From positions 181,716 through 245,715 of the forward strand of contig CABJAS010000005.1 of assembly GCA_902363625.1 (NCBI GenBank): a stretch of DNA of 64,000 bases, written 5' to 3'. The notes beneath the pieces were generated by a model. The model did no database searches. It saw only the letters and a program-made list of their open reading frames with translations, and was not told where the DNA came from. Both the position numbers and the translations under genes were made by a program. The DNA comes from Clostridiaceae bacterium (GTDB taxonomy: Bacteria; Bacillota_I; Bacilli_A; Erysipelotrichales; Coprobacillaceae). This document shows positions 1 to 64,000 of this stretch, in pieces (position 1 is the stretch's first letter; every line of letters begins with the position of its first letter).

Positions 1-599
1 TTAAGGAGATAAAAGAAGTCAGAAATTATGATCTTTTAATCAGCAGTCCGGAATATTGCGAAGATTTCACGAATCAAGGGGTGATGCTGTACAGTGAGGC
101 TATACTAAATGGTCATTATCAGGAACTATATTTTAAATTAATGGAAGTAGAAGGAAGAAATAAAGCTTTTTTTCCTCCGCTCCAGTCGGCTTATTTTATT
201 GAATTGGAAGAGGCGGATTCCATACTGGATATTTTCAATGCCTTATATGGTCATAAAGATAAAAGTCAAGTTCAATTAGAATATCAAAATTTCCTATCTC
301 GAGAAAATTGGGTATTTAATGGAACCTTTTGTTCAACTACCGGGTATTTTCATTTTGTTGAGATGCCCTTACAAGAGTGTTTTGGCATAGTAAAGATAAA
401 AAGACCGCTTCAATGGAAGAATACGGTGATAGAGATATTGGTCATATGCTGGATCCACCCGGATTCTTTAGAGAAATGTCATTTTTATGATGTCTTTTTA
501 AACCATTTATTAACAGATAGAAGCTCACTTGAACTACTTTGGAATGATCGCAGTGAGGAAGCATTATTTCAGATCATGAAAAAATTAACTATGCTTTAA
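1..599 (+). CDS. PRD/BglG-family PTS-type transcriptional regulator, C-terminal part (partial)
   Basis: The frame is open from the left edge of the window (first full codon at base 3), so this is the 3' end of a longer gene; the internal GTG/ATG at 81/84 is not a convincing start because coding continues upstream. The first residues (DLLISSPEY) look like the end of a PTS EIIB-like domain. The last 130 or so resemble a mannitol-type EIIA-like domain, with the alternating hydrophobic pattern around ILVICWIHP and a C-terminal helix (EEALFQIMKKL). The usual phospho-histidine LPH motif is not visible; FHFVEMP stands in its place, so the domain may be degenerate. Such modules terminate BglG/LicR-type regulators that sense PTS sugar flux. 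The family assignment is inferred from a fragment. A strong terminator follows directly. Confidence 0.5.
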   Translation, partial: KEIKEVRNYDLLISSPEYCEDFTNQGVMLYSEAILNGHYQELYFKLMEVEGRNKAFFPPLQSAYFIELEEADSILDIFNALYGHKDKSQVQLEYQNFLSRENWVFNGTFCSTTGYFHFVEMPLQECFGIVKIKRPLQWKNTVIEILVICWIHPDSLEKCHFYDVFLNHLLTDRSSLELLWNDRSEEALFQIMKKLTML

Positions 600-600
600 T

Positions 601-634
601 AAGAATTTCACTTGTATAAGTGAAATTCTTTTCC
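601..634 (+). terminator. Rho-independent terminator
   Basis: A perfect 13-bp stem (AAGAATTTCACTT / AAGTGAAATTCTT) with a 4-nt loop is followed by T residues. It starts two bases after the stop codon of the partial PTS-type regulator. Confidence 0.9.
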
Positions 635-747
635 TATATTTTCATTTTTTTTATGTTTACAATGGATATACATGGGAGTAAAGTGATGCCTTGATTAAGA
701 GGTAAAAACTAAACAAAAACACTCATAAATAGGGGAGGAAATAAAAA

Positions 748-1368
748 ATGGAGAATCCAGCAATTTTTTTTATTAGCATATGGCTTGTCTTTGTTGCGGT
801 GCTTATTTTTGTACTATTAAAAGTAACAGAAAAACGTCGCAAGGGGGCAGTAGATCAACGCATTCAAAGTGTAAAGACACAGCTTCAGTATATTCAGGAT
901 TACTATTTAAAAGATAAGGAAGTAAAGTTTGCCTATGCCTACAGCACCAACAGCATGTGTCAAACGACAGGGGATAAAGCTAAATCATTAGCAAAGAATG
1001 CCGCAAAAGCAGTTATACGTACCACACTGACAGGACGTGCTTCGTATCGCGGTTCAGAAATCGGCAGCCGTAATTACCTGATTGCATATGATAATCAGAC
1101 CCTTTACTTTTTTTATGTCTATGCATCGCAGTCCGCAGTAAAAATGGATTTTAATGAAGATGAATTCTTTTCTGTGGCTAAAGAAAAAATAAAAAATATA
1201 ACGCTCAAAGATAAAAAAGAAGCTGTCATCTACATTGATTTTTATGATGGTGGACGTCTTGGTTTTAAATTAAATGATAAGATTTTAAATGAAGTTGACT
1301 TCAAAGATGAAAATGAGGCATTTAAAGTCTTTATGATCAATCAAGCAGCACTTATTGCACAGTCATAA
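748..1368 (+). CDS. Membrane-anchored protein of unknown function
   Basis: This 206-residue protein has one N-terminal transmembrane segment (about residues 5-27) followed by a basic stop-transfer region (KVTEKRRK), so most of it probably lies in the cytoplasm. The remainder alternates strands and helices with no motif I recognise. The start is set by a strong GGGGAGG ribosome site 10 nt upstream. The gene lies 21 nt before a small PH-like protein, and the two probably form one transcript. Both contain a region like those that read lipid or membrane environment, but no function can be assigned from sequence alone. Confidence 0.75.
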   Translation: MENPAIFFISIWLVFVAVLIFVLLKVTEKRRKGAVDQRIQSVKTQLQYIQDYYLKDKEVKFAYAYSTNSMCQTTGDKAKSLAKNAAKAVIRTTLTGRASYRGSEIGSRNYLIAYDNQTLYFFYVYASQSAVKMDFNEDEFFSVAKEKIKNITLKDKKEAVIYIDFYDGGRLGFKLNDKILNEVDFKDENEAFKVFMINQAALIAQS

Positions 1369-1389
1369 TAAAAGAAATAGGAGAAATAT

Positions 1390-1725
1390 ATGAAAACAGA
1401 AGAATTAGATTTAAGAACAAATGAAACAATTATTGAAGAAAAGAAGGGGGATACATGGAAAACACCACAGATGCCTTATAAAAAACAAATCTCCGGTAAA
1501 TTCTATTTTACTAATCAGAGGATTGCTTTTCGTACATGGGGTCCTTTTAAAAAATCTGCTGCCTATGATATAGAATATCGAGATATTGAATCGTTGGCGC
1601 CATTTTCAATCAATTTCTTTATCAAGACGGGAATAAAAATAACTGCCTTTAATGGGGAGATTTATAAAATTTCGGTGATGAAACGAAATAAGATTATGGA
1701 GATCATTTCCACTCATCTTAAATAA
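1390..1725 (+). CDS. Small PH/GRAM-like domain protein
   Basis: This is a 111-residue soluble protein. The central block (about residues 35-75: GKFYFTNQRIAFRTWG, then AYDIEYRDIESLA) has the pattern of GRAM or bacterial PH-like domains, in which a G-x-h-h-h-T-N-x-R-h-h-F strand pair is followed by a line describing conversion to a threshold strand. These domains usually bind membranes or partner proteins. It is probably cotranscribed with the membrane protein 21 nt upstream and ends before a hairpin terminator. The exact subfamily and role are not known. Confidence 0.7.
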   Translation: MKTEELDLRTNETIIEEKKGDTWKTPQMPYKKQISGKFYFTNQRIAFRTWGPFKKSAAYDIEYRDIESLAPFSINFFIKTGIKITAFNGEIYKISVMKRNKIMEIISTHLK

Positions 1726-1744
1726 ATTTATAGAAGGGTTGATG

Positions 1745-1779
1745 AAAAGTTGTGCATTAAAAGCATAACTTTTTATTTT
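1745..1779 (+). terminator. Probable Rho-independent terminator
   Basis: An 11-bp stem (AAAAGTTGTGC / GCATAACTTTT, one G-T wobble) is followed by TTATTTTT. It closes the two-gene unit 748-1725. Confidence 0.75.
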
Positions 1780-1945
1780 TATAAACTATTATCTTTTATT
1801 ATTTACAGTTGAATGAAGTACTCAAAAAAAATTAGACCAAAGGTCTAACGGATTGAAGATAGGTCAGAGCGCCTCTCTTTTTATTCATAGTGATTTCCAG
1901 AAATTCAATTATTTAGAAACTAAAGCATAAATTAGGTAAGAAAAA

Positions 1946-1954
1946 TGTTATAAT
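1946..1954 (+). promoter_or_regulatory. Extended -10 promoter element for the GGDEF-EAL gene
   Basis: TGTTATAAT (TGn plus a perfect TATAAT) lies about 60 nt before the start codon. No good -35 box is present at the right distance, which is typical of extended -10 promoters. Confidence 0.5.
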
Positions 1955-2016
1955 GTATTTAAATAGGATCATTTTTAGAAGATCGAGGGATTATCAGCAA
2001 TAGGAGAGTGATTTTG

Positions 2017-4743
2017 GTGAATAAGAAATTTTCAAATCTGCGGGTTGCAGTTGTGCCTGTTATTTTATGTGTGGCTTTATTATTGACCGGAGTATTTTCA
2101 ATTCGTTCTATCAATAATCTTCAAGGTAATGCACGTATTATCAATTATACCGGAATCGTTCGTGGAGCCACTCAAAGACTGATCAAAAAAGAACTCAATC
2201 ATAATCCCGATGATCGTTTAATTACAGACATCGATACTATTTTAAATGGACTTTGTGAGGGCAGTACAGAATTGGCATTGATTAAACTTGATGGAGAGGA
2301 ATATCAGTTTTTACTTTCACAAATGTGTATAGAATGGGAGGAAATTAAGAGCGAGATTATTGCTTACCGTAATCAAGAGGTTTCACGGGACAGGTTATTT
2401 GATTTAAGTGAGGACTTTTTTGATTTGGCTAATGAGACAGTCCTAGCGGCAGAAATTTATACGGAAGATGCCGTTCATGATGCCCGTATTTTATTATTAT
2501 ATATGAGTGGAATCTTTACATTAATAGCTATCTTGTGTACAGTCTATGCCTTTTTTCAAGAAAAACGCCGTATAGAGCTCAATAAAGCAGAAGATGAAAA
2601 CCGAAAAAAGAGTGAACAGTTAAATCAGCGTTTTCAAGAATTACTGGCACCCATGAATGAGATAACAGAATTGCTTTATGTATCCGATATCGAAACACAT
2701 GAACTTTTATTTGCCAATGAGATGGGAAAAAAGACATTTCATATTACGGATGATGCACATTTAAAGTGTTATCAGGCTTTGCAGGGATTAGATGCACCAT
2801 GTCCTTTTTGTACAAGTGAACAATTGAAAAAGGATGAAACCTATACTTGGGAACATACGAATCTGATTACAAAGCGTCATTATTTATTAAAAGATCGTTT
2901 GATGGAATGGGAAGGGCGTAAAGCAAGAATGGAAATTGCTTTTGATATTACAGATGCGGAAAATGAAAAAAATGAATTAAAGAAGCGTTTAGAAAGAGAT
3001 AATGTTTTAGTAGAATGTATTAGGGAGTTATATCGCAATCAGGATATGTTAAATGCTGCGGATCATGTTTTAAAACAAATAGGAGAGCTGTTTTTAGCGG
3101 AGCGTGCTTATATTTTCAAGTTTTATGAAGACCATCTCACTAATATTGCGGAATGGTGTCGTGAGGATATAGAACCACAGATCGATAATTTACAGTATTT
3201 GCCGAAATCAGAATTCGAAATATGGATGAACATGTTTGATCATCAGCAGAATATAGTTGTTTCTGATTTAGAAGATATTAAAGAGATGACGTATGAGTAT
3301 GAATTTCTTGCTCAGCAGGGAATTCAAAGTGTGATTATGGTTCCGTTAGAACGAGATGGATTGTTAAGCGGCTGCATTGGTTTGGATAATCCATCACAGG
3401 AATCGATTGAAAATGCAGTGAACTTTTTAGAAACATTACGCTATTATATTATGCTGGCAATGCGTAGGGAAGAAGATGAAAAAGCACTTTATCATTTAAG
3501 CTATGTGGATACGTTGACTTCTTTTTATAATCGTAACCGCTATATTTTGGATCTTGGTCGCTTAAATGAAAACAAGCAATCTGTAGGGGTGATTTATTTA
3601 GATGTCAATGGACTAAAGGAAGTCAATGATCAGTTTGGTCATGATGCGGGCGATGCTTTATTGAAGAAATGTGCCGAAATTATTCAAAAAAGTGTTATCA
3701 CAGGTTCTTTTTATAGAATCGGCGGGGATGAATTCATCGTCATCTGCTTAGGCATAAAAGAAGAGGAATTTAAAGAAATTCTTTATAGATTAAAAAATAA
3801 TTTAGCTATGGAAAAATGTAATGCCGCTATAGGCTATAAATGGGAACAGGATTGTCATTCTATTCAATCTATTATCAATCAGGCAGATGAATTCATGTAT
3901 ACAGACAAAAGAGAATTTTATCATCGTCATTTGGAGACCGGGCGCTATCGCCACCAAAATGATGTGTTAGATTATTTATCTGATCCGGAGCTGTTAAAAG
4001 AAAAAATCATAAACAAGCAATTTCAGGTTTACTTACAGGCTAAGCTTGATGTCGGTACTCATGCGTTGGTTGGAGCAGAAGCATTGGTACGCTATATTGA
4101 TGATGACGGCATGATTCAGCCACCGGATCGCTTCATTCAGGTTTTGGAAAACACTTATCAGATTAGCAAGATTGATTTCTATGTTTTTGAAACTGTCTGC
4201 GCCCAACTCCAAAAATGGCAGCAGCAAGGCAAAAAGCTGTTTCCGATTTCCAGTAATTTTTCACGCAGTACTTTTATGGAAGACCATTTATTAGAAAAGC
4301 TGGAAGCGATCATAAAAAAATACGGAATCTCTAAAAAATATTTAGAAGTGGAGATTACTGAAAGTACATGTTCGACGAACTGTAAAAGTTTGACAGATCG
4401 TATTAATCAAATTCGAGAGGCAGGATTTTTAGTCTCCGTCGATGATTTTGGAGCAGAAAGTTCAAATCTTGCTTTACTCGCTACGGCTCAGTTTGATATC
4501 TTAAAGATTGACCAAGGTTTTGTGAAAGATATTGTTTCCAACGCTTATGCACAATCTATCGTTGAAGCAATGGTCGGAGTATGCAATAAAAGAGGTATTC
4601 ATTTGATTGCGGAAGGGGTAGAAAACGAAGCACAGTTTGAAGTTTTGAAAGCGTGCGGAGTGAAAACGGTACAGGGATTTCTTTTCAGTAAACCGATTCC
4701 GATGGAGCAATATGAATGGAAATATTTAAATACGAGTAATTAG
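2017..4743 (+). CDS. Membrane-bound PAS-GAF-GGDEF-EAL cyclic di-GMP enzyme
   Basis: This is a large sensor enzyme that could both make and break c-di-GMP. Numbered from the upstream in-frame GTG at 2008, it has a transmembrane helix (11-33), an extracytoplasmic helical region resembling the PilJ/type IV pili chemoreceptor N-terminus (35-155), a second helix (160-183), a PAS domain with a Cys cluster (CYQ...APCPFC, 254-268), a GAF domain (about 335-485), GGDEF (495-640) and EAL (655-905). The cyclase motif RIGGDEF is intact with no RxxD inhibitory site in front. The EAL side keeps EALVR, EITES, VDDFG, KIDQGF, EGVE and QGFLFSKP, so it looks catalytically competent, although loop 6 lacks the usual GxGY. 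I prefer the GTG at 2017 because the GGAG box at 2003 is too close to the GTG at 2008. Confidence 0.9.
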   Translation: MNKKFSNLRVAVVPVILCVALLLTGVFSIRSINNLQGNARIINYTGIVRGATQRLIKKELNHNPDDRLITDIDTILNGLCEGSTELALIKLDGEEYQFLLSQMCIEWEEIKSEIIAYRNQEVSRDRLFDLSEDFFDLANETVLAAEIYTEDAVHDARILLLYMSGIFTLIAILCTVYAFFQEKRRIELNKAEDENRKKSEQLNQRFQELLAPMNEITELLYVSDIETHELLFANEMGKKTFHITDDAHLKCYQALQGLDAPCPFCTSEQLKKDETYTWEHTNLITKRHYLLKDRLMEWEGRKARMEIAFDITDAENEKNELKKRLERDNVLVECIRELYRNQDMLNAADHVLKQIGELFLAERAYIFKFYEDHLTNIAEWCREDIEPQIDNLQYLPKSEFEIWMNMFDHQQNIVVSDLEDIKEMTYEYEFLAQQGIQSVIMVPLERDGLLSGCIGLDNPSQESIENAVNFLETLRYYIMLAMRREEDEKALYHLSYVDTLTSFYNRNRYILDLGRLNENKQSVGVIYLDVNGLKEVNDQFGHDAGDALLKKCAEIIQKSVITGSFYRIGGDEFIVICLGIKEEEFKEILYRLKNNLAMEKCNAAIGYKWEQDCHSIQSIINQADEFMYTDKREFYHRHLETGRYRHQNDVLDYLSDPELLKEKIINKQFQVYLQAKLDVGTHALVGAEALVRYIDDDGMIQPPDRFIQVLENTYQISKIDFYVFETVCAQLQKWQQQGKKLFPISSNFSRSTFMEDHLLEKLEAIIKKYGISKKYLEVEITESTCSTNCKSLTDRINQIREAGFLVSVDDFGAESSNLALLATAQFDILKIDQGFVKDIVSNAYAQSIVEAMVGVCNKRGIHLIAEGVENEAQFEVLKACGVKTVQGFLFSKPIPMEQYEWKYLNTSN

Positions 4744-4754
4744 AATTTACTAGG

Positions 4755-4782
4755 CTGCCTGCTTAATAACAGGCAGTTTTAT
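4755..4782 (+). terminator. Rho-independent terminator
   Basis: The stem CTGCCTG / CAGGCAG with an 8-nt loop is followed by TTTTA. It ends the GGDEF-EAL transcript. Confidence 0.85.
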
Positions 4783-4801
4783 TTGTTATGAGACACTCTC
4801 G

Positions 4802-4830
4802 TTGAGCTATTAAAATGGATCAAGTATAAT
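4802..4830 (+). promoter_or_regulatory. SigA-type promoter of the AraC/UvrA-like/hydrolase unit
   Basis: TTGAGC and a perfect TATAAT are separated by 17 nt, 36 nt upstream of the AraC-family start codon. Confidence 0.7.
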
Positions 4831-4866
4831 AAAAACAGGTCAATATCTATATAAAGGAGAAACTGT

Positions 4867-5799
4867 ATGGAACACAATAAAAGTAAAAGTGAATATCAGC
4901 ATCGCATTAATAAAATTCAGGATTATATCGAAGCACATGCTTTTGAGTCATTTACCCTTGAAGAACTTGCACAGATTGCGGGATTCTCTAAATATCATTT
5001 TCATCGTATTTTTAAAGCGATGACACATGAATCCCTGTCACAGTATGTGCATCGCTTTAAACTGGAAAAGTCAGCTTTACTTTTAGGTCAGCGTGATGAT
5101 ATGAGCATTACAGATATTGCTTATCATTTGGGTTTTACCGACTCTGCCGTTTTTTCAAGAAGCTTTAAGCAGATGTATAAGATCAGTCCTACTGACTATC
5201 GTAAACATTACCGCAAGAATTGCAAAGACCAATATAATATTTCCAGATACAATCAAAGTGTATCAGATATGGAAAAGAATAAGCTTAAAGAAAAGATAGA
5301 GGGACAGGTAGAAATCTTGAATATTGAAAAAATGCGAGTAGCTTATGTCCGTTTTACCGGAAATTACGGTGAATTGGCTAATCAGTTTTCCGTTTTATTA
5401 AAGCAATTATTTGTCGCTGCACAAAAACAGAATCTGTTGGACGAAAAAACAAGAGTACTATCCATCTATCATGATCACCCTGAATTTACTGAACCGGATT
5501 CTTTCAAGACCAGCATTGCGATAACGCTCGCTAAGGAGGCTAAGGTGGACGAAAACAGTGGACTTGGAGTGATGGAATTACCAGCCGGGCAATATCTTGT
5601 AGGACATTTTTATATTGAACAGCATCTTTATAGTGCGATTTGGGATTATATTTATGAAGAATGGCTGACAACAAGTGGCTATGTCCCCAGTGACAGCTGT
5701 CCGTTTGAAATGTATATGAATGACCATACAGCTGATCCAAATAATATGCACTTAGTCGATATTTATCTGCCGGTAGAACCTATCGTTTCTTCTAAATAA
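4867..5799 (+). CDS. AraC-family transcriptional regulator with GyrI-like effector domain
   Basis: This is a 310-residue regulator. Two AraC helix-turn-helix motifs occupy residues 15-115 (FTLEELAQIAGFSKYHFHRIFK and MSITDIAYHLGFTDSAVFSRSFK, ending SPTDYRK). After a linker comes a GyrI-like small-molecule binding domain (about 145-305: RVAYVRFTGNYG at its start, VDIYLPVEP at its end). This Rob/SoxS-plus-GyrI layout typically senses amphipathic or toxic small molecules. It heads a likely operon: the UvrA-like gene begins 47 nt downstream and the serine hydrolase overlaps that. A clean SigA promoter lies upstream. The inducer is unknown. Confidence 0.9.
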   Translation: MEHNKSKSEYQHRINKIQDYIEAHAFESFTLEELAQIAGFSKYHFHRIFKAMTHESLSQYVHRFKLEKSALLLGQRDDMSITDIAYHLGFTDSAVFSRSFKQMYKISPTDYRKHYRKNCKDQYNISRYNQSVSDMEKNKLKEKIEGQVEILNIEKMRVAYVRFTGNYGELANQFSVLLKQLFVAAQKQNLLDEKTRVLSIYHDHPEFTEPDSFKTSIAITLAKEAKVDENSGLGVMELPAGQYLVGHFYIEQHLYSAIWDYIYEEWLTTSGYVPSDSCPFEMYMNDHTADPNNMHLVDIYLPVEPIVSSK

Positions 5800-5846
5800 C
5801 TTTTCCATCTCTGATTAAATTCTGAATTTAATGATGAGGTGATGAC

Positions 5847-8183
5847 ATGAAAGAAATAAAGATCAGGGGAGCTCGACTTCATAATTTGAAGAATATGGAT
5901 GTAACCTTGCCTAAAAACAAATTAATCGCAGCAACAGGAGTCAGTGGTTCTGGTAAATCCAGCTTAGTCTTTGATATTATCTTTGAGGAAGGACGCAAGC
6001 AATATTTGCAGTCTTTAGGCATGCTGACTAATTTGGAAGAATCTTATAAATTTGATTCAATTGAAGGAATCGGACCTACAATTGCCGTTCATCAAAATAC
6101 GATTCGTCAAAGCAATCCACGCTCCACCATTGGAACACGCACAGGAATTCTGCATATGCTGACACTCTTATATTCCAGCGAAGGGAAAGTAAACAGTGAG
6201 GATTACGATGCGGATGAACATTTTGGTCCTAGCTTTTTTTCCTATAACTCTGCCAGCGGAATGTGTCTGCACTGTTCTGGGAAAGGAGCAAACTATGAAA
6301 TTAATATCGATCAGCTTGTCAGCGATGACCAGATGACACTAAAGGACATCTTTATTAAATCAAAAGTGACTCCGGGCTATATGAATATTTTAAAGAAACG
6401 CTTTCATGATTATTTTAATATGCCTTTTGTTTCACTGCCCAATGAAGTAAAAGATGAAGTCATTTATGGGCGTTTTGAACAGGGAAAAAATAGTTATTGT
6501 TTAACCAAAGCCTTTGAAAATCGTCAGCGTAAAGGAGAAGCCGTTCAAGATTTTTATGCGATGCAGTTATGCCAAGAATGTCATGGTTATCGTGTTGGCG
6601 AGGAAGCAAGGAGTGTTTTTATTCATGGAAAGCACATTGGTGAACTATGCACGATGCTTATCTGTGACCTTTATCATTTTCTTTTAGAGACACTTAAAAC
6701 AGAAGCGTACAGTCCGCTTGGAAGCAATTTAGTTCAAGATATCCTTAATAAATTAAAGCACTTAATGAATGCTAAGTTAGGTTATCTGACATTGTATCGG
6801 GAAATGTCGACTTTAAGTGGCGGTGAACTGCAGAGATTATTTTTGAATGCTCATTTAGATACAAAAATGGATTCACTGATTTATGTTTTAGATGAACCGA
6901 CAGCAGGGCTGCACGCTTCTGAAAAGGAAGATATTATTGCTTCGATCCGGCAGCTAAAGGAAATTGGCAATACAGTGATTGTTGTCGAACATGATAAAAA
7001 TACGATTCGGCAAGCTGATCATATCATTGATATCGGTCCCTTTGCTGGACATTTAGGTGGACAGATTGTTTATCAGGGAGATGTTGAGGGCTTATTGAAA
7101 TCACCTTCCTCAATTACCGGAAGTTATTTATCCGGTGAAAAGACAATGCCGATAAGAAAGTTTAAACCGCTTCTTGATCAGCATCCTTTTCTTACTATTT
7201 TTAACGCTAAAACGAATAATCTTAAGAATATTACGGTCAAAATTCCTCTGCATGCACTGGTGGGAATAGCCGGAAAATCCGGAAGTGGGAAAAGTTCATT
7301 AATCTCTGATACACTGCTGCCACTACTGCGAACTCATTTTAAATATGCCTCTCAAGAAAGTAAGAGGGCAGATACAACAGTAAAGACAGAGGCTGAGGGG
7401 TTAAAAGGAATGAACGTGATTGCCGGTTATGCGGAAATATCACAAGCTCCGATTGGTCGCAACAGTAATTCTAACCCTGCTTCTTACATTGGTATTTGGG
7501 ATAAAATCAGATCTTTGTATGCAAATCAAAAGGAAGCTATTAATCAAGGCATGCAGGAAAGCTTCTTTTCATTCAATTCAAAAGGTGCCTGTGAAGAATG
7601 TGAAGGCAGCGGTTATGAAAAAATATGGCTGGGAGAACATCTCAGCATTAATAAAACCTGTCCGAAGTGTCAGGGGAAACGATTTAATCAGGATACTTTA
7701 GCGATCCATTATAAAGGAAAGACGATAGCCGAAGTATTAGAGATGAGTATTGATGAAGCTGCTGAATTCTTTTGTGATCAGCCTGCCATACTCAGTCCTT
7801 TAAAGATTTTGCAGCAGATTGGAATGGGCTATATTCAATTAGGGCAGCCTACACCGACATTAAGCGGCGGGGAATCGCAGCGAATCAAACTGGCAAAGGA
7901 GATCGGCAGAAAAAGAAAAGGAAATATCCTGTATATTCTTGATGAACCCACAACAGGGCTTAGTCAGTATGATATCGCAAAATTGATTGAACTCTTAGAT
8001 CAGTTGGTAGAAAAAGGGAATTCGGTTATTGTGGTTGAACATGATACGGATGTGTTAAAGATTTGTGACTATCTGATTGAATTGGGACCTTGCGGTGGCA
8101 GTGAAGGCGGATATATGATTGCCGAGGGAACCCCGGAAGAAATGAAGAAAGATCAAAATTCACTGACAGGGAGGTATTTGTAA
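5847..8183 (+). CDS. Short UvrA-like ABC ATPase (excinuclease subunit A paralogue)
   Basis: This 778-residue protein has the UvrA plan with two ABC ATPase halves: Walker A GVSGSGKS (31-38) and GKSGSGKSS in the second half, signatures LSGGELQRL and LSGGESQRI, and Walker B ILDEPT twice. Zinc-finger CxxC pairs (CLHCSGKG, CQECHGY, CEECEGSG, CPKCQGKR) are retained. Canonical UvrA is about 940 residues. The shortfall of about 160 falls in the insertion region between the first Walker A and signature, so UvrB interaction may be lost. Such short class II UvrA proteins accompany drug-resistance or toxin-response loci. The AraC/GyrI regulator just upstream and a serine hydrolase gene overlapping the stop support a stress- or drug-response role rather than general excision repair. 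Confidence 0.85.
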   Translation: MKEIKIRGARLHNLKNMDVTLPKNKLIAATGVSGSGKSSLVFDIIFEEGRKQYLQSLGMLTNLEESYKFDSIEGIGPTIAVHQNTIRQSNPRSTIGTRTGILHMLTLLYSSEGKVNSEDYDADEHFGPSFFSYNSASGMCLHCSGKGANYEINIDQLVSDDQMTLKDIFIKSKVTPGYMNILKKRFHDYFNMPFVSLPNEVKDEVIYGRFEQGKNSYCLTKAFENRQRKGEAVQDFYAMQLCQECHGYRVGEEARSVFIHGKHIGELCTMLICDLYHFLLETLKTEAYSPLGSNLVQDILNKLKHLMNAKLGYLTLYREMSTLSGGELQRLFLNAHLDTKMDSLIYVLDEPTAGLHASEKEDIIASIRQLKEIGNTVIVVEHDKNTIRQADHIIDIGPFAGHLGGQIVYQGDVEGLLKSPSSITGSYLSGEKTMPIRKFKPLLDQHPFLTIFNAKTNNLKNITVKIPLHALVGIAGKSGSGKSSLISDTLLPLLRTHFKYASQESKRADTTVKTEAEGLKGMNVIAGYAEISQAPIGRNSNSNPASYIGIWDKIRSLYANQKEAINQGMQESFFSFNSKGACEECEGSGYEKIWLGEHLSINKTCPKCQGKRFNQDTLAIHYKGKTIAEVLEMSIDEAAEFFCDQPAILSPLKILQQIGMGYIQLGQPTPTLSGGESQRIKLAKEIGRKRKGNILYILDEPTTGLSQYDIAKLIELLDQLVEKGNSVIVVEHDTDVLKICDYLIELGPCGGSEGGYMIAEGTPEEMKKDQNSLTGRYL

Positions 8184-9220
8184 TGAAACCTCCTGTCTTA
8201 TCTTTTGAAAAAGTCGATCCAATCGTGGGTGGCATACAGGAAGAAAAGCTAGTGGAAATGGACAAAGTCATACCGGTTCTGTATAAAAATTTAAACGGAA
8301 TTATTGTGATAAGATCAAATAAAACAGTTTTTGAACGTTATTATAACGGTTATCAAAAAGAAGATACTTGTCATATTGCCTCAGTTACTAAAAGTATTCT
8401 TTCAGCCTTAATCGGTATTGCTGTCGATCAGGGGTACATAAAGAGTTTGGATCAAAAAGTACTGGACTTCTTCCCTGATTATGTCTGTCATCCTTCAGAA
8501 GTAGTGAAAAAGTCGATTACGATTCGACATTTACTGACGATGAGAGCGCCTTATCTTTTTAAACCGATGCAGGAGCCTATGGAGAAAATGGTCAGACGAA
8601 AAGACTGGATTAAATTTTCTCTTGATTTATTAGGTAAAAACGGCAATATCGGTTCATTTAAATATGCCAATTGCAGTGCTCATCTTTTATCAGTCATCCT
8701 CACAAAAGCAACAGGGATAAGTGCCAGAGAATTTGCGAATACTTATTTATTTAAACCGCTTGGCATCAAGGAAGTCGCTGATAATCCTGATCAGACATTT
8801 GATTATGAAGGTTTGTTTGGCAAGCAGTTAAAGGGCTGGGCAAAAGATCCCATGGGTTACTCTACCGGTGGCTGGGGTCTTAAGCTGACAACCCGTGACT
8901 TGGCAAGATTCGGCTCCCTTTATCTTAACGATGGGATGTATAATCAAAAACAAATTGTATCTAAAGAATGGATTAAGGCATCGACCACAGGTATCCCTTT
9001 GGAAAAAGAAATCAAGGTTTCTTTTACCCATTATGGTTATCTATGGTGCATTTATAAGTCAGAAAAGCTTTATGCTTATATGGCGTTAGGGGATGGCGGA
9101 AATATGATCTGCTGTATTCCTCAAAAAGAAATAGTGGTAGCCATCACGTCGGCAAATATGCGCAAGGCGCATGATCGTTGGGATCTCATTGTCGATTATA
9201 TATTGCCATCTGTTTTGTAA
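8183..9220 (+). CDS. Serine hydrolase, beta-lactamase/penicillin-binding-like family
   Basis: This 345-residue enzyme belongs to the class C beta-lactamase/esterase family. The nucleophile motif is SVTK (67-70, within HIASVTKSILSALIG) and the second motif is YAN (161-163). The third basic motif is less clear, and the later GDGGNMI region may serve. No signal peptide or transmembrane segment is visible, so it should be cytoplasmic, which argues for an esterase or amidase acting on a small molecule rather than a wall enzyme. The start codon overlaps the UvrA-like stop codon (TAATG), implying translational coupling. A terminator follows at once. Confidence 0.85.
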   Translation: MKPPVLSFEKVDPIVGGIQEEKLVEMDKVIPVLYKNLNGIIVIRSNKTVFERYYNGYQKEDTCHIASVTKSILSALIGIAVDQGYIKSLDQKVLDFFPDYVCHPSEVVKKSITIRHLLTMRAPYLFKPMQEPMEKMVRRKDWIKFSLDLLGKNGNIGSFKYANCSAHLLSVILTKATGISAREFANTYLFKPLGIKEVADNPDQTFDYEGLFGKQLKGWAKDPMGYSTGGWGLKLTTRDLARFGSLYLNDGMYNQKQIVSKEWIKASTTGIPLEKEIKVSFTHYGYLWCIYKSEKLYAYMALGDGGNMICCIPQKEIVVAITSANMRKAHDRWDLIVDYILPSVL

Positions 9221-9224
9221 GGAA

Positions 9225-9258
9225 AAGCTATTCTCTTAACTGAGGATAGCTTATTTTA
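9225..9258 (+). terminator. Rho-independent terminator
   Basis: An 11-bp stem (AAGCTATTCTC / GAGGATAGCTT, one T-G wobble) is followed by ATTTT. It ends the AraC/UvrA-like/hydrolase unit. Bases 9259-9540 hold nothing else that I recognise. Confidence 0.85.
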
Positions 9259-9540
9259 GCGAGTTATTCTATGAAAATAATTGTTTTTCATATATAAATA
9301 ACAATATAAATTTTAAAGCTTCTGAGCCTTTATGTTTGAAGGTAGGAGAATATGGATGTTTAGTATTTGAAACCAAAGGAATACATGACGTAGATTAATG
9401 CAATGATTTTTTCTAATATTGAAATGAAGGCTTTAGCACTAGTATTAATGAATGATATACGATAATATTAGTCTATCTTCAATTAAAGGATTACTTCTTT
9501 AGTAAGAGATAATTTGTATTAGAAGAAGGGGATAGGGTAA

Positions 9541-10329
9541 ATGAAGCCAATAAAATTAATCATTACAGATCTTGATGCAACATTGCTGAATGATCAAAAA
9601 AGCATCAGTGACTACACGTATCGGATCATTACGAAGGCAAGAGAACGGGGAATAAAATTCGTTCCGGCAACAGCACGGGCATTAAGAGTATTAAAAAGAA
9701 TGAACTTGGTAGAGCGGATTCCTCATGATCTGCTGGCATGTCTTAATGGGGCGATGATTTACGATGAACAGGATAGAATCATGTATCATAAAGGATTAAA
9801 CAAAGCTGATTTTGATTTATTTATCGATGCACTGTTAACGCAGTTTGCCGACAGCAGGATTACGATTGAAATGAATGAGGAAGTCTATGCAAATCATAAT
9901 GTTTGGGAAGTTGATCCTCATGAAAAGAATTATGTAGTCTGTGATTTAAAACATCTGCCAAACAAGATGATTGAGAGAATCGTTCTTGATCTTAAAAAAG
10001 AAGAAGACATGCAGAAGCTGAGAGATATTCTGCCGGATTACATGTATGCCCATCGCATTGAAGGAACGCTTTTATGTCGTATTTTACATAAGGAAGTATC
10101 AAAAGCTCACGCGATTGAATATTTATGTCAGCTATGGGATATTGATATCGATGAAGTTGTTGTGTTTGGTGATGATGAAAACGATTTGGAAATGTTTAGA
10201 TTATGTCCTAATGCCATAGCTATGGAAAATGCGATTGGTGAATTAAAGACTTTAGCGAGCAGTGTGACAAAAAGCAACAATGAAGATGGGGTTGCCTATT
10301 GGATCGAAAATAATATTGAGTTGGATTAG
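9541..10329 (+). CDS. Cof-type HAD-superfamily phosphatase
   Basis: This 262-residue HAD hydrolase is of the Cof/YkrA type (IIB cap). Motif I is DLDATL (10-15, Ala replacing the usual Gly). Motif II Thr lies in VPATAR, and motif IV is FGDDENDLEMFRL, followed by AMENAIGELK. The family dephosphorylates sugar phosphates, FMN or PLP; the substrate here cannot be told. The start ATG follows a GAAGGGGATAGGG purine stretch. It appears monocistronic, and the 3' side is followed by an IS remnant on the other strand. Confidence 0.9.
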   Translation: MKPIKLIITDLDATLLNDQKSISDYTYRIITKARERGIKFVPATARALRVLKRMNLVERIPHDLLACLNGAMIYDEQDRIMYHKGLNKADFDLFIDALLTQFADSRITIEMNEEVYANHNVWEVDPHEKNYVVCDLKHLPNKMIERIVLDLKKEEDMQKLRDILPDYMYAHRIEGTLLCRILHKEVSKAHAIEYLCQLWDIDIDEVVVFGDDENDLEMFRLCPNAIAMENAIGELKTLASSVTKSNNEDGVAYWIENNIELD

Positions 10330-10369
10330 AGAGAAGTAGTGTCCCTATAAAAAGTTGAATATGTTCATT

Positions 10370-10515
10370 TTAAGTGAATTGTTGAAAGGACTGTTGTCTA
10401 TATTTATATGGACTCAATCCTTTTTCTTTTGATATTGCTTCTTTCTTTATTGTGGTATTCCATATAGTCTATCATAGTTGCTTTTTAGCTGTTCGATCGT
10501 TTCTCTCCTTAATTG
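10370..10515 (-). pseudogene. IS3-family transposase C-terminal remnant
   Basis: Reading the minus strand gives pieces of the orfB DDE-transposase tail in different frames: IEQLKSNY, then IDYMEYHNKERSNIK, then KGLSPYKYRQQSFQQF and a stop. The motif Y-h-x-x-x-N-x-x-R ... KGLSPxxYR is characteristic of the IS3 family (IS150-like group). Frame shifts and loss of the 5' part make it inactive. The bases just beyond the stop (10340-10360, on the minus strand TTCAACTTTTTATAGGGAC) could be the former IS end. Confidence 0.65.
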
Positions 10516-10574
10516 GTACTATTATATATTTAGTTTTATGATACTTCAAGAAAAAGCAAGCAATAAAAACAATA

Positions 10575-10599
10575 AGGATTGAACGATATGTTCAATCCT
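10575..10599 (-). terminator. Rho-independent terminator of the bcr-like operon
   Basis: A perfect 10-bp stem (AGGATTGAAC / GTTCAATCCT) is followed, on the minus strand, by TTATTGTTTTT. It lies just downstream of uppP. Confidence 0.85.
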
Positions 10600-10605
10600 C
10601 GTGAA

Positions 10606-11439
10606 TTATAGAAATGTGAAATAAAGTAAAACAGTGATTCCTAAGATAATGCGGTACCAGCCAAAAACCTTGAAATCGTGTTTTTTAATATAGTTCATTA
10701 AGAAGCGAATAACGATCAATGACACTACAAAAGCGACAACCATTCCAATAATCAGCAATGTCAGTTCGGCGGTTGTAAAGATAAAGCCAAATTTCATCAT
10801 TTTGATAAAGCTCAGTCCAAACATGACCGGTACAGCTAAAAAGAAAGTAAACTCGGCGACTGCAACTCTTGAAACACCGATTAATAATCCGCCAACGATC
10901 GTAGAGCCGGAACGTGATGTTCCCGGAATAATGGATAGGACTTGAAACAGTCCTATCATAAAAGCGGTTGTATACGTAATATCTGTTAGCTCATGGACAA
11001 CAGGCGTACGTTTTTTATTCCAGCTTTCGATAAAGATAAATGCGATTCCGTAAAAAATTAAGGCACAGGCAATGACTGCCGGTGTATGAAAATGTGCCTC
11101 GATGTAGTCATCAAATAAAAGGGTTATAGCTGCCCCGGGAATGCAGGCTACCACAACTTTCATCCATAGTGACAGAATATCGGTTTTAATCATCGGTGAA
11201 TGCTTATCACTAAATTGAAAAGGGATCATTTTTTTATAAAACAATACAACAACAGCAAGGACAGCTCCAAGCTGGATCACAATAAAAAACATTTCCTTAT
11301 AATGATCGCTGACATTTAAAGTAATAAACTGGTCTACTAAAAGCATATGGCCGGTACTGCTGATCGGCAGCCATTCTGTGATACCTTCGACGATTCCCAG
11401 TATAATGACTTTAAGGACTTCGATTAAATTAGTTATCAT
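10606..11439 (-). CDS. uppP: Undecaprenyl-diphosphatase UppP/BacA (BcrD-like)
   Basis: This 277-residue integral membrane enzyme removes a phosphate from undecaprenyl pyrophosphate, recycling the wall-lipid carrier that bacitracin binds. The family signatures are present: GIVEGITEWLPISSTGHM near residues 15-32 and IPGTSRSGSTI around 170. About eight transmembrane helices can be drawn. Its start overlaps the upstream permease gene stop (ATGA, 11436-11439), so it is the last gene of a three-gene operon ATPase-permease-UppP. That order is the one seen in bcrABD bacitracin-resistance operons, in which bcrD is a UppP homologue. Besides resistance it may be the cell's main UppP; other copies are not visible in this window. 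Confidence 0.93.
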   Translation of the reverse strand: MITNLIEVLKVIILGIVEGITEWLPISSTGHMLLVDQFITLNVSDHYKEMFFIVIQLGAVLAVVVLFYKKMIPFQFSDKHSPMIKTDILSLWMKVVVACIPGAAITLLFDDYIEAHFHTPAVIACALIFYGIAFIFIESWNKKRTPVVHELTDITYTTAFMIGLFQVLSIIPGTSRSGSTIVGGLLIGVSRVAVAEFTFFLAVPVMFGLSFIKMMKFGFIFTTAELTLLIIGMVVAFVVSLIVIRFLMNYIKKHDFKVFGWYRIILGITVLLYFTFL

Positions 11440-12185
11440 TTTAAATCCTCCTTCTTAAAATAAGTATATGTGCTAATAAAGCCAATCATGGCAATTAAAA
11501 TAATTATGCTACTGCTTAGCCAAATAGGATAGCCGGTAGATAAAGTTTTTCCCACCATAAGAAAATAGGTTGCTGTCCATGGGTATAATACACCTATATC
11601 TTGATTAGCTAGAGCGGCACTCCCCATTATAATGACGGCAGAAAAGATGATAGGAACGACAATACCTTTGCTTTTTAAAGAAAGATAAGCAAACGGACTC
11701 AACGTTATAAACATCAGGATACCACCTAGCAGCATTTTAATAAGCCATGTAAAAGCAACGGATATTTGAAAGCCTTCTATGCCAATCATCAGATGGTATA
11801 ATCCGGATAAAAGAAAGATTCCAGCCCAAGTGATTAACATCAATATCATGATCCAAATTAACTGAATCAAAAATTTGCTCGTTAAAAAGGAAGAGCGTGA
11901 GATTGGAGCCGGAAGAATCGTTTTTAATGTTCGTTCTGTATATTCCCGACTGAATAGATATGCCGTGATGGCGACATAGACCATCATATTAATTAATAGC
12001 ATCTCATACAGTAAGCCGTTGCTGTAAATATCCGCTAAAGTAAATCGCAGCTCCGGATGTTCAAAATGTGTCTGCAATGCTTCAACAAACAGCATGAAAG
12101 GTGTTGCACATACACTGACAGCACTAAATAAAACAATCTTTGAACGTTTCAATTTTAACCATTCACAATATATAAACCTAACCAA
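11436..12185 (-). CDS. bcrB: ABC-2 type permease, BcrB-like
   Basis: This 249-residue protein has about six transmembrane segments, starting with the charged cytoplasmic lead FIYCEWLKLKRSK. It contains the YTERTLKTILPAPISRSSF loop typical of the ABC-2 permeases that pair with BcrA-like ATPases. It would form the membrane channel of an exporter with the ATPase encoded immediately upstream (8-nt overlap, 12178-12185). It is followed by uppP (4-nt overlap). The bacitracin assignment comes from the whole operon and its regulator. On its own the protein could equally belong to a lantibiotic-immunity type exporter. Confidence 0.75.
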   Translation of the reverse strand: MVRFIYCEWLKLKRSKIVLFSAVSVCATPFMLFVEALQTHFEHPELRFTLADIYSNGLLYEMLLINMMVYVAITAYLFSREYTERTLKTILPAPISRSSFLTSKFLIQLIWIMILMLITWAGIFLLSGLYHLMIGIEGFQISVAFTWLIKMLLGGILMFITLSPFAYLSLKSKGIVVPIIFSAVIIMGSAALANQDIGVLYPWTATYFLMVGKTLSTGYPIWLSSSIIILIAMIGFISTYTYFKKEDLK

Positions 12186-13086
12186 TGTCTTTTCCTCCTA
12201 TCAGATCTGAGAAGTAGTTTTCCAGAGCTTCCTTTTCAATTCGCAGCTCCTGAACCGCAATATGATTTTCTATCAATAACTGATTATAGACATCACTTTG
12301 TTGTTTGCAGTCATAAAGCTTGATCCATTGCCCATCTAATACATATTGTAGGGTAGGGGCGTATTGAAGGAGACAGTTGAGTGATTGCTCGGGATCATTT
12401 ACATGAATAGATAAATAACTACGTTGTTTTTGTTTTAGTTCATCGATTGTCATCTCTTCAACTAAGCGCCCTTGATGAAGCACTCCGATAACATCGGCTA
12501 TATGTTCTATTTCGCTAAGAATATGACTAGCTATTAAAATGGTCATTTTATTTTCATGACACAATTTTACTAATAGAGAGCGCATTTGTGAGATGCCGAT
12601 GGGATCTAATCCATTAGTTGGTTCATCTAAAATAAGCATCTGCGGTTGATGTGCAATAGCGGCGGCTATTCCTAAACGCTGTTTCATTCCTAAGGAATAG
12701 TCTGAAAATACTTTCTTTGTTTCATGATGAAGATTAACGGTTTTTAATGCTTCATAAATTCTTTGATCCTCCTGTTTGCCTTGATAGCATTGAAGCAAGT
12801 GTAAATTTTCATAAGCGGTTAGATTATCATAAAATCCCGGAGATTCAATTAAAGATCCGATTCGATGATAATGTTCCTCCTTTGGTCTCTCATTAAATAA
12901 ATTGAAATGTCCGCCGGTCGGTTTTACTAATTGAAGCAGCATCTTCATTAATGTTGTTTTTCCGGCTCCATTTCTTCCCAGCAAGCCATAAATCTTACCT
13001 GTAGGAACATGAAGGTTTGCATGATCAATGACTATTGTATGCTGATATGATTTGCTTAACTGATAAGTTTCAATAACGTTTGTCAT
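12178..13086 (-). CDS. bcrA: ABC transporter ATP-binding protein, BcrA-like
   Basis: This 302-residue ATPase has Walker A GRNGAGKTT, signature YSLGMKQRLGIA and Walker B LILDEPTNGLDP. The segment RIGSLIESPGFYDNLTAYENL is diagnostic of the BcrA/lantibiotic-immunity subgroup. A C-terminal extension of about 80 residues follows the core, as in BcrA. It is the first gene of the operon with the permease and UppP. Promoter elements (minus strand TTGAGG, 17 nt, AATAAT) lie 36-64 nt upstream of its start, and a GACA-N7-TGTC palindrome lies further upstream. The predicted role is export, or release from the membrane, of bacitracin-like peptides. Confidence 0.85.
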   Translation of the reverse strand: MTNVIETYQLSKSYQHTIVIDHANLHVPTGKIYGLLGRNGAGKTTLMKMLLQLVKPTGGHFNLFNERPKEEHYHRIGSLIESPGFYDNLTAYENLHLLQCYQGKQEDQRIYEALKTVNLHHETKKVFSDYSLGMKQRLGIAAAIAHQPQMLILDEPTNGLDPIGISQMRSLLVKLCHENKMTILIASHILSEIEHIADVIGVLHQGRLVEEMTIDELKQKQRSYLSIHVNDPEQSLNCLLQYAPTLQYVLDGQWIKLYDCKQQSDVYNQLLIENHIAVQELRIEKEALENYFSDLIGGKDIG

Positions 13087-13121
13087 AATGATTTCCTTTC
13101 TGCAATAGGGTTTGCATGTCT

Positions 13122-13150
13122 ATTATTTGGCTATTCCCTTTAAACCTCAA
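13122..13150 (-). promoter_or_regulatory. Promoter of the bcrA-like operon
   Basis: On the minus strand TTGAGG (13150-13145) and AATAAT (13127-13122) are separated by exactly 17 nt. A GACA half-site (13163-13160) lies just upstream of the -35 box, with only a degenerate partner (TCTT). Confidence 0.6.
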
Positions 13151-13169
13151 GAAACGAATTGTCACATCA

Positions 13170-13200
13170 TAAAAAAACTCCGACACGTATCGTGTCAGAG
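13170..13200 (-). terminator. Terminator of bcrR-like gene, containing a GACA-N7-TGTC palindrome
   Basis: On the minus strand the stem CTCTGACACG / CGTGTCGGAG (one T-G wobble, 3-nt loop) is followed by seven T residues, a classic intrinsic terminator for the XRE gene. Its core, 13182-13196, reads GACACGATACGTGTC on the minus strand. This matches exactly the operator form GACA-N7-TGTC that I recall for enterococcal BcrR, and it sits 32 nt upstream of the -35 box of the next operon. It may therefore act both as terminator (RNA) and operator (DNA). Confidence 0.75.
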
Positions 13201-13220
13201 CATAAATTTTGTTGATTATA

Positions 13221-13832
13221 TCAATTGTTTTTAGATTTTATTAAAATGTATATTTTAATAATAAAAAGCATAAACAGCATAACGTTGACATATGGCTGCA
13301 AGCTGATTGCAAAGAAAATAACTGCCATTCCATGAACAAAGATCGATATTATTTTGATTTTTTTCAGGCTTTTATCATTATTATAGTAACGCATAAGAAG
13401 TTCAATGATTCCAAATATAAAAAGTGATATCAAAAGGATAAAATAGAGGGTACGAATGACTGGGGTGGTATCCTGATAAACAAGCAAAGAAACCGCACGT
13501 ATAAAATCCGCTTCCTTTTGCCCATATAACGGCAAATAGATAAAAAGTAAACAGAGTAGATCTAAAACCCCATAGATCAGATTCAATAAGCTGCTGATGT
13601 TTTTACCATTCTCATTTTCAGCTAAGACAATCAGTTCTTCTCCTGATAATAATTCATCAATAGAAACGGAAAACAATTTAGAAATGCTTTTTAAGGATTC
13701 AATATTGGGGTATCCTTTGCCACTCTCCCATTTAGAAACGGCGGTACGTGTTACATAAAGACGCTCAGCCAGCTGTTCTTGCGTCATTTGTTTTTGTTTT
13801 CTTAATTGCTGCAGTTTCGCACTAAAATCCAT
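13221..13832 (-). CDS. bcrR: Membrane-bound XRE-family regulator, BcrR-like
   Basis: This 203-residue one-component regulator has an N-terminal XRE helix-turn-helix (residues 6-62: LRKQKQMTQEQLAERLYVTRTAVSKWESG). After a short linker come four hydrophobic segments at about 82-103, 124-148, 160-177 and 179-197. BcrR of Enterococcus faecalis has this size and plan, and senses bacitracin directly in the membrane to activate bcrABD. The gene order and orientation match (regulator upstream of ATPase, permease, UppP). It has a strong GGAGG site and its own terminator. The alternative is one of the many other XRE-plus-membrane regulators, but the context and the operator-like palindrome favour BcrR. 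Confidence 0.75.
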   Translation of the reverse strand: MDFSAKLQQLRKQKQMTQEQLAERLYVTRTAVSKWESGKGYPNIESLKSISKLFSVSIDELLSGEELIVLAENENGKNISSLLNLIYGVLDLLCLLFIYLPLYGQKEADFIRAVSLLVYQDTTPVIRTLYFILLISLFIFGIIELLMRYYNNDKSLKKIKIISIFVHGMAVIFFAISLQPYVNVMLFMLFIIKIYILIKSKNN

Positions 13833-14133
13833 ACTGTTTCCTCCTATGATTATCTAATTAACAGTATAATCTATTCAACTCATTCAAACAACTAAAAGCC
13901 TGTTTCAATCATTTTATTGTTTCTTAATCTAGGCAGTATAAAAATATTAATTCGTATATTAAATAAGAAATATCCTAAGTTTAGAACCTTAAATATGTGA
14001 AGTGGATAAAATCATATCAAGTCTATAAAAAAACATTTTATTTTTAGATTATCTCCTGATTATTAGTATGCTGTATAAATTCAACGTGCTATGATAGTTT
14101 ATAACACAATGAATCAAAAAGGAGAAGTGCGAA
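13833..14133. other. AT-rich divergent intergenic region
   Basis: About 300 bases separate the bcrR-like gene (minus) from the tyrosine recombinase gene (plus). It must hold two divergent promoters. No clear gene, long repeat or RNA structure was found. Confidence 0.6.
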
Positions 14134-14985
14134 ATGAAACGAGCTAAATTAAGTATGAAAACCATAAAAAAGTATAAAGATTTTTTATATGAGGAAGAAC
14201 GAAGTATCTCAACAATTAATAAGTATATGCGAGATATCAGAGCTTTTTATGAATATCTTCCCGAAGATAAAATAATTACTAAAGAGATTTTAGTGGCTTA
14301 TAAGCAAAGTCTTGCGGATAAGAAATATAAAATATCAAGTATTAATAGTATGCTGGTTGCGATTAACGGACTTTTAGAGTTTATGAATCTGAGCAGTTTT
14401 AAATTAAAGTTGCATAAGCTGCAAAGAAATGTGATCTGTGAAGAAGAACTTTCAAAAGAGGAATATAAAAGACTGTTGGAAGCCGCTTTGCGAAAAGAAA
14501 ACGAGCGTCTTTATATGCTGCTGCAAACAATCTGCGGTACAGGCATACGTGTATCTGAACATCAATATATCACGGTTGAAAGTCTAAAAGAGGGGAAATC
14601 AATAGTCCATAATAAAGGGAAAACACGAGTTATTTTTATTCCCGATAAGTTAAGAAAGATCTTGATTCTTTACTGTAAGCAAGAAAAGATTTTAAGTGGT
14701 CCGATATTTGTAACTAAAAGAGGAAATCCGATGGATCGTTCTAATATTTGGGTAGCGATGAAAAAACTATGCGGAGACGCTAAAGTGGATGGAAAAAAAG
14801 TCTATCCTCATAATTTACGTCACTTATTCGCTTTAACTTATTACAGAATGCAGAAGGATGTCGTAAGATTGGCAGATATACTGGGACATTCCAACATTGA
14901 AACTACTCGCATTTATACTTTGACAAGCGGCAAAGAATATCAAAAGTCATTATCAAAAATGGATTTAGTGGACTTGCTTTGTTAG
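14134..14985 (+). CDS. Tyrosine recombinase/integrase, XerC/D-like
   Basis: This 283-residue recombinase has a SAM-like core-binding domain (about residues 8-90) and a catalytic domain with the full set of residues: R139 (TGIRVSE), K163 (NKGKTR), H226-x-x-R229 (PHNLRH), H252 (LGHSN) and nucleophile Y261 (TRIYTL). It is intact and has an AGGAG ribosome site. It stands alone with no excisionase, phage or transposon genes beside it, so it may be a stranded integrase or a XerD-like inversion/resolution enzyme. No inverted repeats of the kind used by such invertases were found immediately around it. Confidence 0.9.
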   Translation: MKRAKLSMKTIKKYKDFLYEEERSISTINKYMRDIRAFYEYLPEDKIITKEILVAYKQSLADKKYKISSINSMLVAINGLLEFMNLSSFKLKLHKLQRNVICEEELSKEEYKRLLEAALRKENERLYMLLQTICGTGIRVSEHQYITVESLKEGKSIVHNKGKTRVIFIPDKLRKILILYCKQEKILSGPIFVTKRGNPMDRSNIWVAMKKLCGDAKVDGKKVYPHNLRHLFALTYYRMQKDVVRLADILGHSNIETTRIYTLTSGKEYQKSLSKMDLVDLLC

Positions 14986-15328
14986 ATTTGAATAAATCGG
15001 CGTGTACCTAAAAAGATAAGCCCTGATTTAATTAGATGATAGGTAAGAGGACCATTTCAATGGTATAGCTGGAACAATCGTCAGCTTTTGCTTTTTATGG
15101 GCGTCCAAAAAATGGGTGGTAACTCATATTTTGGAAGCAGAATAAGTTATTGTATATATCATTGAAAAATTTTTGCTGTTAATAAAACAGAGGTGTGGAT
15201 TTTGGTCATTGGAGGAGCTGTCATTTTATAATACAAAATCAGTGACTCTTTTAATTAAAAAAGGTTGAAATATCTTGCTGGTCACGTAGCGTAATACCAT
15301 AAAATTGTATTGAAAATAACAGGAGGAT
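14986..15328. other. Intergenic region without recognised gene
   Basis: This stretch of 343 bases holds only short palindromes (for example CCATTTCAATGG near 15052) and no open frame with a credible start. It ends with the ribosome site of the MerR gene. It could contain a relic attachment site of the neighbouring recombinase, but no repeat proves this. Confidence 0.5.
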
Positions 15329-15334
15329 ATGATG

Positions 15335-16057
15335 ATGGAAAACTATTATACTACTGGCAGGCTAGCTGAATTATGTGGGGTTACAAAAAGAACAGTACAA
15401 TACTATGATTTGGAAAATATTGTGAAACCTTCTCAAATAAGTGAAGGTGGGAGGCGACTTTATACAGACGAAGATTTAAAAAAGTTTAAATTAGTCTGTC
15501 TTTATAGAAAATTAGAACTGCCGTTAAAAGAGATAAAGATTATTTTAAATTCTGATGATCAATATAAAATGCTTAGGAATATATTGGCAGAACATCAAAG
15601 CACCATTGACTATCAAATAAAAAATCTAACTGAATTAAAAGAAAGACTGTCGGTAGCTTTGGAAGAGATTACAGTTAATAAGACAATTTCTTTAGCTAGC
15701 GAAGAGGAGTTGGAGCAGCTGATTATAAGAAAAAAACATCATAAGAAAATAGAAAGAATAACGTATCTATTGCTCACCTTTTATGTGATGATCTTATTTT
15801 TAAGCTGTATCGTAGGATCTTTATCAGGTGGTATCTTGATGCATCTTATTATAGGAGTTAATGTTTTGCTGTTATTTGCACTAATCTTTTTTCATTCAGC
15901 ACAAAATGCTTATGTGTGTCCTAATTGTAATAAAAAGTTCACGATAAGTTTCTTTAAGGATATAGTGACTTTAAATAATGGGAAAAAGGGAAAGTATTTA
16001 GAGTGTCCGTACTGTCATCAGAAAAATTGGCTTGCTGAAACATTTAAAGATGAATAA
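15335..16057 (+). CDS. MerR-family regulator with membrane segments and zinc ribbon
   Basis: The N-terminus is a MerR helix-turn-helix (YTTGRLAELCGVTKRTVQYYD, with GGRRLYTDEDLKKFKLV), followed by a coiled-coil dimerisation helix (about 85-130). Two transmembrane helices follow (about 145-165 and 170-190), then a C-terminal zinc ribbon with two CPxC knuckles (CPNC and CPYC). The coupling of a MerR DNA-binding domain to the membrane is known in Firmicutes but its signal is not. The start is one of three consecutive ATG codons (15329, 15332, 15335); 15335 gives the best 8-nt spacing from AGGAGG. Confidence 0.85.
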   Translation: MENYYTTGRLAELCGVTKRTVQYYDLENIVKPSQISEGGRRLYTDEDLKKFKLVCLYRKLELPLKEIKIILNSDDQYKMLRNILAEHQSTIDYQIKNLTELKERLSVALEEITVNKTISLASEEELEQLIIRKKHHKKIERITYLLLTFYVMILFLSCIVGSLSGGILMHLIIGVNVLLLFALIFFHSAQNAYVCPNCNKKFTISFFKDIVTLNNGKKGKYLECPYCHQKNWLAETFKDE

Positions 16058-16113
16058 AAAGAATGTATAAATTGAGATAGCTATAAAAGAAATTAGATAG
16101 CAGGAGGATATTG

Positions 16114-16194
16114 ATGAGGATTGAAGCTCAGAAAACAATAAACATCTCAAAATACGCATTACTGAAGCTGTTTATAATAGATCATCCCTTGTGA
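16114..16194 (+). CDS. Possible 26-residue small protein
   Basis: A short frame (starting MRIEAQKTINISKYALLK and ending FIIDHPL) begins 7 nt after a perfect AGGAGG. It has a basic, amphipathic start and a hydrophobic end. A hairpin terminator follows at 16217-16257. It could be a real small peptide or a decayed gene start. Nothing else in the 348-base gap before the next gene looks coding. Confidence 0.35.
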   Translation: MRIEAQKTINISKYALLKLFIIDHPL

Positions 16195-16216
16195 TAACGG
16201 GAGGTATAAAATTATT

Positions 16217-16257
16217 AAGACTGGGGCTTATCAATGAAGCGTTGATAAGTCTTTTTA
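16217..16257 (+). terminator. Probable Rho-independent terminator
   Basis: The stem CTTATCAA / TTGATAAG, extended by AAGA / TCTT across a bulge, is followed by TTTTT. Confidence 0.7.
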
Positions 16258-16405
16258 TATGAAGTAAAGCATGATAAAATAAGTCGTGAAAGAATAATTA
16301 AAAGATCCGTATATTTTATGGTTTAGCAGAGGACTTGGTCAATAATGCATTATGGTGATTCTAAAAGTAACCATCAAGTATAGCCAAATAGGAGATGAGA
16401 GGACT

Positions 16406-16846
16406 ATGAATAAGAACTATCAGTTTTATATTGCTGGAAGGGCAAGAAATAAAGAAAGAATCCTAAAAATATGCAATATTTTTGAGGAATTAAATATTTT
16501 ACACTACTGCTTTTTAAAAAATGAAGCTTCTCATGAAAAAGCCGGTTTAAATCTAAATGATGCTGATCTTGCGGAAACATTTGAATCAATGAAATTAGAT
16601 GATCCTCGTATTAGGCTATTATTTGAAGCTGACTTAGAGGGAGAGAAACATTCAGACAATTTTTTATTAGTGCTTCCGGCAGGAAAGTCAGCGCATATTG
16701 AAGCGGGGATTGCCTATGGTTTGGGCAAAAAATGTTATGCGATTGGAGAGCATGATGTTACAGATTCTTTATACCTGATCTTTGATAAAATTTTTAAGGA
16801 TGAAAATGAATTGAGAGCTTTTTTAATAAATAATAAAATGAAATAA
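16406..16846 (+). CDS. Nucleoside 2-deoxyribosyltransferase-like protein
   Basis: This 146-residue protein has the Rossmann-like plan of the nucleoside 2-deoxyribosyltransferase superfamily. It begins with YQFYIAGRARN and has the conserved late block FLLVLPAGKSAHIEAGIAYGLGKKCYAIG, in which the G-x-S-A-x-x-E-x-G motif carries the family's catalytic Glu. Homologues cleave or transfer the base of (deoxy)nucleosides, and relatives occur in phage and defence loci. I chose the ATG at 16406 over the one at 16352 because GAGAGG sits just before it and the family signature begins there. It is followed 71 nt later by an immunity-like protein. Confidence 0.65.
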   Translation: MNKNYQFYIAGRARNKERILKICNIFEELNILHYCFLKNEASHEKAGLNLNDADLAETFESMKLDDPRIRLLFEADLEGEKHSDNFLLVLPAGKSAHIEAGIAYGLGKKCYAIGEHDVTDSLYLIFDKIFKDENELRAFLINNKMK

Positions 16847-16917
16847 ATTAAAAATCTGCATATAGAGTGAGCAGTTGAAAGTCGTTAGGATTATATGGAA
16901 AGGCATTATAGGGGGAT

Positions 16918-17430
16918 ATGACGGAGCCAGAAGAATATGCATGGAATGAGCATGAAAGGCAATTATATATTGAAGATAGAATAACAGTTCCATCTCCATA
17001 TAAAATAAAAGTTATGGATGATATGGATAAAAGAATTGAATTAGAGCAGATTTTGGGAAGATTAACCCAAAGAGAGCTCGCTATCTGGGCAAGAAAAAAT
17101 GCGGATAGATTCATTTCTTATATAGATATTGGAGATGAAGAATCAAAAAATGCCGTAATTTTAAAGACAAGTGATATTTTATCAAAGAGAATAGATAGTA
17201 AAATAAGTGTATTTGAATTAAGAAAAGCAGGATTTTTAGCGAATACACTTGCCAAAAATTTGATAAATGAAATCAGTAAATCGGCATCAAGAGTTTATGC
17301 ACAAGCAATAGTAACCGGATATATGAGAGGTCATGCTATTGTATCATCTGACTATGCAGTAAAGGTGATCAATCTTTTGAATAATAATTGTAAGAGTGAA
17401 GCAGTTAATGAACACAATAAACAAATATAA
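16918..17430 (+). CDS. Putative immunity-like protein (Imm5-type resemblance)
   Basis: This is a 170-residue, helical, soluble protein. The C-terminal part (RKAGFLANTLAKNL ... SASRVYAQAIVTGYMRGHAIVSSDYAVKVINLL) resembles the so-called putative immunity protein (Imm-5-like) family, in which A-A-R-A-A-G-H-A-V-A-T-A-H and a closing H-A-x-x-A-x-x-Y-A-x-K pattern recur. The resemblance is by eye and partial. AGGGGG precedes the ATG by a few bases. No toxin gene is adjacent. It may be a relic of a polymorphic-toxin cassette or have an unrelated function. Confidence 0.45.
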   Translation: MTEPEEYAWNEHERQLYIEDRITVPSPYKIKVMDDMDKRIELEQILGRLTQRELAIWARKNADRFISYIDIGDEESKNAVILKTSDILSKRIDSKISVFELRKAGFLANTLAKNLINEISKSASRVYAQAIVTGYMRGHAIVSSDYAVKVINLLNNNCKSEAVNEHNKQI

Positions 17431-17732
17431 TTAGCTAAGTCAGTATTATCTAAATAAGCGTCAATAACGGTCTGAAATCAAAATTGAAGAGTGATTGTGC
17501 TGTTATGAAAGTACAATAAAAAGGAAATTAAATACTTATATAAAAAAGGAGTTTTCAGATATCTTTAAGAACTTCATTTTTATTAATTCATCAGAGGTTG
17601 AGATCATAGGTGGTTAGATTATTTAAAAAGTAAAAACATGATTGTGTTTAAATAAATAAGAAATTTATGTAACCCTCTCTTTAAAAAAAGAAAAACATAT
17701 GCGATAATCAATAGATAGCGGGGAGTGGTGAG
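17431..17732. other. Intergenic region without recognised gene
   Basis: About 300 AT-rich bases hold no credible coding frame, strong hairpin or repeat. They contain the promoter region of the downstream AraC-family gene. Confidence 0.5.
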
Positions 17733-19037
17733 ATGAAAAGAATTGACGTTAAAATGATGGAAGTATATTCATCAAAGGCGCATTATCATCAGGAGGATTT
17801 GGAAATTATTTTAGTGCTGGAAGGTAGTCTGACAATTCATAAAGTTCAGCGTCATCTTACGCTCCATGAAGGTCAGTTTACCTTTATTAATCGCTTTATC
17901 GTACATAGCATTGAATCTGATGGAGCAAAGATATTGTCGGTAAAAGTATGCTTATCTGAGTTTAAGGATATCTTTGAAAAGATTGAATATGTAGAATTTT
18001 TAAATAACGATGAGATTCATGAGATTGAACGACCGCTTAAAGAGCGTTTGAATGCGATTGTCGTCGATCTTTTGATCAAACTCTATTATGATCAAGGAGA
18101 TGAAAAAGAAAGAAGATTGAATGAAAACAGTTTAGTTCATCTGCTGTTTCTTTCCTATCAGCTTATCTCTCATACTAAAAATCAAGAAGAATATCCTACC
18201 TATGAACTGCAGTTACGCTACTACAGTATTGTTGAATACATCATGAAGCATATGGATAAAAAGATTGAGGTAGAAGATATTCTTCAGGAATTCTATATGA
18301 ATCGGGCTTATTTTTCACAGTTTATGAAGAAAATAGGCGGTGAAGGATTTAAAACCTTTCTGTCTTATCGCAAACTGATTCATATTTTAGATCAACTTAT
18401 TGACGATCAGTTATCAATGGTAGAAATTGCTGCCAGTGTAGGCATCTTGAACATGAAATCTTTCTATGGTCTGTTTAAAAAGTATTTTGAAGTATCCCCT
18501 ATTAAATGGAAAGAAAGAACAGCTCGGATTGAAGATCACTATCAAGAAACAGGTGAAGAAAAAGTGCTGCAGGACTTTATTAAGAGATATCATATTGATA
18601 AGCACCGTGATAATACGATTTACAAGTTATATAAATATTTAGCGGTTGCGAAAGCAAACAACATTAATATGAAAGGAATCGATATTGTTTTAAATCCTTA
18701 CTTGGATATGGGAGAAGATATTGACGAAGATTATCAGGTATATAAATTTTTAGATTTACTGACACAGTTAATTAAAACTATCGATGCGCATCTTAAAATC
18801 ATTTTTCCGTTTCGTTATTTAAAAGATGATGGTCAAAAAGAGCTTTTGTTTCAGGCTTTAAGACTACAGTCATTACAGAATGGAATTAATGAATTGAAAA
18901 AATGGAAGATCTGTTTTTATATTGATCGCTTATATGATTATCAGGAGGCTTTAACGTTAAAAGTAGATATTGAAAAAACAATTGGGGGACTTAATATTCA
19001 GATTGCATTGGATGCAATAGGCAGACAATTAAAATGA
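17733..19037 (+). CDS. AraC-family regulator with cupin sensor and long C-terminal extension
   Basis: This 434-residue regulator has an N-terminal cupin-like effector domain (residues 5-90, e.g. YHQEDLEIILVLEGSLTIH ... GQFTFINRFIVHSIES). The AraC helix-turn-helix pair is at about 170-265 (KIEVEDILQEFYMNRAYFSQFMK and LSMVEIAASVGILNMKSFYGLFK, then SPIKWK). A C-terminal region of about 160 residues follows, like the glycosidase-like tail attached to some Firmicute AraC proteins. It ends 100 nt before the promoter of the permease-thioredoxin-sulfotransferase operon and points the same way, so it is the natural candidate regulator. The ligand is unknown. Confidence 0.85.
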   Translation: MKRIDVKMMEVYSSKAHYHQEDLEIILVLEGSLTIHKVQRHLTLHEGQFTFINRFIVHSIESDGAKILSVKVCLSEFKDIFEKIEYVEFLNNDEIHEIERPLKERLNAIVVDLLIKLYYDQGDEKERRLNENSLVHLLFLSYQLISHTKNQEEYPTYELQLRYYSIVEYIMKHMDKKIEVEDILQEFYMNRAYFSQFMKKIGGEGFKTFLSYRKLIHILDQLIDDQLSMVEIAASVGILNMKSFYGLFKKYFEVSPIKWKERTARIEDHYQETGEEKVLQDFIKRYHIDKHRDNTIYKLYKYLAVAKANNINMKGIDIVLNPYLDMGEDIDEDYQVYKFLDLLTQLIKTIDAHLKIIFPFRYLKDDGQKELLFQALRLQSLQNGINELKKWKICFYIDRLYDYQEALTLKVDIEKTIGGLNIQIALDAIGRQLK

Positions 19038-19043
19038 ATTGAT

Positions 19044-19079
19044 AAGGAGAGTGATTTTTAAAATGACTTTCCTTTTTTT
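19044..19079 (+). terminator. Rho-independent terminator
   Basis: A 9-bp stem (AAGGAGAGT / ACTTTCCTT, one wobble) is followed by seven T residues. It separates the AraC-family gene from the following operon. Confidence 0.8.
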
Positions 19080-19114
19080 AGTTTCTAATAAATTTTAAAT
19101 CTAAGTTACCGCTA

Positions 19115-19143
19115 TTACCAAGCGCTTACATTTTTTGTATAAT
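19115..19143 (+). promoter_or_regulatory. Promoter of the sulfotransferase operon with cre-like palindrome
   Basis: TTACCA and TATAAT are separated by 17 nt. The palindrome AAGCGCTT (19120-19127) lies between them; extended, 19117-19130 matches 11 of 14 positions of TGTAAGCGCTTACA, with a perfect right half. This suggests CcpA or LacI-type repression at this promoter. Confidence 0.6.
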
Positions 19144-19208
19144 TATCCGTGTTAAGTATGATAATTTTTTAACAAGCATACGGAAAATTATAGTGAGAGG
19201 TAAGTTGT

Positions 19209-20684
19209 ATGAAAAAGAAAATCAAAAATTCGTACATCCATTTCTTGATCGGAATGGCGATTATGATCGCATTTCGTTTCATTCCTTTGGGTGTCTTGCC
19301 AAATGTAACAGAGGTCGGGTTACAGGTAATGGGGGTATTCATCGGAACGATCTATCTGTGGTCAACAATAGATCCGACGGTGGCAAGTTTAGCGAGCATC
19401 TTCATGTTAACGTTTACGAGTTTTTCCACTTCAAACAATGTATTGATGTCTTGTTTTGGGAATCCGACTGTAGTTCAGCTGCTTTTCTTAATGATTTTTA
19501 TGGGGGGATTAACGAATCGACGTTTAACTGTCTATATTGCCAGATGGATTACCACCAGAAAAATGATTGAAGGAAGACCTTGGGTATTTACCTTTGTCAT
19601 GCTGTTAGGGACTTATGTCATGTCAGTATTTATTGGTGCATTTGCACCGATCTTCTTATTTTGGCCGGTATTGTATGGGATTTTTGAAGAAGTTGGCTTT
19701 AAGAAGAAAGATACTTATCCAAAATTAATGATTATCGGTATTGTTATTGCTGCATTAATTGGTTTCCCGGTTCCGCCTTATATGTCAAACGGATTGGCAT
19801 TATTAGGGAACTATCGTGGATTACTAAATAACTTCCCAACTTTAATGGGGATGGAAGGAGTCCTAGTTTCAGATGCCAGCTACTTTATTGGCTGCTTTAC
19901 ATTAGGATTATTGCTTATTGTGGCAACAGTATTGATTATTAAATTTATCTTTAGACCGGACGTATCCCCGCTAAAGAAAATCAGTATTGAAATGCTGGAA
20001 AAAAATCCATTGCCGCCAATGTCTATGGCTCAAAAGGTTTATGGTATTTTCTTGTGTGTCTTCATCTTTATTATGTTAGTGCCAAGTTTATTGCCAAATG
20101 TACCAATTTTAAGCTTCCTTAACAAGAATTCACTGGTTATGCCCTTAGTGCTGACGTGTATTTTAACTCTGTTAGAATTTGATGATGGACCGGTATTAAA
20201 ATTAAATGAAGTGATGGGAAAAGATTTTGCTTGGGCAACGTTCTTTCTTTGTACTTCCGCTATCTTGTTGGGAAGTGTTCTGACAAATGAAGCAACAGGA
20301 ATCACCGCCTTCTTGAATGCCGTTCTTTCGCCAATCTTTTCAGGAATGTCAGGTATGATGTTTACAATTGTCTTATTATTAATGGCAATTATCTTAACGA
20401 ATATCTGTAACTCTCTGGTTATTGGAATGATCTTACAGCCAGTCGCCCTGACTTATTGTGTAAATGCAGGCGTTAATCCGGCACCGATCATTACTTTATT
20501 AATCTTTACTGTACTGCTCTCAGCAGCTTGTACACCAGCCGCATCGCCATTTGCTGCGATGATGTTTGGAAACAAAGAATATTTGTCTTCGGGGGATGTT
20601 TATAAATATTCAACAGTCTTTGTAGTGATTGAATTTGTGATCATTATTATTGTCGGTATCCCATTTATCAATCTGTTATTTTAG
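19209..20684 (+). CDS. SLC13/DASS-type anion permease
   Basis: This 491-residue membrane protein has about 12 transmembrane helices. Halves and motifs resemble the divalent anion:sodium symporter/ArsB-like fold. An early TSNNVLMSCFGNPTVVQLL stretch resembles the substrate hairpin, and a later repeat AACTPAASPFAAMMFGN resembles the second SNT-like hairpin. The family imports dicarboxylates, citrate or sulfate. It is the first gene of an operon with thioredoxin reductase, thioredoxin, two arylsulfotransferases and a phosphoribosyltransferase, so an organic sulfate or other anion is a plausible substrate by context. The start ATG follows GTGAGAGGTAAG. Confidence 0.8.
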   Translation: MKKKIKNSYIHFLIGMAIMIAFRFIPLGVLPNVTEVGLQVMGVFIGTIYLWSTIDPTVASLASIFMLTFTSFSTSNNVLMSCFGNPTVVQLLFLMIFMGGLTNRRLTVYIARWITTRKMIEGRPWVFTFVMLLGTYVMSVFIGAFAPIFLFWPVLYGIFEEVGFKKKDTYPKLMIIGIVIAALIGFPVPPYMSNGLALLGNYRGLLNNFPTLMGMEGVLVSDASYFIGCFTLGLLLIVATVLIIKFIFRPDVSPLKKISIEMLEKNPLPPMSMAQKVYGIFLCVFIFIMLVPSLLPNVPILSFLNKNSLVMPLVLTCILTLLEFDDGPVLKLNEVMGKDFAWATFFLCTSAILLGSVLTNEATGITAFLNAVLSPIFSGMSGMMFTIVLLLMAIILTNICNSLVIGMILQPVALTYCVNAGVNPAPIITLLIFTVLLSAACTPAASPFAAMMFGNKEYLSSGDVYKYSTVFVVIEFVIIIIVGIPFINLLF

Positions 20685-20784
20685 AAAGTAAAAATATTAG
20701 GTGGAATAGATTTCAGAAAACTTAAAATATCTATTACTTATTTAGGGGTTAAGGAGTAAAATAAAAGAATAGGAGGTATATAGG

Positions 20785-21699
20785 ATGAATACTTACGATT
20801 TAGTGATTATTGGAGCCGGACCAGCGGGTATGACAGCTGCAATTTATGGGGCTCGAGCAGATTTAAAGGTATTGATGTTAGATAAACTAGCGCCAGGGGG
20901 GCAAATCATCAATACAAACGAAATTCAAAATTATACCGGGATGGGAACTATTAATGGTGCAGAGCTTGCGATGCAGATGTTTACCCACACTCAGGAGTTG
21001 AATGTCGAGTTTGATTACGGAACGGTAACCAAGATCGAGAATGAAGAAGATATAAAAAAAATCTATATTGAAGAAGATAGTGAAAAAATTATTTGTACTA
21101 AAGCAATTATCGTTGCAACAGGAACAACACCAAGACGATTAAATATCCCAAAAGAGGATCAGTTTGTTGGTAATGGCATCAGTTTCTGTGCAATCTGTGA
21201 CGGAGCCTATTATCGTGATAAAGATGTTGTTGTTATCGGCGGTGGAAATTCAGCAGTGGAAGAATCTATTTATTTAGCTGGCATGGTTAAATCATTGACG
21301 ATTGTAACAATGTTTGATTTAACCGCAGATCCGATTGCCTGTGATAAATTAAGAGCGTTGGATAATGTGACAGTTTATCCTTATCAGGATGTATTGGAAT
21401 TTGTCGGTGATCGTCAGTTAGAAGGTGTACACTTTAAATCAACTCAGACTGAAGAAGAAAAGACAGTGTATTGCGATGGCGTATTTGAATATATCGGACT
21501 GTCACCGGTAACGGCCTTCGTTAAAGAGTTGGGAATCTTAAATGATTACGGCTATATTGAAGTTAATGATAAAATGGAAACTAAAGTTCCCGGAATCTAT
21601 GGAGCCGGAGATTGTATCACAAAGAATTTAAGACAGGTTATTACAGCTTGTGCAGATGGTGCGATTGCTGCTCAAGAAGTATCAAGATATGTAAAATAA
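20785..21699 (+). CDS. trxB: Thioredoxin reductase
   Basis: This 304-residue FAD/NADPH flavoenzyme reduces thioredoxin. It has an FAD dinucleotide fold (IIGAGPAGMTAAIYGARA, 8-25), a redox-active disulfide CAIC (135-138, in SFCAICDG), an NADPH fold (VVIGGGNSAVEE) and a closing FAD motif (GIYGAGDC). All catalytic residues are present. GGAGG precedes the start. It lies 100 nt after the permease and 14 nt before the thioredoxin gene, so TrxB and Trx form a dedicated pair. Because it is embedded in a sulfotransferase operon it may be an extra copy rather than the housekeeping one. Confidence 0.93.
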   Translation: MNTYDLVIIGAGPAGMTAAIYGARADLKVLMLDKLAPGGQIINTNEIQNYTGMGTINGAELAMQMFTHTQELNVEFDYGTVTKIENEEDIKKIYIEEDSEKIICTKAIIVATGTTPRRLNIPKEDQFVGNGISFCAICDGAYYRDKDVVVIGGGNSAVEESIYLAGMVKSLTIVTMFDLTADPIACDKLRALDNVTVYPYQDVLEFVGDRQLEGVHFKSTQTEEEKTVYCDGVFEYIGLSPVTAFVKELGILNDYGYIEVNDKMETKVPGIYGAGDCITKNLRQVITACADGAIAAQEVSRYVK

Positions 21700-21713
21700 A
21701 AGGAGGAAACAAG

Positions 21714-22025
21714 ATGTTAAAAGAGGTAGAAAGTGCAGAATTCAATGAATTAGCAGAGAATGGATTAGTATTGGTTGATTTTTTCTCAACAACTTGCGGA
21801 CCATGTAAGATGCTGGCATTTGTATTAAATGATGTTGAAAAGGCAGTAGGAGAAAAAGTTAAAATTCTAAAAGTAGACTTTGACAAAAACAGTGATCTTA
21901 CTGAGAAATATGAAGTGAAGGGCTATCCGACTTTAATTTTGCTGAAAGACGGAGTTGAAGTAAAACGTATGCAAGGGTTACAGCAAAAACCTGCCATTAT
22001 TAAAATGATCGAGGAAAATGCATAA
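21714..22025 (+). CDS. trxA: Thioredoxin
   Basis: This 103-residue thioredoxin has active site CGPC (28-31) inside FFSTTCGPCKML and the cis-proline region GYPTLILLKDG. The usual W-C-G-P-C Trp is replaced by Thr (TTCGPC), a variation that may alter its redox potential. The start at 21714 follows AAAGGAGGAAAC. It is immediately downstream of trxB and 15 nt upstream of the first arylsulfotransferase. Within this operon it probably keeps a partner protein or enzyme reduced; the sulfotransferases themselves are not known to need it. Confidence 0.92.
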   Translation: MLKEVESAEFNELAENGLVLVDFFSTTCGPCKMLAFVLNDVEKAVGEKVKILKVDFDKNSDLTEKYEVKGYPTLILLKDGVEVKRMQGLQQKPAIIKMIEENA

Positions 22026-22040
22026 GAAGGAGAAAATGAA

Positions 22041-23897
22041 ATGAGCGTAGAATATAAAAGAATAGAACATTGGATTCCATTACAAAAAGAAGCTGAAGAA
22101 AAAATGCTGGCTGAATTTGAAAGTGGCGATTACACTGTTGAAAATCCATTGGTAAAAGTGAATGCATATCTAATAAATCCATTGTCAGCTGTCGTTTTAT
22201 TTAAAACTAAAGAGGAAACAGCAGTGACAATTCGTGTAAGAGGGAAAACGAAAGCAGCAGATATTGTGCATACTTTCCCTAAAGCAAAAACGCATATCCT
22301 GCCAGTGTTAGGACTTTATGCAAATTATAATAATACTGTAGAAATTACACCTTATCGTGGAAAAACAACGTCAATTCAGATTGAATTAGGGGATGTCTGC
22401 GATCAAAGCGTTGTGGAATATATTGAAACTACGCCGGAATACTTCCAAGATAATATCATGCTGTTGACACCGGCAGGATCAGAAAAATCAATCGGGGTAG
22501 ATTTTGCCGGAGATATTCGTTTCCACTTAACAGCTTTATGTGTATTTGATGCGAAACGTTTAAAGAATGGAAATCTATTGATTGGGACAGACCGTTTAAT
22601 TAAATTGCCTTACTATATGTCAGGGCTATATGAAATGAGCATGGTAGGGAAAATCTATAAAGAATACCGTGTGCCGGGAGCCTATCATCATGATGAATTT
22701 GAAATGCCGGATGGCAATATCTTATGTTTAACCGAAGATTTAAGAAGTGAAACTGTAGAAGATATGTGTGTTTTATTGGATCGCCAGACTGGTGAAATCT
22801 TAAAGACTTGGGATTATAAAAAATTCTTAACACCGGGAGAAGGACAAGGCTTATCTTATACAGATGAAGACTGGTTCCATAACAATGCAGTATGGTATGA
22901 TGAAAATACAAACTCTTTAACATTCTCAGGTCGTCATATTGATTCGATGGTGAACATTGATTTTGATTCCGGTGAATTAAACTGGATCATTGGTGATCCT
23001 GAAACATGGCCTGAACATATGCAGAAATATTTCTTTAAGCCTGTGGGAAACAACTTTGAATGGCAATATGAACAACACGCTAATTTAATTACACCTAACG
23101 GTGATGTGATGTGCTTTGACAATCATCATAACTCTACTAAGGTCGAAGCTAAAAAAGTTCTTGCTCACAACAATTATTCAAGAGGGGTTCGCTATAAAAT
23201 CAATACCGAGGATATGACGATTGAACAAGTTTGGCAGTATGGAAAAGACCGTGGTGCTGAATTCTTCTCACCTTATATCTGTAATGTTGAATATTATAAT
23301 GAAGGACATTATTTAGTACATTCCGGTGGGATTGCTTATGATCAAGACGGACAGCCTTCCGAAGCATTAGGCGCTTATGCCGTACAAACAGGTGGACGTC
23401 AGGAAGCAATTACAGTTGAAGTTGTTAATAACGTGAAAATGTTTGAATTAAAAACAAACAGCAACTTCTATCGTGCTGAAAAGGTAAAGCTATATACACA
23501 AGGAAACAACCTTGAATTAGGAGAAGGACAGATCTTAGGTTCAATGGGAGTCACTTTAGAGTTTGATACAGAAATTCCGGCAGAGGCAACGGGTGAAATG
23601 CTGCCAGAAGACTGCAATGCAAGAGTTGAAGATGAAATGGATAAATTCACTTTCTTTAGTCGCTTTATGAAAGGGGATCTTGTAATGCTGATGTTGGAAA
23701 ATGGGGATGAAGTACATCGCTACTATATTTCCACGACTTCTCAGCCCGCTAAAGCTATGTGCTGTGGATCATTCTTAGATTCTGATGACCGCAATACCCG
23801 TATCGGAATCAATAAAGCGGGACTAAACGGTACTTATGATATACGTGTTATTATCAATGATAAAAAATATGAAACTGGCATTAAAATTGAATGTTAA
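22041..23897 (+). CDS. Arylsulfate sulfotransferase (AssT family), copy 1
   Basis: This 618-residue PAPS-independent sulfotransferase moves sulfate from an aryl sulfate donor to a phenolic acceptor through a sulfohistidine. It contains an N-terminal beta domain (about 1-115) and a beta-propeller. The residues known to be essential in E. coli ASST have clear counterparts: His216/217 (YHHDEF), His280 and Asn282 (DWFHNNAVWY), Arg298 (FSGRH) and His346 (YEQHANLITPNGD). Unlike the periplasmic E. coli enzyme there is no signal peptide, so this form should be cytoplasmic. It is followed 19 nt later by a close paralogue. Many Firmicute AssT proteins are likewise leaderless. Confidence 0.9.
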   Translation: MSVEYKRIEHWIPLQKEAEEKMLAEFESGDYTVENPLVKVNAYLINPLSAVVLFKTKEETAVTIRVRGKTKAADIVHTFPKAKTHILPVLGLYANYNNTVEITPYRGKTTSIQIELGDVCDQSVVEYIETTPEYFQDNIMLLTPAGSEKSIGVDFAGDIRFHLTALCVFDAKRLKNGNLLIGTDRLIKLPYYMSGLYEMSMVGKIYKEYRVPGAYHHDEFEMPDGNILCLTEDLRSETVEDMCVLLDRQTGEILKTWDYKKFLTPGEGQGLSYTDEDWFHNNAVWYDENTNSLTFSGRHIDSMVNIDFDSGELNWIIGDPETWPEHMQKYFFKPVGNNFEWQYEQHANLITPNGDVMCFDNHHNSTKVEAKKVLAHNNYSRGVRYKINTEDMTIEQVWQYGKDRGAEFFSPYICNVEYYNEGHYLVHSGGIAYDQDGQPSEALGAYAVQTGGRQEAITVEVVNNVKMFELKTNSNFYRAEKVKLYTQGNNLELGEGQILGSMGVTLEFDTEIPAEATGEMLPEDCNARVEDEMDKFTFFSRFMKGDLVMLMLENGDEVHRYYISTTSQPAKAMCCGSFLDSDDRNTRIGINKAGLNGTYDIRVIINDKKYETGIKIEC

Positions 23898-23916
23898 GTA
23901 GAAAGCAGGTTAAGCA

Positions 23917-25782
23917 ATGGCAATTGAATATACATTTATAAAAAGCTTAGTGGATCGTCAGACTGAAGCAGAAAAAGCAATGTTAGATGAATTAGAAGCA
24001 GGTTCATTTACATTCGATCATCCACTAGTTAAATTAAATCCTTACTTTATTAATCCATTAGCAGCTGTAATCTGTTTTAAAACAGAGGAAGAAACCGCTG
24101 TTACTATTCGAGTATTAGGCAAAGAAAAAGAGGGAACGATGATGCATACGTTCCCTAAAGCAAAAACACATATCTTACCTGTTCTAGGTTTATATGGAGG
24201 ATATGATAATACAGTTGAAATTGAATTATACCGTGGTAAAAAGCATACCGTTCATATTCAAACTGAACCTTTATCAAATGATGTACCAGAACTAGTGCAT
24301 ATGAAGACTACTTATCATTATTTAAGAGATGAACTGATCTTTGTATCTCCTGCCTTGACAGATCTTGCCACTGGCTTTGACTATGCCGGAGATGTACGTT
24401 GGCATTTAAATATCCCAACTGTATTCGATATCAAGCGTGCAGCAAATGGCAATATCTTGATTGGAACACATCGTTTATTAAAGCTTCCATACTATATGTC
24501 AGGAATTTATGAAATGAGCATGGTCGGAAAAGTCATTAAGGAATACACTATTCCTGGTGGATATCATCATGATCATTTTGAATTGGCTAATGGCAATCTG
24601 TTAATCTTAACAGAGGATCTAACCAGTGACACTGTAGAAGACATGTGTGTATTAGTTGACCGCAGCAGCGGTGAAATCTTAAAGACTTGGGATTACAAAG
24701 ATTTCTTAGATCCAACGAAAGTGGCAAAAAGCGGAAGCTGGACAGAAGAAGACTGGTTCCATAACAATGCAGTATGGTATGATGAAAAAACAGACTCACT
24801 GACATTCTCAGGACGTCATATTGATAGTATGTGCAATATTGATTTTAATTCAGGTAAACTGAATTGGATCATTGGGGATCCGGAAATGTGGCCAGAAGAA
24901 TATCTGCCTTATTTCTTTAAACCAATTAGTGACGGTGAATTTGATTGGCAGTATGAACAGCATGCCAATGTGATTACGCCTAATGGTGATGTAATGTGCT
25001 TTGACAACGGACATTTCCGTTCTAAGAATCCGGATAAGCGCATCTTAAACAAAGATAACTTTTCACGTGGAGTACGTTATAAGATTAATACGGATGATAT
25101 GACGATCCAGCAGGTTTGGCAATACGGTAAAGAAAGAGGACAGGAGTTCTTCTCTCAATATATTTGTAATGTAGAATACTATAAAGAAGGACATTATATG
25201 ATCCATTCCGGAGGTATCCAATACTACGGTGATGATGCTTCTGAACAGTTTGCGGCATTGATGCAGGATGATCCAATGGTTAAAACACGCTCAATTACCG
25301 TTGAAGTATTAGACGATGAAGTAATGCTCGAACTGGAAGTTAAAGGAAACTTCTATCGTGCGGAAAAATTAGGATTATATCATGATCAGGATAATCTGCC
25401 TTTAGGGCAAGGTGTCCGTCTAGGACAGATGGGGGTTACCAAAGAATCAGATACATTAATCCCTATGGATTCATGCAATGAAGAATTAAGTCATATCTAT
25501 GAGGCTGCAATTGAAGAGGAAGATGATCGCTTCACTTTCAAAGCAACATTTGAATCCGGTCAGCTGGTTATGCTGATGCTGGAACAAAATGATGAACAGC
25601 ATGGTTATTTCATTTCTACAGCAAAGACACCGTTTGCGGCATTATGCTGTGGAACCTTTATAGAAAAAGATGCCAGAAAGATCAGCTGTTCAGTTAATAA
25701 AGCCGGATTAAATGGAACTTATGATGTACGTGTTATTGTCGATGACAAAAAATACGAAACAGGCATTAAAATTACTTGCTAG
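23917..25782 (+). CDS. Arylsulfate sulfotransferase (AssT family), copy 2
   Basis: This 621-residue paralogue of the preceding gene has long identical blocks (for example SGIYEMSMVGK, DWFHNNAVWYDE and the C-terminal NKAGLNGTYDVRVI). The catalytic set is present: His217/218, His282, Asn284, Arg300 and His349. It has no signal peptide. Divergence is greatest after about residue 430, including an insertion near the YYGDDASEQFAAL segment, so acceptor or donor specificity may differ. The start follows AGAAAGCAGG, and the stop is 24 nt before a phosphoribosyltransferase-like gene. The tandem duplication suggests selection for dosage or two substrates. Confidence 0.9.
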   Translation: MAIEYTFIKSLVDRQTEAEKAMLDELEAGSFTFDHPLVKLNPYFINPLAAVICFKTEEETAVTIRVLGKEKEGTMMHTFPKAKTHILPVLGLYGGYDNTVEIELYRGKKHTVHIQTEPLSNDVPELVHMKTTYHYLRDELIFVSPALTDLATGFDYAGDVRWHLNIPTVFDIKRAANGNILIGTHRLLKLPYYMSGIYEMSMVGKVIKEYTIPGGYHHDHFELANGNLLILTEDLTSDTVEDMCVLVDRSSGEILKTWDYKDFLDPTKVAKSGSWTEEDWFHNNAVWYDEKTDSLTFSGRHIDSMCNIDFNSGKLNWIIGDPEMWPEEYLPYFFKPISDGEFDWQYEQHANVITPNGDVMCFDNGHFRSKNPDKRILNKDNFSRGVRYKINTDDMTIQQVWQYGKERGQEFFSQYICNVEYYKEGHYMIHSGGIQYYGDDASEQFAALMQDDPMVKTRSITVEVLDDEVMLELEVKGNFYRAEKLGLYHDQDNLPLGQGVRLGQMGVTKESDTLIPMDSCNEELSHIYEAAIEEEDDRFTFKATFESGQLVMLMLEQNDEQHGYFISTAKTPFAALCCGTFIEKDARKISCSVNKAGLNGTYDVRVIVDDKKYETGIKITC

Positions 25783-25806
25783 AAGGTAAAGAAAGGAGTC
25801 CAATCA

Positions 25807-26511
25807 ATGAAAGAACAAATCAAGATTCCGGCAAAATCAAATGACCAGCTGGTGCTGAGAGTTACTCCGGGGCATTTCTCCAGCGATCGCTTTCACGTCA
25901 ACTACTATATTGATATGTCTTCATTAAAGATGAGACAGTCAGAAGCTAAATTAGTTGCAAAAGTGATGGCAGAAAAATATGTCAAAAAGGTAAAGCTGCC
26001 TGGAAATGTAATGGGAATTAATTTAGAAGCAATGGCGGAAATCGGTGCTAACCGAACTCCTGTAGATACCATTATCTGTATGGACGGCTGTGAAGTGATT
26101 GGAGCTTATTTAGCTGAAGAATTAAGTGATGGAGGGTTCCCTTCAAACAATAAGCATAAAAGCTTCTATGTCATCACACCGGAGTTTGATAATACCGGAC
26201 AGATGGTGGTTCGTAATAATATTAAACCGATGATCAAAGGTAAAAATGTATTAGTGGTGTTAGCGACAGCGATGAGCGGGCGTACCATTTCTAAAGCTAT
26301 CGGAACGATCCTAGCTTATGGCGGTAAAGTGACCGGACTTTCTGTAATCTTTGCCAATGTCGATCAGGTTGATGATTATCCGGTATATGGTGTTTTCACT
26401 CATGAAGATCTGCCTAATTTCAAATTATCAGATCCTCATCACTGCCCTGACTGCGAGGCTGGTATATCATTAGATGCAGTCGTTAATTCTTATGGTTATC
26501 AAATGCTTTAA
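25807..26511 (+). CDS. Phosphoribosyltransferase-like protein (orotate PRTase-like fold)
   Basis: This 234-residue protein resembles type I phosphoribosyltransferases. A hydrophobic strand leads to a loop VLVVLATAMSGRTISKA, which occupies the position of the PRPP-binding motif (normally hhhhDDhhxTGxT). Here the DD pair is replaced by ATAM, so PRPP chemistry may be altered or lost. The C-terminus carries HHCPDCEAG, a possible metal knuckle. It is the last gene of the sulfotransferase operon. Genes like this recur beside arylsulfotransferases as far as I recall, but its role is unknown. A perfect terminator follows. Confidence 0.6.
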   Translation: MKEQIKIPAKSNDQLVLRVTPGHFSSDRFHVNYYIDMSSLKMRQSEAKLVAKVMAEKYVKKVKLPGNVMGINLEAMAEIGANRTPVDTIICMDGCEVIGAYLAEELSDGGFPSNNKHKSFYVITPEFDNTGQMVVRNNIKPMIKGKNVLVVLATAMSGRTISKAIGTILAYGGKVTGLSVIFANVDQVDDYPVYGVFTHEDLPNFKLSDPHHCPDCEAGISLDAVVNSYGYQML

Positions 26512-26516
26512 TAAAG

Positions 26517-26547
26517 ACGAATGTTCTATTGAACATTCGTTTTGTTT
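26517..26547 (+). terminator. Rho-independent terminator
   Basis: A perfect 10-bp stem (ACGAATGTTC / GAACATTCGT) with a 4-nt loop is followed by TTT. It ends the permease-Trx-sulfotransferase operon. Confidence 0.9.
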
Positions 26548-26694
26548 AGTATAAGTTATTAGTACGCATAATCTGATGAAGGTAAAATAATGGAATTAAA
26601 GCGGAAAGCTATTTCCAAATTTCCTTATTGTTAGAGAATAGTTTCTAATAAAAATTTAAAATGAGTGAATTTATGTTGAATGAAATGGACAAAG

Positions 26695-26723
26695 TTGTTA
26701 ATGGTGTTAAATAACGCTATAAT
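26695..26723 (+). promoter_or_regulatory. SigA-type promoter of the ASCH gene
   Basis: TTGTTA and a perfect TATAAT are separated by 17 nt, 38 nt before the start codon. Confidence 0.7.
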
Positions 26724-26761
26724 ATCCCTATAAATTAAAATTGTAGGAGGAAAGATAGGAA

Positions 26762-27175
26762 ATGAACGATACGAAAAATCCAAATCAAAGTTATTTTGAA
26801 AGCTTTGCATTTGGTGATAGTCCCGAAATGGCAGACGAGTTATTAGCCCTTGTACTTTCCCAAAAGAAAACGGCAACAGTTTCGGTTATATTAGAAAATG
26901 AGAAAGCACCCAATATTGGAGATTTATCACTGGTACTCGATGGATGTGGCAATCCAGCCTGTGTAATAAAAACAGTGGCTCTTGAAACTGTCAAGTTTTG
27001 TGATCTAACTTGGGATATGGTAAAGCTTGAAGGGGAAGATGAAACTTTTGAAGAGTGGAAAGCGGGGAATATACGTTATTGGACGCGAGATGCGGCAAAA
27101 CGCGGCTATACTTTTACAGAACAGACACCTATTACTTTTGAACGTTTTGAGGTTGTTGAGATATTTAACCAATAA
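26762..27175 (+). CDS. ASCH-domain protein
   Basis: This 137-residue single-domain protein is of the ASCH family, a PUA-like RNA-binding fold. It shows the early G-K-K-T-like strand (SQKKTATVSVI), the middle GDLSLVLDGCGNPACVIKT strand pair, the VKFCDLTWDMVKLEGE block and a closing FERFEVVE strand. Some members hydrolyse modified nucleosides (for example N4-acetylcytidine amidohydrolase), while others bind RNA. It seems monocistronic with its own promoter and GGAGG site. No partner gene clarifies its substrate. Confidence 0.85.
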   Translation: MNDTKNPNQSYFESFAFGDSPEMADELLALVLSQKKTATVSVILENEKAPNIGDLSLVLDGCGNPACVIKTVALETVKFCDLTWDMVKLEGEDETFEEWKAGNIRYWTRDAAKRGYTFTEQTPITFERFEVVEIFNQ

Positions 27176-27564
27176 ATTGATGATTCCATGGAAAAATATG
27201 CAGATAAAATCTTAGGTACCACAGGAGAAAGTAATAGAAAGGTTATTAGAAAAATTAGAATAGACGGCGATTTGGCAATCGATTTAACATGAGGTTAATA
27301 CTGATTATGTAACACTAATTCTCTATTAGGGAGATATTTCCTTGACGAAATTAAGATAGGAGCTGATTAGATGGTTATATCCCTTACTAATAGGTAAATC
27401 TGAAAGCTGGAAGCTTCATAATAATCAATCATAAAGAGGATTAAATAGTTGTTTAAAGCAGTAAGAAGAGTGATCGTGCAGGTTTTTTTAATAACAATTT
27501 AGAAATAGATGGGAAATCTATTCATAAGAATTTATTATGATTTAAATAAGAGGAGATGACAAAC
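27176..27564. other. Intergenic region without recognised gene
   Basis: This stretch of 389 bases contains a 34-codon frame starting at 27188 (MEKYADKILG...) that lacks a ribosome site and resembles nothing I know, perhaps a gene relic. No strong hairpin or repeat was found. It ends with the RpiR gene leader. Confidence 0.45.
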
Positions 27565-28329
27565 ATGCTTTACAGTAAACTTCCAATCATTTTTTTAAGC
27601 ACACTGGCAAGTGAAAAAGATGGATCTACCAATAGCTTGATCGCAGAATTCATTTTAACTCATTTAGATGATATGGAAGCGATCGGTATTCGTGAATTAG
27701 CTGAACAGTGTCATGTAGCAATCAGTTCAATCTCTCGTTTTTGTAAAGAGATTGGCTTACAGGATTATAACGAACTTAAAACGCTGTTAACGTTGCCGGA
27801 TCTTCGTTTTGAACTCTATTCCTCATCGCCTTTGCTGGAAAAACGCATCGAGGATTATAGTGTAAAGATCAAGGAAAGCATTGATCAGGTTATAAAATCT
27901 ATTCAACCTAAACAGATTCGACAATTATGTCAGGATATTCAGCGCTACCATAAGGTTGCTTTGTTTGGATTGATGAAAGCCGGTTCAGTAGCACTCAATT
28001 TACAGAGTGATTTATTGATGCTGGGAAAAGTGACTTATACTAAAATCTCCTATAAACAGCAGATGGAATATCTTAAATCTGCCACTCAGGACGACTTAAT
28101 TATTATTTTTAGTTATACGGGTGCCTATTTTGATTATGAGTTTCGCCGCTTGCCGCAGTCCTTGAAACGTCCTAAACTCTATTTTGTTTATGGCGGAGAA
28201 GAACCACAGGAGGAGTTTATAGAAACAATTCATTTTGATTCATTACAGGATCAAGCGAGCCATCCCTATCAATTGCAATGTATTGCCAGTTTAATTGCTC
28301 AGGAATATGCTTATTTAAACAAGGAATGA
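27565..28329 (+). CDS. RpiR-family transcriptional regulator (HTH plus SIS)
   Basis: This is a regulator of 254 residues. The helix-turn-helix (about residues 35-65: GIRELAEQCHVAISSISRFCKEIGL) is followed by a SIS sugar-phosphate binding domain (about 110-240; KVALFGLMKAGSVALNLQSDLLMLGK and LIIIFSYTGAYFDYE). Such proteins sense phosphosugars and control sugar or amino-sugar catabolism. The ATG at 27565 is preferred because the one at 27556 overlaps the AGGAG box. No catabolic gene is directly linked; the following gene is a DJ-1/PfpI protein after a terminator. Confidence 0.85.
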   Translation: MLYSKLPIIFLSTLASEKDGSTNSLIAEFILTHLDDMEAIGIRELAEQCHVAISSISRFCKEIGLQDYNELKTLLTLPDLRFELYSSSPLLEKRIEDYSVKIKESIDQVIKSIQPKQIRQLCQDIQRYHKVALFGLMKAGSVALNLQSDLLMLGKVTYTKISYKQQMEYLKSATQDDLIIIFSYTGAYFDYEFRRLPQSLKRPKLYFVYGGEEPQEEFIETIHFDSLQDQASHPYQLQCIASLIAQEYAYLNKE

Positions 28330-28342
28330 TCCTTGTTTTTTC
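28318..28342 (+). terminator. Rho-independent terminator overlapping the RpiR stop codon
   Basis: The stem AACAAGGA / TCCTTGTT is followed by five T residues. The 5' arm includes the last codons of the RpiR gene. Confidence 0.85.
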
Positions 28343-28418
28343 ATTTCTTAATTTAGGAAATGAATAGAAGGGACCTTGTATTCTTAGTATACTTGTGAGT
28401 GTGAAAGGAGAGATAAAT

Positions 28419-28973
28419 ATGAAAATAGCATTATTATTAGCCACCGGATATGAAGAAGGGGAGTCTTTATTTGTCGCAGATGTTTTGCGTAGAGCAGGTT
28501 TTGAAGCAGATTTAATCAGTACCACTAAAGAGAGATGGGTTACAGGAGCTCATGGTATTAAAGTGGAAGCCGACCATCTTTTAGATGAAGAAATTTATAA
28601 TTATGATATGGTAATCTTGCCGGGAGGAATGCCCGGAGCAGTAAATTTAAGAGATGACCAAAGGGTACTTGAGCTTATTCGTTATTTTGATAAGGAGCAT
28701 AAGTATATTGGAGCTATTTGCGCTGCACCGATCGTTTTGCATGCAGCCGGAATTTTAGAAGGAAGAAAAATGACGTCTTATCCGGGTGAAAAATATGAAA
28801 GCTTATTTACAGAAGCAGAATATTGTCAGGAAAGAGTCGTGATTGATGATCGATTGATTACCAGTCGAGGACCGGCGACTACTTTGCCGTTTGCTTATGC
28901 TGTTGTTGACTTATTAGGGGGAGACAGTGATCCGTTAAAGAAAGGAATGCTGTATTTGGATATTGAAAAATAA
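28419..28973 (+). CDS. DJ-1/PfpI family protein
   Basis: This 184-residue cytoplasmic protein belongs to the DJ-1/ThiJ/PfpI superfamily. The nucleophile elbow Cys lies in GAICAAPIVLHAAGIL (YIGAICAAP), the paired Glu is near the N-terminus (EEGES), and YPGEKYE and ITSRGPATTLPFA follow as in bacterial YajL-like members. These act in protein or metabolite deglycation, glyoxalase or stress chaperone roles, so activity cannot be fixed by sequence. The ATG at 28419 is chosen because AAAGGAGAG lies 7 nt upstream. Confidence 0.9.
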   Translation: MKIALLLATGYEEGESLFVADVLRRAGFEADLISTTKERWVTGAHGIKVEADHLLDEEIYNYDMVILPGGMPGAVNLRDDQRVLELIRYFDKEHKYIGAICAAPIVLHAAGILEGRKMTSYPGEKYESLFTEAEYCQERVVIDDRLITSRGPATTLPFAYAVVDLLGGDSDPLKKGMLYLDIEK

Positions 28974-29023
28974 GGATAAAAGAGTACAATAGAAAAAAGA
29001 AAACGTGGATTAGAGGGAAAAGG

Positions 29024-29716
29024 ATGAAATTCTTACGGGAACAACTAACAAAACAGCAAGTTTCGGAATCTTTCATTTTGGCATCTTTGCTTGCCTTTGT
29101 GGGAGGATATTTAGACGCTTATACGTATTTTTGCCGTGGGCACGTATTTGCCAATGCTCAAACCGGAAATATTATTTTTTTAGGGCTGAATATCGGCAAT
29201 GGTGATTATCTCAAAGCCGCTTCTTATCTAATTCCGATTCTAGCCTTTATTCTTGGAGTTTTGCTGGCAGAAGGAGTTCGTGAGCATTATCAGTATAAAA
29301 GTGATATTAATATCCATTGGCGTCAGATCATCGTGTTGTTTGAACTAGCAATCATGGGCATCGTTGCTCTTGTTCCCAGCGGAAAATATGATTTAATGGT
29401 CAATGTGGCGATTTCCTTTGTCTGTTCCCTGCAGGCAGAAAGTTTTCGTAAGGTGAATGGGAATGCCTATGCCTCTACAATGTGTACAGGAAATTTAAGA
29501 AGTGGAAGCGAGCAATTGTATAAAGCAGTGATTCATCATGATCAAACCGCTAAAAAACATGCTTTGCAGTATTTCATGATTATTGCACTGTTTATCATTG
29601 GGGCTATAATGTCGATGTATTTGACTCAGTTTCTGATGGAAAAATCGATCTTAATCAGTGTTGCTGTCTTAGCTATCGTTTTTATAATCATGTTTATAGA
29701 ATCCAAAAACGACTGA
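29024..29716 (+). CDS. DUF1275 (YoaK-type) membrane protein
   Basis: This is a 230-residue protein with about six transmembrane helices. The family signature AFVGGYLDAYTYFCRGHVFANAQTGN is at residues 24-49, and the later conserved ASTMCTGNLRSGSEQL is present. YoaK/DUF1275 proteins are widespread inner-membrane proteins of unknown transport role. It starts after AGGGAAAAGG and ends in a perfect terminator whose stem begins at the stop codon. A two-component pair follows, probably as a separate transcript. Confidence 0.9.
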   Translation: MKFLREQLTKQQVSESFILASLLAFVGGYLDAYTYFCRGHVFANAQTGNIIFLGLNIGNGDYLKAASYLIPILAFILGVLLAEGVREHYQYKSDINIHWRQIIVLFELAIMGIVALVPSGKYDLMVNVAISFVCSLQAESFRKVNGNAYASTMCTGNLRSGSEQLYKAVIHHDQTAKKHALQYFMIIALFIIGAIMSMYLTQFLMEKSILISVAVLAIVFIIMFIESKND

Positions 29717-29732
29717 TTGCAGTCGTTTTTAT
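29705..29732 (+). terminator. Rho-independent terminator
   Basis: A perfect 11-bp stem (AAAAACGACTG / CAGTCGTTTTT) with a 4-nt loop overlaps the DUF1275 stop codon. Confidence 0.9.
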
Positions 29733-29816
29733 TGTTGTGGATTCTTTATTTAAATCTGTTGTTTTTTCATGTATAATATAAATGACAAAATTTGTAGATA
29801 AGTGGGGTATGATCTT

Positions 29817-30536
29817 ATGAAAATAGCGATCATTGAAGATTCACCAAAGGAACAGCAGCAGTTGGTTGAATATCTTCAGACATATAATCAATTGCAGCAT
29901 TTGGAAATGGATATTGATCATTTTGAGGATGGAGAATCTTTCCTCCAGTCAGAATATGCCGAATATGACATTATATTCATTGACATCTATTTAACGGGAA
30001 TAAATGGCTTAGAGATTGCTAAAATGATTCGGCAAAAGGATACAGAGAAAATTTTGATATTTACAACGACCAGCAAAGATTATGCAGTGGAAAGTTATCG
30101 AGTAAAAGCATTTGACTATTTATTGAAGCCTTATCAATATGAACTGTTAGTTGAAGTGATGGAAAGATGTCTGAAGCAGTTGAATGCGAAAAGCAAGTTT
30201 ATTCAGGTAAAAGAAGGACGAATTCAAATTAAGGTTCTATTGAAGGATATTATTTATACGGATTATAATAATCATTATATCCAGATACATACAACACAAC
30301 GAATGATTAAAAGCTATATGCCGTTTGACCGGTTTGCGCCAATGCTGCTATGCTATCCGTCATTTTTGAATTGCTATCGCAACTGCATCATCAATATGGA
30401 TAAGGTCAGTAAAATGGATACCACAGATTTCTTAATGGATAATCAGGAACGAATTCCAATCGCCAGAGCGAAGCGTGCGGAGATTCGACAGCAGTATGCA
30501 GATTATCAGTTTGCTAAACTAGAAGGAACCCTTTAA
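29817..30536 (+). CDS. LytTR-family response regulator (AgrA/ComE-like)
   Basis: This 239-residue response regulator has a receiver domain (1-120) with acidic pocket IEDS, phospho-acceptor Asp56 (FIDIYLTG), Thr in FTTTSKD and Lys in LKPYQ. The LytTR DNA-binding domain follows (about 140-235; VKEGRIQIKV, ...YPSFLNCYRNCIINMDKV). The ATG at 29817 has a GTGGGG box 9 nt upstream; the GTG at 29802 would be inside it. It is followed after 1 nt by its histidine kinase gene. No signal-peptide gene of the agrD type was seen next to it, so its input is unknown. Confidence 0.9.
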   Translation: MKIAIIEDSPKEQQQLVEYLQTYNQLQHLEMDIDHFEDGESFLQSEYAEYDIIFIDIYLTGINGLEIAKMIRQKDTEKILIFTTTSKDYAVESYRVKAFDYLLKPYQYELLVEVMERCLKQLNAKSKFIQVKEGRIQIKVLLKDIIYTDYNNHYIQIHTTQRMIKSYMPFDRFAPMLLCYPSFLNCYRNCIINMDKVSKMDTTDFLMDNQERIPIARAKRAEIRQQYADYQFAKLEGTL

Positions 30537-30537
30537 G

Positions 30538-31863
30538 ATGTTCCCGATTGATCATCTGCTTAAACCTTGGCTTGTTTTTTTCTCGTTAGCCTTTATTATC
30601 TGGTATTTATTTAAGGATTTAACGAACCTTACAGGAAAGCAGATGTGGATGATAGTAGGAGAATTCATGGTCTATGATCTCCTCGCCATTTTCATTCACT
30701 ATTATTTTTTAGATGATCGCATTGATTTTGTTGTGATCCTGATTTGGCTATTGCTGATTATTTCTTTAATTAAGAAAAAATGTCAGATTCGACTGAATGA
30801 TTTAATCTTCATTTTTTTGATTATTGTCAATTACAGCGATGCCATTTATCTGTTCTACCGTTCATATGATCGTATTTTACCGGTAGTGATAAAAAACGAA
30901 TCTCTTCTTCCGATCTCATTAATTGTGTATATTTTGATTAATATAGTCTGTCTGCCACCGATGCTTCTAATCGTAAAACGTGTAATAAAGCCGCTTATTA
31001 TGAAATCAAAGGAATTGCCATTATCTAATTATTTATGGCTGGTACCGGTGTGCTTCTTTCTGATTCATCGCTTTTGTTTATTGCCGTCTATTGAATATAT
31101 GAAGCTGAGTGATCTCTTTATTACGAATATAACAGTGCCGATTTTTTGGTATGTTGCGGTGACATTAGCTCACACAGGATTATTTATTACACTGGAGAGA
31201 ACGATTGAAGGAAAGGAGATTGAAGAAAAATATCATGCCTTGGATCGTCAGAACCAGTTGCAGCAAAATCAGTATCGAATGATTGAAACGCAGTTTAACG
31301 ATATGCGCCGTATACGTCATGATATTCGACATCATGTGTTAGTGGTCAGGGAATATCTTTCTATGGGAGAAAATGAAAAAGCCGATCATTATTTGGATTC
31401 AATGCTGAATAAGATCCATAACGAATCGATTTGCTTATGTGATAATATTGTGGTTGAAGCGATGGTGCAGCATTTTTTAAAGGAAGCACAAAAAGATAAT
31501 ATAAAAATGACAACTTCTCTTAAATTACCTCAGCAAATAGCGATTAATGAACAGGATTTGATTACCTTGCTGGGAAATTTATTAGAGAATGCTTTTGAAG
31601 CTTGCAGACGCCAGCGGGAACTGCCGCGGTTTGTTGATATTAAAGCGGGAATTTCCGGAACGGATTCATTTATGATTGTGGTCAGCAATAGCTATGAGGG
31701 AGAAATTATTGAAAAAGAAGATGGGATTATTTCCAGTAAACGAGAGCATCAGATCGGAATTGGGATTCCCTCTATTAAAAAGATAGTAAGTAAGTATAAC
31801 GGGATTACCAATATTACTTATGACGATAAAATCTTTAAAATACAGTTATTATTAAACCATTAA
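30538..31863 (+). CDS. AgrC-like sensor histidine kinase (HPK10, GHKL ATPase)
   Basis: This is a 441-residue kinase with about six N-terminal transmembrane helices (1-220), a coiled-coil linker and the phospho-acceptor motif RRIRHDIRHHVL. The GHKL ATPase domain (about 325-440) carries the N-box LLGNLLENAFEACRR and the glycine-rich G-I-G-I-P-S loop; a canonical DxGxG box is not obvious, as in many HPK10 kinases. It is coupled to the LytTR regulator one base upstream. The membrane part resembles peptide-sensing AgrC kinases. It ends in a bidirectional terminator shared with the convergent RpiR gene. Confidence 0.9.
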   Translation: MFPIDHLLKPWLVFFSLAFIIWYLFKDLTNLTGKQMWMIVGEFMVYDLLAIFIHYYFLDDRIDFVVILIWLLLIISLIKKKCQIRLNDLIFIFLIIVNYSDAIYLFYRSYDRILPVVIKNESLLPISLIVYILINIVCLPPMLLIVKRVIKPLIMKSKELPLSNYLWLVPVCFFLIHRFCLLPSIEYMKLSDLFITNITVPIFWYVAVTLAHTGLFITLERTIEGKEIEEKYHALDRQNQLQQNQYRMIETQFNDMRRIRHDIRHHVLVVREYLSMGENEKADHYLDSMLNKIHNESICLCDNIVVEAMVQHFLKEAQKDNIKMTTSLKLPQQIAINEQDLITLLGNLLENAFEACRRQRELPRFVDIKAGISGTDSFMIVVSNSYEGEIIEKEDGIISSKREHQIGIGIPSIKKIVSKYNGITNITYDDKIFKIQLLLNH

Positions 31864-31941
31864 AAAACAGCGAATATAATTGCAGTGATCTAAAGAGTTA
31901 ATTCAACTTTAGAAAGACACTACAAATCGCTGTTTTTTTAT
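31862..31941. terminator. Bidirectional terminator with branched loop
   Basis: The arms AAAACAGCGA and TCGCTGTTTT are separated by about 50 nt. An inner hairpin CTAAAG ... CTTTAG lies in the loop. T runs on both outer sides serve the convergent kinase and RpiR genes. Confidence 0.75.
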
Positions 31942-32687
31942 AAATAATATTGTTGATAATAATGAATTCTCAATAAGTCAAAGATCATCATTAATTGATA
32001 ATTAAAGTTGATGCCATCATATTTCCCTGGAATGATAATGGTATGCTTTGCTAAAGACATCGAGCTGTCAGCATAGACTTTATTTTGCGTAATCAGAATT
32101 GACTGCGCTCTTTCTAAATGAACATGTTCTTTTTCACGATTAAAATCCTGAATATAACGTCCGGTACCGGAAACAACGATTGCAACATCTTTTTCAGTTA
32201 GCTGCATAGGGATAAAGCTATGATACTGGATACTTGGTTTGCCTAATGAAATAAAGTCTGTCTGCATTTCTACACTGATTGCCATTGGATATTGGGCACC
32301 AAACAAGACGATGCGATCGGCTTCAAAAATCATCTTACAGATCATGGAAATCTTATCCTTTAATTCTTCCTTACTGTAGACTCCGCCCATCATATCCATA
32401 AATGTATCACTATTGACATCGATCATTCTAGCGCGTATTTGATCCATACGCATACTGTGTGTCTGCATCAAATATTCGTTAAAAGCTTCATAACTGTCAA
32501 AGCCTAAAAGTCGACAGAAAGCTAAGATATCGCCCTTTTTTACACGGCTTTTTCCAATGACTTTATCTAAAGTCATACTATCCATCTGAGTATAGTTTTC
32601 AATGACAAAAAGACAGAAACGGTAATAATCATCATTGAATAATGTACCATTTAAATAAGTTAAAATACGGCTTAGCAACGTGATCAT
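31938..32687 (-). CDS. RpiR-family regulator (HTH plus SIS), second copy
   Basis: This 249-residue regulator has an N-terminal HTH_6 domain (about 1-75; DKVIGKSRVKKGDILAFCRLLGF) and a SIS domain (about 110-245; RIVLFGAQYPMAISVEMQTDFISLGK and DVAIVVSGTGRYIQDF). It lies directly downstream of, and codirectional with, two genes for orphan PTS EIIB-like proteins (32 nt gap). It probably belongs to the same locus and senses a sugar phosphate or the state of a PTS. The first helix-turn-helix is divergent from the RpiR at 27565. Confidence 0.85.
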   Translation of the reverse strand: MITLLSRILTYLNGTLFNDDYYRFCLFVIENYTQMDSMTLDKVIGKSRVKKGDILAFCRLLGFDSYEAFNEYLMQTHSMRMDQIRARMIDVNSDTFMDMMGGVYSKEELKDKISMICKMIFEADRIVLFGAQYPMAISVEMQTDFISLGKPSIQYHSFIPMQLTEKDVAIVVSGTGRYIQDFNREKEHVHLERAQSILITQNKVYADSSMSLAKHTIIIPGKYDGINFNYQLMMIFDLLRIHYYQQYYL

Positions 32688-32719
32688 AAAATCCCCTCCT
32701 GTTTCTATTATAAACGTTT

Positions 32720-33337
32720 TTAAGTTAAATTCCTATCGACAATTTCTAAAACTAATTGATGATAGTTCTGAGCTGCAAAATCATTTGGTGAAATACAGAT
32801 GATCTTTTGTTTATCATTTGTTTTATATTGAGCAATGGTGGATTGCATATAAGCAATCTGGGGCGCTAATAAGATAATATCATATTCATGGAAAACGTCT
32901 TTTAGCTCAGTAACACCGACCGCTGAAAATGTAATAGGGAGGTGGTAGCTGTCAGCCACTTCTTGTAAATTATATGAAAACAAAGAAGTCGAAAGTCCGC
33001 CGGAGCAGCATAATAAGACACGTGTATGGGATAACTCCAAAAAATTGATGAAAGCTCTGAAAAAATCATGAATAAAGCTGTAGCACTGCTTTAAAGATAC
33101 GATATTATAATGCAGATAGAAGATTGTATGATTATCTTTATCTTTGATTTCCTCTTCGATAATGTGTTCTTTTAGCCATAAAGTGACACTGCCGCAATAA
33201 TCCTCTTTTTTGATTGATGCTTTTTTGTACATCTCCTCTTCTTTTTGTGAAACATGAGGAAACTGATATTTAAAACAAAGTGTTTTAATCCATTCAAAGA
33301 TAAGATCTCCATAGAGCTCATTGTAAAATTCATCCAT
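32720..33337 (-). CDS. Orphan PTS EIIB-like protein (lactose/cellobiose type), copy 1
   Basis: This 205-residue protein has an N-terminal region of about 105 residues with no recognised domain (starts MDEFYNELYGDLIFEW, contains EEEI-KD...FYLHYN). The C-terminal domain has the lactose/cellobiose EIIB fold: VLLCCSGGLSTSLFSYNL (phospho-Cys in the CxxGxSTS loop) and DIILLAPQIAYMQ. No EIIA or EIIC gene is nearby, so it may be a phosphorylation-sensing regulator. The start at 33337 is preferred over an upstream ATG because GGAGG precedes it. A paralogue lies immediately upstream and an RpiR gene downstream. Confidence 0.75.
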   Translation of the reverse strand: MDEFYNELYGDLIFEWIKTLCFKYQFPHVSQKEEEMYKKASIKKEDYCGSVTLWLKEHIIEEEIKDKDNHTIFYLHYNIVSLKQCYSFIHDFFRAFINFLELSHTRVLLCCSGGLSTSLFSYNLQEVADSYHLPITFSAVGVTELKDVFHEYDIILLAPQIAYMQSTIAQYKTNDKQKIICISPNDFAAQNYHQLVLEIVDRNLT

Positions 33338-33432
33338 TTTCTTCGCCTCCTTTACAGTTTTATCATAACAGAGAACTTTTATAATAAAGCACATTTTCCA
33401 AAGAAGTAAACGATTTGTAAAAAATGAAAATG

Positions 33433-34062
33433 TTATTTTAACTTGCTGAGCTGCAATTGATTAAGCTGGGTTAGTACCCGATGATAGTTATTGGTCGCAA
33501 AATCAATCGGTTCAATGCAAAAGATAGGAATCTTACGATTTGTTGTTTTTAAGATTGCAGGCTCCAGATAGGCAATCTGAGGTGCCAGCAGGATAGCATC
33601 AAAATCATTCAGCTGATAACGTAAATGATAGATGCTGATGGCTGTAAAATCATAATTCAGTTTTTCCAGTTCTACTAATTCTGCCAGCTTGACAGAAAAA
33701 AGTGAAGTCGACAGCCCACCCGAACAGCACAAAGCGACTTTTATTTTGATTTGATTATTATGATGTAAAATCACCTTATAGAATTCATAGAATAAGTAAC
33801 GACACTGACGGATATCATTGATGTGGTAATGCAGATAGAATAAATGTTCTCCGTTTTCATCAATGATTTCTTCTTCGATGAGATCTTCCTTCCAGATTTT
33901 AAGATAGGCAGTCGCATTCGTTAAATCAAAGCGGATGATGCGTGCAGAATCACCATTATCAACTTTGCTCATCAGGATATGATGCTGGTGAAAATCGGCT
34001 TTTTTACCGATAACCCAATAATAAAACAAATCACTGTAGATATTTTGATAAAATTGATCCAT
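33433..34062 (-). CDS. Orphan PTS EIIB-like protein (lactose/cellobiose type), copy 2
   Basis: This 209-residue paralogue of the previous gene has the same N-terminal layout (MDQFYQNIYSDLFYYW ... EEEIIDENGEHLFYLHYHI) and the same EIIB-like domain (VALCCSGGLSTSLFSVKL, DAILLAPQIAYLEP). The conservation of the N-terminal block between the two copies indicates that it is a real domain, not a chance extension. There is no EIIC permease or EIIA in the window. It is the first gene of the minus-strand cluster and is divergent from a metallophosphatase gene. Confidence 0.75.
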   Translation of the reverse strand: MDQFYQNIYSDLFYYWVIGKKADFHQHHILMSKVDNGDSARIIRFDLTNATAYLKIWKEDLIEEEIIDENGEHLFYLHYHINDIRQCRYLFYEFYKVILHHNNQIKIKVALCCSGGLSTSLFSVKLAELVELEKLNYDFTAISIYHLRYQLNDFDAILLAPQIAYLEPAILKTTNRKIPIFCIEPIDFATNNYHRVLTQLNQLQLSKLK

Positions 34063-34199
34063 AGATCATCACGCCCCTTTTTATACATTATAGCAACAAT
34101 TATTGCCGCTATTTCTCATTTTCTTAATTAGTAAAATCTTTTCATGTATTTCAATAGATTTATTCTAAGAGTATGATACAATAAAAACGAGGTGATAGT

Positions 34200-34964
34200 A
34201 TGGCAAAAAAGGTCTATATCATTTCTGATTTGCATGGACATTATCAGGTGTTCATGAAATTACTGGAAAAGATTCAATTCAGAGATGAAGATGATATGTA
34301 TATATTAGGCGATGTCTGTGATCGTGGACCACAAAGTCTGGATATTTACTTTGAAATATTTAAACGTAAAAATATTCAGCTAATCAAAGGCAATCATGAG
34401 ATCATGATGCGGGAATCGCTTTTAAAAGATAATGATACGACGACGAACCAGTTTCGTATGTGGATAGAAAACGGCGGGCGAAAAACAATTGATAACTATC
34501 ACCAGTATTTGAATAAGAAAAATATCAGTGAAGAAGAATATAAACAGGTTAGAGCCACGTTCTTAGCGGATATGATTCGTTTTGTAAATGATTGTCCGAG
34601 CTTTATTGAAGTCATGATGAATAAAAAGAAATATGTGCTGATTCATGCGGGAATCAATCCTGAAAAAGGATTATATGATCAAACCGAAGAAGAATGTGCA
34701 TGGATGCGCGAATATTTTTATATGAGCAAGGGATTAGATGGAAAAACCATCATCTTTGGGCATACACCGACCTGCTTCTTACATGGGGAACAGATTTTTG
34801 ATATTTGGGAGGACCCGATATTCCATGATAAAATTGGTATTGACGGCGGCTTAGGAAGCTTTGAGGGCGGACAGATCAACTGTCTTTGTTTAAATAATAT
34901 GTCCATCACGACTATAAAAAAATCAGAGGTTTATTCGCAAAATGAGAATGTTGGTGGTCATTAA
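34200..34964 (+). CDS. Serine/threonine phosphatase-like metallophosphoesterase (PPP family)
   Basis: This 254-residue calcineurin-like phosphoesterase carries the PPP signature triad: DLHGH near residue 11, GDVCDRGP near 39 and GNHE near 68. Later metal ligands are His in LIHAGIN and FGHTPT. This combination is typical of bacterial PrpE/ApaH-like enzymes, which remove phosphate from proteins or hydrolyse dinucleoside polyphosphates. GAGGTG precedes the ATG. It is monocistronic with its own terminator. Confidence 0.88.
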   Translation: MAKKVYIISDLHGHYQVFMKLLEKIQFRDEDDMYILGDVCDRGPQSLDIYFEIFKRKNIQLIKGNHEIMMRESLLKDNDTTTNQFRMWIENGGRKTIDNYHQYLNKKNISEEEYKQVRATFLADMIRFVNDCPSFIEVMMNKKKYVLIHAGINPEKGLYDQTEEECAWMREYFYMSKGLDGKTIIFGHTPTCFLHGEQIFDIWEDPIFHDKIGIDGGLGSFEGGQINCLCLNNMSITTIKKSEVYSQNENVGGH

Positions 34965-34999
34965 CGCATACCTATATTTGTGGGTATGTGTTTTTTTAG
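34964..34999 (+). terminator. Rho-independent terminator
   Basis: The stem ACGCATACC / GGGTATGTGT (one wobble) is followed by seven T residues. The 210 bases after it contain only the leader of the next gene. Confidence 0.8.
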
Positions 35000-35221
35000 T
35001 TAGAGGTGCTTCGTTTGTGTCAAAGGACATGGAATGTGTTAATATAAACAAGCCGATAGTTGGAAACAACTGGAAAATAAGCAAAATGGAGGATTTGTTG
35101 TAAGGGACAAATAAGAAATTTTGTTTATTTTATTTTCAAATCATATACCATATAAGTAGGAATTATGATATACTGATACCGGCAGGGAAATGTCAAATTA
35201 TGTTGATTAATGGGAGGATTT

Positions 35222-36133
35222 ATGAAAAATTTACAACAATTTGTAATTGAAAACAACTTTAAAGAGGATAAGCAGAGAAATGCTGTCTATGGTGTTTTTA
35301 AAAGCTATCCGGTTGTCGTTGTTTATGATAGGGTGCGTAAAGTTTTTTTAATTACAGTGAATGCGAAAGAACCTGAAGGAAGCGATAATGAAAAAAATCG
35401 TGAGATGTTTAGTTCAATGGCGAAAGAAGTAGCAAACGTGAACTACGTTAGCTATAATGAAGGCATTGTATCTATTAATTTAAAAGATAATAAAAAAACA
35501 AGCAGTGAAGCATTAGCTGAAATATTGAAAAAAGTAACGAGTTATTGTCAATTAGAAGGATTTATTCATACATGCAAATATTGTGAAAATGAAAATGGCT
35601 TAGACTTCTACAGTATTCAGGGAAATGTGGAAGTCATCTGCCCGGAATGCTATGAAAAGATCGTCAATGCTACAAATGAAAAATCAACAAAGAAAGAGAA
35701 TATTGATATGGGGGTAGTTGGAGCTGTTCTCGGTGCTTTAATTGGTGGTGCTATTTGGGTAGGTGTCTATCAATTAGGCTATATCGTAGCGATCGCAGCT
35801 TATTTAATGGTGGTTTGTGCCGTTAAAGGTTATGAAAAATTCGCCGGATCTTTATCTAAGAAAGGGCTTTGGATATCTATCATCGTCAGTATTGTAGTTT
35901 TATTTATGGCAGAATATGTATGTATTGGAGTTGAAATCTACAAAGTTTTTGATGTCACAATATTTGAAGCCATCAAAGCTGTTCCTAGCTTCATGGAGCT
36001 GCCTGAAATCATGGGAGCATTTATTAAAGATATCGTGATCGGCTATGTTTTCATGGCAATCGCAAGTTTCCGTTATATTTCTTCAATCAATCATTATGTT
36101 TCAAACAGCTACGAAGTAAAACGTTTAGACTAA
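35222..36133 (+). CDS. Zinc-ribbon membrane protein of unknown function
   Basis: This 303-residue protein has three parts: an N-terminal soluble alpha/beta region (1-105), a zinc-ribbon-like pair (CKYCENENG and CPECYEK, near 115-145) and four hydrophobic segments (about 160-290) at the C-terminus. The start at 35222 follows GGGAGG; the ATG at 35210 lies inside it. I do not recognise the family. The combination suggests a membrane protein with a metal-stabilised cytoplasmic sensor or binding head. It is monocistronic, ending in a small hairpin. Confidence 0.75.
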   Translation: MKNLQQFVIENNFKEDKQRNAVYGVFKSYPVVVVYDRVRKVFLITVNAKEPEGSDNEKNREMFSSMAKEVANVNYVSYNEGIVSINLKDNKKTSSEALAEILKKVTSYCQLEGFIHTCKYCENENGLDFYSIQGNVEVICPECYEKIVNATNEKSTKKENIDMGVVGAVLGALIGGAIWVGVYQLGYIVAIAAYLMVVCAVKGYEKFAGSLSKKGLWISIIVSIVVLFMAEYVCIGVEIYKVFDVTIFEAIKAVPSFMELPEIMGAFIKDIVIGYVFMAIASFRYISSINHYVSNSYEVKRLD

Positions 36134-36154
36134 ACCGAGGAATCGGTTTTTTCT
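36132..36154 (+). terminator. Probable Rho-independent terminator
   Basis: A short stem, ACCGA / TCGGT, with a 5-nt loop is followed by six T residues, directly at the stop codon of the preceding gene. Confidence 0.65.
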
Positions 36155-36155
36155 T

Positions 36156-36184
36156 TTGCAAAACACTTCCTGCTTTTGTATAAT
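36156..36184 (+). promoter_or_regulatory. SigA-type promoter of the HAD-HD pair
   Basis: TTGCAA and a perfect TATAAT are separated by 17 nt, 20 nt before the start codon. Confidence 0.8.
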
Positions 36185-36204
36185 ATAGGAACAAGGAGGC
36201 GCCT

Positions 36205-36867
36205 ATGAAAAACGCAGTGATTTTTGATTTTAACGGAACTTTATTTTTTGATAATGATAAGCATATTAAAGCCTGGAATGAGATGTCTTTGCTGCTTCGT
36301 CAAAAAGGAATCAGCGAAGAAGAACTGCATACACGATTGAATGGTGTGCCTAATCATCAGATTATTGAATATTTTCTGCAAAGAGAAATAGATGAAGAGG
36401 AAAGCAAACACTATTCTTTAATGAAGGAGGCATTATATCGGCAGGCTTGTTTGAACGATCCCGAGTCGTTTCATTTGGTCAGCGGTGTCGAAGATTATTT
36501 TAATCTTTTAAAAAAACAAGGAATTCCCTTTACGATTGCCAGTGCTTCGATCAAGGAAAATATTGATTTTTTTGTTGAAAGCTTTCATTTAGACCACTGG
36601 ATGGATCCCTTAAAAATTGTTTATGATAATGGCAGTTATACAAATAAAGAGAAAATGTTTTTAGATGCTGCTAAACTGTTGGGGTGTGATATTCAAGAAA
36701 CCATAATTTTTGAAGATTCATTGGCGGGAATTCATCATGCTTACAAAGCAGGTTGCCAAAACATTATTGTGGTCTGTTCAAAGGAAAAAGAGGAAGTATT
36801 TAAGGTGTTGCCAGGAGTTATCCAAACCATTCAGGACTTTAGTGAGATGGGGAAGAAAAATGGATAG
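36205..36867 (+). CDS. HAD-superfamily hydrolase (beta-phosphoglucomutase-like)
   Basis: This 220-residue HAD enzyme has a helical cap (residues 15-80). Motif I is DFNGTL (8-13): the second Asp, the usual general acid/base of phosphatases, is Asn. Motif II is in TIASAS, Lys in NKEKMFLDAA and motif IV is IIFEDSLAGIHHA. DFNGT variants occur in Firmicutes, but catalysis must differ from canonical phosphatases. A good promoter and AAGGAGG precede it. Its stop overlaps the start of an HD-domain gene by 8 nt, so the two are coupled. Confidence 0.85.
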   Translation: MKNAVIFDFNGTLFFDNDKHIKAWNEMSLLLRQKGISEEELHTRLNGVPNHQIIEYFLQREIDEEESKHYSLMKEALYRQACLNDPESFHLVSGVEDYFNLLKKQGIPFTIASASIKENIDFFVESFHLDHWMDPLKIVYDNGSYTNKEKMFLDAAKLLGCDIQETIIFEDSLAGIHHAYKAGCQNIIVVCSKEKEEVFKVLPGVIQTIQDFSEMGKKNG

Positions 36868-37480
36868 AAAGCTAAAAGATTATTTAAAGCAAATCATCAT
36901 CCCAACCTATAGAAATTATGATAAGGGGCATGATGAAGCTCATGTTTTAAAAGTGATTGCTAACAGTATGGAGATTGCTGAAGATTATAATGTCAATCGG
37001 GAGATGGTTTATGTTATTGCGGCGTTCCATGATTTAGGGATGCCTTTTGGCAGAAAGAATCATCATTTAAGCTCTGCCATCTTAGCGTATTACGATCACG
37101 TCTTAAATGAATATTTTACACCAGAACAGCTTTTAATCATCAAAGAAGCGATTGAAGATCATCGTGCCAGCAATACGACAGAACCACGCAGTCTGTATGG
37201 AAAAATCATAGCTGAAGCTGACCGTGATTTAGATGTTGATACAATCCTCTATCGAACGTGGCAGTACGGACTGACACATGATCCTCAGTTGGATGAAAAG
37301 GAACAGTATACTCGCTGCTATAACCATTTAGTAGAAAAGTACGGTGAGGGCGGTTATCTAAAGCTGTACCTAGAGACAGAGAAAAACAAAGCAGGACTCG
37401 ATGCACTGCGTTCACTGTTAAAGGATCCGGCAGCTTTAAAAGACCGTTTTGAAACGGTCGTTAAACAAAATAAGAAGTAA
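36860..37480 (+). CDS. HD-domain phosphohydrolase
   Basis: This 206-residue HD superfamily protein has metal ligands at HDEAHVLKV (His near residue 26) and the HD pair in AAFHDLGMPFGRKNHHLSS, followed by DHRASN and a later Asp in EADRDLDVD. Members hydrolyse nucleotides or nucleotide second messengers. The ATG at 36860 was chosen because longer upstream frames lie inside the HAD gene and GATGGGG sits before it. The coupling with the HAD hydrolase suggests they act on related phosphorylated metabolites. Confidence 0.85.
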   Translation: MDRKLKDYLKQIIIPTYRNYDKGHDEAHVLKVIANSMEIAEDYNVNREMVYVIAAFHDLGMPFGRKNHHLSSAILAYYDHVLNEYFTPEQLLIIKEAIEDHRASNTTEPRSLYGKIIAEADRDLDVDTILYRTWQYGLTHDPQLDEKEQYTRCYNHLVEKYGEGGYLKLYLETEKNKAGLDALRSLLKDPAALKDRFETVVKQNKK

Positions 37481-37511
37481 CGATGGGCAATAACGTTCAT
37501 CGTTTTTATTG
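37479..37511 (+). terminator. Probable Rho-independent terminator
   Basis: The stem AACGATG / CATCGTT with a 12-nt loop is followed by TTTT. It overlaps the stop codon of the HD gene. Confidence 0.7.
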
Positions 37512-37537
37512 CTTATCGGGTATAGGGACGCTATAAT
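37509..37537 (+). promoter_or_regulatory. SigA-type promoter of the MBL-fold gene
   Basis: TTGCTT and a perfect TATAAT are separated by 17 nt, 31 nt before the start codon. Confidence 0.7.
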
Positions 37538-37568
37538 TTTTATAGAACCATAAAAAGGAGGGGATTTT

Positions 37569-38234
37569 ATGACAATTACACAGTTTGCCAGTAACTTTTA
37601 CATTTTAGATGATCAGCGGGTGAGAGAATTTTTAATTTTAGGAAAGGATCATGCCTTGTTGATTGATACCGGTTTTTCTGATACACCTATTCTTGATGAA
37701 GTTCGAAAAATAACATCTTTACCCATTGAAGTGATTTTAACACATGGTGATGGCGATCATACGGGTAATCTTAATCAATTCAAGGTATGCCGTTTCCATC
37801 AGGCAGAAGAGACAAAGATTAATCCGACAATTCCTTTTCACTATTTAAAAGAAGGAGATATCATTGATATTGGAGATTATCAGTTTAAAATAATAGAGAT
37901 TCCGGGGCATACGTACGGCAGTATCGCTTTGTTAGAAATCCATCATCAATGGCTGATTGTTGGAGATACGGTACAAAAGGATGGACCAATCTATATGTTT
38001 GGCGGTCATCGCAATCTTGAGCTTTATATTAAGAGTCTAAAGAAATTAGTAAACATGAAAGATCAGATCAGTACTCTTTTGCCTAGTCATTATGACTGTC
38101 CGATTCCGAAGGATTATATTGATTATTGCTTAGAGGATGCAGTGCGTTTAAAAGAGGGACAGCTAGAAAGCAGCCCGCATCCAAAGATGCCTTGTCGGGA
38201 ATATCAAGGAAAGTATGTTCATTTCTATTATTAA
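37569..38234 (+). CDS. MBL-fold metallo-hydrolase
   Basis: This 221-residue metallo-beta-lactamase fold hydrolase has the metal motif LTHGDGDHTGN (HxDxDH in place of HxHxDH), His in EIPGHTYGS, Asp in IVGDTV and a late His in LLPSHYDC. The second His-to-Asp change is common in one Firmicute glyoxalase II-like branch. The substrate is not known. AAAAGGAGG precedes the ATG. It is monocistronic, just upstream of the galactose operon but separated from it by a terminator. Confidence 0.88.
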   Translation: MTITQFASNFYILDDQRVREFLILGKDHALLIDTGFSDTPILDEVRKITSLPIEVILTHGDGDHTGNLNQFKVCRFHQAEETKINPTIPFHYLKEGDIIDIGDYQFKIIEIPGHTYGSIALLEIHHQWLIVGDTVQKDGPIYMFGGHRNLELYIKSLKKLVNMKDQISTLLPSHYDCPIPKDYIDYCLEDAVRLKEGQLESSPHPKMPCREYQGKYVHFYY

Positions 38235-38257
38235 GAAGGGAAACCTTCTTTTTTCTT
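38232..38257 (+). terminator. Rho-independent terminator
   Basis: The stem AAGAAGG / CCTTCTT with loop GAAA is followed by TTTT, directly at the stop codon. Confidence 0.85.
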
Positions 38258-38307
38258 TAGTAAATATTTAGTAAACTATTGATTAATTTACTAAAAGGTT
38301 TTAAGAT
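38256..38307 (+). promoter_or_regulatory. gal operon promoter with three TTTAGTAAA operator-like repeats
   Basis: TTTAGTAAA occurs at 38256-38264 and 38267-38275, and inverted (TTTACTAAA) at 38287-38295. A promoter with -35 TTGATT (38279-38284), a 17-nt spacer and -10 TAAGAT (38302-38307) is interleaved, so the inverted copy sits in the spacer. This fits autoregulation by the LacI-type repressor encoded just downstream. Confidence 0.65.
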
Positions 38308-38333
38308 AAAGATGAAATGAAAGGGGGATCATT

Positions 38334-39344
38334 ATGGCGACGATAAAAGATATTGCTGTATTGGCTCAGGTTTCTTCGGCAACCGTATCCCGTATTCTTA
38401 ACCAGGATACCACCATATCAGTAACACCGGAAACAAGACAAAAGGTGCTAAAGATCGCAAAAGAACTTCAGTACACGAAAAAGACAAGAAATCAAATCAA
38501 GCTTATACCTTCTTTTACGATTGGTATTGTACAGTGGTATAGTTTGGAACAGGAATTAGAAGATCCTTATTATCTGTCTGTTCGTTTAGGAGTAGAGCGC
38601 TACTGTCAGCAGCAGGAAATTCCTATAGTCCGCTATTTTAAGAATGATCAGCATTATCCTGACATTGGTCAAAAAGATGGATTGATCTGTATTGGAAAGT
38701 TCAGTGAAGAAGAGATCGCTTACTTTAAAACCTGTTGTCAGAATATTTTATTTGTTGATTTAATTTCAGAAACAATTCAGGAAAATTCGATTGTGCTGGA
38801 TTTCGATAAAGCCATGCAGGATGGATTGGATTATTTGTGTAGTTTAAATCATCATAAAATCGGATATTTAGGCGGGGAAGAGTTTGGCAGTGATCATAAA
38901 AAATTTAGTGATGCCCGCTTAAAAGCGTTTTGCCAATATGCTTTGCTTCATGATCTGGAGGTTCAGCCGTATATCATGTTGGGACAATATACGAGTGAAT
39001 CCGGATATCAAATGACAAAGAAAATGATTGATGAAGGAGCTCTGCCTTCGGCTTTATTTGCTGCCAGTGATCCGATTGCAATAGGAGCGTTGAGAGCCTT
39101 GCAGGAGGCTAAAATCGAAGTGCCAAAGCAGGTCAGTCTGATTGGCTTTGATGATATCTCGGCTTCGGCATATACTAATCCGCCGCTGACAACTATTCAT
39201 GCTCCCGCTCAGGAAATGGGTGAATATGCAGCTCAGCTAGTGGCATCAAAGCTGTTATGCAATACGTTGATCCCCATGAAGATTTATCTCCCCTGTCATT
39301 TAGTAAAACGAGAGACTTGTCAGATAAAGGAGGATCAGAAATGA
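38334..39344 (+). CDS. galR: LacI-family regulator of galactose genes (GalR-like)
   Basis: This 336-residue repressor has a LacI helix-turn-helix (ATIKDIAVLAQVSSATVSRILNQ) and hinge helix at 1-55, then a periplasmic-binding-protein-like sensor. The family end motifs are FAASDPIAIGALRALQEA and IGFDDISASAYTNPPLTTI. It is the first gene of the operon galR-galT-galM-galK, and its stop codon overlaps the galT start (ATGA). Galactose or a galactose phosphate is the expected ligand, inferred from context. It is likely autoregulated through the repeats at its promoter. Confidence 0.88.
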   Translation: MATIKDIAVLAQVSSATVSRILNQDTTISVTPETRQKVLKIAKELQYTKKTRNQIKLIPSFTIGIVQWYSLEQELEDPYYLSVRLGVERYCQQQEIPIVRYFKNDQHYPDIGQKDGLICIGKFSEEEIAYFKTCCQNILFVDLISETIQENSIVLDFDKAMQDGLDYLCSLNHHKIGYLGGEEFGSDHKKFSDARLKAFCQYALLHDLEVQPYIMLGQYTSESGYQMTKKMIDEGALPSALFAASDPIAIGALRALQEAKIEVPKQVSLIGFDDISASAYTNPPLTTIHAPAQEMGEYAAQLVASKLLCNTLIPMKIYLPCHLVKRETCQIKEDQK

Positions 39345-40828
39345 ACCATGAAATCAATCGCTTATTAAATTTTGCCTTACAACAGCAGTTGATAGCAGAA
39401 ACCGATTTTGATTATGCAGCGAATTTATTAATGGATGTATTAAAGCTGAATGATTTTCAAAAAGAAGAAATCAATGAGCAGCTAAAAGAATGTACGCCAA
39501 TTTTGAATATACTGTTAGATGAGGCATGTCAGCGGGGACTGATTGAAGATGACACCACCCATCGGGATCTATTTGATACACGTATTATGAATTGCTTAAT
39601 GCCGCGACCAAGTGAAGTCATTCAGCGTTTTTACTCACTCTACAGTACAAAAGGTCCAAAAGCGGCAACAGATGCCTATTACCAATTGTCGATTGCATCT
39701 AACTACATTCGTAAATCAAGAGTGGATAAGAATATGAAGTGGATTGCAAACAGTCCCTATGGGGATATTCAGATTTCCATCAACCTCTCTAAACCGGAAA
39801 AGGATCCAAAAGAAATCGAAAAAGCAAAACTGATCAAATCTGCCGATTATCCAAAATGTCTGTTATGCAAAGAGAACGTTGGTTTTGCCGGTGATTTAAA
39901 GAAGAATGCCAGACAAACCCATCGAATTATTCCGATGAAACTTGATGAAGACCATTATTATTTGCAGTATTCCCCCTATGTTTACTACAATGAACACTGT
40001 ATTGTCTTTAATGAACAGCATCTACCAATGAAAATCAATGGACAGACTTTTTCACATCTGCTTGCTTTCTTAGATGTTCTGCCACATTACTTTATAGGAT
40101 CGAATGCAGATTTACCGATTGTTGGGGGATCTATCTTATCCCATGATCATTTTCAAGGCGGATGTCATCATTTTCCAATTGAGACGGCTAAAGTGTTGGC
40201 AGAATATTCATTTAAAGCTTATCCGGCGGTAAAAGCAGAAATGATTGAGTGGCCATTATCCACACTTCGTCTAACCTCAAAAAATAAAGCAGAGTTATTG
40301 GAACTTAGTGAACATATTTTAGCTGTTTGGCAGCATTATAGTGATGAATCTGTCGATATTATCGCTTTTAGTGAGGGGGTACCTCATAATACAATCACAC
40401 CGATTGCCAGAAAAGTGGCAGATTTTTATCAGTTGGATCTGGTATTTAGAAATAACCGCTGCAATGATATGTATCCGGATGGTATCTTTCATCCGCACCC
40501 AGCGGTACATCATATCAAAAAAGAAAATATTGGACTGATTGAGGTCATGGGGCTGGCAATTTTACCGGCGCGTTTGGTAAAGGAAATGCAGTATGTAGAA
40601 GAGGCTCTGCTTCAAGAAAGAGCAATGGATGATCCCATCTTAGGAACACATCTAGAATGGGTAAGTGCTATTGCTAAGGCGCATACGTATACTAAAGAGA
40701 ACGTAAAAGAAAAAATTCAAGAAGAAATTGGGAAAGTCTTTGTTGAAGTTTTAAAAGATGCCGGGGTATTTAAATTAAATAAAGAAGGGATAGAAGCATT
40801 CAAGAGATTTGTTTCTAATTTGGGATAA
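39341..40828 (+). CDS. galT: UTP-hexose-1-phosphate uridylyltransferase (class 2 GalT)
   Basis: This 495-residue enzyme exchanges UMP between UDP-glucose and galactose-1-phosphate in the Leloir pathway. It is the long Firmicute class 2 form (about 500 residues) rather than the 350-residue class 1 histidine-triad enzyme. It includes the DYPKCLLCKENVGFAG Cys pair and LSHDHFQGG ... HHFPIE, the likely nucleotidyl-transfer His region. The start at 39341 follows AAAGGAGGATC and overlaps the galR stop codon. The galM gene follows after 4 nt. Confidence 0.93.
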   Translation: MNHEINRLLNFALQQQLIAETDFDYAANLLMDVLKLNDFQKEEINEQLKECTPILNILLDEACQRGLIEDDTTHRDLFDTRIMNCLMPRPSEVIQRFYSLYSTKGPKAATDAYYQLSIASNYIRKSRVDKNMKWIANSPYGDIQISINLSKPEKDPKEIEKAKLIKSADYPKCLLCKENVGFAGDLKKNARQTHRIIPMKLDEDHYYLQYSPYVYYNEHCIVFNEQHLPMKINGQTFSHLLAFLDVLPHYFIGSNADLPIVGGSILSHDHFQGGCHHFPIETAKVLAEYSFKAYPAVKAEMIEWPLSTLRLTSKNKAELLELSEHILAVWQHYSDESVDIIAFSEGVPHNTITPIARKVADFYQLDLVFRNNRCNDMYPDGIFHPHPAVHHIKKENIGLIEVMGLAILPARLVKEMQYVEEALLQERAMDDPILGTHLEWVSAIAKAHTYTKENVKEKIQEEIGKVFVEVLKDAGVFKLNKEGIEAFKRFVSNLG

Positions 40829-40832
40829 TATA

Positions 40833-41855
40833 ATGACAACCATCAATATGATACAAAAAGATCCGCAAACGGGAATCGTCGTGATCAAAATGGAGAATGA
40901 TCAGCTTAAAGTAATGGTAACGAACTTTGGCTGTCATCTCATTTCTGTTTTAATGCCTGATAAAAAAGGACACTTTGGAGATGTTGTCTTAGGATTTTCG
41001 GATCTTGAGACTTATCAAAAACAGGATAAATTTATTGGTGCTATTGCAGGAAGAGTGGCTAATCGTATTAAACATGGAGAATTCAGTCTGAACGGGAAAG
41101 ACTATCATTTAGCGATCAATAATGGTCCGAATCATCTTCATGGCGGTCTGATTGGTTTTGATAAAAGAATCTTTGATTATAAAATAGAGGGAGATAGAGT
41201 AGTCTTTCATTATTTATCAAAGGATATGGAAGAAGGCTATCCGGGCAATCTTGATTTAAGCATCACTTATGAATTGATTGAGGATACGCTCACAATGCGC
41301 GCACATGCTGTCAGTGATCAAGATACTCTAATTAATATTACGAATCATTCTTACTTTAATTTAAGTGATGAAACAGAACTGATTGATCATCATGAACTAA
41401 TGGTTAAGGCAGATGAAATTGCCTGCATCGATCAGGATGGACTTCCTGATGGCAAGTTCTTAAAGGTAGAGGGAACGCCTTTTGATTTTAATGAGTTTCA
41501 ATCAATCGGAGAGGGTTTAAAACAGTCTCATTCCCAGCTTGCTTTAGGAAAAGGATACGATCACCCATTCATGCTGAGTCAGCCACAGGATCAAATTTGT
41601 CTGCGTCATCCTCGCAGCGGCAGAAAGCTAAGCATCAGCACTAATCTGCCTTGCGTACAGGTCTACACTGCCAACTATTTAGATGAGACTTTGATCGGTA
41701 AAAAAGGACATCCTTATAAAGCCAGAGAAGGGATTTGCTTAGAAACACAATATATGCCGGATGAAATTCATTTGGCAAAAGAACCGAAAGTTATTTTAAG
41801 AAAGGGCGAAAGCTATGATGCTGTGACGGCATATCGCTTTGAAGTGGAAAAATAA
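40833..41855 (+). CDS. galM: Aldose 1-epimerase (mutarotase)
   Basis: This 340-residue enzyme interconverts alpha and beta anomers of galactose. Family motifs are GRVANRI (around 75), NGPNHLHGG (catalytic His), NITNHSYFNL (second His) and the C-terminal EGICLETQYMPD with the catalytic Glu. The ATG at 40833 lies 4 nt after the galT stop codon with only a weak ribosome site, so translation probably depends on coupling. The galK start follows 1 nt after its stop codon. Confidence 0.93.
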   Translation: MTTINMIQKDPQTGIVVIKMENDQLKVMVTNFGCHLISVLMPDKKGHFGDVVLGFSDLETYQKQDKFIGAIAGRVANRIKHGEFSLNGKDYHLAINNGPNHLHGGLIGFDKRIFDYKIEGDRVVFHYLSKDMEEGYPGNLDLSITYELIEDTLTMRAHAVSDQDTLINITNHSYFNLSDETELIDHHELMVKADEIACIDQDGLPDGKFLKVEGTPFDFNEFQSIGEGLKQSHSQLALGKGYDHPFMLSQPQDQICLRHPRSGRKLSISTNLPCVQVYTANYLDETLIGKKGHPYKAREGICLETQYMPDEIHLAKEPKVILRKGESYDAVTAYRFEVEK

Positions 41856-41856
41856 T

Positions 41857-43137
41857 ATGAAACAATCTACATTATTAAAAAAAGAAATAGAAAATCATCT
41901 GTATGATGAGTGTCTTTTAAATATTTATATCGATGAAAATAAATTAGACAAGCAAAGACAGCGCTATATAAACGCTATTGAACAATTTGAAAATCTATAT
42001 GGAATAAAAGAAATTGAGATTTACAGCGCACCGGGAAGAAGTGAAATCGGCGGTAATCACACCGATCATCAGCATGGAAAAGTATTGGCAGCTTCTATTA
42101 ATCTGGATTGCATAGCAATTGTCGCTAAAAGGGAAGAACCCATTATAAAAATTGTGTCCGATGATTTTGATATTGCACCGATTGATTTAAATGACTTAGC
42201 TGTTAAAGAGGATGAAAATGGAACCTCAGAAGCATTAATAAGAGGCGTATGTCACCAACTTGCAGCTTTAGGCTATCAGATTGGCGGGTTTGATGCTTAT
42301 ATGACCAGCGAAGTGTTAATGGGAGCCGGACTTTCTTCGTCGGCAGCGTTTGAGGTGGCAGTCGGAACAATTTTATCCGGGCTTTATAATGAGATGACGA
42401 TTGATCCTGTAGAGATCGCAAAGGTCGGGCAGTATGCGGAAAATGTTTACTTTAAAAAGCCATGCGGACTGATGGATCAAATGGCGTCCTCAGTAGGATC
42501 AATTATATCGATTGATTTTAAAAATATAGATCAGCCACAGATTCAACGTTTGGAAGTTGATTTCCCGGCATTTAAGCATAGTCTATGTATCGTCGATACG
42601 AAAGGTTCTCATGCCGATCTGACAGATGATTATGCTGCGATTCCAGTAGAAATGAAGGAAGTAGCGCAAGTGTTTGGTCAGCAGTTCTTATGTGATATCT
42701 CAGAAGCTGATTTTTATGCTAATATTAATAAAGTACATGAAAGCTGTCATGACCGCGCTTTATTAAGAGCGATTCATCTTTTTGAAGAAAATAAACGTGT
42801 TGAAAAAGAGGTGGATGCTTTAAATGCCCATGATTTTGAAGCATTTAAAAAGCAAGTGCAGCTTTCTGGCAACAGTTCATTTAAATATCTGCAAAATGTT
42901 TACTCAAACCATGATATTCAAAATCAAAGCATTCCGTTAGGATTAGCACTGACTGAAAATTTCTTGCAGGATGCGGGTGTATGCCGTGTTCATGGCGGAG
43001 GCTTTGCCGGAACCATCCAGGCATTTGTTCCTGATCATCTTGTTGAAGCTTATCAGACCTATATTGAAAACTTCTTTGGTGAGGGAACATGCCATATCTT
43101 AAAAATCAGAAAGCAAGGCGGCATTAAAGTCATGTAA
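41857..43137 (+). CDS. galK: Galactokinase
   Basis: This 426-residue GHMP kinase phosphorylates galactose at C1. Motifs are PGRSEIGGNHTDHQHG (galactokinase signature, with Ser replacing Val/Thr), the phosphate-binding loop GAGLSSSAAFE, and late motif 3 HGGGFAGTIQAF. It belongs to the somewhat longer Firmicute form. It is the last gene of galR-galT-galM-galK; galE is not in this operon. A hairpin follows at 43177-43206. Confidence 0.93.
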   Translation: MKQSTLLKKEIENHLYDECLLNIYIDENKLDKQRQRYINAIEQFENLYGIKEIEIYSAPGRSEIGGNHTDHQHGKVLAASINLDCIAIVAKREEPIIKIVSDDFDIAPIDLNDLAVKEDENGTSEALIRGVCHQLAALGYQIGGFDAYMTSEVLMGAGLSSSAAFEVAVGTILSGLYNEMTIDPVEIAKVGQYAENVYFKKPCGLMDQMASSVGSIISIDFKNIDQPQIQRLEVDFPAFKHSLCIVDTKGSHADLTDDYAAIPVEMKEVAQVFGQQFLCDISEADFYANINKVHESCHDRALLRAIHLFEENKRVEKEVDALNAHDFEAFKKQVQLSGNSSFKYLQNVYSNHDIQNQSIPLGLALTENFLQDAGVCRVHGGGFAGTIQAFVPDHLVEAYQTYIENFFGEGTCHILKIRKQGGIKVM

Positions 43138-43176
43138 GTTTTTATTACATGTGAATAAATAAGATATAAAAATGGT

Positions 43177-43206
43177 CTATTTCTATATATAGATCGTTTT
43201 TTTATG
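43177..43206 (+). terminator. Probable Rho-independent terminator of the gal operon
   Basis: The stem GGTCTAT / ATAGATC (one wobble) is followed by GTTTTTTT. Confidence 0.7.
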
Positions 43207-43267
43207 AATAAAACAAGATAGAATTGTAATAAAGTCTGAAATATGTTATTATTAAAACCCTTGAGTA

Positions 43268-43357
43268 AGGAGGCAGAAGGATGAAGACATGGTTGATTGA
43301 TAACTAAAGGATACATTGCTCTGCCATTTTTTAGTACTACGATGGTAGTACTTTTTA
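43268..43357 (+). promoter_or_regulatory. Leader attenuator upstream of the ABC-2 exporter
   Basis: A 5' leader holds an eight-residue frame (MKTWLIDN, 43281-43307) with an AAGGAGG site. A long-range stem GGCAGA (43272-43277) / TCTGCC (43320-43325) is followed by ATTTTTT, then a perfect hairpin AGTACTAC-GATG-GTAGTACT (43333-43352) by TTTTATTTT. Two terminator-like hairpins before the first gene imply transcription attenuation or a riboswitch. The ligand is not recognised. Confidence 0.6.
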
Positions 43358-43383
43358 TTTTGTTTAAAAAGAGAGGTGAAAAA

Positions 43384-44358
43384 ATGATTGAATTAGAAAA
43401 CATTAGTAAGACCTACAAAGTAGGCAGGCGAAATGCCGGGTTTAAAGAAGCAGTTAAATCTCTATTTAAAAAAGAGATGGTCGAAGTGGAAGCTTTAAAA
43501 GATATTTCGTTTAAAATCAATGAAGGAGAGATTGTAGGCTATATTGGTCCTAACGGAGCCGGAAAAAGCAGTACGATCAAGATCATGTGCGGAATCTTAA
43601 CGCCTGAACACGGACGTTGTATCATTAATGGCATGGTCCCTTGGCTGGAACGCAAAAAGTATGTAAAACAGATCGGTGTTGTTTTTGGTCAGCGAAGCCA
43701 GTTATGGTGGGATGTTCCGGTAATCGACTCATTTGAATTACTCAAGGATATTTATGAGATCGATGACACGGTGTATCAGCGCAACGTAAAAGAATTAAGT
43801 GAACTGCTTGGGTTAGAAACACTTTTAAGGACACCAACCCGTTCATTAAGCTTAGGTCAGCGAATGCGCTGTGAAATTGCGGCGGCATTGCTTCATGATC
43901 CTAAGATTTTGTTTTTAGATGAACCGACGATCGGATTAGATGCAGTCAGTAAGGTAGCCGTCAGGAATTTTATAAAAAAAATCAATGAAACTCGTCACAC
44001 AACGATTATTTTAACGACACACGATATGCAGGATATAGAAGCACTGACTTCTAGGATTTTGTTGATTGGGCATGGTCGTATCTTATTTGACGGACCACTG
44101 GAAGCCTTAAAAAAACGTTATGGGGATTACAAGTTTATCCGATTAGAACATCACGGTGGAACGATTCTTCCTAAAGAAGGACTGGTGGTGAATGAAGAAG
44201 ACCAACAGATCGTCAAACTCATATTGGATCAAGAAAAGTTAAGTATCAATGAAGCCATCGACTATTTATCAACGCAAGTCGATATTCTCGATCTCACGAT
44301 CGATCCCCCCTTCATTGACGATATCATTATCTCCTTATATAAGGAGTACCACATATGA
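43384..44358 (+). CDS. ABC-2 exporter ATP-binding protein (COG4586-type)
   Basis: This 324-residue ATPase has Walker A GPNGAGKS (55-62), signature SLSLGQRMRCE and Walker B ILFLDEPTIGLD. The subgroup marker GVVFGQRSQLWWDVPVIDSFELLKDIY is found in the ATPases that pair with two dissimilar permeases (COG4587/COG3694, the so-called viologen-exporter-like group). The start at 43384 follows GAGAGGTG. Its stop overlaps the first permease start by 4 nt. The substrate is unknown; family members export drugs or cationic compounds. Confidence 0.9.
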   Translation: MIELENISKTYKVGRRNAGFKEAVKSLFKKEMVEVEALKDISFKINEGEIVGYIGPNGAGKSSTIKIMCGILTPEHGRCIINGMVPWLERKKYVKQIGVVFGQRSQLWWDVPVIDSFELLKDIYEIDDTVYQRNVKELSELLGLETLLRTPTRSLSLGQRMRCEIAAALLHDPKILFLDEPTIGLDAVSKVAVRNFIKKINETRHTTIILTTHDMQDIEALTSRILLIGHGRILFDGPLEALKKRYGDYKFIRLEHHGGTILPKEGLVVNEEDQQIVKLILDQEKLSINEAIDYLSTQVDILDLTIDPPFIDDIIISLYKEYHI

Positions 44359-45158
44359 AAAAGTATTTAAGTTTTTTTAGGATCCGTTTTAATTTATTGC
44401 TGCAGTATCGTGGAGCAGCCTATGCAGGGATGGTGACGCAATTTTTCTGGGGTATTATGACCTTGCTTATGTTTCATGCTTTTTATGAAGCTGATCCCAA
44501 TGCTTTTCCGATGACCTTTAGTCAGCTGTCAGCCTATATTTGGATACAGCAGTCCACAATTGCTTTACTGATGGTGTGGTTTTTAGAAAACGATATTTTT
44601 GAAGAGATCACTTCTGGCGGTGTAGCTTATTCATTAGTACGCCCATTAGATCTTTATACGATGTGGTTCACTAAAAATGTTGCTACCCGTTTAGCGAAAG
44701 CTGCTTTGCGGTTTATTCCAATTTTACTGATTGCCTTTTTACTGCCGGTTCCATATCGAATGAGTTTACCGGCTTCTTGGCTAAGTTTTATTTGCTTTAT
44801 CGGAGCCATGATCCTTGCGGTGATTATAGTTGTAGCTTACTGCATGCTGATCTATATCGCTACTTTTCATACAATGAATCCGATGGGCATCCGTATTGTA
44901 GCAACCTCGATGACTGAATTTTTCTCAGGGGCGATCATTCCCTTAGCGTTCCTGCCAACCTATCTGCGTACTCTTTTGGAGTGGAGCCCGTTTGGATCAA
45001 TGGTTAATTTTCCCTTGCAAGTTTATAATGGGAATATCCAAGGGGCAGCATTGGTACAGGGATTATTTCTTCAGATATTTTGGGCTGTTGTGTTAGTTTT
45101 ATTTGGAAAATGGTGGATGCATCAATCTCTAAAGAAAGTGATTGTACAGGGAGGCTAA
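44355..45158 (+). CDS. ABC-2 permease (COG4587-type)
   Basis: This 267-residue membrane subunit has about six transmembrane helices, opening with the cytoplasmic helix YLSFFRIRFNLLLQYRGAAYAG and ending MHQSLKKVIVQGG. Family features include GGVAYSLVRPLDLYTMWF after the first pair of helices and FFSGAIIPLAFLP late. It forms a heterodimer channel with the next gene product. It is overlapped by the ATPase gene upstream and spaced by 3 nt from the next permease. Confidence 0.88.
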   Translation: MKKYLSFFRIRFNLLLQYRGAAYAGMVTQFFWGIMTLLMFHAFYEADPNAFPMTFSQLSAYIWIQQSTIALLMVWFLENDIFEEITSGGVAYSLVRPLDLYTMWFTKNVATRLAKAALRFIPILLIAFLLPVPYRMSLPASWLSFICFIGAMILAVIIVVAYCMLIYIATFHTMNPMGIRIVATSMTEFFSGAIIPLAFLPTYLRTLLEWSPFGSMVNFPLQVYNGNIQGAALVQGLFLQIFWAVVLVLFGKWWMHQSLKKVIVQGG

Positions 45159-45161
45159 AAG

Positions 45162-45938
45162 ATGAAACTATACTTGAAATATTTTCAAATTCATCTGCAT
45201 AGTCAGATGCAGTACAAAGTATCCTTTTTACTCACCATTATAGGACAGTTTATTTTATCCTTTTCTGCTTTTTTGGAGATTTATTTTATGATGACACGCT
45301 TTCATACCGTAAATGATTTTACTTTTGAAGAGGTCTTATTATGCTTTGCGATTGTCATGCTTGCCTTTGCATTAGCGGAATGCTTTGTCCGTGGCTTTGA
45401 TGGGTTTTCTTCGATTTTAGGAAATGGTCAATTCGATCGTATTTTAGTGCGTCCTCGCAATATTATTTTTCAAGTATTGGCAACTAAGATTGAATTGTCC
45501 AGAATCGGTCGCTTTATTCAAGCTGCTATTATTTTTGCCTATGCTATCCCACGCTGTCAGATTATATGGAGTGCGGATAAGATTTTTACATTAGTTCTGA
45601 TGATAATCTCGGGGGTTGCTGTATTTAGCGGATTGTTTATTATCTATGCCTCCCTATGTTTCTTTACGACAGAAGGACTGGAATTCCTAAATATTTTTAC
45701 GGATGGTGGGAGAGAATTTGGTAAATATCCTTTTTCTATTTATGGTGAAGGAGTGTTAAAATTATTTACTTATATCATTCCATTAGCTTTATTTCAATAC
45801 TATCCATTCTTATATCTCATTGGAAAAACTCAGGATATTCATTATATGTTCGCTCCGTTTCTTGCTTTTTTATTTTTAATTCCCTGTCTGCTTCTATGGA
45901 AGATAGGATTAAGGCATTATAAGTCTACCGGTTCATAA
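45162..45938 (+). CDS. ABC-2 permease (COG3694-type)
   Basis: This 258-residue second membrane subunit of the exporter has about six transmembrane helices. Its characteristic segment is FDGFSSILGNGQFDRILVRPRNIIFQV, parallel to the VRPLD region of the partner permease, and SIYGEGVLKLFTYIIPLALFQYYP lies near the end. The three genes form one tight operon closed by a perfect terminator. Confidence 0.88.
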   Translation: MKLYLKYFQIHLHSQMQYKVSFLLTIIGQFILSFSAFLEIYFMMTRFHTVNDFTFEEVLLCFAIVMLAFALAECFVRGFDGFSSILGNGQFDRILVRPRNIIFQVLATKIELSRIGRFIQAAIIFAYAIPRCQIIWSADKIFTLVLMIISGVAVFSGLFIIYASLCFFTTEGLEFLNIFTDGGREFGKYPFSIYGEGVLKLFTYIIPLALFQYYPFLYLIGKTQDIHYMFAPFLAFLFLIPCLLLWKIGLRHYKSTGS

Positions 45939-45943
45939 ATTTG

Positions 45944-45976
45944 AAAATACAGTTCGATAATGAACTGTATTTTTAT
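45944..45976 (+). terminator. Rho-independent terminator
   Basis: A perfect 12-bp stem (AAAATACAGTTC / GAACTGTATTTT) with a 6-nt loop is followed by T. Confidence 0.9.
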
Positions 45977-46091
45977 ATTCGAAAAAACCTCTGATATTCA
46001 AGGGAAAATCAACTAGCTTAGCTATCCAGTGGGAAACGGTTGTGCTTTTTAAACTTATCTTGATATAACCTAGCAAACAGGAGGTTTGTAT

Positions 46092-46241
46092 ATGGAAGAT
46101 AAAAAAAGTTTCGGCAGTTTTATTGCAGAAAAAAGAAAGGCTTTGCGTTATACACAAAAAGAACTGGCGCATCAATTAAATATTAGCGAGACAGCTGTTT
46201 CGAAGTGGGAAAGAGGAGTTTCCCAAACAAAAGGATATTAA
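46092..46241 (+). pseudogene. XRE-family membrane regulator, 5' fragment split by the mobile element
   Basis: The native part (46092-46222) encodes an XRE helix-turn-helix: FGSFIAEKRKALRYTQKELA, ISETAVSKWERGVS. After the junction it continues into element DNA for a few codons (QTKGY) and stops at 46239, leaving a 49-residue polypeptide that is almost all DNA-binding domain. The AGGAGG site and a TTGTGC/TATAAC-like promoter upstream are intact, so this short peptide may still be made. The rest of the gene lies at 52859-53531, in frame once the element is removed. Confidence 0.9.
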
Positions 46242-46426
46242 GAAACAACCTGTGTTTACCTGCTTGCAGAATACTGATGTATAAGAGAATGGCACTTGAA
46301 ATATAGTGTCTTTTTCTATATCTAATAAATTTTCATTAGATAACTGAAAAAGAATGACTGTTCGTTTCTAGCGTGATATAATTTTTGTAAAAGAGAACGA
46401 TAAATTAGAATTGTAAAGGAGATTTT

Positions 46427-47221
46427 ATGAGAATAACTTCATTAGTTGAAAATACGACTAAGTCAGAACTTAAAACAAAACACGGACTTTCCTTATATAT
46501 TGAAACGAAATCACATAAAATTCTATTTGATTTAGGTTCAGATAGCACATTATTTGAAAATGCTATGAAAAGAAATATAGATATTTCAAAAGTGGATACT
46601 GTTATTATTTCTCATGGGCATTTTGACCATGGAGGAGCATTGAAAAAATTTTTAGATATTAATTCTGTGGCAAATATCTATGTGCAAAAGGAAGCCTTTG
46701 AACCACATTACAGTAAAACCTTATTTCTTAAAATACCAGTTGGAATTGATAGTAAGCTTAAATCTAATAGGCAAATCAAACTATTGAATGGTAATTATAA
46801 AATTGATGAAGAATTATCGCTATTTACAGTAAGTAAAACAAATAAATTTTATTCTCCTGCCAATAATGCTCTTTATGATAAAAAGGGCAAAGATACTTTT
46901 GTACACGAACAAAACTTGATTATTTCAGAAAATAAAGTAGTAGTTATTATGGGGTGTGGGCATTCTGGTGTTGTAAATATCATGGAAGAAGCAGAGAAGT
47001 ATCAACCACATTTTTGTATTGGTGGTTTTCATTTGTTCAACCCACTTACAAAGAAAACAGTATCAAAAGAATTGTTAAACAGTATTGCAATGGAATTACA
47101 AAAGTATAAAGATATTGAATTTTATACTTGTCATTGCACTGGTGAAAAGGCATATCATTATCTATCTCAACAAATGGATAATATGAATTATATGTCTTGC
47201 GGTGATGTTATTGAAATCTAA
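46427..47221 (+). CDS. MBL-fold hydrolase, element cargo
   Basis: This 264-residue metallo-beta-lactamase fold protein is of the type often annotated as 7,8-dihydropterin-6-yl-methyl-aminobenzene 5'-phosphate synthase-like. The metal site is SHGHFDHGG (HxHxDH). MGCGHSGVVNI, GGFHL and the C-terminal YTCHCTGEKAYHYL ... SCGDVIEI are the family's later ligands and Cys-rich end. AAAGGAGA precedes the ATG. It lies just inside the left end of the mobile element and is the only enzyme-like cargo. Its benefit to the host is unknown. Confidence 0.88.
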   Translation: MRITSLVENTTKSELKTKHGLSLYIETKSHKILFDLGSDSTLFENAMKRNIDISKVDTVIISHGHFDHGGALKKFLDINSVANIYVQKEAFEPHYSKTLFLKIPVGIDSKLKSNRQIKLLNGNYKIDEELSLFTVSKTNKFYSPANNALYDKKGKDTFVHEQNLIISENKVVVIMGCGHSGVVNIMEEAEKYQPHFCIGGFHLFNPLTKKTVSKELLNSIAMELQKYKDIEFYTCHCTGEKAYHYLSQQMDNMNYMSCGDVIEI

Positions 47222-47279
47222 ATATATATTTAATTTTATAAAAGATTATTCGATTTTTTAGAAATGTAATTACAACTCC

Positions 47280-47460
47280 CAGTTTGTGTGGAAGATACGC
47301 TCAAAATCTCGCAAACCGACGGAGTGATCCGTCCACGGTGGCGGTCGTAAGACATAGCGCCACGCCAGCAAAGCTGGCGAGGGGCTGGTTCACTTCGTCG
47401 GTTGGGCGAGCGTAGCGAGCCTTATAAGCCCCCGTTATCTAACAAGGGGGGCACAAAAAA
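47280..47460. other. GC-rich inverted-repeat segment, candidate oriT
   Basis: This stretch is far richer in G and C than its surroundings. It has nested inverted repeats: AACCGACGGAGTG (around 47315) against CACTTCGTCGGTT (around 47391) with one mismatch, GCCAGC-AAA-GCTGGC at 47365-47379, and GCCCCC / GGGGGGC closing it (about 47428-47452). Such GC-rich nested palindromes upstream of a MOB_T relaxase gene are typical of transfer origins of Tn916-like elements. No coding frame is seen in it. The nick site is not identified. Confidence 0.5.
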
Positions 47461-47642
47461 CAAGAAACACTATACACTAACAAGCGGAAAACGCTGTATT
47501 TATAAGGCAAAACCGCATTTTTACAGTAGTGATATAAATTGTACCTATATCACTATGAAAATTGAATAGTAAATATGAGAAAGACAGTTGATTTCAAAAA
47601 ATAAGAAATTGATTGTCGTTTTCTTTTGCAGAAATTTAAGTG

Positions 47643-47665
47643 CAGGCAATTATCAATTATGGTAG
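47643..47665 (+). repeat. 23-bp direct repeat, left copy
   Basis: Identical over 23 bp to 48629-48651. The two copies bracket the DUF3781 and GyrI-like genes. Confidence 0.85.
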
Positions 47666-47843
47666 CTGTCGTAATTGCTGTCAGCTCAGTGTTTAACACT
47701 GATGGTGTGAAAGATTTACGGTTGTAGATGTTCAATAAGATTATTGGTGCTTAATTATTTTTTATTGTAGTGCTGATATGAGAATGTTATAATTGGGATA
47801 TAAAACATACAAATAAATTTGCTGAAAAATGAGGTATCAAAAT

Positions 47844-48086
47844 ATGGAAAATGAATTACTGGAAAACTTAGGAAGACTTCACACAACTGAACTTGGCGTT
47901 ATTAGAATTAAAAAGAACTTATCTTTGAATGTAGAAAATGTAATTGAATGGTGCAAAGAAAAAATTAGCCTTTCTAATGCGGAAATCACAAGAAAAGGAA
48001 AAAACTGGTATATAACGATTGATAATTGTATTATAACGGTAAATGCGTACAGTTATACCGTTATCACTGCTCACAAGGTAAAATGA
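47844..48086 (+). CDS. DUF3781 family protein, element cargo
   Basis: This is a small 80-residue protein matching the DUF3781 pattern. It begins ENELLENLGRLHTTELG, has IEWCKEKI in the middle and ends with KNWYITIDNCIITVNAYSYTVITAH. The ATG at 47844 is preferred over 47829 because GAGGT precedes it at the right distance. Its stop overlaps the next start codon (ATGA), so it is coupled to the GyrI-like gene. The family is common in clostridial mobile elements; the function is unknown. Confidence 0.8.
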   Translation: MENELLENLGRLHTTELGVIRIKKNLSLNVENVIEWCKEKISLSNAEITRKGKNWYITIDNCIITVNAYSYTVITAHKVK

Positions 48087-48553
48087 TAAATTTTTCTATA
48101 AAGGAATTAAACGCATTTGCAGTTATTGGGCAAGAAGTAGAACTGACTAATTATCAAAAAAAGAATATTCAGATTAGTACACAGTTTTGGAGAAAGTTTA
48201 ACAGTAGTTTGAAAAAAGCGTATCTTTCACAATCGGGAAATTGGGTAAAATATGCTTTTATGGAAAGAAGAAATGGAAAACTTTATTATTTCTGTTCTAT
48301 TCCCCAAAGAACCATTACCCCAGAGGGCTTTCTGTATAAAGAAATACCGTCTTATAAATATTTGGTTGTGGAGCATATTGGTGCTATGGATAAAATATAT
48401 GAAACTTATGGCAAGATTTATCAAGAAATTATTCCTAGTACATCGTATATTCCTATAAAAGATATTATCCTACACTTTGAAAAATACGATTATCGTTTTC
48501 ATTGGAATAGTGATAATTCAGTTATTGAAATTTGGATACCTATTCAAGATTAG
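48083..48553 (+). CDS. Stand-alone GyrI-like/effector-binding domain protein, element cargo
   Basis: This 156-residue protein consists of a GyrI-like (AraC effector-binding) small-molecule domain without a DNA-binding part. It starts INFSIKELNAFAVIGQEVEL, with YKEIPSYKYLVVEHIG in the middle and VIEIWIPIQ at the end. Such domains bind hydrophobic or cationic drugs, or inhibit gyrase, in other bacteria. It overlaps the DUF3781 gene by 4 nt and is followed by a terminator-like hairpin (48579-48609). Its companion may be the adjacent DUF3781 protein. Confidence 0.75.
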   Translation: MINFSIKELNAFAVIGQEVELTNYQKKNIQISTQFWRKFNSSLKKAYLSQSGNWVKYAFMERRNGKLYYFCSIPQRTITPEGFLYKEIPSYKYLVVEHIGAMDKIYETYGKIYQEIIPSTSYIPIKDIILHFEKYDYRFHWNSDNSVIEIWIPIQD

Positions 48554-48578
48554 AAACAATTTTATATCCATACACACA

Positions 48579-48609
48579 AAGCAGTTAGTCTTAGGATTGA
48601 CTGCTTTTT
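48579..48609 (+). terminator. Rho-independent terminator of the cargo pair
   Basis: The stem AAGCAGT / ACTGCTT is followed by TTT. It closes the DUF3781-GyrI unit. Confidence 0.65.
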
Positions 48610-48628
48610 CTATACAGATTTTTAATGA

Positions 48629-48662
48629 CAGGCAATTATCAATTATGGTAGTTGCCTTTTTT
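48629..48662 (+). terminator. Terminator-like hairpin in front of the relaxase gene, containing the right 23-bp repeat copy
   Basis: GGCAATTATC / GGTAGTTGCC (two wobbles, 6-nt loop, 48631-48656) is followed by six T residues, 18 nt before the relaxase start codon. It may attenuate relaxase expression. The repeat copy 48629-48651 is part of it. Confidence 0.6.
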
Positions 48663-48680
48663 GATTGGAGGAATTTAAAA

Positions 48681-49895
48681 ATGAATGATAAAAACTTTAT
48701 TGAAGAATTAAGACAAAAGCGTGAGGAATACGGAGTAACACAAACAAGGCTTGCTGTTGCCTGTGGTATCAGCCGTGAATATTACAACCGCATTGAAAAA
48801 GGGAAACAGCCATTGAATGACGAATTAAGAGAAGTCATAGAAAAACAGATTGAGCGTTTCAATCCGCAAGAACCACTATTCTTATTGATTGATTACTTTC
48901 GTGTCCGCTTTCCTACTACGGACGCATTGGCGATTATCCGTGATGTATTGCAACTGAAATCTGATTATATGCTTTATGAAGATTATGGAAAATACGGATA
49001 TGAAAGCAAATATGTACTTGGCGACATCAATATCATGTGTTCCATGCAGGAGCATTTAGGTGTTTTATTGGAACTGAAAGGCAAAGGCTGTCGGCAAATG
49101 GAATGTTATCTGCTGGCACAGGAACGCTCATGGTATGACTTCATGCTGGATTGTATGACAGCTGGTGGTGTGATGAAACGGCTTGATTTGGCTATCAATG
49201 ACCGAGCAGGAATATTGGATATTCCAAAGTTAAAGGAAAAATACAAGGCTGGCGAATGTGTTTCCTATTTTCGTATGCAGAAAGATTACAGCGGTACAGA
49301 AAAATGCGGTAGCGATTTACCAAAGAATACAGGAGAAACCTTATATCTCGGTTCAACAAGTAGCGAATTATATATGTGTGCTTATCAGAAAAATTATGAG
49401 CAGTATGTCAAGAATGGCACAGAAATTGAAGATACGGAGATTAAGAACCGTTTTGAAATACGCATGAAGAATGAACGAGCCTATTATGCGGTTGTAGATT
49501 TACTGACCTATCGGGACGCTGAACGCACCGCTTTTTCTATCATCAATCATTATGTCCGCTTTGTTGACAGAGAGGACGACAAGCCAAAAAGTCAATGGAT
49601 AACAAATGATGATTGGGCATGGTTTGTAGGGGAAAACAGAGAGCCGATACGCTTAACCACAAAGCCAGAGCCTTACACTTTACAAAAAGCGTTGCATTGG
49701 CTACAAAGACAAGTTGCACCAACAATAAAAATGGTACAGGCATTAGACAGAGAAAATCATACAACGATACTGAAAGATATGATTGAGCAGGCAGAACTTA
49801 AAGACAAGCATAAACATTTATTACAATTAGAGAAATCAACCATAGAAGAACGTATAGATACCGCTGTTCCACAAGAGAATGACGGTATTTTTTAA
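48681..49895 (+). CDS. MOB_T relaxase/Rep_trans replication initiator (Tn916 Orf20-like)
   Basis: This 404-residue protein has an N-terminal XRE helix-turn-helix (residues 5-55: LRQKREEYGVTQTRLAVACGISREYYNRIEKG) and a Rep_trans/MOB_T core. Core blocks are LLIDYFRVRFPTTDALAIIRDVLQL, GDINIMCSMQEHLGVLLELKGKGCRQME, RLDLAINDRAG and TLYLGSTSSELYMCAYQK, which resemble Orf20 of Tn916 and NicK of ICEBs1. It would nick the element's oriT for transfer and possibly start rolling-circle replication. GGAGG precedes the ATG at 48681. The terminator-like hairpin and repeat upstream suggest controlled expression. Confidence 0.9.
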   Translation: MNDKNFIEELRQKREEYGVTQTRLAVACGISREYYNRIEKGKQPLNDELREVIEKQIERFNPQEPLFLLIDYFRVRFPTTDALAIIRDVLQLKSDYMLYEDYGKYGYESKYVLGDINIMCSMQEHLGVLLELKGKGCRQMECYLLAQERSWYDFMLDCMTAGGVMKRLDLAINDRAGILDIPKLKEKYKAGECVSYFRMQKDYSGTEKCGSDLPKNTGETLYLGSTSSELYMCAYQKNYEQYVKNGTEIEDTEIKNRFEIRMKNERAYYAVVDLLTYRDAERTAFSIINHYVRFVDREDDKPKSQWITNDDWAWFVGENREPIRLTTKPEPYTLQKALHWLQRQVAPTIKMVQALDRENHTTILKDMIEQAELKDKHKHLLQLEKSTIEERIDTAVPQENDGIF

Positions 49896-49937
49896 TGTAA
49901 TTGAAAAATTTCAGATTTAGTCAGCAAAGAGCTGTTT

Positions 49938-50480
49938 TCATTCCCTATGTGAAGTGAAAGAAGAAAAATAAATTTTTTATCAAATCTGCAACAAAACGGC
50001 TACTTGCGTACAGATATGGTGCGAGAAAAGGAAATCTAAACTTTTTTTGAAAATAGGTCATTAAATCGGGTCTTGCTGTCCCTATATGATGTGAAAGGAG
50101 AAAAAAGTTTTGAAAAAATGACGGAAATTCGTGATTAGTGGACAGTGTTCTATGAAAAGAGGAAAAACATCATCATTTTGTATTCAAACAGGCATTAGCA
50201 GTTGAGTGTTGATGTGAAAAGATGAAAATACTTTGTTCTCAACTTAACAATTCATGGTTTCCGTTCCCTATATGGTGCAAAGAAAATATTTCATTCCATA
50301 GTTGGCAGTAACGGTGTTGTATGGGTAGTTAGGGTGTGAGAAGAAAAATAATCTTTTTCATCATCAACTTAGCAAAACGACAATTTCTGTCCCTATATGG
50401 TGTAAGAAAAGAAGTTAAAATTTTTCTATTTCAACTTAGCAAATGGACGTTTGCTATACAGATAGTAATGAAAAAGGAGA
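49938..50480 (+). repeat. Degenerate direct-repeat array with about 60-70 bp spacing
   Basis: A motif close to TCCCTATATGGTGTGAAAAG recurs in varying preservation at about 49941, 50011, 50078, 50149, 50201, 50263, 50320, 50388 and 50455. Spacing is 52-71 bp, with a companion box CAACTTAGCAAA in several units (50351, 50426, degenerate 50229). There is no credible gene in the array. It starts 40 bp after the relaxase stop codon. It could be an iteron-like or nic-proximal regulatory array, or a decayed repeat. Confidence 0.65.
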
Positions 50481-50640
50481 AAATCAACCGTTGATTGCCA
50501 AAATGAACCGTTCCATTTGTACTAATAATGGAAAAAGTTTTGGATTTTGGTTACGTTTCCCCTCTTTTCCGACGCGGTATATAGGAAAGACGATTTTCTT
50601 CTTTCAATCGTTCTTTTACAACTGAATAAAGCAATTCAAT

Positions 50641-50928
50641 ACGTTTGACAGACAGCGAGCCGTTGAAACAAATACGCCACGACCTTTCCCCTGCAAGAGC
50701 GAGCGAAAACCTATTGTGTTCCTGTAAAGGACTTGTCCTCTTTTATCGCCATGACCTGTGCTGTCAGATAATGATACTCCCGTACAGCCACAGCTTGAGC
50801 GTTCAGAGCGTCGCACGCAATGGGTACGGCTACATAAGAACTATGCAGAGGTGGAACTCCTGTGGGCTATGACAAAAGCCGTTGAATTGCTTAGAAAGAT
50901 TTTACAGAAAGGGGGTATGTGTTATTGA
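50641..50928 (+). pseudogene. Decayed coding remnant with GC-richer composition
   Basis: One frame from 50758 (GTG) to the stop at 50926 reads VLSDNDTPVQPQLERSE, then RRTQWVRLHKNYAEVELLW, and ends LLRKILQKGGMCY. Two in-frame stops (50725 and 50752) interrupt the same frame upstream, where coding-like text (RQRAVETNTPRPFPCK) continues. I do not recognise the protein. It is probably the tail of an accessory gene lost during reduction of the element. Confidence 0.4.
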
Positions 50929-51091
50929 TAATGCTGTAAAAACAATTCAAAAGAAAAATGGCAAGTGTGGCATTAGCAACAGAGGAAAGACAAAGATTGT
51001 AGTAAAAGAGCATTTTTCCGAAAAGGGCAAAACAATGGAAGAACTTCTAACTGATGTCATGCTGGAAAAAGCAAAGCAGACAATCGCATAA
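50882..51091 (+). CDS. Small basic protein upstream of the recombinase (TnpW-like position)
   Basis: The C-terminal 55 residues (from VIDNAVKTIQKKNGK to EELLTDVMLEKAKQTIA) have a basic strand region (GKTKIVVKEHFSEKG) and a helix. They resemble in size and place the small TnpW-like proteins found just before large serine recombinases. The start is uncertain: the ATG at 50882 lies inside the remnant frame, while GGGGG near 50911-50915 suggests initiation at a non-ATG codon near 50924. It precedes the recombinase gene by 111 nt. Confidence 0.45.
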   Translation: MNCLERFYRKGVCVIDNAVKTIQKKNGKCGISNRGKTKIVVKEHFSEKGKTMEELLTDVMLEKAKQTIA

Positions 51092-51202
51092 AATCGGTGC
51101 AGTTGTAAGAAATAGATTGAATGACAAAAAGTACCCGTGTTATACTTTACTTGCAAGCAGGTATTGTAAACACGGGTTAGTTATAAAGGAGGATAACTGA
51201 CA

Positions 51203-52816
51203 ATGAAACAACAGATTTACAATACTGCACTTTATCTTAGGTTAAGCCGAGATGATGAATTACAGGGCGAAAGTTCCAGCATTATCACACAGAGAAGTAT
51301 GTTGCGTTTATATGCAAAAGAACATCATTTGAATGTCATTGATGAATATATTGATGACGGCTGGTCGGGAACAAATTTTGACAGACCGAGTTTTCAAAGA
51401 ATGATTGAGGATATAGAGGCAGGAAAAATCAACTGTGTTGTAACGAAAGACCTTTCTCGTCTTGGCAGAAATTATATTATGACAGGACAATATACAGAAT
51501 TGTATTTCCCTAGTCATAATGTCCGCTACATAGCGATTGATGACGGTGTAGACAGCGAAAAAGGCGAAAGTGAGATTGCACCATTTAAGAACATCATCAA
51601 TGAATGGGTGGCAAGAGATACAAGCCGTAAAGTCAAATCAGCATTTAAGACAAAGTTTGCGGAGGGTGCTCATTACGGTGCTTATGCTCCGTTAGGATAT
51701 AAGAAACACCCTGACATCAAAGGAAAACTGTTGATTGATGATGAAACAAAATGGATTATTGAAAAAATCTTTTCTCTAGCCTATCAAGGTTACGGAAGTG
51801 CAAAAATCACAAAGCAGTTAAGAGCAGAAAAAGTTCCGACAGCGTCATGGCTGAATTTTACAAGGTATGGTACGTTTGCACATATCTTTGAGGGAAACCC
51901 CGAAAGTAAACGTTATGAGTGGACGATTGCTCATGTCAAGGCGATATTGAAAAGTGAAGTCTATATCGGAAACAGTGTCCACAATATGCAGTCTACGGTA
52001 TCGTTCAAGAGTAAAAAGAAAGTGCGTAAACCCGAAAGTGAATGGTTTCGAGTAGAAAACACGCATGAGCCGATTATTGACAAGGAAGTGTTCTATCGTG
52101 TGCAGGAGCAGATAAAATCAAGACGCAGACAGACAAAGGAAAAGGCAACGCCGATATTTGCAGGGCTTGTCAAGTGTGTGGATTGTGGCTGGTCTATGAG
52201 ATTTGGAACGAATAAGGCAAATAAAACGCCATACAGTTATTATGCTTGCAGTTACTACGGGCAGTTTGGCAAAGGTAATTGTTCTATGCACTATATCCGC
52301 TATGATGTGCTGTATCAAGCCGTATTGGAACGATTGCAATATTGGGCTAAGGCAGTACAGCAGGACGAAGAAAAGGCATTGAACAAGATACAGAAAGTCG
52401 GCAATGCAGAGCGAATACGGGAAAAGAAGAAAAAGGCAAGTACATTGAAGAAAGCCGAGAACAGACAAAGTGAGATTGACCGTTTATTTGCGAAAATGTA
52501 TGAAGATAGAGCTTGTGAGAAGATAACAGAGCGAAATTTTGTGATGTTGTCCAGCAAGTACCAAAAAGAACAGATAGAACTGGAACAGCAGATAACAAGC
52601 CTAAGAGAAGAACTAAGTAAAATGGAACAGGATATGATAGGTGCTGAAAAGTGGATTGAGTTAATCAAGGAATATTCCATACCAAAGGAATTGACAGCAC
52701 CGTTATTAAATGCAATGATAGAAAAAATCCTCATACATGAAGCGACAACGAATGAGGATAACGAAAGAATACAGGAAATTGAGATATATTACCGATTTAT
52801 CGGAAAAGTTGAGTAA
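51203..52816 (+). CDS. Large serine recombinase (TndX/TnpX-like)
   Basis: This 537-residue site-specific recombinase inserts and excises the element. The resolvase domain has catalytic Ser15 (LYLRLSRDD) and DLSRLGRNYI. The recombinase domain lies around 165-290 (GYKKHPDIKGK, GNSVHNMQ). A zinc beta-ribbon (CVDCGWSMRFG ... YACSYYGQFGKGNC) and a C-terminal coiled coil (about 390-490) follow. Length and layout match TndX of Tn5397 and TnpX of Tn4451. The gene ends 42 nt from the right end of the element, as expected for this family. AAGGAGG precedes the ATG. It is intact. Confidence 0.95.
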   Translation: MKQQIYNTALYLRLSRDDELQGESSSIITQRSMLRLYAKEHHLNVIDEYIDDGWSGTNFDRPSFQRMIEDIEAGKINCVVTKDLSRLGRNYIMTGQYTELYFPSHNVRYIAIDDGVDSEKGESEIAPFKNIINEWVARDTSRKVKSAFKTKFAEGAHYGAYAPLGYKKHPDIKGKLLIDDETKWIIEKIFSLAYQGYGSAKITKQLRAEKVPTASWLNFTRYGTFAHIFEGNPESKRYEWTIAHVKAILKSEVYIGNSVHNMQSTVSFKSKKKVRKPESEWFRVENTHEPIIDKEVFYRVQEQIKSRRRQTKEKATPIFAGLVKCVDCGWSMRFGTNKANKTPYSYYACSYYGQFGKGNCSMHYIRYDVLYQAVLERLQYWAKAVQQDEEKALNKIQKVGNAERIREKKKKASTLKKAENRQSEIDRLFAKMYEDRACEKITERNFVMLSSKYQKEQIELEQQITSLREELSKMEQDMIGAEKWIELIKEYSIPKELTAPLLNAMIEKILIHEATTNEDNERIQEIEIYYRFIGKVE

Positions 52817-52858
52817 TCAACAAGAGTAATATTTTTAACTAAGGGAAACCGGTATTTC

Positions 52859-53531
52859 TTATCCGGATATAACTATGATTAGTTCTATTTGTGATCTGCT
52901 TCATATTACTGAAAAAGAATTTATCATGGCAGCAGATGATATGAAAACAAAGGAAGAGCAGAAATTTCTTGAAAAGATAAAGAAAGGTATTCAATATAGT
53001 CAATTTATGCTAGGGCTTCTTTATGGACTTACTGCAATGATTTGTTTTATTGTCAATTATGCCATCGATCGAACTTTATCGTGGTCATGGCTTGTACTGA
53101 TTGCATTATTGATCGCTTTCAGCTGCACGCATCTGCCATTTAAATTTAAGCGTTATAAGCTAATGAAATCCTTTGCGGTGATTTCGATCCTCATCTATAT
53201 ATTGGTTTTTACAGTAAAATATACTGAGGATCCCGGAATAAATCTTGGGGAAGCTTATTTAATTATAACCATCAATTTAATCGCAGTTTGGATTGCTTTA
53301 GCTATCATTAGCTTTGCTAGTGGCTGGCGTTTAAAGTCAGCTCTTCTGCTTATCGATATTGGAATTTTTACGGCTTTTTCTCATCCGATTGTAGAATGGC
53401 TGTCTCACGGTGTTTTTGATCTTACTCTTAATCCTCAGCTTAATCTGCCAATTGGTATTGGGGTTTGCTGTTTCGGGGTGGTTGTTTGGATCAGCGGCTA
53501 TATTAAACCAAGAAATAAGAATTTAGGATGA
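52859..53531 (+). pseudogene. XRE-family membrane regulator, 3' fragment
   Basis: This continues the gene broken at 46222: SYPDITMISSICDLLHITEKEFIMAADD completes the XRE domain. A linker helix (EEQKFLEKIKKGIQYSQ) and about six to seven transmembrane segments follow. With the 5' piece the coding length is 804 nt, 267 codons plus stop, with no frameshift. An internal ATG at 52875 could start a truncated membrane-only protein, but it lacks a strong ribosome site. Confidence 0.9.
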
Positions 53532-53551
53532 TAAAGAATGGAGGACGTTTT

Positions 53552-53608
53552 ATGTCTTTGTTATATAGAGCCATTACCACATTAATGAATAGTGTGGTTA
53601 CTTTTTAG
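53552..53608 (+). CDS. Possible 18-residue peptide overlapping a terminator hairpin
   Basis: The frame MSLLYRAITTLMNSVVTF starts 7 nt after GGAGG. Its second half coincides with a hairpin (ACCACATT / AGTGTGGT) followed by five T residues. It may be a real leader or small hydrophobic peptide, or only the 3' end of the regulator transcript. The 256 bases after it contain nothing else clear. Confidence 0.3.
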   Translation: MSLLYRAITTLMNSVVTF

Positions 53609-53818
53609 AAAAATAAATAGAGGCTATAAAATGAAATAGGACTAAAAGATTTTGCTAACTGGAATGTATGAAAAATGACATGTTGAAGGATCAGAATATT
53701 ATTTGAAAAATGCCAGTCGCAGAGAAAAAATAGAAATAAACAATAGGTGTATTAGTGTGATATAAAAAGAAAATTATTCACTTGGTCATTGTTTTTTAGG
53801 CATTCACAAGATCACAAT

Positions 53819-53849
53819 AAAAAGTAGACAGCCTGTATGTCTACTTTTT
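53819..53849. terminator. Bidirectional terminator
   Basis: A perfect 12-bp inverted repeat (AAAAAGTAGACA / TGTCTACTTTTT) with a 7-nt loop lies at the 3' end of gdhA. Confidence 0.9.
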
Positions 53850-53864
53850 CGCTTCTGACTTTTA

Positions 53865-55208
53865 TTAATAGATACCCTGAGAGATCATGGCAGCTACGAC
53901 TTTTTCAAATCCGGCAATATTAGCTCCGGCAACCAGGTCATAGCCTAATCCGTATTTTTCACTTGCGGCTTTGCTGGCAGCGTGAATATTCTGCATGATT
54001 TGTTTTAATTTTGCGTCAACTTCTTCTGAAGTCCAACTATAGCGCATTGAATTCTGTGCCATTTCTAAAGCGGATACCGCAACACCTCCGGCATTAGCCG
54101 CTTTTGCAGGACCTAAAATAATTTTATTTGCTTTAAAGAAGTTCATCGCTTCTGGACGAGTTGGCATATTCGCTCCTTCAATGACATAGCGAACACCGTT
54201 TTTTGCCAATTGTTCGGCTTCTTCTAAACCGATTTCGTTTTGTGTAGCACAAGGCATAGCAATATCACCTTTAAGTCCCCAAGGTTTTTGTCCCGGGAAG
54301 AATTCACAATTGAAGGCTTTCGCATAATCTGCTAATTTCACATCATTCGATTCTCTGATCTTTACTAGGAAATTAATTTTTTCATCGGTATTAATTCCGT
54401 TTGGATCGTAAATATAACCGTCTCTTCCGGAGATTGAAATGACTTTTGCTCCTAATTCTTTGGCTTTTAAGCAAACCCCCCAAGCTACATTACCATAACC
54501 GGAAAGAATGATCGTTTTTCCTTCGAAGCTTTCGCCTTTTTCTTTAAGCACTTCTTGTGCATAATACATCGCTCCATAACCGGTCGCTTCGGGACGAATC
54601 AAGCTTCCCCCATAAGGCAGTGGCTTACCAGTCAGTACACCATTTTCAAAGGCTCCGCGTATGCGGCGGTATTGTCCATATAAATAACCGATTTCACGCG
54701 CGCCTACACCGATATCTCCGGCAGGAACATCAATGTCAGGTCCGATATGACGATAGAGTTCTGTCATAAAGCTTTGACAGAAACGCATGATTTCAGCATC
54801 TGATCTTCCTTGCGGATTAAAATCAGATCCGCCTTTACCTCCACCGATTGGCAATGTGGTAAGTGAATTTTTAAAAACCTGTTCAAAGCCTAAAAATTTA
54901 ACGATGCTTAAATTTACACTTGGGTGAAAACGCAGTCCGCCTTTATAAGGACCAATCGCTCCATTGAATTGGACACGATAACCGCGGTTTACTTGAACTT
55001 GACCTTGATCATCTGTCCAAGGAACCTTAAACATGATGGCTCTTTCCGGTTCAACGATTCTTTCTAAAATAGCGAGTTTTTCATATTCCGGATGTGCTTC
55101 AATGACAGGTGTCAGGCATTCCAGCACTTCCTCTACAGCTTGGCTGAATTCCGGCTCATGGCTGTTTTTTTCTTTGACTTCTTTTAAAACGCGTTCGATA
55201 TATTTCAT
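53865..55208 (-). CDS. gdhA: NADP-type glutamate dehydrogenase
   Basis: This 447-residue hexameric enzyme interconverts 2-oxoglutarate plus ammonia and glutamate. Motifs are KVPWTDDQGQVQVNRGYRVQFNGAIGPYKGGLRFH, the catalytic Lys segment LTTLPIGGGKGGSDFNP, and the nucleotide fold IILSGYGNVAWG, followed by ISGRDGYIYDP. The length is typical of the small bacterial hexameric class. It is monocistronic with an AAGGGGG-type ribosome site. The cofactor preference is inferred from overall family. Confidence 0.95.
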   Translation of the reverse strand: MKYIERVLKEVKEKNSHEPEFSQAVEEVLECLTPVIEAHPEYEKLAILERIVEPERAIMFKVPWTDDQGQVQVNRGYRVQFNGAIGPYKGGLRFHPSVNLSIVKFLGFEQVFKNSLTTLPIGGGKGGSDFNPQGRSDAEIMRFCQSFMTELYRHIGPDIDVPAGDIGVGAREIGYLYGQYRRIRGAFENGVLTGKPLPYGGSLIRPEATGYGAMYYAQEVLKEKGESFEGKTIILSGYGNVAWGVCLKAKELGAKVISISGRDGYIYDPNGINTDEKINFLVKIRESNDVKLADYAKAFNCEFFPGQKPWGLKGDIAMPCATQNEIGLEEAEQLAKNGVRYVIEGANMPTRPEAMNFFKANKIILGPAKAANAGGVAVSALEMAQNSMRYSWTSEEVDAKLKQIMQNIHAASKAASEKYGLGYDLVAGANIAGFEKVVAAMISQGIY

Positions 55209-55288
55209 AATTCATCCCCCTTGTTTTTCATTTTACTAAAAAGGAGGATATAAATAAAGAGAAAAAGTAAATTTTTTGTAATTAACAA

Positions 55289-55314
55289 AAAACCGGCATT
55301 AAGATACCGGTTTC
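55289..55314 (-). terminator. Rho-independent terminator of the EF-G-like gene
   Basis: On the minus strand AACCGG / CCGGTT with a 10-nt loop is followed by TTTT. Confidence 0.75.
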
Positions 55315-55323
55315 ATTCAAAAT

Positions 55324-57381
55324 TTACTTTTTACTTTGTTCAATGACACGTTTTTGAACAGCTTCAGGAGCGATTTCGTAACCAAGAAATTCCATTTCAA
55401 ATGTTCCTTGTCCTTGTGTCATTGCTTTAAGATCAATCGCATATTCCATGATTTCATTTTGCGGCACTTCTGCTTCAATCCTAACATTTCCCTCTTGATG
55501 ATCAATGTTGCCAACACGTCCGCGTTTCTTATTAATGTCACTCATAATATCACCGGTGTATTTTTCATCTGCGGTAATTGTCATTTTGACAAAGGGTTCT
55601 AATAACGCCGGCTTTGCTTTTGCCATTGCTTCTTTAAATGCCATGCTGGTAGCTGTTTTAAAGGCTAATTCAGAAGAATCCACATTATGATAAGTCCCAT
55701 CAATGAGTGTTGCTTTAATGCCGATGACCGGATATCCAGCCAGCACGCCTTCTTTTACACTTTCTGCCAATCCCTTTTCAACCGCTGGGAAGTAGGCTCT
55801 CGGTACTGCTCCGCCAACAATTTTTTCTTCAAAGATATATGGTGTATTTAATTGAAGAGAAGGTTCAAACGTAATCTCAACATCTCCATATTGTCCATGA
55901 CCACCGGACTGCTTTTTATATTTAGCACGCTGAGTAATCGTCGAACGAATCGTTTCACGATAAGGAATGATGACATCTCCTAAGGCAACATCAATTTTAA
56001 ATTTACTCTTTAGTTTAGATACGATAATATCTAAATGTTGATCTCCCATTCCGTAAATCAGCTGTTGTTTTGTTTCAGGATTAGTTTCAAAACGCAGTGT
56101 CTGATCTTCTTCTAACAAGCGATGAATGGCATTGGCTATCTTTTCTTCATTATCTTTGCCTACAGGACGAATCGCTTTAGAATAATAAGGCGTAGGGAAT
56201 TCAATCGGTTCATAAGCAACGCGATAATCTAAAGTACAAAGTGTATCGTTTGTCTGTGTATACTGCAGTTTAGTCAATGCCCCGATATCGCCGGCATTCA
56301 GCTCTGAGGTTTCAATCAATTCTTTTCCCTTCATAATAAAGAGCTTATTTAATTTTTCCGCTTCTTTTTTATTGCTGTTATAAAGAGTCATGCCGCTTTT
56401 AAGCGTTCCTGTACAAATCTTAATAAGTGAGATACGCCCAACAAACGGATCTGCAATCGTTTTAAAAACAAAAGCAGAAGGTGCCAAACTTTCGTTATAG
56501 CCAATGATATCCTGTTCACTGGTTTCAAGATTATTAACAATAAAGGAATTACAAGTATCGGCAGCTGATGGGAAAAAGGCAACGATTGAATTTAAGATGA
56601 TTTGAATCCCGATCGTCTCTGTTCCGCACAATACCGGAATAATTGTATTATTCATCACACCTTGACGTAATGCCCAAGAAATTTCTTCTTTGCTGAAAGG
56701 CTCCCCATTAAAATATTTTTCTAATAATGCATCGCTTGAATTGGCAACCGCTTCATCAATCATTTCTTTAATCGGATTTACCTCATCCCACATATCTTCG
56801 GGAATATCTGAAGGAATGGTATGATCACCTTGGAAACGACGTCCTTCCATTTTAGCGACATTGACATAACCCACCATCTTATGATCTTCCATGATCGGAA
56901 CCTGAATAGGCGCAATCGCTTTTCCAAATGTTTCTTTTAATTCTGTCAGCTTTTGTTGGTAGGCACTGTTGGGATCATCTAAGCCATTGATAAATATCAT
57001 TTTCGGCATTCCTTTTGTTTTATTCATTGCTTGAATTGTCCCAACATTAATGCCTTTGCTGGCAGGAACTATAATCAAAGCAGATTCAGCGGCACGAATG
57101 GCTTGATTGATTTCAGATACAAAATCAATGTTTCCCGGTGTATCTAATAAGTTGATCTTGCAGTTTTCCCATTCCAGCGGAACAACGGTGGTATTGATGG
57201 ATATTTTACGTTTGATTTCTTCGTTGTCATAATCACTGAGTGTATTACCATCAGCAATTCTCCCAATTTTGCTGATGCTTCCGGCACGGTAGGCCATCGA
57301 TTCTATAATACATGTCTTTCCGCTGCCGCTATGACCTAAAACAACGACATTTCCAATTTCATTTGAATGATAAACTCTCAT
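55324..57381 (-). CDS. EF-G-like translational GTPase paralogue
   Basis: This 685-residue protein has the five-domain plan of EF-G, but its G1 loop is GHSGSGKT (16-23) rather than the AHIDAGKTT of canonical EF-G. G3 is LLDTPGN and the G4 position reads NGLDDPN rather than NKxD. The domain IV start (YKKQSGGHGQYGDVEI) and C-terminal EVPQNEIMEYAIDLKAMTQGQGTFEMEFLGYE are well conserved. This is the EF-G II-type paralogue seen in Clostridia and Erysipelotrichia. The altered G4 suggests weaker or changed guanine specificity. A cre-like palindrome (57444-57457) lies upstream. It is probably not the main elongation factor. Confidence 0.88.
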   Translation of the reverse strand: MRVYHSNEIGNVVVLGHSGSGKTCIIESMAYRAGSISKIGRIADGNTLSDYDNEEIKRKISINTTVVPLEWENCKINLLDTPGNIDFVSEINQAIRAAESALIIVPASKGINVGTIQAMNKTKGMPKMIFINGLDDPNSAYQQKLTELKETFGKAIAPIQVPIMEDHKMVGYVNVAKMEGRRFQGDHTIPSDIPEDMWDEVNPIKEMIDEAVANSSDALLEKYFNGEPFSKEEISWALRQGVMNNTIIPVLCGTETIGIQIILNSIVAFFPSAADTCNSFIVNNLETSEQDIIGYNESLAPSAFVFKTIADPFVGRISLIKICTGTLKSGMTLYNSNKKEAEKLNKLFIMKGKELIETSELNAGDIGALTKLQYTQTNDTLCTLDYRVAYEPIEFPTPYYSKAIRPVGKDNEEKIANAIHRLLEEDQTLRFETNPETKQQLIYGMGDQHLDIIVSKLKSKFKIDVALGDVIIPYRETIRSTITQRAKYKKQSGGHGQYGDVEITFEPSLQLNTPYIFEEKIVGGAVPRAYFPAVEKGLAESVKEGVLAGYPVIGIKATLIDGTYHNVDSSELAFKTATSMAFKEAMAKAKPALLEPFVKMTITADEKYTGDIMSDINKKRGRVGNIDHQEGNVRIEAEVPQNEIMEYAIDLKAMTQGQGTFEMEFLGYEIAPEAVQKRVIEQSKK

Positions 57382-57443
57382 GTTATCACGCTCCTTTGAA
57401 TAAGGTCTATCTATAGTTTTATTTTATCATATCTCATTTTTTA

Positions 57444-57457
57444 GTAAAGCGCTTTCA
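57444..57457. promoter_or_regulatory. cre-like palindrome upstream of the EF-G-like gene
   Basis: The 14-mer GTAAAGCGCTTTCA matches 12 of 14 positions of the CcpA cre consensus. It overlaps the -35 region (minus strand TTTACT, 16 nt, TAAAAT) of the EF-G-like gene. Confidence 0.45.
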
Positions 57458-57468
57458 TACTATTGAAT

Positions 57469-57500
57469 AAAAAAACTGCCATAATAAAGAAGGCAGTTAT
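57469..57500 (-). terminator. Rho-independent terminator of the PIG-L gene
   Basis: On the minus strand AACTGCC / GGCAGTT with an 11-nt loop is followed by a T run. Its 5' arm touches the stop codon. Confidence 0.8.
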
Positions 57501-58255
57501 TTTTCATTTAATTTTGCTTTTAACTCTTTTGGAATGGCAAAACAATGTGTCAATGTAGCATCTAAAAGCTTAAAACGTTCCGCATATTTATAGGAAGTGT
57601 TATAAGCCATCATTTCAAATAACGAATAAAACATCTGTATCTGCTGTTCGTCCATCTGCGATTGGTGAGCGCGAATCGCTTCCATCTTTGTTTCAATATA
57701 ATCCGTGATATCCACGGTTGTGTTGTCATCGCTGGTAAAATAGAAACCGATGATCTTTACAGAAAACGCATCGGGATGCGGGCGATTATCTTCATAAGGA
57801 TAATAAGGCTGACCGCAGCGCATGAATGCTTCACAAAGTGCTTTACCGGTTTGAATATGTACCGGATGCATTTCATTGGGCAAATCCGGATCAACTGTGA
57901 AAATGGCATCCGGCTTGACTTCACGTATTACTCTGACAAAATCTTTAACTAATTGTTCATGGGTAGCAGGATTTTGATCATGATAACCAAGATCCCCTAA
58001 ATTAATAGTGCCTGTAATATCCATTGCTGCCTGTGCTTCTTTTTGACGAATCTCTCCCAGCATTTCCGGAGTGATTGCCGGATCATTTGAACCGCCGCGT
58101 CCTTGAGTGACTGTCAGTCCATAGACTTTGACTCCTTTTTTCACTAAATAAGCCATTGTTCCGCCGGCACCGATTTCATTATCATCCGGATGCGGCTGAA
58201 TAAAGAGAGCTGTTTTGATGTCATCCATTTTTGGATAAGCAATCGTAAAATCCAT
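57497..58255 (-). CDS. PIG-L family deacetylase
   Basis: This 252-residue zinc deacetylase is of the LmbE/PIG-L/BshB family. Metal-binding and catalytic residues lie in QPHPDDNEIGAGG (His22, Asp24, Asp25). The third ligand is in EMHPVHIQTG. The family removes acetyl groups from N-acetylglucosaminyl conjugates, as in bacillithiol or GPI-type lipid synthesis. No bacillithiol partner genes are nearby, so the substrate is open. The adjacent small membrane gene upstream on the same strand (18 nt) is probably cotranscribed. Confidence 0.9.
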   Translation of the reverse strand: MDFTIAYPKMDDIKTALFIQPHPDDNEIGAGGTMAYLVKKGVKVYGLTVTQGRGGSNDPAITPEMLGEIRQKEAQAAMDITGTINLGDLGYHDQNPATHEQLVKDFVRVIREVKPDAIFTVDPDLPNEMHPVHIQTGKALCEAFMRCGQPYYPYEDNRPHPDAFSVKIIGFYFTSDDNTTVDITDYIETKMEAIRAHQSQMDEQQIQMFYSLFEMMAYNTSYKYAERFKLLDATLTHCFAIPKELKAKLNEK

Positions 58256-58273
58256 TTACATCTTCCTTTCTTT

Positions 58274-58708
58274 TTATATAATTGTTTTTTCAAGATGTTC
58301 TTTAGTGACTAATGGAAATAAGATTTTATATTGACGACTTCCAACTTTGAAAGTTAATCGATGTTTTTCATAGCTTGCTTTCTGAATGTTTTTCACACGA
58401 ATAAATTCATCACGGCAGATAACTGATTTTTTTGAAACAAAAACCCAGCGATTCAAATGCCAATAGGTTAAAATTAATCCAGCCACATGAATCAATGTTG
58501 AGATCGATTCATTCACAACAGATAAAGGAATCAGGAATTGAAGAACCACGTAGATATTAAAAAGATAAACTTCCAATTTTTGCGGAAGGGATAAAACACG
58601 TTTGATCGTACGATCTTGTTTTAATAGTTTTTTGGTCTTTGAATAATCAAAGAAATAAATCCCAAATGTAATAATTTTTAATAGTACTATAATGATGATA
58701 TGAAACAT
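58274..58708 (-). CDS. Small membrane protein with PH-like end
   Basis: This 144-residue protein has two or three transmembrane segments (about residues 4-20, 50-68 and 70-88) followed by a short cytoplasmic beta-rich tail (VSKKSVICRDEFIRVKNI, then LTFKVGSRQYKILFP). The tail resembles the bacterial PH-like domains of other short membrane proteins. No defined function is known. It lies 18 nt before the PIG-L deacetylase gene on the same strand and starts near GGCGGTG. Confidence 0.7.
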   Translation of the reverse strand: MFHIIIIVLLKIITFGIYFFDYSKTKKLLKQDRTIKRVLSLPQKLEVYLFNIYVVLQFLIPLSVVNESISTLIHVAGLILTYWHLNRWVFVSKKSVICRDEFIRVKNIQKASYEKHRLTFKVGSRQYKILFPLVTKEHLEKTII

Positions 58709-58755
58709 GGTGACACCGCCTTTTAAAATATTTTAACATAAATTAAAAAAAATAA

Positions 58756-58784
58756 GTATATAAAATTAAAACAGTTACACAATA
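58756..58784 (+). promoter_or_regulatory. Possible SigG/SigF-type forespore promoter of the SASP gene
   Basis: GTATA and CACAATA are separated by 17 nt. They approximate the GnATA and CATnnTA boxes of forespore sigma factors and lie 23 nt before the SASP start codon. Confidence 0.45.
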
Positions 58785-58807
58785 ATCTTGAAAGGAAGGT
58801 GAGATAT

Positions 58808-59017
58808 ATGAATTCAAATAACTCAAGTACTAACAAATTAGTAGTTCCTGGAGCTAAAAATGCTATCGATCAAATGAAATACGAAATCGCTAACGAATTT
58901 GGTGTTACATTAGGTGCTGATACTACTGCTAGAGCTAACGGTTCAGTTGGTGGAGAAATCACTAAACGTTTAGTTCAAATGGGACAAAACCAAATTAAAG
59001 GATCTTCTCAAAACTAA
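58808..59017 (+). CDS. Alpha/beta-type small acid-soluble spore protein
   Basis: This 69-residue spore DNA-binding protein carries the diagnostic blocks of alpha/beta SASPs. [20 protein letters not shown] contains the germination-protease cleavage region (the acidic cleavage motif is modified here). [30 protein letters not shown] is the conserved DNA-binding half. It protects dormant spore DNA from UV and heat and implies an endospore-forming organism. The ATG at 58808 follows AAAGGAAGGTG. It is monocistronic, followed by a perfect terminator. Confidence 0.97.
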
Positions 59018-59022
59018 TGATG

Positions 59023-59054
59023 AAATAGGGCACTCTTGAGTGCTCTATTTTTCT
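59023..59054 (+). terminator. Rho-independent terminator
   Basis: A 13-bp stem (AAATAGGGCACTC / GAGTGCTCTATTT, one wobble, 2-nt loop) is followed by TTTC. It ends the SASP transcript. Confidence 0.9.
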
Positions 59055-59393
59055 TTTTAATTTAAATTACGCCTACTTTACTCCTATGCTTATTCCTCTT
59101 TGTCTTTATCAAGCTTTATTCCTCATTCTATTTTATCCTCTTATTTTTAAACATTCATGATATTTTATGCGGTTTAACCTAGGTTTATCTAATTAAGCTG
59201 CTAACTTTTATATAAAAAATAAAATTAGTTTCTATTTTTGAAAGCGGTTATAGTCGAATTCATTGAAATATTTTGAAAACTCCGTTAGAATGAATAATGA
59301 GGGCAAAAAATTGTTTTCAGAATTATAAAAAAAGCTTATTTATCACATGGTTTCGTTGATAATAAACGTATATTGGGAATTGGAGGAAAAATT
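59055..59393 (+). promoter_or_regulatory. ackA control region with cre-like site and promoter
   Basis: The 339-base gap contains TGAAAGCGGTTATA at 59239-59252, which fits the cre consensus at 13 of 14 positions. A promoter follows with TTGAAA (59263-59268), 17 nt, and TAGAAT (59286-59291). The cre lies about 10 bp before the -35 box, the arrangement known for CcpA activation of ackA in Bacillus. The 95-nt leader after the promoter shows no strong structure. Confidence 0.65.
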
Positions 59394-60602
59394 ATGTCAA
59401 TGATCATTGCAGTCAATGCCGGAAGTTCGTCTTTAAAATTTCAGCTTTATAAAATGCCTGGATATGAAGTGCTGGTTCAGGGAAATGTTGAAAGAATTGG
59501 TTTGGAGAGCGGACAGGCTGTTATTAAATACAATGGTAAAAAGGAAGTTATTCAAGATGTTTTCCCAACACATAAAGAAGGTGTCGATTTTATCTTAAAA
59601 GTATTATTGGATTATCATATCATCGATTCATTAGATGAAATTGAAGCCTGCGGACATCGTATTGTCCATGGCGGAGAATATTTCAATCAGTCTGTTATTG
59701 TTGATGAGGATGTTGTCAGCAAAGTAGAAGAACTGTGCGAACTGGCGCCATTACATAATCCGGCGCATCTAATCGGATATCGTGCTTTTAAAGAAGCATT
59801 GCCTAACAGTCGTCATGTTTTTGCGTTTGATACCGCTTTTCATCAAACATTGGATAAAGAACGTTATTTATATGCACTGCCATATGAATACTATACTGAT
59901 TTAGGTGTACGAAAATATGGGGCTCATGGATTAAGTCATCAATATGTTTCACAGCAGGTGATTGCACATTTAGGTAATCCAAAGCGTTCACGTATTATTG
60001 TGTGTCATTTAGGAAATGGGGCAAGTATTTCTGCCGTCGAAGATGGGAAATGCATCGATACCTCAATGGGCTTTACACCTTTAGCTGGAGTCATGATGGG
60101 AACACGCAGCGGTGATGTGGATCCATCGATCATGCCTTACTTATGCAAAAAGCTGAATAAAACGGCTCAGGAAGTGTTGGATATTTACAATAAAAAATCA
60201 GGAATGCTGGGAGTGTCCGGTATCTCATCAGATTCACGTGATGTTGAACAAGCCTTGTTTAAAGAAGGAAATGAACGGGCATTATTGACCGGATTACTTT
60301 ATGCAAGAAATGTCTCAAAATATATTGGCAGCTATGTGATGGAATTAGGCGGTGTCGATGTCATTGCCTTTACAGCCGGAATCGGCGAAAACGTACCTTA
60401 TTTAAGAGCACTGATCATCGATGATGTCGCAAGAGCATTAGGCTGCCACATCGATGTAGCGTTAAATAATCAGCGTTCTGATGAAAGCCGTGTCATTTCT
60501 TTACCGTCATCACAGGTAGAGGTCATGGTGGTGCCAACTAACGAAGAATTAGTGATCGTTCGTGATACGGTGCGTTTACTTGGCATTAATGAAGGAGAAT
60601 AA
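59394..60602 (+). CDS. ackA: Acetate kinase
   Basis: This 402-residue enzyme makes ATP and acetate from acetyl phosphate. It shows the ASKHA fold with NAGSSSLKFQLY, the substrate Arg/His region HRIVHGGE, CHLGNGAS, GFTPLAGVMMGTRSGDVDP and FTAGIGENVPYLR. Length is typical. Phosphotransacetylase is not in the window. GGAGG precedes the ATG at 59394. The nrnA-like gene follows 2 nt downstream. Confidence 0.97.
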   Translation: MSMIIAVNAGSSSLKFQLYKMPGYEVLVQGNVERIGLESGQAVIKYNGKKEVIQDVFPTHKEGVDFILKVLLDYHIIDSLDEIEACGHRIVHGGEYFNQSVIVDEDVVSKVEELCELAPLHNPAHLIGYRAFKEALPNSRHVFAFDTAFHQTLDKERYLYALPYEYYTDLGVRKYGAHGLSHQYVSQQVIAHLGNPKRSRIIVCHLGNGASISAVEDGKCIDTSMGFTPLAGVMMGTRSGDVDPSIMPYLCKKLNKTAQEVLDIYNKKSGMLGVSGISSDSRDVEQALFKEGNERALLTGLLYARNVSKYIGSYVMELGGVDVIAFTAGIGENVPYLRALIIDDVARALGCHIDVALNNQRSDESRVISLPSSQVEVMVVPTNEELVIVRDTVRLLGINEGE

Positions 60603-60604
60603 GG

Positions 60605-61543
60605 ATGAGTATTTTTGAAACTATTAAGACTTATCAAAAAGTATGTCTGTATCGTCATGTCAATCCCGATTTTGATGCGTATGGCTCACAATTAGGGATG
60701 GCTCATATTCTGCGTCAGCATTTTCCTCAAATCAAGATCATGCTGAAAGGACAAAGAAATGAAGACCTTCTGACGAAATTAGAAGAAGATTATATATGGG
60801 ATAGCTTTGAAGATGTCAGTGATGCTTTGGCGATTGTTTTAGATACCGCCAATCATGAGCGGATTGATGGAGAAGATTATGCACAATGTGCAGGCAGAAT
60901 TAAAATTGACCATCATTTGATCGTTGATTCATTTGGTGATATAAACATAGAGGAGCCGACTAAATCCTCGACTTCACAAATTGTCACGGAATTGTATCAG
61001 GCTTATTTTAAAGAACCGATGGATTGTCAGGCAGCCACTTGCTTATATTTTGGAATGATTGCCGACTCCAATCGCTTTCTATTCCGCAGCACTGATGGAA
61101 GCACATTAAAAGCCGGTGCTTATTTGCTGGATTGTGGCATTGATATGGAAAATATTTATCAAAGAATGTACCTGCGTAAAGAAATTGATCTGCGTATCAA
61201 TCGCTTTATCTTGAATCGTTATGAGTCAACTGCCAGCGGCATTGCTTACTATACACTAAATCAGGCAGATTTAGATGAATTAGGTATTACCCGTGAACGC
61301 GGTTCTGATTATGTGAATATGCTGTCAAATATTCAGGAGTTTCGGGTATGGATGGCAATTACTCAAAACTCAGAAGCGAATAACTGGCGTGTCAGTTTGA
61401 GAAGCCGTGATGTATCAGTGAATAAAGTCGCTGAACAATTTAATGGCGGCGGACATCAGCTGGCGAGTGGAGCGACTTTGGATTCGATTGATGATTTGCC
61501 TAAATTGATTGAAGCCATTGAGGAACAAATGAAAAGAGATTGA
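60605..61543 (+). CDS. nrnA: DHH-family phosphoesterase NrnA-like (nanoRNase/pAp phosphatase)
   Basis: This 312-residue DHH/DHHA1 protein degrades short oligoribonucleotides and 3'-phosphoadenosine 5'-phosphate. Metal motifs are HVNPDFDAYGS, LDTANHER and KIDHH. The DHHA1 end is FNGGGHQLASGATL. It is 2 nt after ackA and cotranscribed. pAp hydrolysis is relevant to sulfur metabolism in general, but the arylsulfotransferases in this window do not use PAPS, so no link is claimed. The stop overlaps a terminator. Confidence 0.92.
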   Translation: MSIFETIKTYQKVCLYRHVNPDFDAYGSQLGMAHILRQHFPQIKIMLKGQRNEDLLTKLEEDYIWDSFEDVSDALAIVLDTANHERIDGEDYAQCAGRIKIDHHLIVDSFGDINIEEPTKSSTSQIVTELYQAYFKEPMDCQAATCLYFGMIADSNRFLFRSTDGSTLKAGAYLLDCGIDMENIYQRMYLRKEIDLRINRFILNRYESTASGIAYYTLNQADLDELGITRERGSDYVNMLSNIQEFRVWMAITQNSEANNWRVSLRSRDVSVNKVAEQFNGGGHQLASGATLDSIDDLPKLIEAIEEQMKRD

Positions 61544-61570
61544 GATTGTAATTGTTTACAATCTTTTTTC
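61543..61570 (+). terminator. Rho-independent terminator
   Basis: A 9-bp stem (AGATTGTAA / TTACAATCT) is followed by TTTTT. It ends the ackA-nrnA unit. Confidence 0.85.
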
Positions 61571-61639
61571 TTAGTATAATAGTCATATAAAGTTCAAAAA
61601 AATCAGTTATAGTAATGAAAGAATATGTGGAGGCAATAT

Positions 61640-62317
61640 ATGAAGACAAAAATACTTGTGGTAGATGATGAAATTCATATTCGTGAATTAATCAAGTTTT
61701 ATCTGAATAAAGAAGGCTATGAGATAAGGGAAGCAAGCAATGGCGAAGAGGCTTTGGAAATCGTAGAGAATGAGTTTATTGACTTGGCTATTGTCGATGT
61801 CATGATGCCGATCATGGATGGCTATGAATTTGTAAAAGAAATGAAAGAAATTCGTGATATCCCAGCGATTATGCTGACGGCAAAAGGGACATCCGAAGAT
61901 AAATTAAAAGGGTTTGATTTGGGTATTGATGATTACGTGGTAAAGCCTTTTGATGCACCTGAATTAATGGCACGTGTCAAAACTATTTTAAAAAGATATA
62001 GTGTCAATGCACAAAATATCATTACGATTGGCAATACGACACTAGATGGGGATAAATATGAGATTCATTATAAAGGAGAAGTAATTCATTTACCGTTAAA
62101 GCAATTTGAATTGGTGTTTGAACTAGCTAAAAATCCCAATCAGATATTCTCTCGTGAACAGCTGATCGAAAGGATTTGGGGCATGGATTATGATGGATTT
62201 GATCGTACCGTTGATGTTCATATTAAAAGAATTCGTGAAAATTTAGGACATATCGATGATTTTAAAGTAGTAACGGTACGTGGACTGGGTTATAAAGTAG
62301 AAGTGGAAGCACAGTAG
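61640..62317 (+). CDS. OmpR/PhoB-type response regulator
   Basis: This 225-residue regulator has a receiver domain with acidic pair VDDE (8-11), phospho-acceptor Asp53 (IVDVMMP), Thr in MLTAKG and Lys in VVKPFDAPEL. The winged-helix output domain follows (about 125-225; FSREQLIERIWGMDYDGFDRTVDVHIKRIR, TVRGLGYKVE). GTGGAGG precedes the ATG at 61640. Its kinase gene follows after 3 nt. The target genes are unknown. Confidence 0.95.
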   Translation: MKTKILVVDDEIHIRELIKFYLNKEGYEIREASNGEEALEIVENEFIDLAIVDVMMPIMDGYEFVKEMKEIRDIPAIMLTAKGTSEDKLKGFDLGIDDYVVKPFDAPELMARVKTILKRYSVNAQNIITIGNTTLDGDKYEIHYKGEVIHLPLKQFELVFELAKNPNQIFSREQLIERIWGMDYDGFDRTVDVHIKRIRENLGHIDDFKVVTVRGLGYKVEVEAQ

Positions 62318-62320
62318 GCG

Positions 62321-63709
62321 ATGAAATCCATTTATGGAAAACTGATTCTTGGATTTCTTGTCAGTATTCTGATAAGTTTCTCCTTTGCCGGCTATTTTGT
62401 TCTTAAAAATAACTCAGAGGAGTTATCTGAATTTACCCGAGTGGAGTTGCAGGATGCCACACGACTGATCTTGAATCAAATGACTTATGTCGAAGATGAT
62501 CAGGTGGGACAGGTACTTACTAATATTTCCGAATCTTTGAACGTGGCAATCCTAGTCAGCCATGATGATTCGGAGATTGTCTATGGACAGTTTAAGAAGC
62601 CGGATAAATTAGATGAGGCGATCTCTAATTTGAAAGAAAAAAAAGATGGCTACATCGATATGCGAAATTCCTTCTTTCAAACGGTAGGAACCCATTTTGA
62701 AATCGACGGAACACAGTATACCTTGTTTGTACAGAAAAATATCTCTCAGCAGGAGAACATTTTTAAACATTCTGCATTATTGGCAGTTGGCTTTATTTTT
62801 ATCGTGGGAAGTGTTGTCTTCTTGATTATTGCGGATATTATTGTTAAACCGATTACTCGTTTGACTCGTGCTACTCAGGAGTTAGCAAAAGGAAATTACA
62901 AAGTCAGTGTTAATTATGTCGGCAATGACGAGATTGGACGATTAAATAAAAGCTTTAACCTGATGGCACAGCAGCTGGGGAAAACCGAACAAACCCGTCA
63001 GCAGTTTATTTCCGATGTTTCCCATGAATTTCAAACTCCTTTAACGTCGATCAACGGGTTTGCGACCATATTAAAAAATGAGGATTTACCGCCTGAACAA
63101 AGAGAAAAATATACAGATATTATCTTGTTTGAGAGCCGACGTTTATCACAGCTAAGTAAAAACATGCTGCAGCTGACGCTGCTGGATGGAGAAGACATTA
63201 CCTTAAATGTTGAAAACTATTCGCTGACTGAGCAACTGCATCGTGTGATCTCTTCTTTAGAAGAATTTGCTAAGCAGAAGGATATTGAAATCGATGTCAA
63301 TATTCCTAAAAAAGACATTATGATCAGCGGGGATCAGAACCGTTTGGAGCAGGTGTGGATCAACTTGTTGAATAATGCGATTAAATATACGAATGAAGGC
63401 GGCTATATTTCCGTGAATTTAAAACGCAACAGTAAAGATGTTGAAGTCATGATCAGTGATACCGGAATCGGCATGGACGAAGAAGCACAGCGACATATTT
63501 TTGAACGCTTTTATCGTGAAGATAAAGCTCGCAGTGTGGGAGGAAACGGATTAGGCTTAGCGATTGTCAAAAGCATCGTGGATCTTCATTTTGGAACGAT
63601 TAAGGTGAAATCCCAAAAAGATGTCGGTTCAGAATTTTATGTGAATCTCCCATATGAAAGAAACAACGCTTTAAAAGAAGTCTTTAAATCATATCGTAAA
63701 GAAGGATAG
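62321..63709 (+). CDS. Membrane sensor histidine kinase
   Basis: This 462-residue kinase has transmembrane helices at about 7-28 and 148-172 that bracket an extracytoplasmic sensor. A HAMP domain follows (to about 225), with the phospho-acceptor motif DVSHEFQTPLTS. The HATPase_c domain shows the N-box VWINLLNNAIKYT, the G1 box DTGIGM, ERFYR and the G2 box GGNGLGLAI. It is paired with the OmpR-type regulator 3 nt upstream. The ATG at 62321 is the obvious start. It resembles kinases that respond to envelope stress; the signal is unknown. Confidence 0.95.
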   Translation: MKSIYGKLILGFLVSILISFSFAGYFVLKNNSEELSEFTRVELQDATRLILNQMTYVEDDQVGQVLTNISESLNVAILVSHDDSEIVYGQFKKPDKLDEAISNLKEKKDGYIDMRNSFFQTVGTHFEIDGTQYTLFVQKNISQQENIFKHSALLAVGFIFIVGSVVFLIIADIIVKPITRLTRATQELAKGNYKVSVNYVGNDEIGRLNKSFNLMAQQLGKTEQTRQQFISDVSHEFQTPLTSINGFATILKNEDLPPEQREKYTDIILFESRRLSQLSKNMLQLTLLDGEDITLNVENYSLTEQLHRVISSLEEFAKQKDIEIDVNIPKKDIMISGDQNRLEQVWINLLNNAIKYTNEGGYISVNLKRNSKDVEVMISDTGIGMDEEAQRHIFERFYREDKARSVGGNGLGLAIVKSIVDLHFGTIKVKSQKDVGSEFYVNLPYERNNALKEVFKSYRKEG

Positions 63710-63729
63710 AGGAAGCTCCTCTATTTTTC
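63706..63729 (+). terminator. Rho-independent terminator
   Basis: An 8-bp stem (ATAGAGGA / TCCTCTAT) with a 3-nt loop is followed by TTT, directly at the kinase stop codon. Confidence 0.85.
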
Positions 63730-63788
63730 TTTCTTTATTTTTAAAGTCATTTATTATATAATAATATACTGAGACAAGGGGTGAGCAT

Positions 63789-64000
63789 ATGTATTTAAAA
63801 AGAATCGAACTACATGGTTTCAAATCATTTGCTGATCGTGTCAATCTAGAATTCCAACAGGGGATTACCGGAATCATCGGTCCCAATGGCTGCGGGAAAA
63901 GCAATATTACCGATGCCATTCGCTGGGTACTAGGCGAACAGTCAGTCAAATCATTACGTGGAACTTCGATGATCGATGTCATCTTTGCCGGTTCACAGGA
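63789..64000 (+). CDS. smc: Chromosome partition protein SMC, N-terminal part (runs off the window)
   Basis: The first 70 codons of smc encode [17 protein letters not shown], then the Walker A loop [23 protein letters not shown] and [13 protein letters not shown]. This is the head domain of the bacterial condensin ATPase that organises and segregates chromosomes. AAGGGGTGAG precedes the ATG. The gene continues past the right edge. Confidence 0.97.

Follow-up and report, generated by a model that had tools for sequence, protein, structure and literature searches.

Gene organization of the locus

The sequence analysed is a 64,000-nucleotide stretch of DNA, hereafter the window. Six codirectional genes at 19209-26511 encode a DASS-like importer, a thioredoxin reductase (TrxB), a thioredoxin (Trx), two leaderless arylsulfate sulfotransferases (ASST1 and ASST2) and a phosphoribosyltransferase (PRTase)-like protein (Table 1). 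The original prediction of this set was borne out: the six identities were all present, and every gene was uninterrupted from ATG to stop codon. The genes for TrxB, Trx, ASST1, ASST2 and the PRTase-like protein are separated by 14, 15, 19 and 24 nt, respectively; the gap between the DASS and TrxB genes is 100 nt, and the terminator scan listed no plus-strand terminator in it. The DASS-like permease is the presumed aryl-sulfate importer, and its gene adjoins ASST in many linked loci.

A promoter with a cre-like palindrome and an AraC regulator had also been described ahead of the operon, and both are present. The palindrome overlaps the -35 element of the promoter-like site. The half-site AGCGCTTACA was found upstream of the DASS gene in 5 of 7 sequences compared, the window counted, and was absent in L003 and L006; promoter-like sites in general were not commoner than in shuffles (48 vs. 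a mean of 42.6, SD 5.4). A homologue of the AraC-type regulator occupies the same place in L001, L002, L003, L008 and L009.

Table 1. Features of the operon and its upstream region (window positions; scores in bits)
Feature	Position	Strand	Evidence
AraC-family regulator with cupin domain	17733..19037	+	PF12833 and PF07883 over cut-off; upstream, codirectional
Promoter-like site TTACCA-17-TATAAT with overlapping cre-like palindrome AAGCGCTT	19115..19143 (palindrome 19120-19127)	+	
DASS-like anion symporter (permease)	19209..20684	+	TIGR00785 47.7 bits, 9e-13; below cut-off 198.6
Thioredoxin reductase TrxB	20785..21699	+	CAICD redox motif; TIGR01292 325.8 bits, just under cut-off 343.45
Thioredoxin, CGPC	21714..22025	+	PF00085 92 bits
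ASST1, leaderless arylsulfate sulfotransferase	22041..23897	+	PF05935 330.8 bits
ASST2, second leaderless arylsulfate sulfotransferase	23917..25782	+	PF05935 352.6 bits, 3.3e-105
PRTase-like protein, C-terminal CxxC	25807..26511	+	PF00156 19 bits, below cut-off
Terminator-like hairpin ending the operon	26514..26543	+	13-pair stem, then T-rich tail

Arylsulfate sulfotransferases

Both sulfotransferases exceeded the PF05935 cut-off of 24.2 bits, and their N-terminal domains (PF17425) scored 73 and 67.3 bits against a cut-off of 24.2. The catalytic residues of E. coli AssT, His252, His356, Asn358, Arg374 and His436, whose roles are given in excerpts of PMC13426309, aligned with H217, H280, N282, R298 and H346 of ASST1. 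The equivalents were invariant in 35/35 aligned ASSTs, both window copies among them, and were also kept in 19/19 moderately divergent ASSTs. Fold and catalytic residues are intact, in agreement with the earlier claim that both copies retain the catalytic His, Asn and Arg, and sulfuryl transfer is predicted from the family profile and these residues.

No signal peptide was apparent in ASST1 or ASST2 by sequence and hydropathy (rather than by a dedicated predictor): the top 15-residue hydropathy within residues 1-60 was 1.61 and 1.4, respectively, and the absence of a hydrophobic leader matches the original prediction. Among 19 far divergent ASSTs, a set from which the short sequence L153 was left out, 13 had a hydrophobic N-terminus and 6 had none. 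By their Firmicutes origin, the window ASSTs probably belong to the same enzyme cluster as the Firmicutes cluster II ASTs, including D. hafniense DhAST and Hungatella effluvii HefAST, which perform PAPS-independent transfer in vitro; these were studied as biocatalysts, and no Trx or Asr link is reported for them in excerpts of PMC13426309.

The AssT-DsbL-DsbI system of uropathogenic E. coli (PDB 3ELQ/3ETS) is periplasmic, whereas the window ASSTs are leaderless. The systems differ further in that the operon has reducing TrxB/Trx instead of the oxidising partners DsbL/DsbI, an importer is linked here, asr genes are also linked in relatives, and the window ASST bears an extra C-terminal part. 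The cysteine-bearing loop of AssT, a structural disulfide loop (Cys418/Cys424), is missing from ASST1 in the alignment.

In ASST1, the extra part spans residues ~491-618 and bears Cys574, which is invariant in its clade; in the ASST tree, ASST2 falls into a separate clade with good support. The near clade of the window ASSTs has several near-invariant cysteines, which could merely suit a reducing cytoplasm. Cys358 was rejected as a general thiol relay because, present in 65/65 near-clade sequences, it occurred in 0/19 moderately divergent ASSTs, several of them Trx-linked. Cys574 was found in 65/65 near-clade sequences and in 18/18 moderately divergent ASSTs long enough to reach it, and appears the better relay candidate; the model places it in a loop predicted with low confidence. 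The near-clade conserved cysteines occurred in 0/19 far divergent ASSTs, a result that is partly trivial for the C-terminal ones because that part may lack a counterpart there. A 2179-residue open frame at a G003 ASST was rejected as a giant fusion, as the frame runs into unknown bases in L315.

Thioredoxin and thioredoxin reductase

The operon TrxB is a dedicated paralogue. The NADPH motif of thioredoxin reductases is HRRxxxR; the operon TrxB keeps a redox motif (Table 1) and has an LTADP segment in place of the NADPH motif. This segment was present in 33/33 separate ASST-linked TrxBs and in 0/20 other TrxBs, 8 of which keep RRxxxR. The CGPC motif was found in 31/34 ASST-linked Trx frames.

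A codirectional Trx or TrxB gene lay within ~5 kb of 52/74 distinct leaderless ASSTs, on several divergent branches, and neither was nearby for 21/74; one scanned neighbour was a TrxB-Trx fusion. Such neighbours were found at 0/12 loci of the far more divergent ASSTs, at stricter and laxer scan thresholds alike. Among 37 AsrA loci without ASST in the stretch, TrxB was present in 1 and Trx in 0. The neighbourhood comparison across relatives showed that the linkage of importer, thioredoxin system and leaderless ASSTs is conserved, which argues for an intracellular aryl-sulfate pathway; this proposal of the original prediction is supported by the linkage together with the intact fold and catalytic residues.

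The pair might serve redox upkeep: the ASSTs would be ordinary intracellular sulfotransferases, passing the sulfuryl group of an imported aryl sulfate to a phenol, sugar or nucleoside, and Trx and TrxB would keep their cysteines reduced, as a cytoplasmic counterpart of DsbL/DsbI. The near-invariant cysteines are consistent with this, as is Trx or TrxB beside ASST in 6/12 genomes with moderately divergent leaderless ASSTs, few of which have AsrA over cut-off (see below). So are excerpts of the literature, in which E. coli AssT owns the dithiol pair DsbL/DsbI (PMC13426309) and a Hungatella ASST works on ordinary acceptors in vitro. Other TrxB-like proteins were, however, found in 8/8 cases examined, so a dedicated pair should be needless for upkeep. 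We consider upkeep unlikely as the main role.

Linkage to sulfite reductase genes

The DASS, TrxB, Trx and ASST genes are codirectional with asr genes in the genomes of 12 relatives (L005, L172, L175-L184), asrB not being called at L175, and protein clustering gave four further asr-ASST loci (L022, L027, L033 and L038). AsrA, AsrB and AsrC all exceeded the NCBIfam cut-offs at both scanned loci, L005 and L041, where they are joined to the ASST-Trx module. No AsrA, AsrB or AsrC homologue was found in the window. In a related Beduini massiliensis genome, asrABC is on another contig, not beside the operon; asr lay elsewhere than beside ASST in 9/18 chosen genomes. The asrABC genes adjoin hemB in B. 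massiliensis and L. muris, and the L. muris neighbours also include hemA, hemC, cobA-hemD and a class-III aminotransferase gene (hemL-like). At L228, ASST and DASS genes occur with a TauE-family (sulfite exporter) gene and with AsrA/B-like genes below cut-off. The asr association is a partner that the original prediction had overlooked.

AsrA was over cut-off in 18/18 chosen genomes carrying the ASST clade. Among 397 genomes of G015's family, it was found in 10/11 carriers and at least 67/386 non-carriers (Fisher 4e-7), base rates that are lower bounds because scoring was limited to some 3 and 5 candidates in each genome. The 43 genomes of the Beduini family gave 8/9 carriers and 7/34 non-carriers (Fisher 3e-4), the ninth carrier having AsrA in pieces on two contigs; 6/11 and 6/9 carriers of the two families were already among the 18 chosen, and both Fisher values overstate independence because the genomes are related. 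AsrA was not enriched where the leaderless ASSTs are moderately divergent (46-54% identical): 3/12 such genomes had it over cut-off.

ATP sulfurylase (PF01747), CysD (TIGR02039) and CysH (TIGR00434) were over cut-off in 0/18 carrier genomes, with sub-cut-off matches in 0, 6 and 10 genomes, respectively. Taken together, the asrABC association and the absent sulfate activation suggest that the sulfuryl group ends up as sulfite, through reduction by thiols. Redox upkeep would not account for asr genes lying in one run with ASST, for the AsrA co-occurrence seen in the near clade or for the missing sulfate activation.

The genes could also form a shared guild for sulfonated and sulfated compounds generally, in which ASST releases or transfers sulfate while AsrABC takes sulfite from other sources, taurine or dissolved sulfite for example, under one regulator. 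Taurine and isethionate are known sulfite sources of gut bacteria (PMC6386719 and PMC8473560). The same kind of AsrA also occurs in stretches without ASST (L291-L294, L307 and L308), and AsrA over cut-off is missing from most genomes with moderately divergent ASSTs. A sulfonate-cleaving gene was, however, absent among the neighbours scanned, and the recurrent partners Trx and TrxB have no use in a pure sulfotransferase pathway. The guild appears improbable, more so than upkeep.

Proposed reductive use of aryl sulfates

On balance we favour, with some reserve, the reading that the operon's products use aryl sulfates reductively, the sulfite then being reduced by AsrABC. The DASS-like permease would import aryl sulfate into the cytoplasm, where the leaderless ASST would take the sulfuryl group onto its catalytic histidine and release the phenol, a step for which the residues are seen here and the chemistry is family knowledge. 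Trx would then accept the group, either directly or by way of an ASST cysteine, Cys574 for example: the thiol would take it up as S-sulfocysteine, and a partner thiol would displace sulfite and leave a disulfide. The dedicated TrxB would re-reduce Trx, and AsrABC, whose linkage is observed, may convert sulfite to sulfide, either for assimilation or to dispose of electrons. According to the abstract of PMC3528435, S-sulfocysteine is turned into cysteine in vitro by recombinant Trx1, Trx2 and most glutaredoxins; E. coli uses the sulfite from this conversion.

ASST, Trx and TrxB would in effect form an aryl-sulfate reductase, applying the logic of PAPS reductase and thioredoxin without ATP-dependent sulfate activation. 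PAPS/APS reductase (CysH) likewise combines a sulfuryl donor, a cysteine thiol and thioredoxin to yield sulfite, whereas here an aryl sulfate, on a beta-propeller enzyme, would be the donor, in genomes where CysH, CysD and ATP sulfurylase stayed below cut-off. Organosulfonate respiration in Bilophila (isethionate sulfite-lyase) similarly couples a sulfite-releasing module to a sulfite reductase in an anaerobe of the gut; it involves C-S cleavage of sulfonates and Dsr, whereas reductive S-O cleavage of sulfate esters and Asr are proposed here.

The broader claim, which we hold at even chances, is that a protein thiol is the natural acceptor of cytoplasmic (cluster II) ASSTs, and that ASST, Trx and TrxB generate sulfite without PAPS or ATP; enzymes would thereby reach sulfite from the oxidation level of sulfate in a third way, next to the reduction of APS and of PAPS, and through AsrABC conjugated host and dietary phenols would supply gut sulfide. 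The linkage to a sulfite-to-sulfide enzyme suggests, at the level of gene content, an unrecognised gut route from sulfated molecules to hydrogen sulfide. Among the matches listed for open-licence PMC, whether ASST was paired with sulfite reductase, with thioredoxin or with reductive desulfation, no title or abstract opening described this pathway.

A human gut bacterium was the source of the first PAPS-independent AST reported from bacteria, and gut ASTs accept indoxyl sulfate, estrone sulfate and picosulfate, among others, as donors in vitro (excerpts of PMC13426309). The same 2026 review states, in its excerpted text, that most ASTs lack identified natural acceptors and that their physiological roles are poorly understood; a thiol acceptor, if true, would answer the acceptor question that it calls open, and a reductive fate makes that question testable with one coupled assay. 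In a gut metagenome survey (PMC9016944), asrABC had a wider distribution than dsrAB; its main text contains neither the word sulfotransferase nor the term sulfate ester. If true, our proposal would provide a sulfite source to those gut bacteria that carry asrABC but lack sulfate activation, and would connect hydrogen sulfide with sulfated uremic solutes, steroids, drugs and polyphenols.

Other acceptors are possible because the Hungatella effluvii ASST uses phenols, alcohols, GlcNAc and uridine in vitro, according to excerpts of PMC11576661 and PMC13426309.

The phosphoribosyltransferase-like protein

The last protein of the operon has the PRTase fold. The PRPP loop of type I phosphoribosyltransferases carries an acidic pair; both carboxylates were missing in 44/44 sequences (position 152 L, M or A; position 153 A), which confirmed the modified loop noted earlier. 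An ASST was present in the fetched stretch at 27/80 PRTase-like protein loci and at none of the other 53, some of these stretches being short. The PRTase-like protein is a loose partner of the operon: of the predicted six-gene co-occurrence, the importer-Trx-ASST linkage was conserved, whereas this sixth member was only loosely tied to it.

It had been proposed that the protein supplies a nucleotide or ribosylated acceptor for sulfation by the ASSTs. Its gene closes the operon in L001, L002 and L006-L009 and is close to ASST at several loci of Lachnospiraceae, and some ASSTs accept uridine in vitro according to excerpts of PMC13426309. The missing acidic pair and the frequent absence of ASST from its loci speak against this role, as does its presence in just 4/11 asr-ASST stretches (L180 and L182-L184); it was rejected as the main idea and is very improbable. 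A role in nicotinate metabolism was considered and set aside; a protein family scanned once as nicotinate PRTase (L016) adjoins the PRTase-like gene in 6 loci without ASST.

Results

The original prediction described in the window an operon of an anion permease, a thioredoxin system, two leaderless PAPS-independent arylsulfate sulfotransferases (ASSTs) and a phosphoribosyltransferase-like (PRTase-like) protein, and the description was borne out in the points testable. The run comprises six plus-strand genes, with an AraC regulator upstream and a hairpin downstream. A total of 8.9 kb of the window DNA was 88% identical to Beduini massiliensis, so its source is a close relative of that organism but probably another species.

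Features of the window and of two comparison stretches
Stretch	Feature	Position	Strand
Window	164-residue protein without Pfam match, neighbouring the Imm5-like protein	both within 16352-17430	
Window	Imm5-like putative immunity protein (PF21805)	16918-17430	
Window	AraC regulator, upstream of the six-gene run	17733-19037	
Window	DASS-like permease, thioredoxin reductase (TrxB), thioredoxin (Trx), ASST1, ASST2, PRTase-like protein	19209-26511	+
Window	TrxB	20785-21699	
Window	Terminator-like hairpin, 13 pairs, after the six-gene run	26514-26543	
L228	HdrA-like, AsrA/B-like and TauE-family genes immediately 5' of ASST and DASS gene	2759-8803	
L232	Second, divergent ASST	7125-8609	

Gene neighborhoods were compared at loci that encode proteins related to the PRTase-like protein (80 of 160 kept and fetched). 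An ASST was present in 27 of the 80, and both TrxB and Trx lay beside it in 19. The complete order DASS-TrxB-Trx-ASST1-ASST2-PRTase was common to loci L001, L002 and L006 to L009, supporting the predicted linkage, and the operon genes were rearranged in Lachnospiraceae. The PRTase-like protein is the loosest member of the operon, because no ASST lay in the fetched stretch, sometimes a short one, in 53 of its 80 loci. In six of its loci (L014, L016, L019, L023, L025 and L026), its gene followed a gene of one family (the L016 member scanned was a nicotinate phosphoribosyltransferase), with no ASST nearby. At ten loci among L064 to L080, a PRTase-like form about 43% identical recurred near a gene of one family (the L079 member scanned was a GerA spore germination protein) in stretches without ASST; the PRTase-like family therefore probably has another, general role.

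The partner missed by the original prediction is anaerobic sulfite reductase (AsrABC). In Lachnospiraceae, the protein families that recurred beside ASST1 were identified as AsrA and AsrB, with AsrC following them, and at loci L005 and L041 all three passed the NCBIfam cut-offs (AsrA, 431.9 and 393.4 bits; AsrB, 328.8 and 331.9 bits; AsrC, 360.5 and 366 bits, respectively). A gene for porphobilinogen synthase, which is needed for siroheme, lay between asrC and the DASS gene in L005. Codirectional asr and DASS-TrxB-Trx-ASST genes were detected in 12 genomes (L005, L172 and L175 to L184; asrB was not called in L175), and protein clustering gave the same arrangement in L022, L027, L033 and L038; of the 11 larger stretches (L172 and L175 to L184), 8 had a Crp/Fnr-type gene oriented divergently to the DASS gene. 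In B. massiliensis, asrABC shared a run with hemB on a different contig, and the asrABC run of Longibaculum muris included hemA, hemC, cobA-hemD, hemB and a gene for a hemL-like aminotransferase, which fits siroheme supply. The AsrA/B-like proteins of L228 scored below cut-off. The ASST-free stretches L291 to L294, L307 and L308 also contained AsrABC of the type found in ASST carriers; hemB accompanied it in L307 and L308, and L307 also had an ordinary TrxB.

Twenty genomes were chosen from the 80 loci, and AsrA was over cut-off in all 18 that carried the leaderless ASST clade. In 9 of these 18, AsrA lay no more than about 8 kb from ASST, and in the other 9 it lay elsewhere; of the two genomes that did not carry the clade, one had AsrA and one did not. 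In the family of G015 (397 genomes), where carriers were defined by a clade match over 600 bits (n = 11), AsrA was over cut-off in 10 of 11 carriers (9 in the same neighborhood as ASST) compared with at least 67 of 386 others (Fisher, 4e-7). The base rates are lower bounds, since the scans scored no more than about 3 and 5 candidates per genome. Six of these carriers overlapped the chosen set, and four of the five newly found ones had AsrA; in the exception, G244, AsrA gave no match and the contig bearing the ASST was 4.9 kb long. In the family of G001 (43 genomes; 6 of 9 carriers overlapping the chosen set), AsrA was over cut-off in 8 of 9 carriers compared with 7 of 34 non-carriers (Fisher, 3e-4), and the ninth carrier, G822, had AsrA in two pieces on two contigs. 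Both Fisher values are guides only, because the sampled genomes share ancestry.

ATP sulfurylase (PF01747) had no match in any of the 18 carriers, and CysD and CysH gave nothing over cut-off in them, with weak matches in 6 and 10 genomes, respectively. The carriers thus have a sulfite reductase without a recognised route from sulfate to sulfite.

In eight genomes, operon-type TrxB was 67-95% identical to the query compared with 34-44% for other TrxB-like matches, and the ASST-linked thioredoxin system is a dedicated one. All 33 separate ASST-linked TrxBs had an LTADP segment, compared with none of 20 others, 8 of which retained RRxxxR; the window's TrxB has LTADP as well and falls in this subclade. 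LTADP occupies the position of HRRxxxR in NADPH-dependent enzymes, and the substitution suggests that NADH or another donor is used. Trx or TrxB was codirectional within about 5 kb for 52 of 74 distinct leaderless ASSTs, on several well-separated branches; AsrA was near 26, and 21 had neither partner. The reductase near ASST in L231, L232, L233 and L235 was a 401-407-residue protein, in L232 (the only one scanned with Pfam) a TrxB-Trx fusion. No Trx, TrxB or Asr was found at 12 control loci of far divergent ASSTs, and of 37 control loci that had AsrA but no ASST in the stretch, one (L307) had TrxB and none had Trx.

Moderately divergent ASSTs (46-54% identical, hydrophobic leader absent) were found in 12 further genomes among 398 of the phylum. 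Trx or TrxB was beside the ASST in 6 of the 12. AsrA was over cut-off in only 3 of them, which counts against the reductive pathway proposed below.

Discussion

Gene content, linkage, conservation and the missing recognised sulfate activation were observed in the genomes themselves. In the reductive pathway that we propose, aryl sulfates would be imported by the DASS-like permease, the ASST would pass the sulfuryl group to a thioredoxin thiol, and the sulfite released would be carried to sulfide by AsrABC. Because aryl sulfates are high-energy sulfuryl donors, a thioredoxin linked to pyridine nucleotides should be able to reduce them to sulfite; PAPS reductase and thioredoxin work together on the same principle. 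Members of the ASST family are described as forming a sulfo-histidine, from which an acceptor receives the group (PMC13426309). Transfer to a thiol would yield S-sulfocysteine, which in free form is reported to be converted to cysteine in vitro by recombinant Trx1, Trx2 and most glutaredoxins, with the resulting sulfite usable by the cell (PMC3528435).

Firmicutes arylsulfotransferases, including the Hungatella effluvii enzyme, are reported to be active in vitro (PMC11576661, PMC13426309). According to a 2026 review, most arylsulfotransferases have no identified natural acceptor and little is understood of what they do in the cell; its main text contains none of the words sulfite, thioredoxin and sulfide (PMC13426309). 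No description of an ASST-Trx-Asr pathway was found among the literature matches listed, which mostly covered papers free of subscription. The pathway is assembled from known parts, and the proposed reaction itself would be new.

Some ASSTs had a DASS gene but no adjoining Trx (e.g., L015, L030 and L173), which fits substrate-specific entry modules that would feed one reductive core. Genomes G003, G009 and G010 had six, seven and five ASST matches, respectively, suggesting substrate-specific sets.
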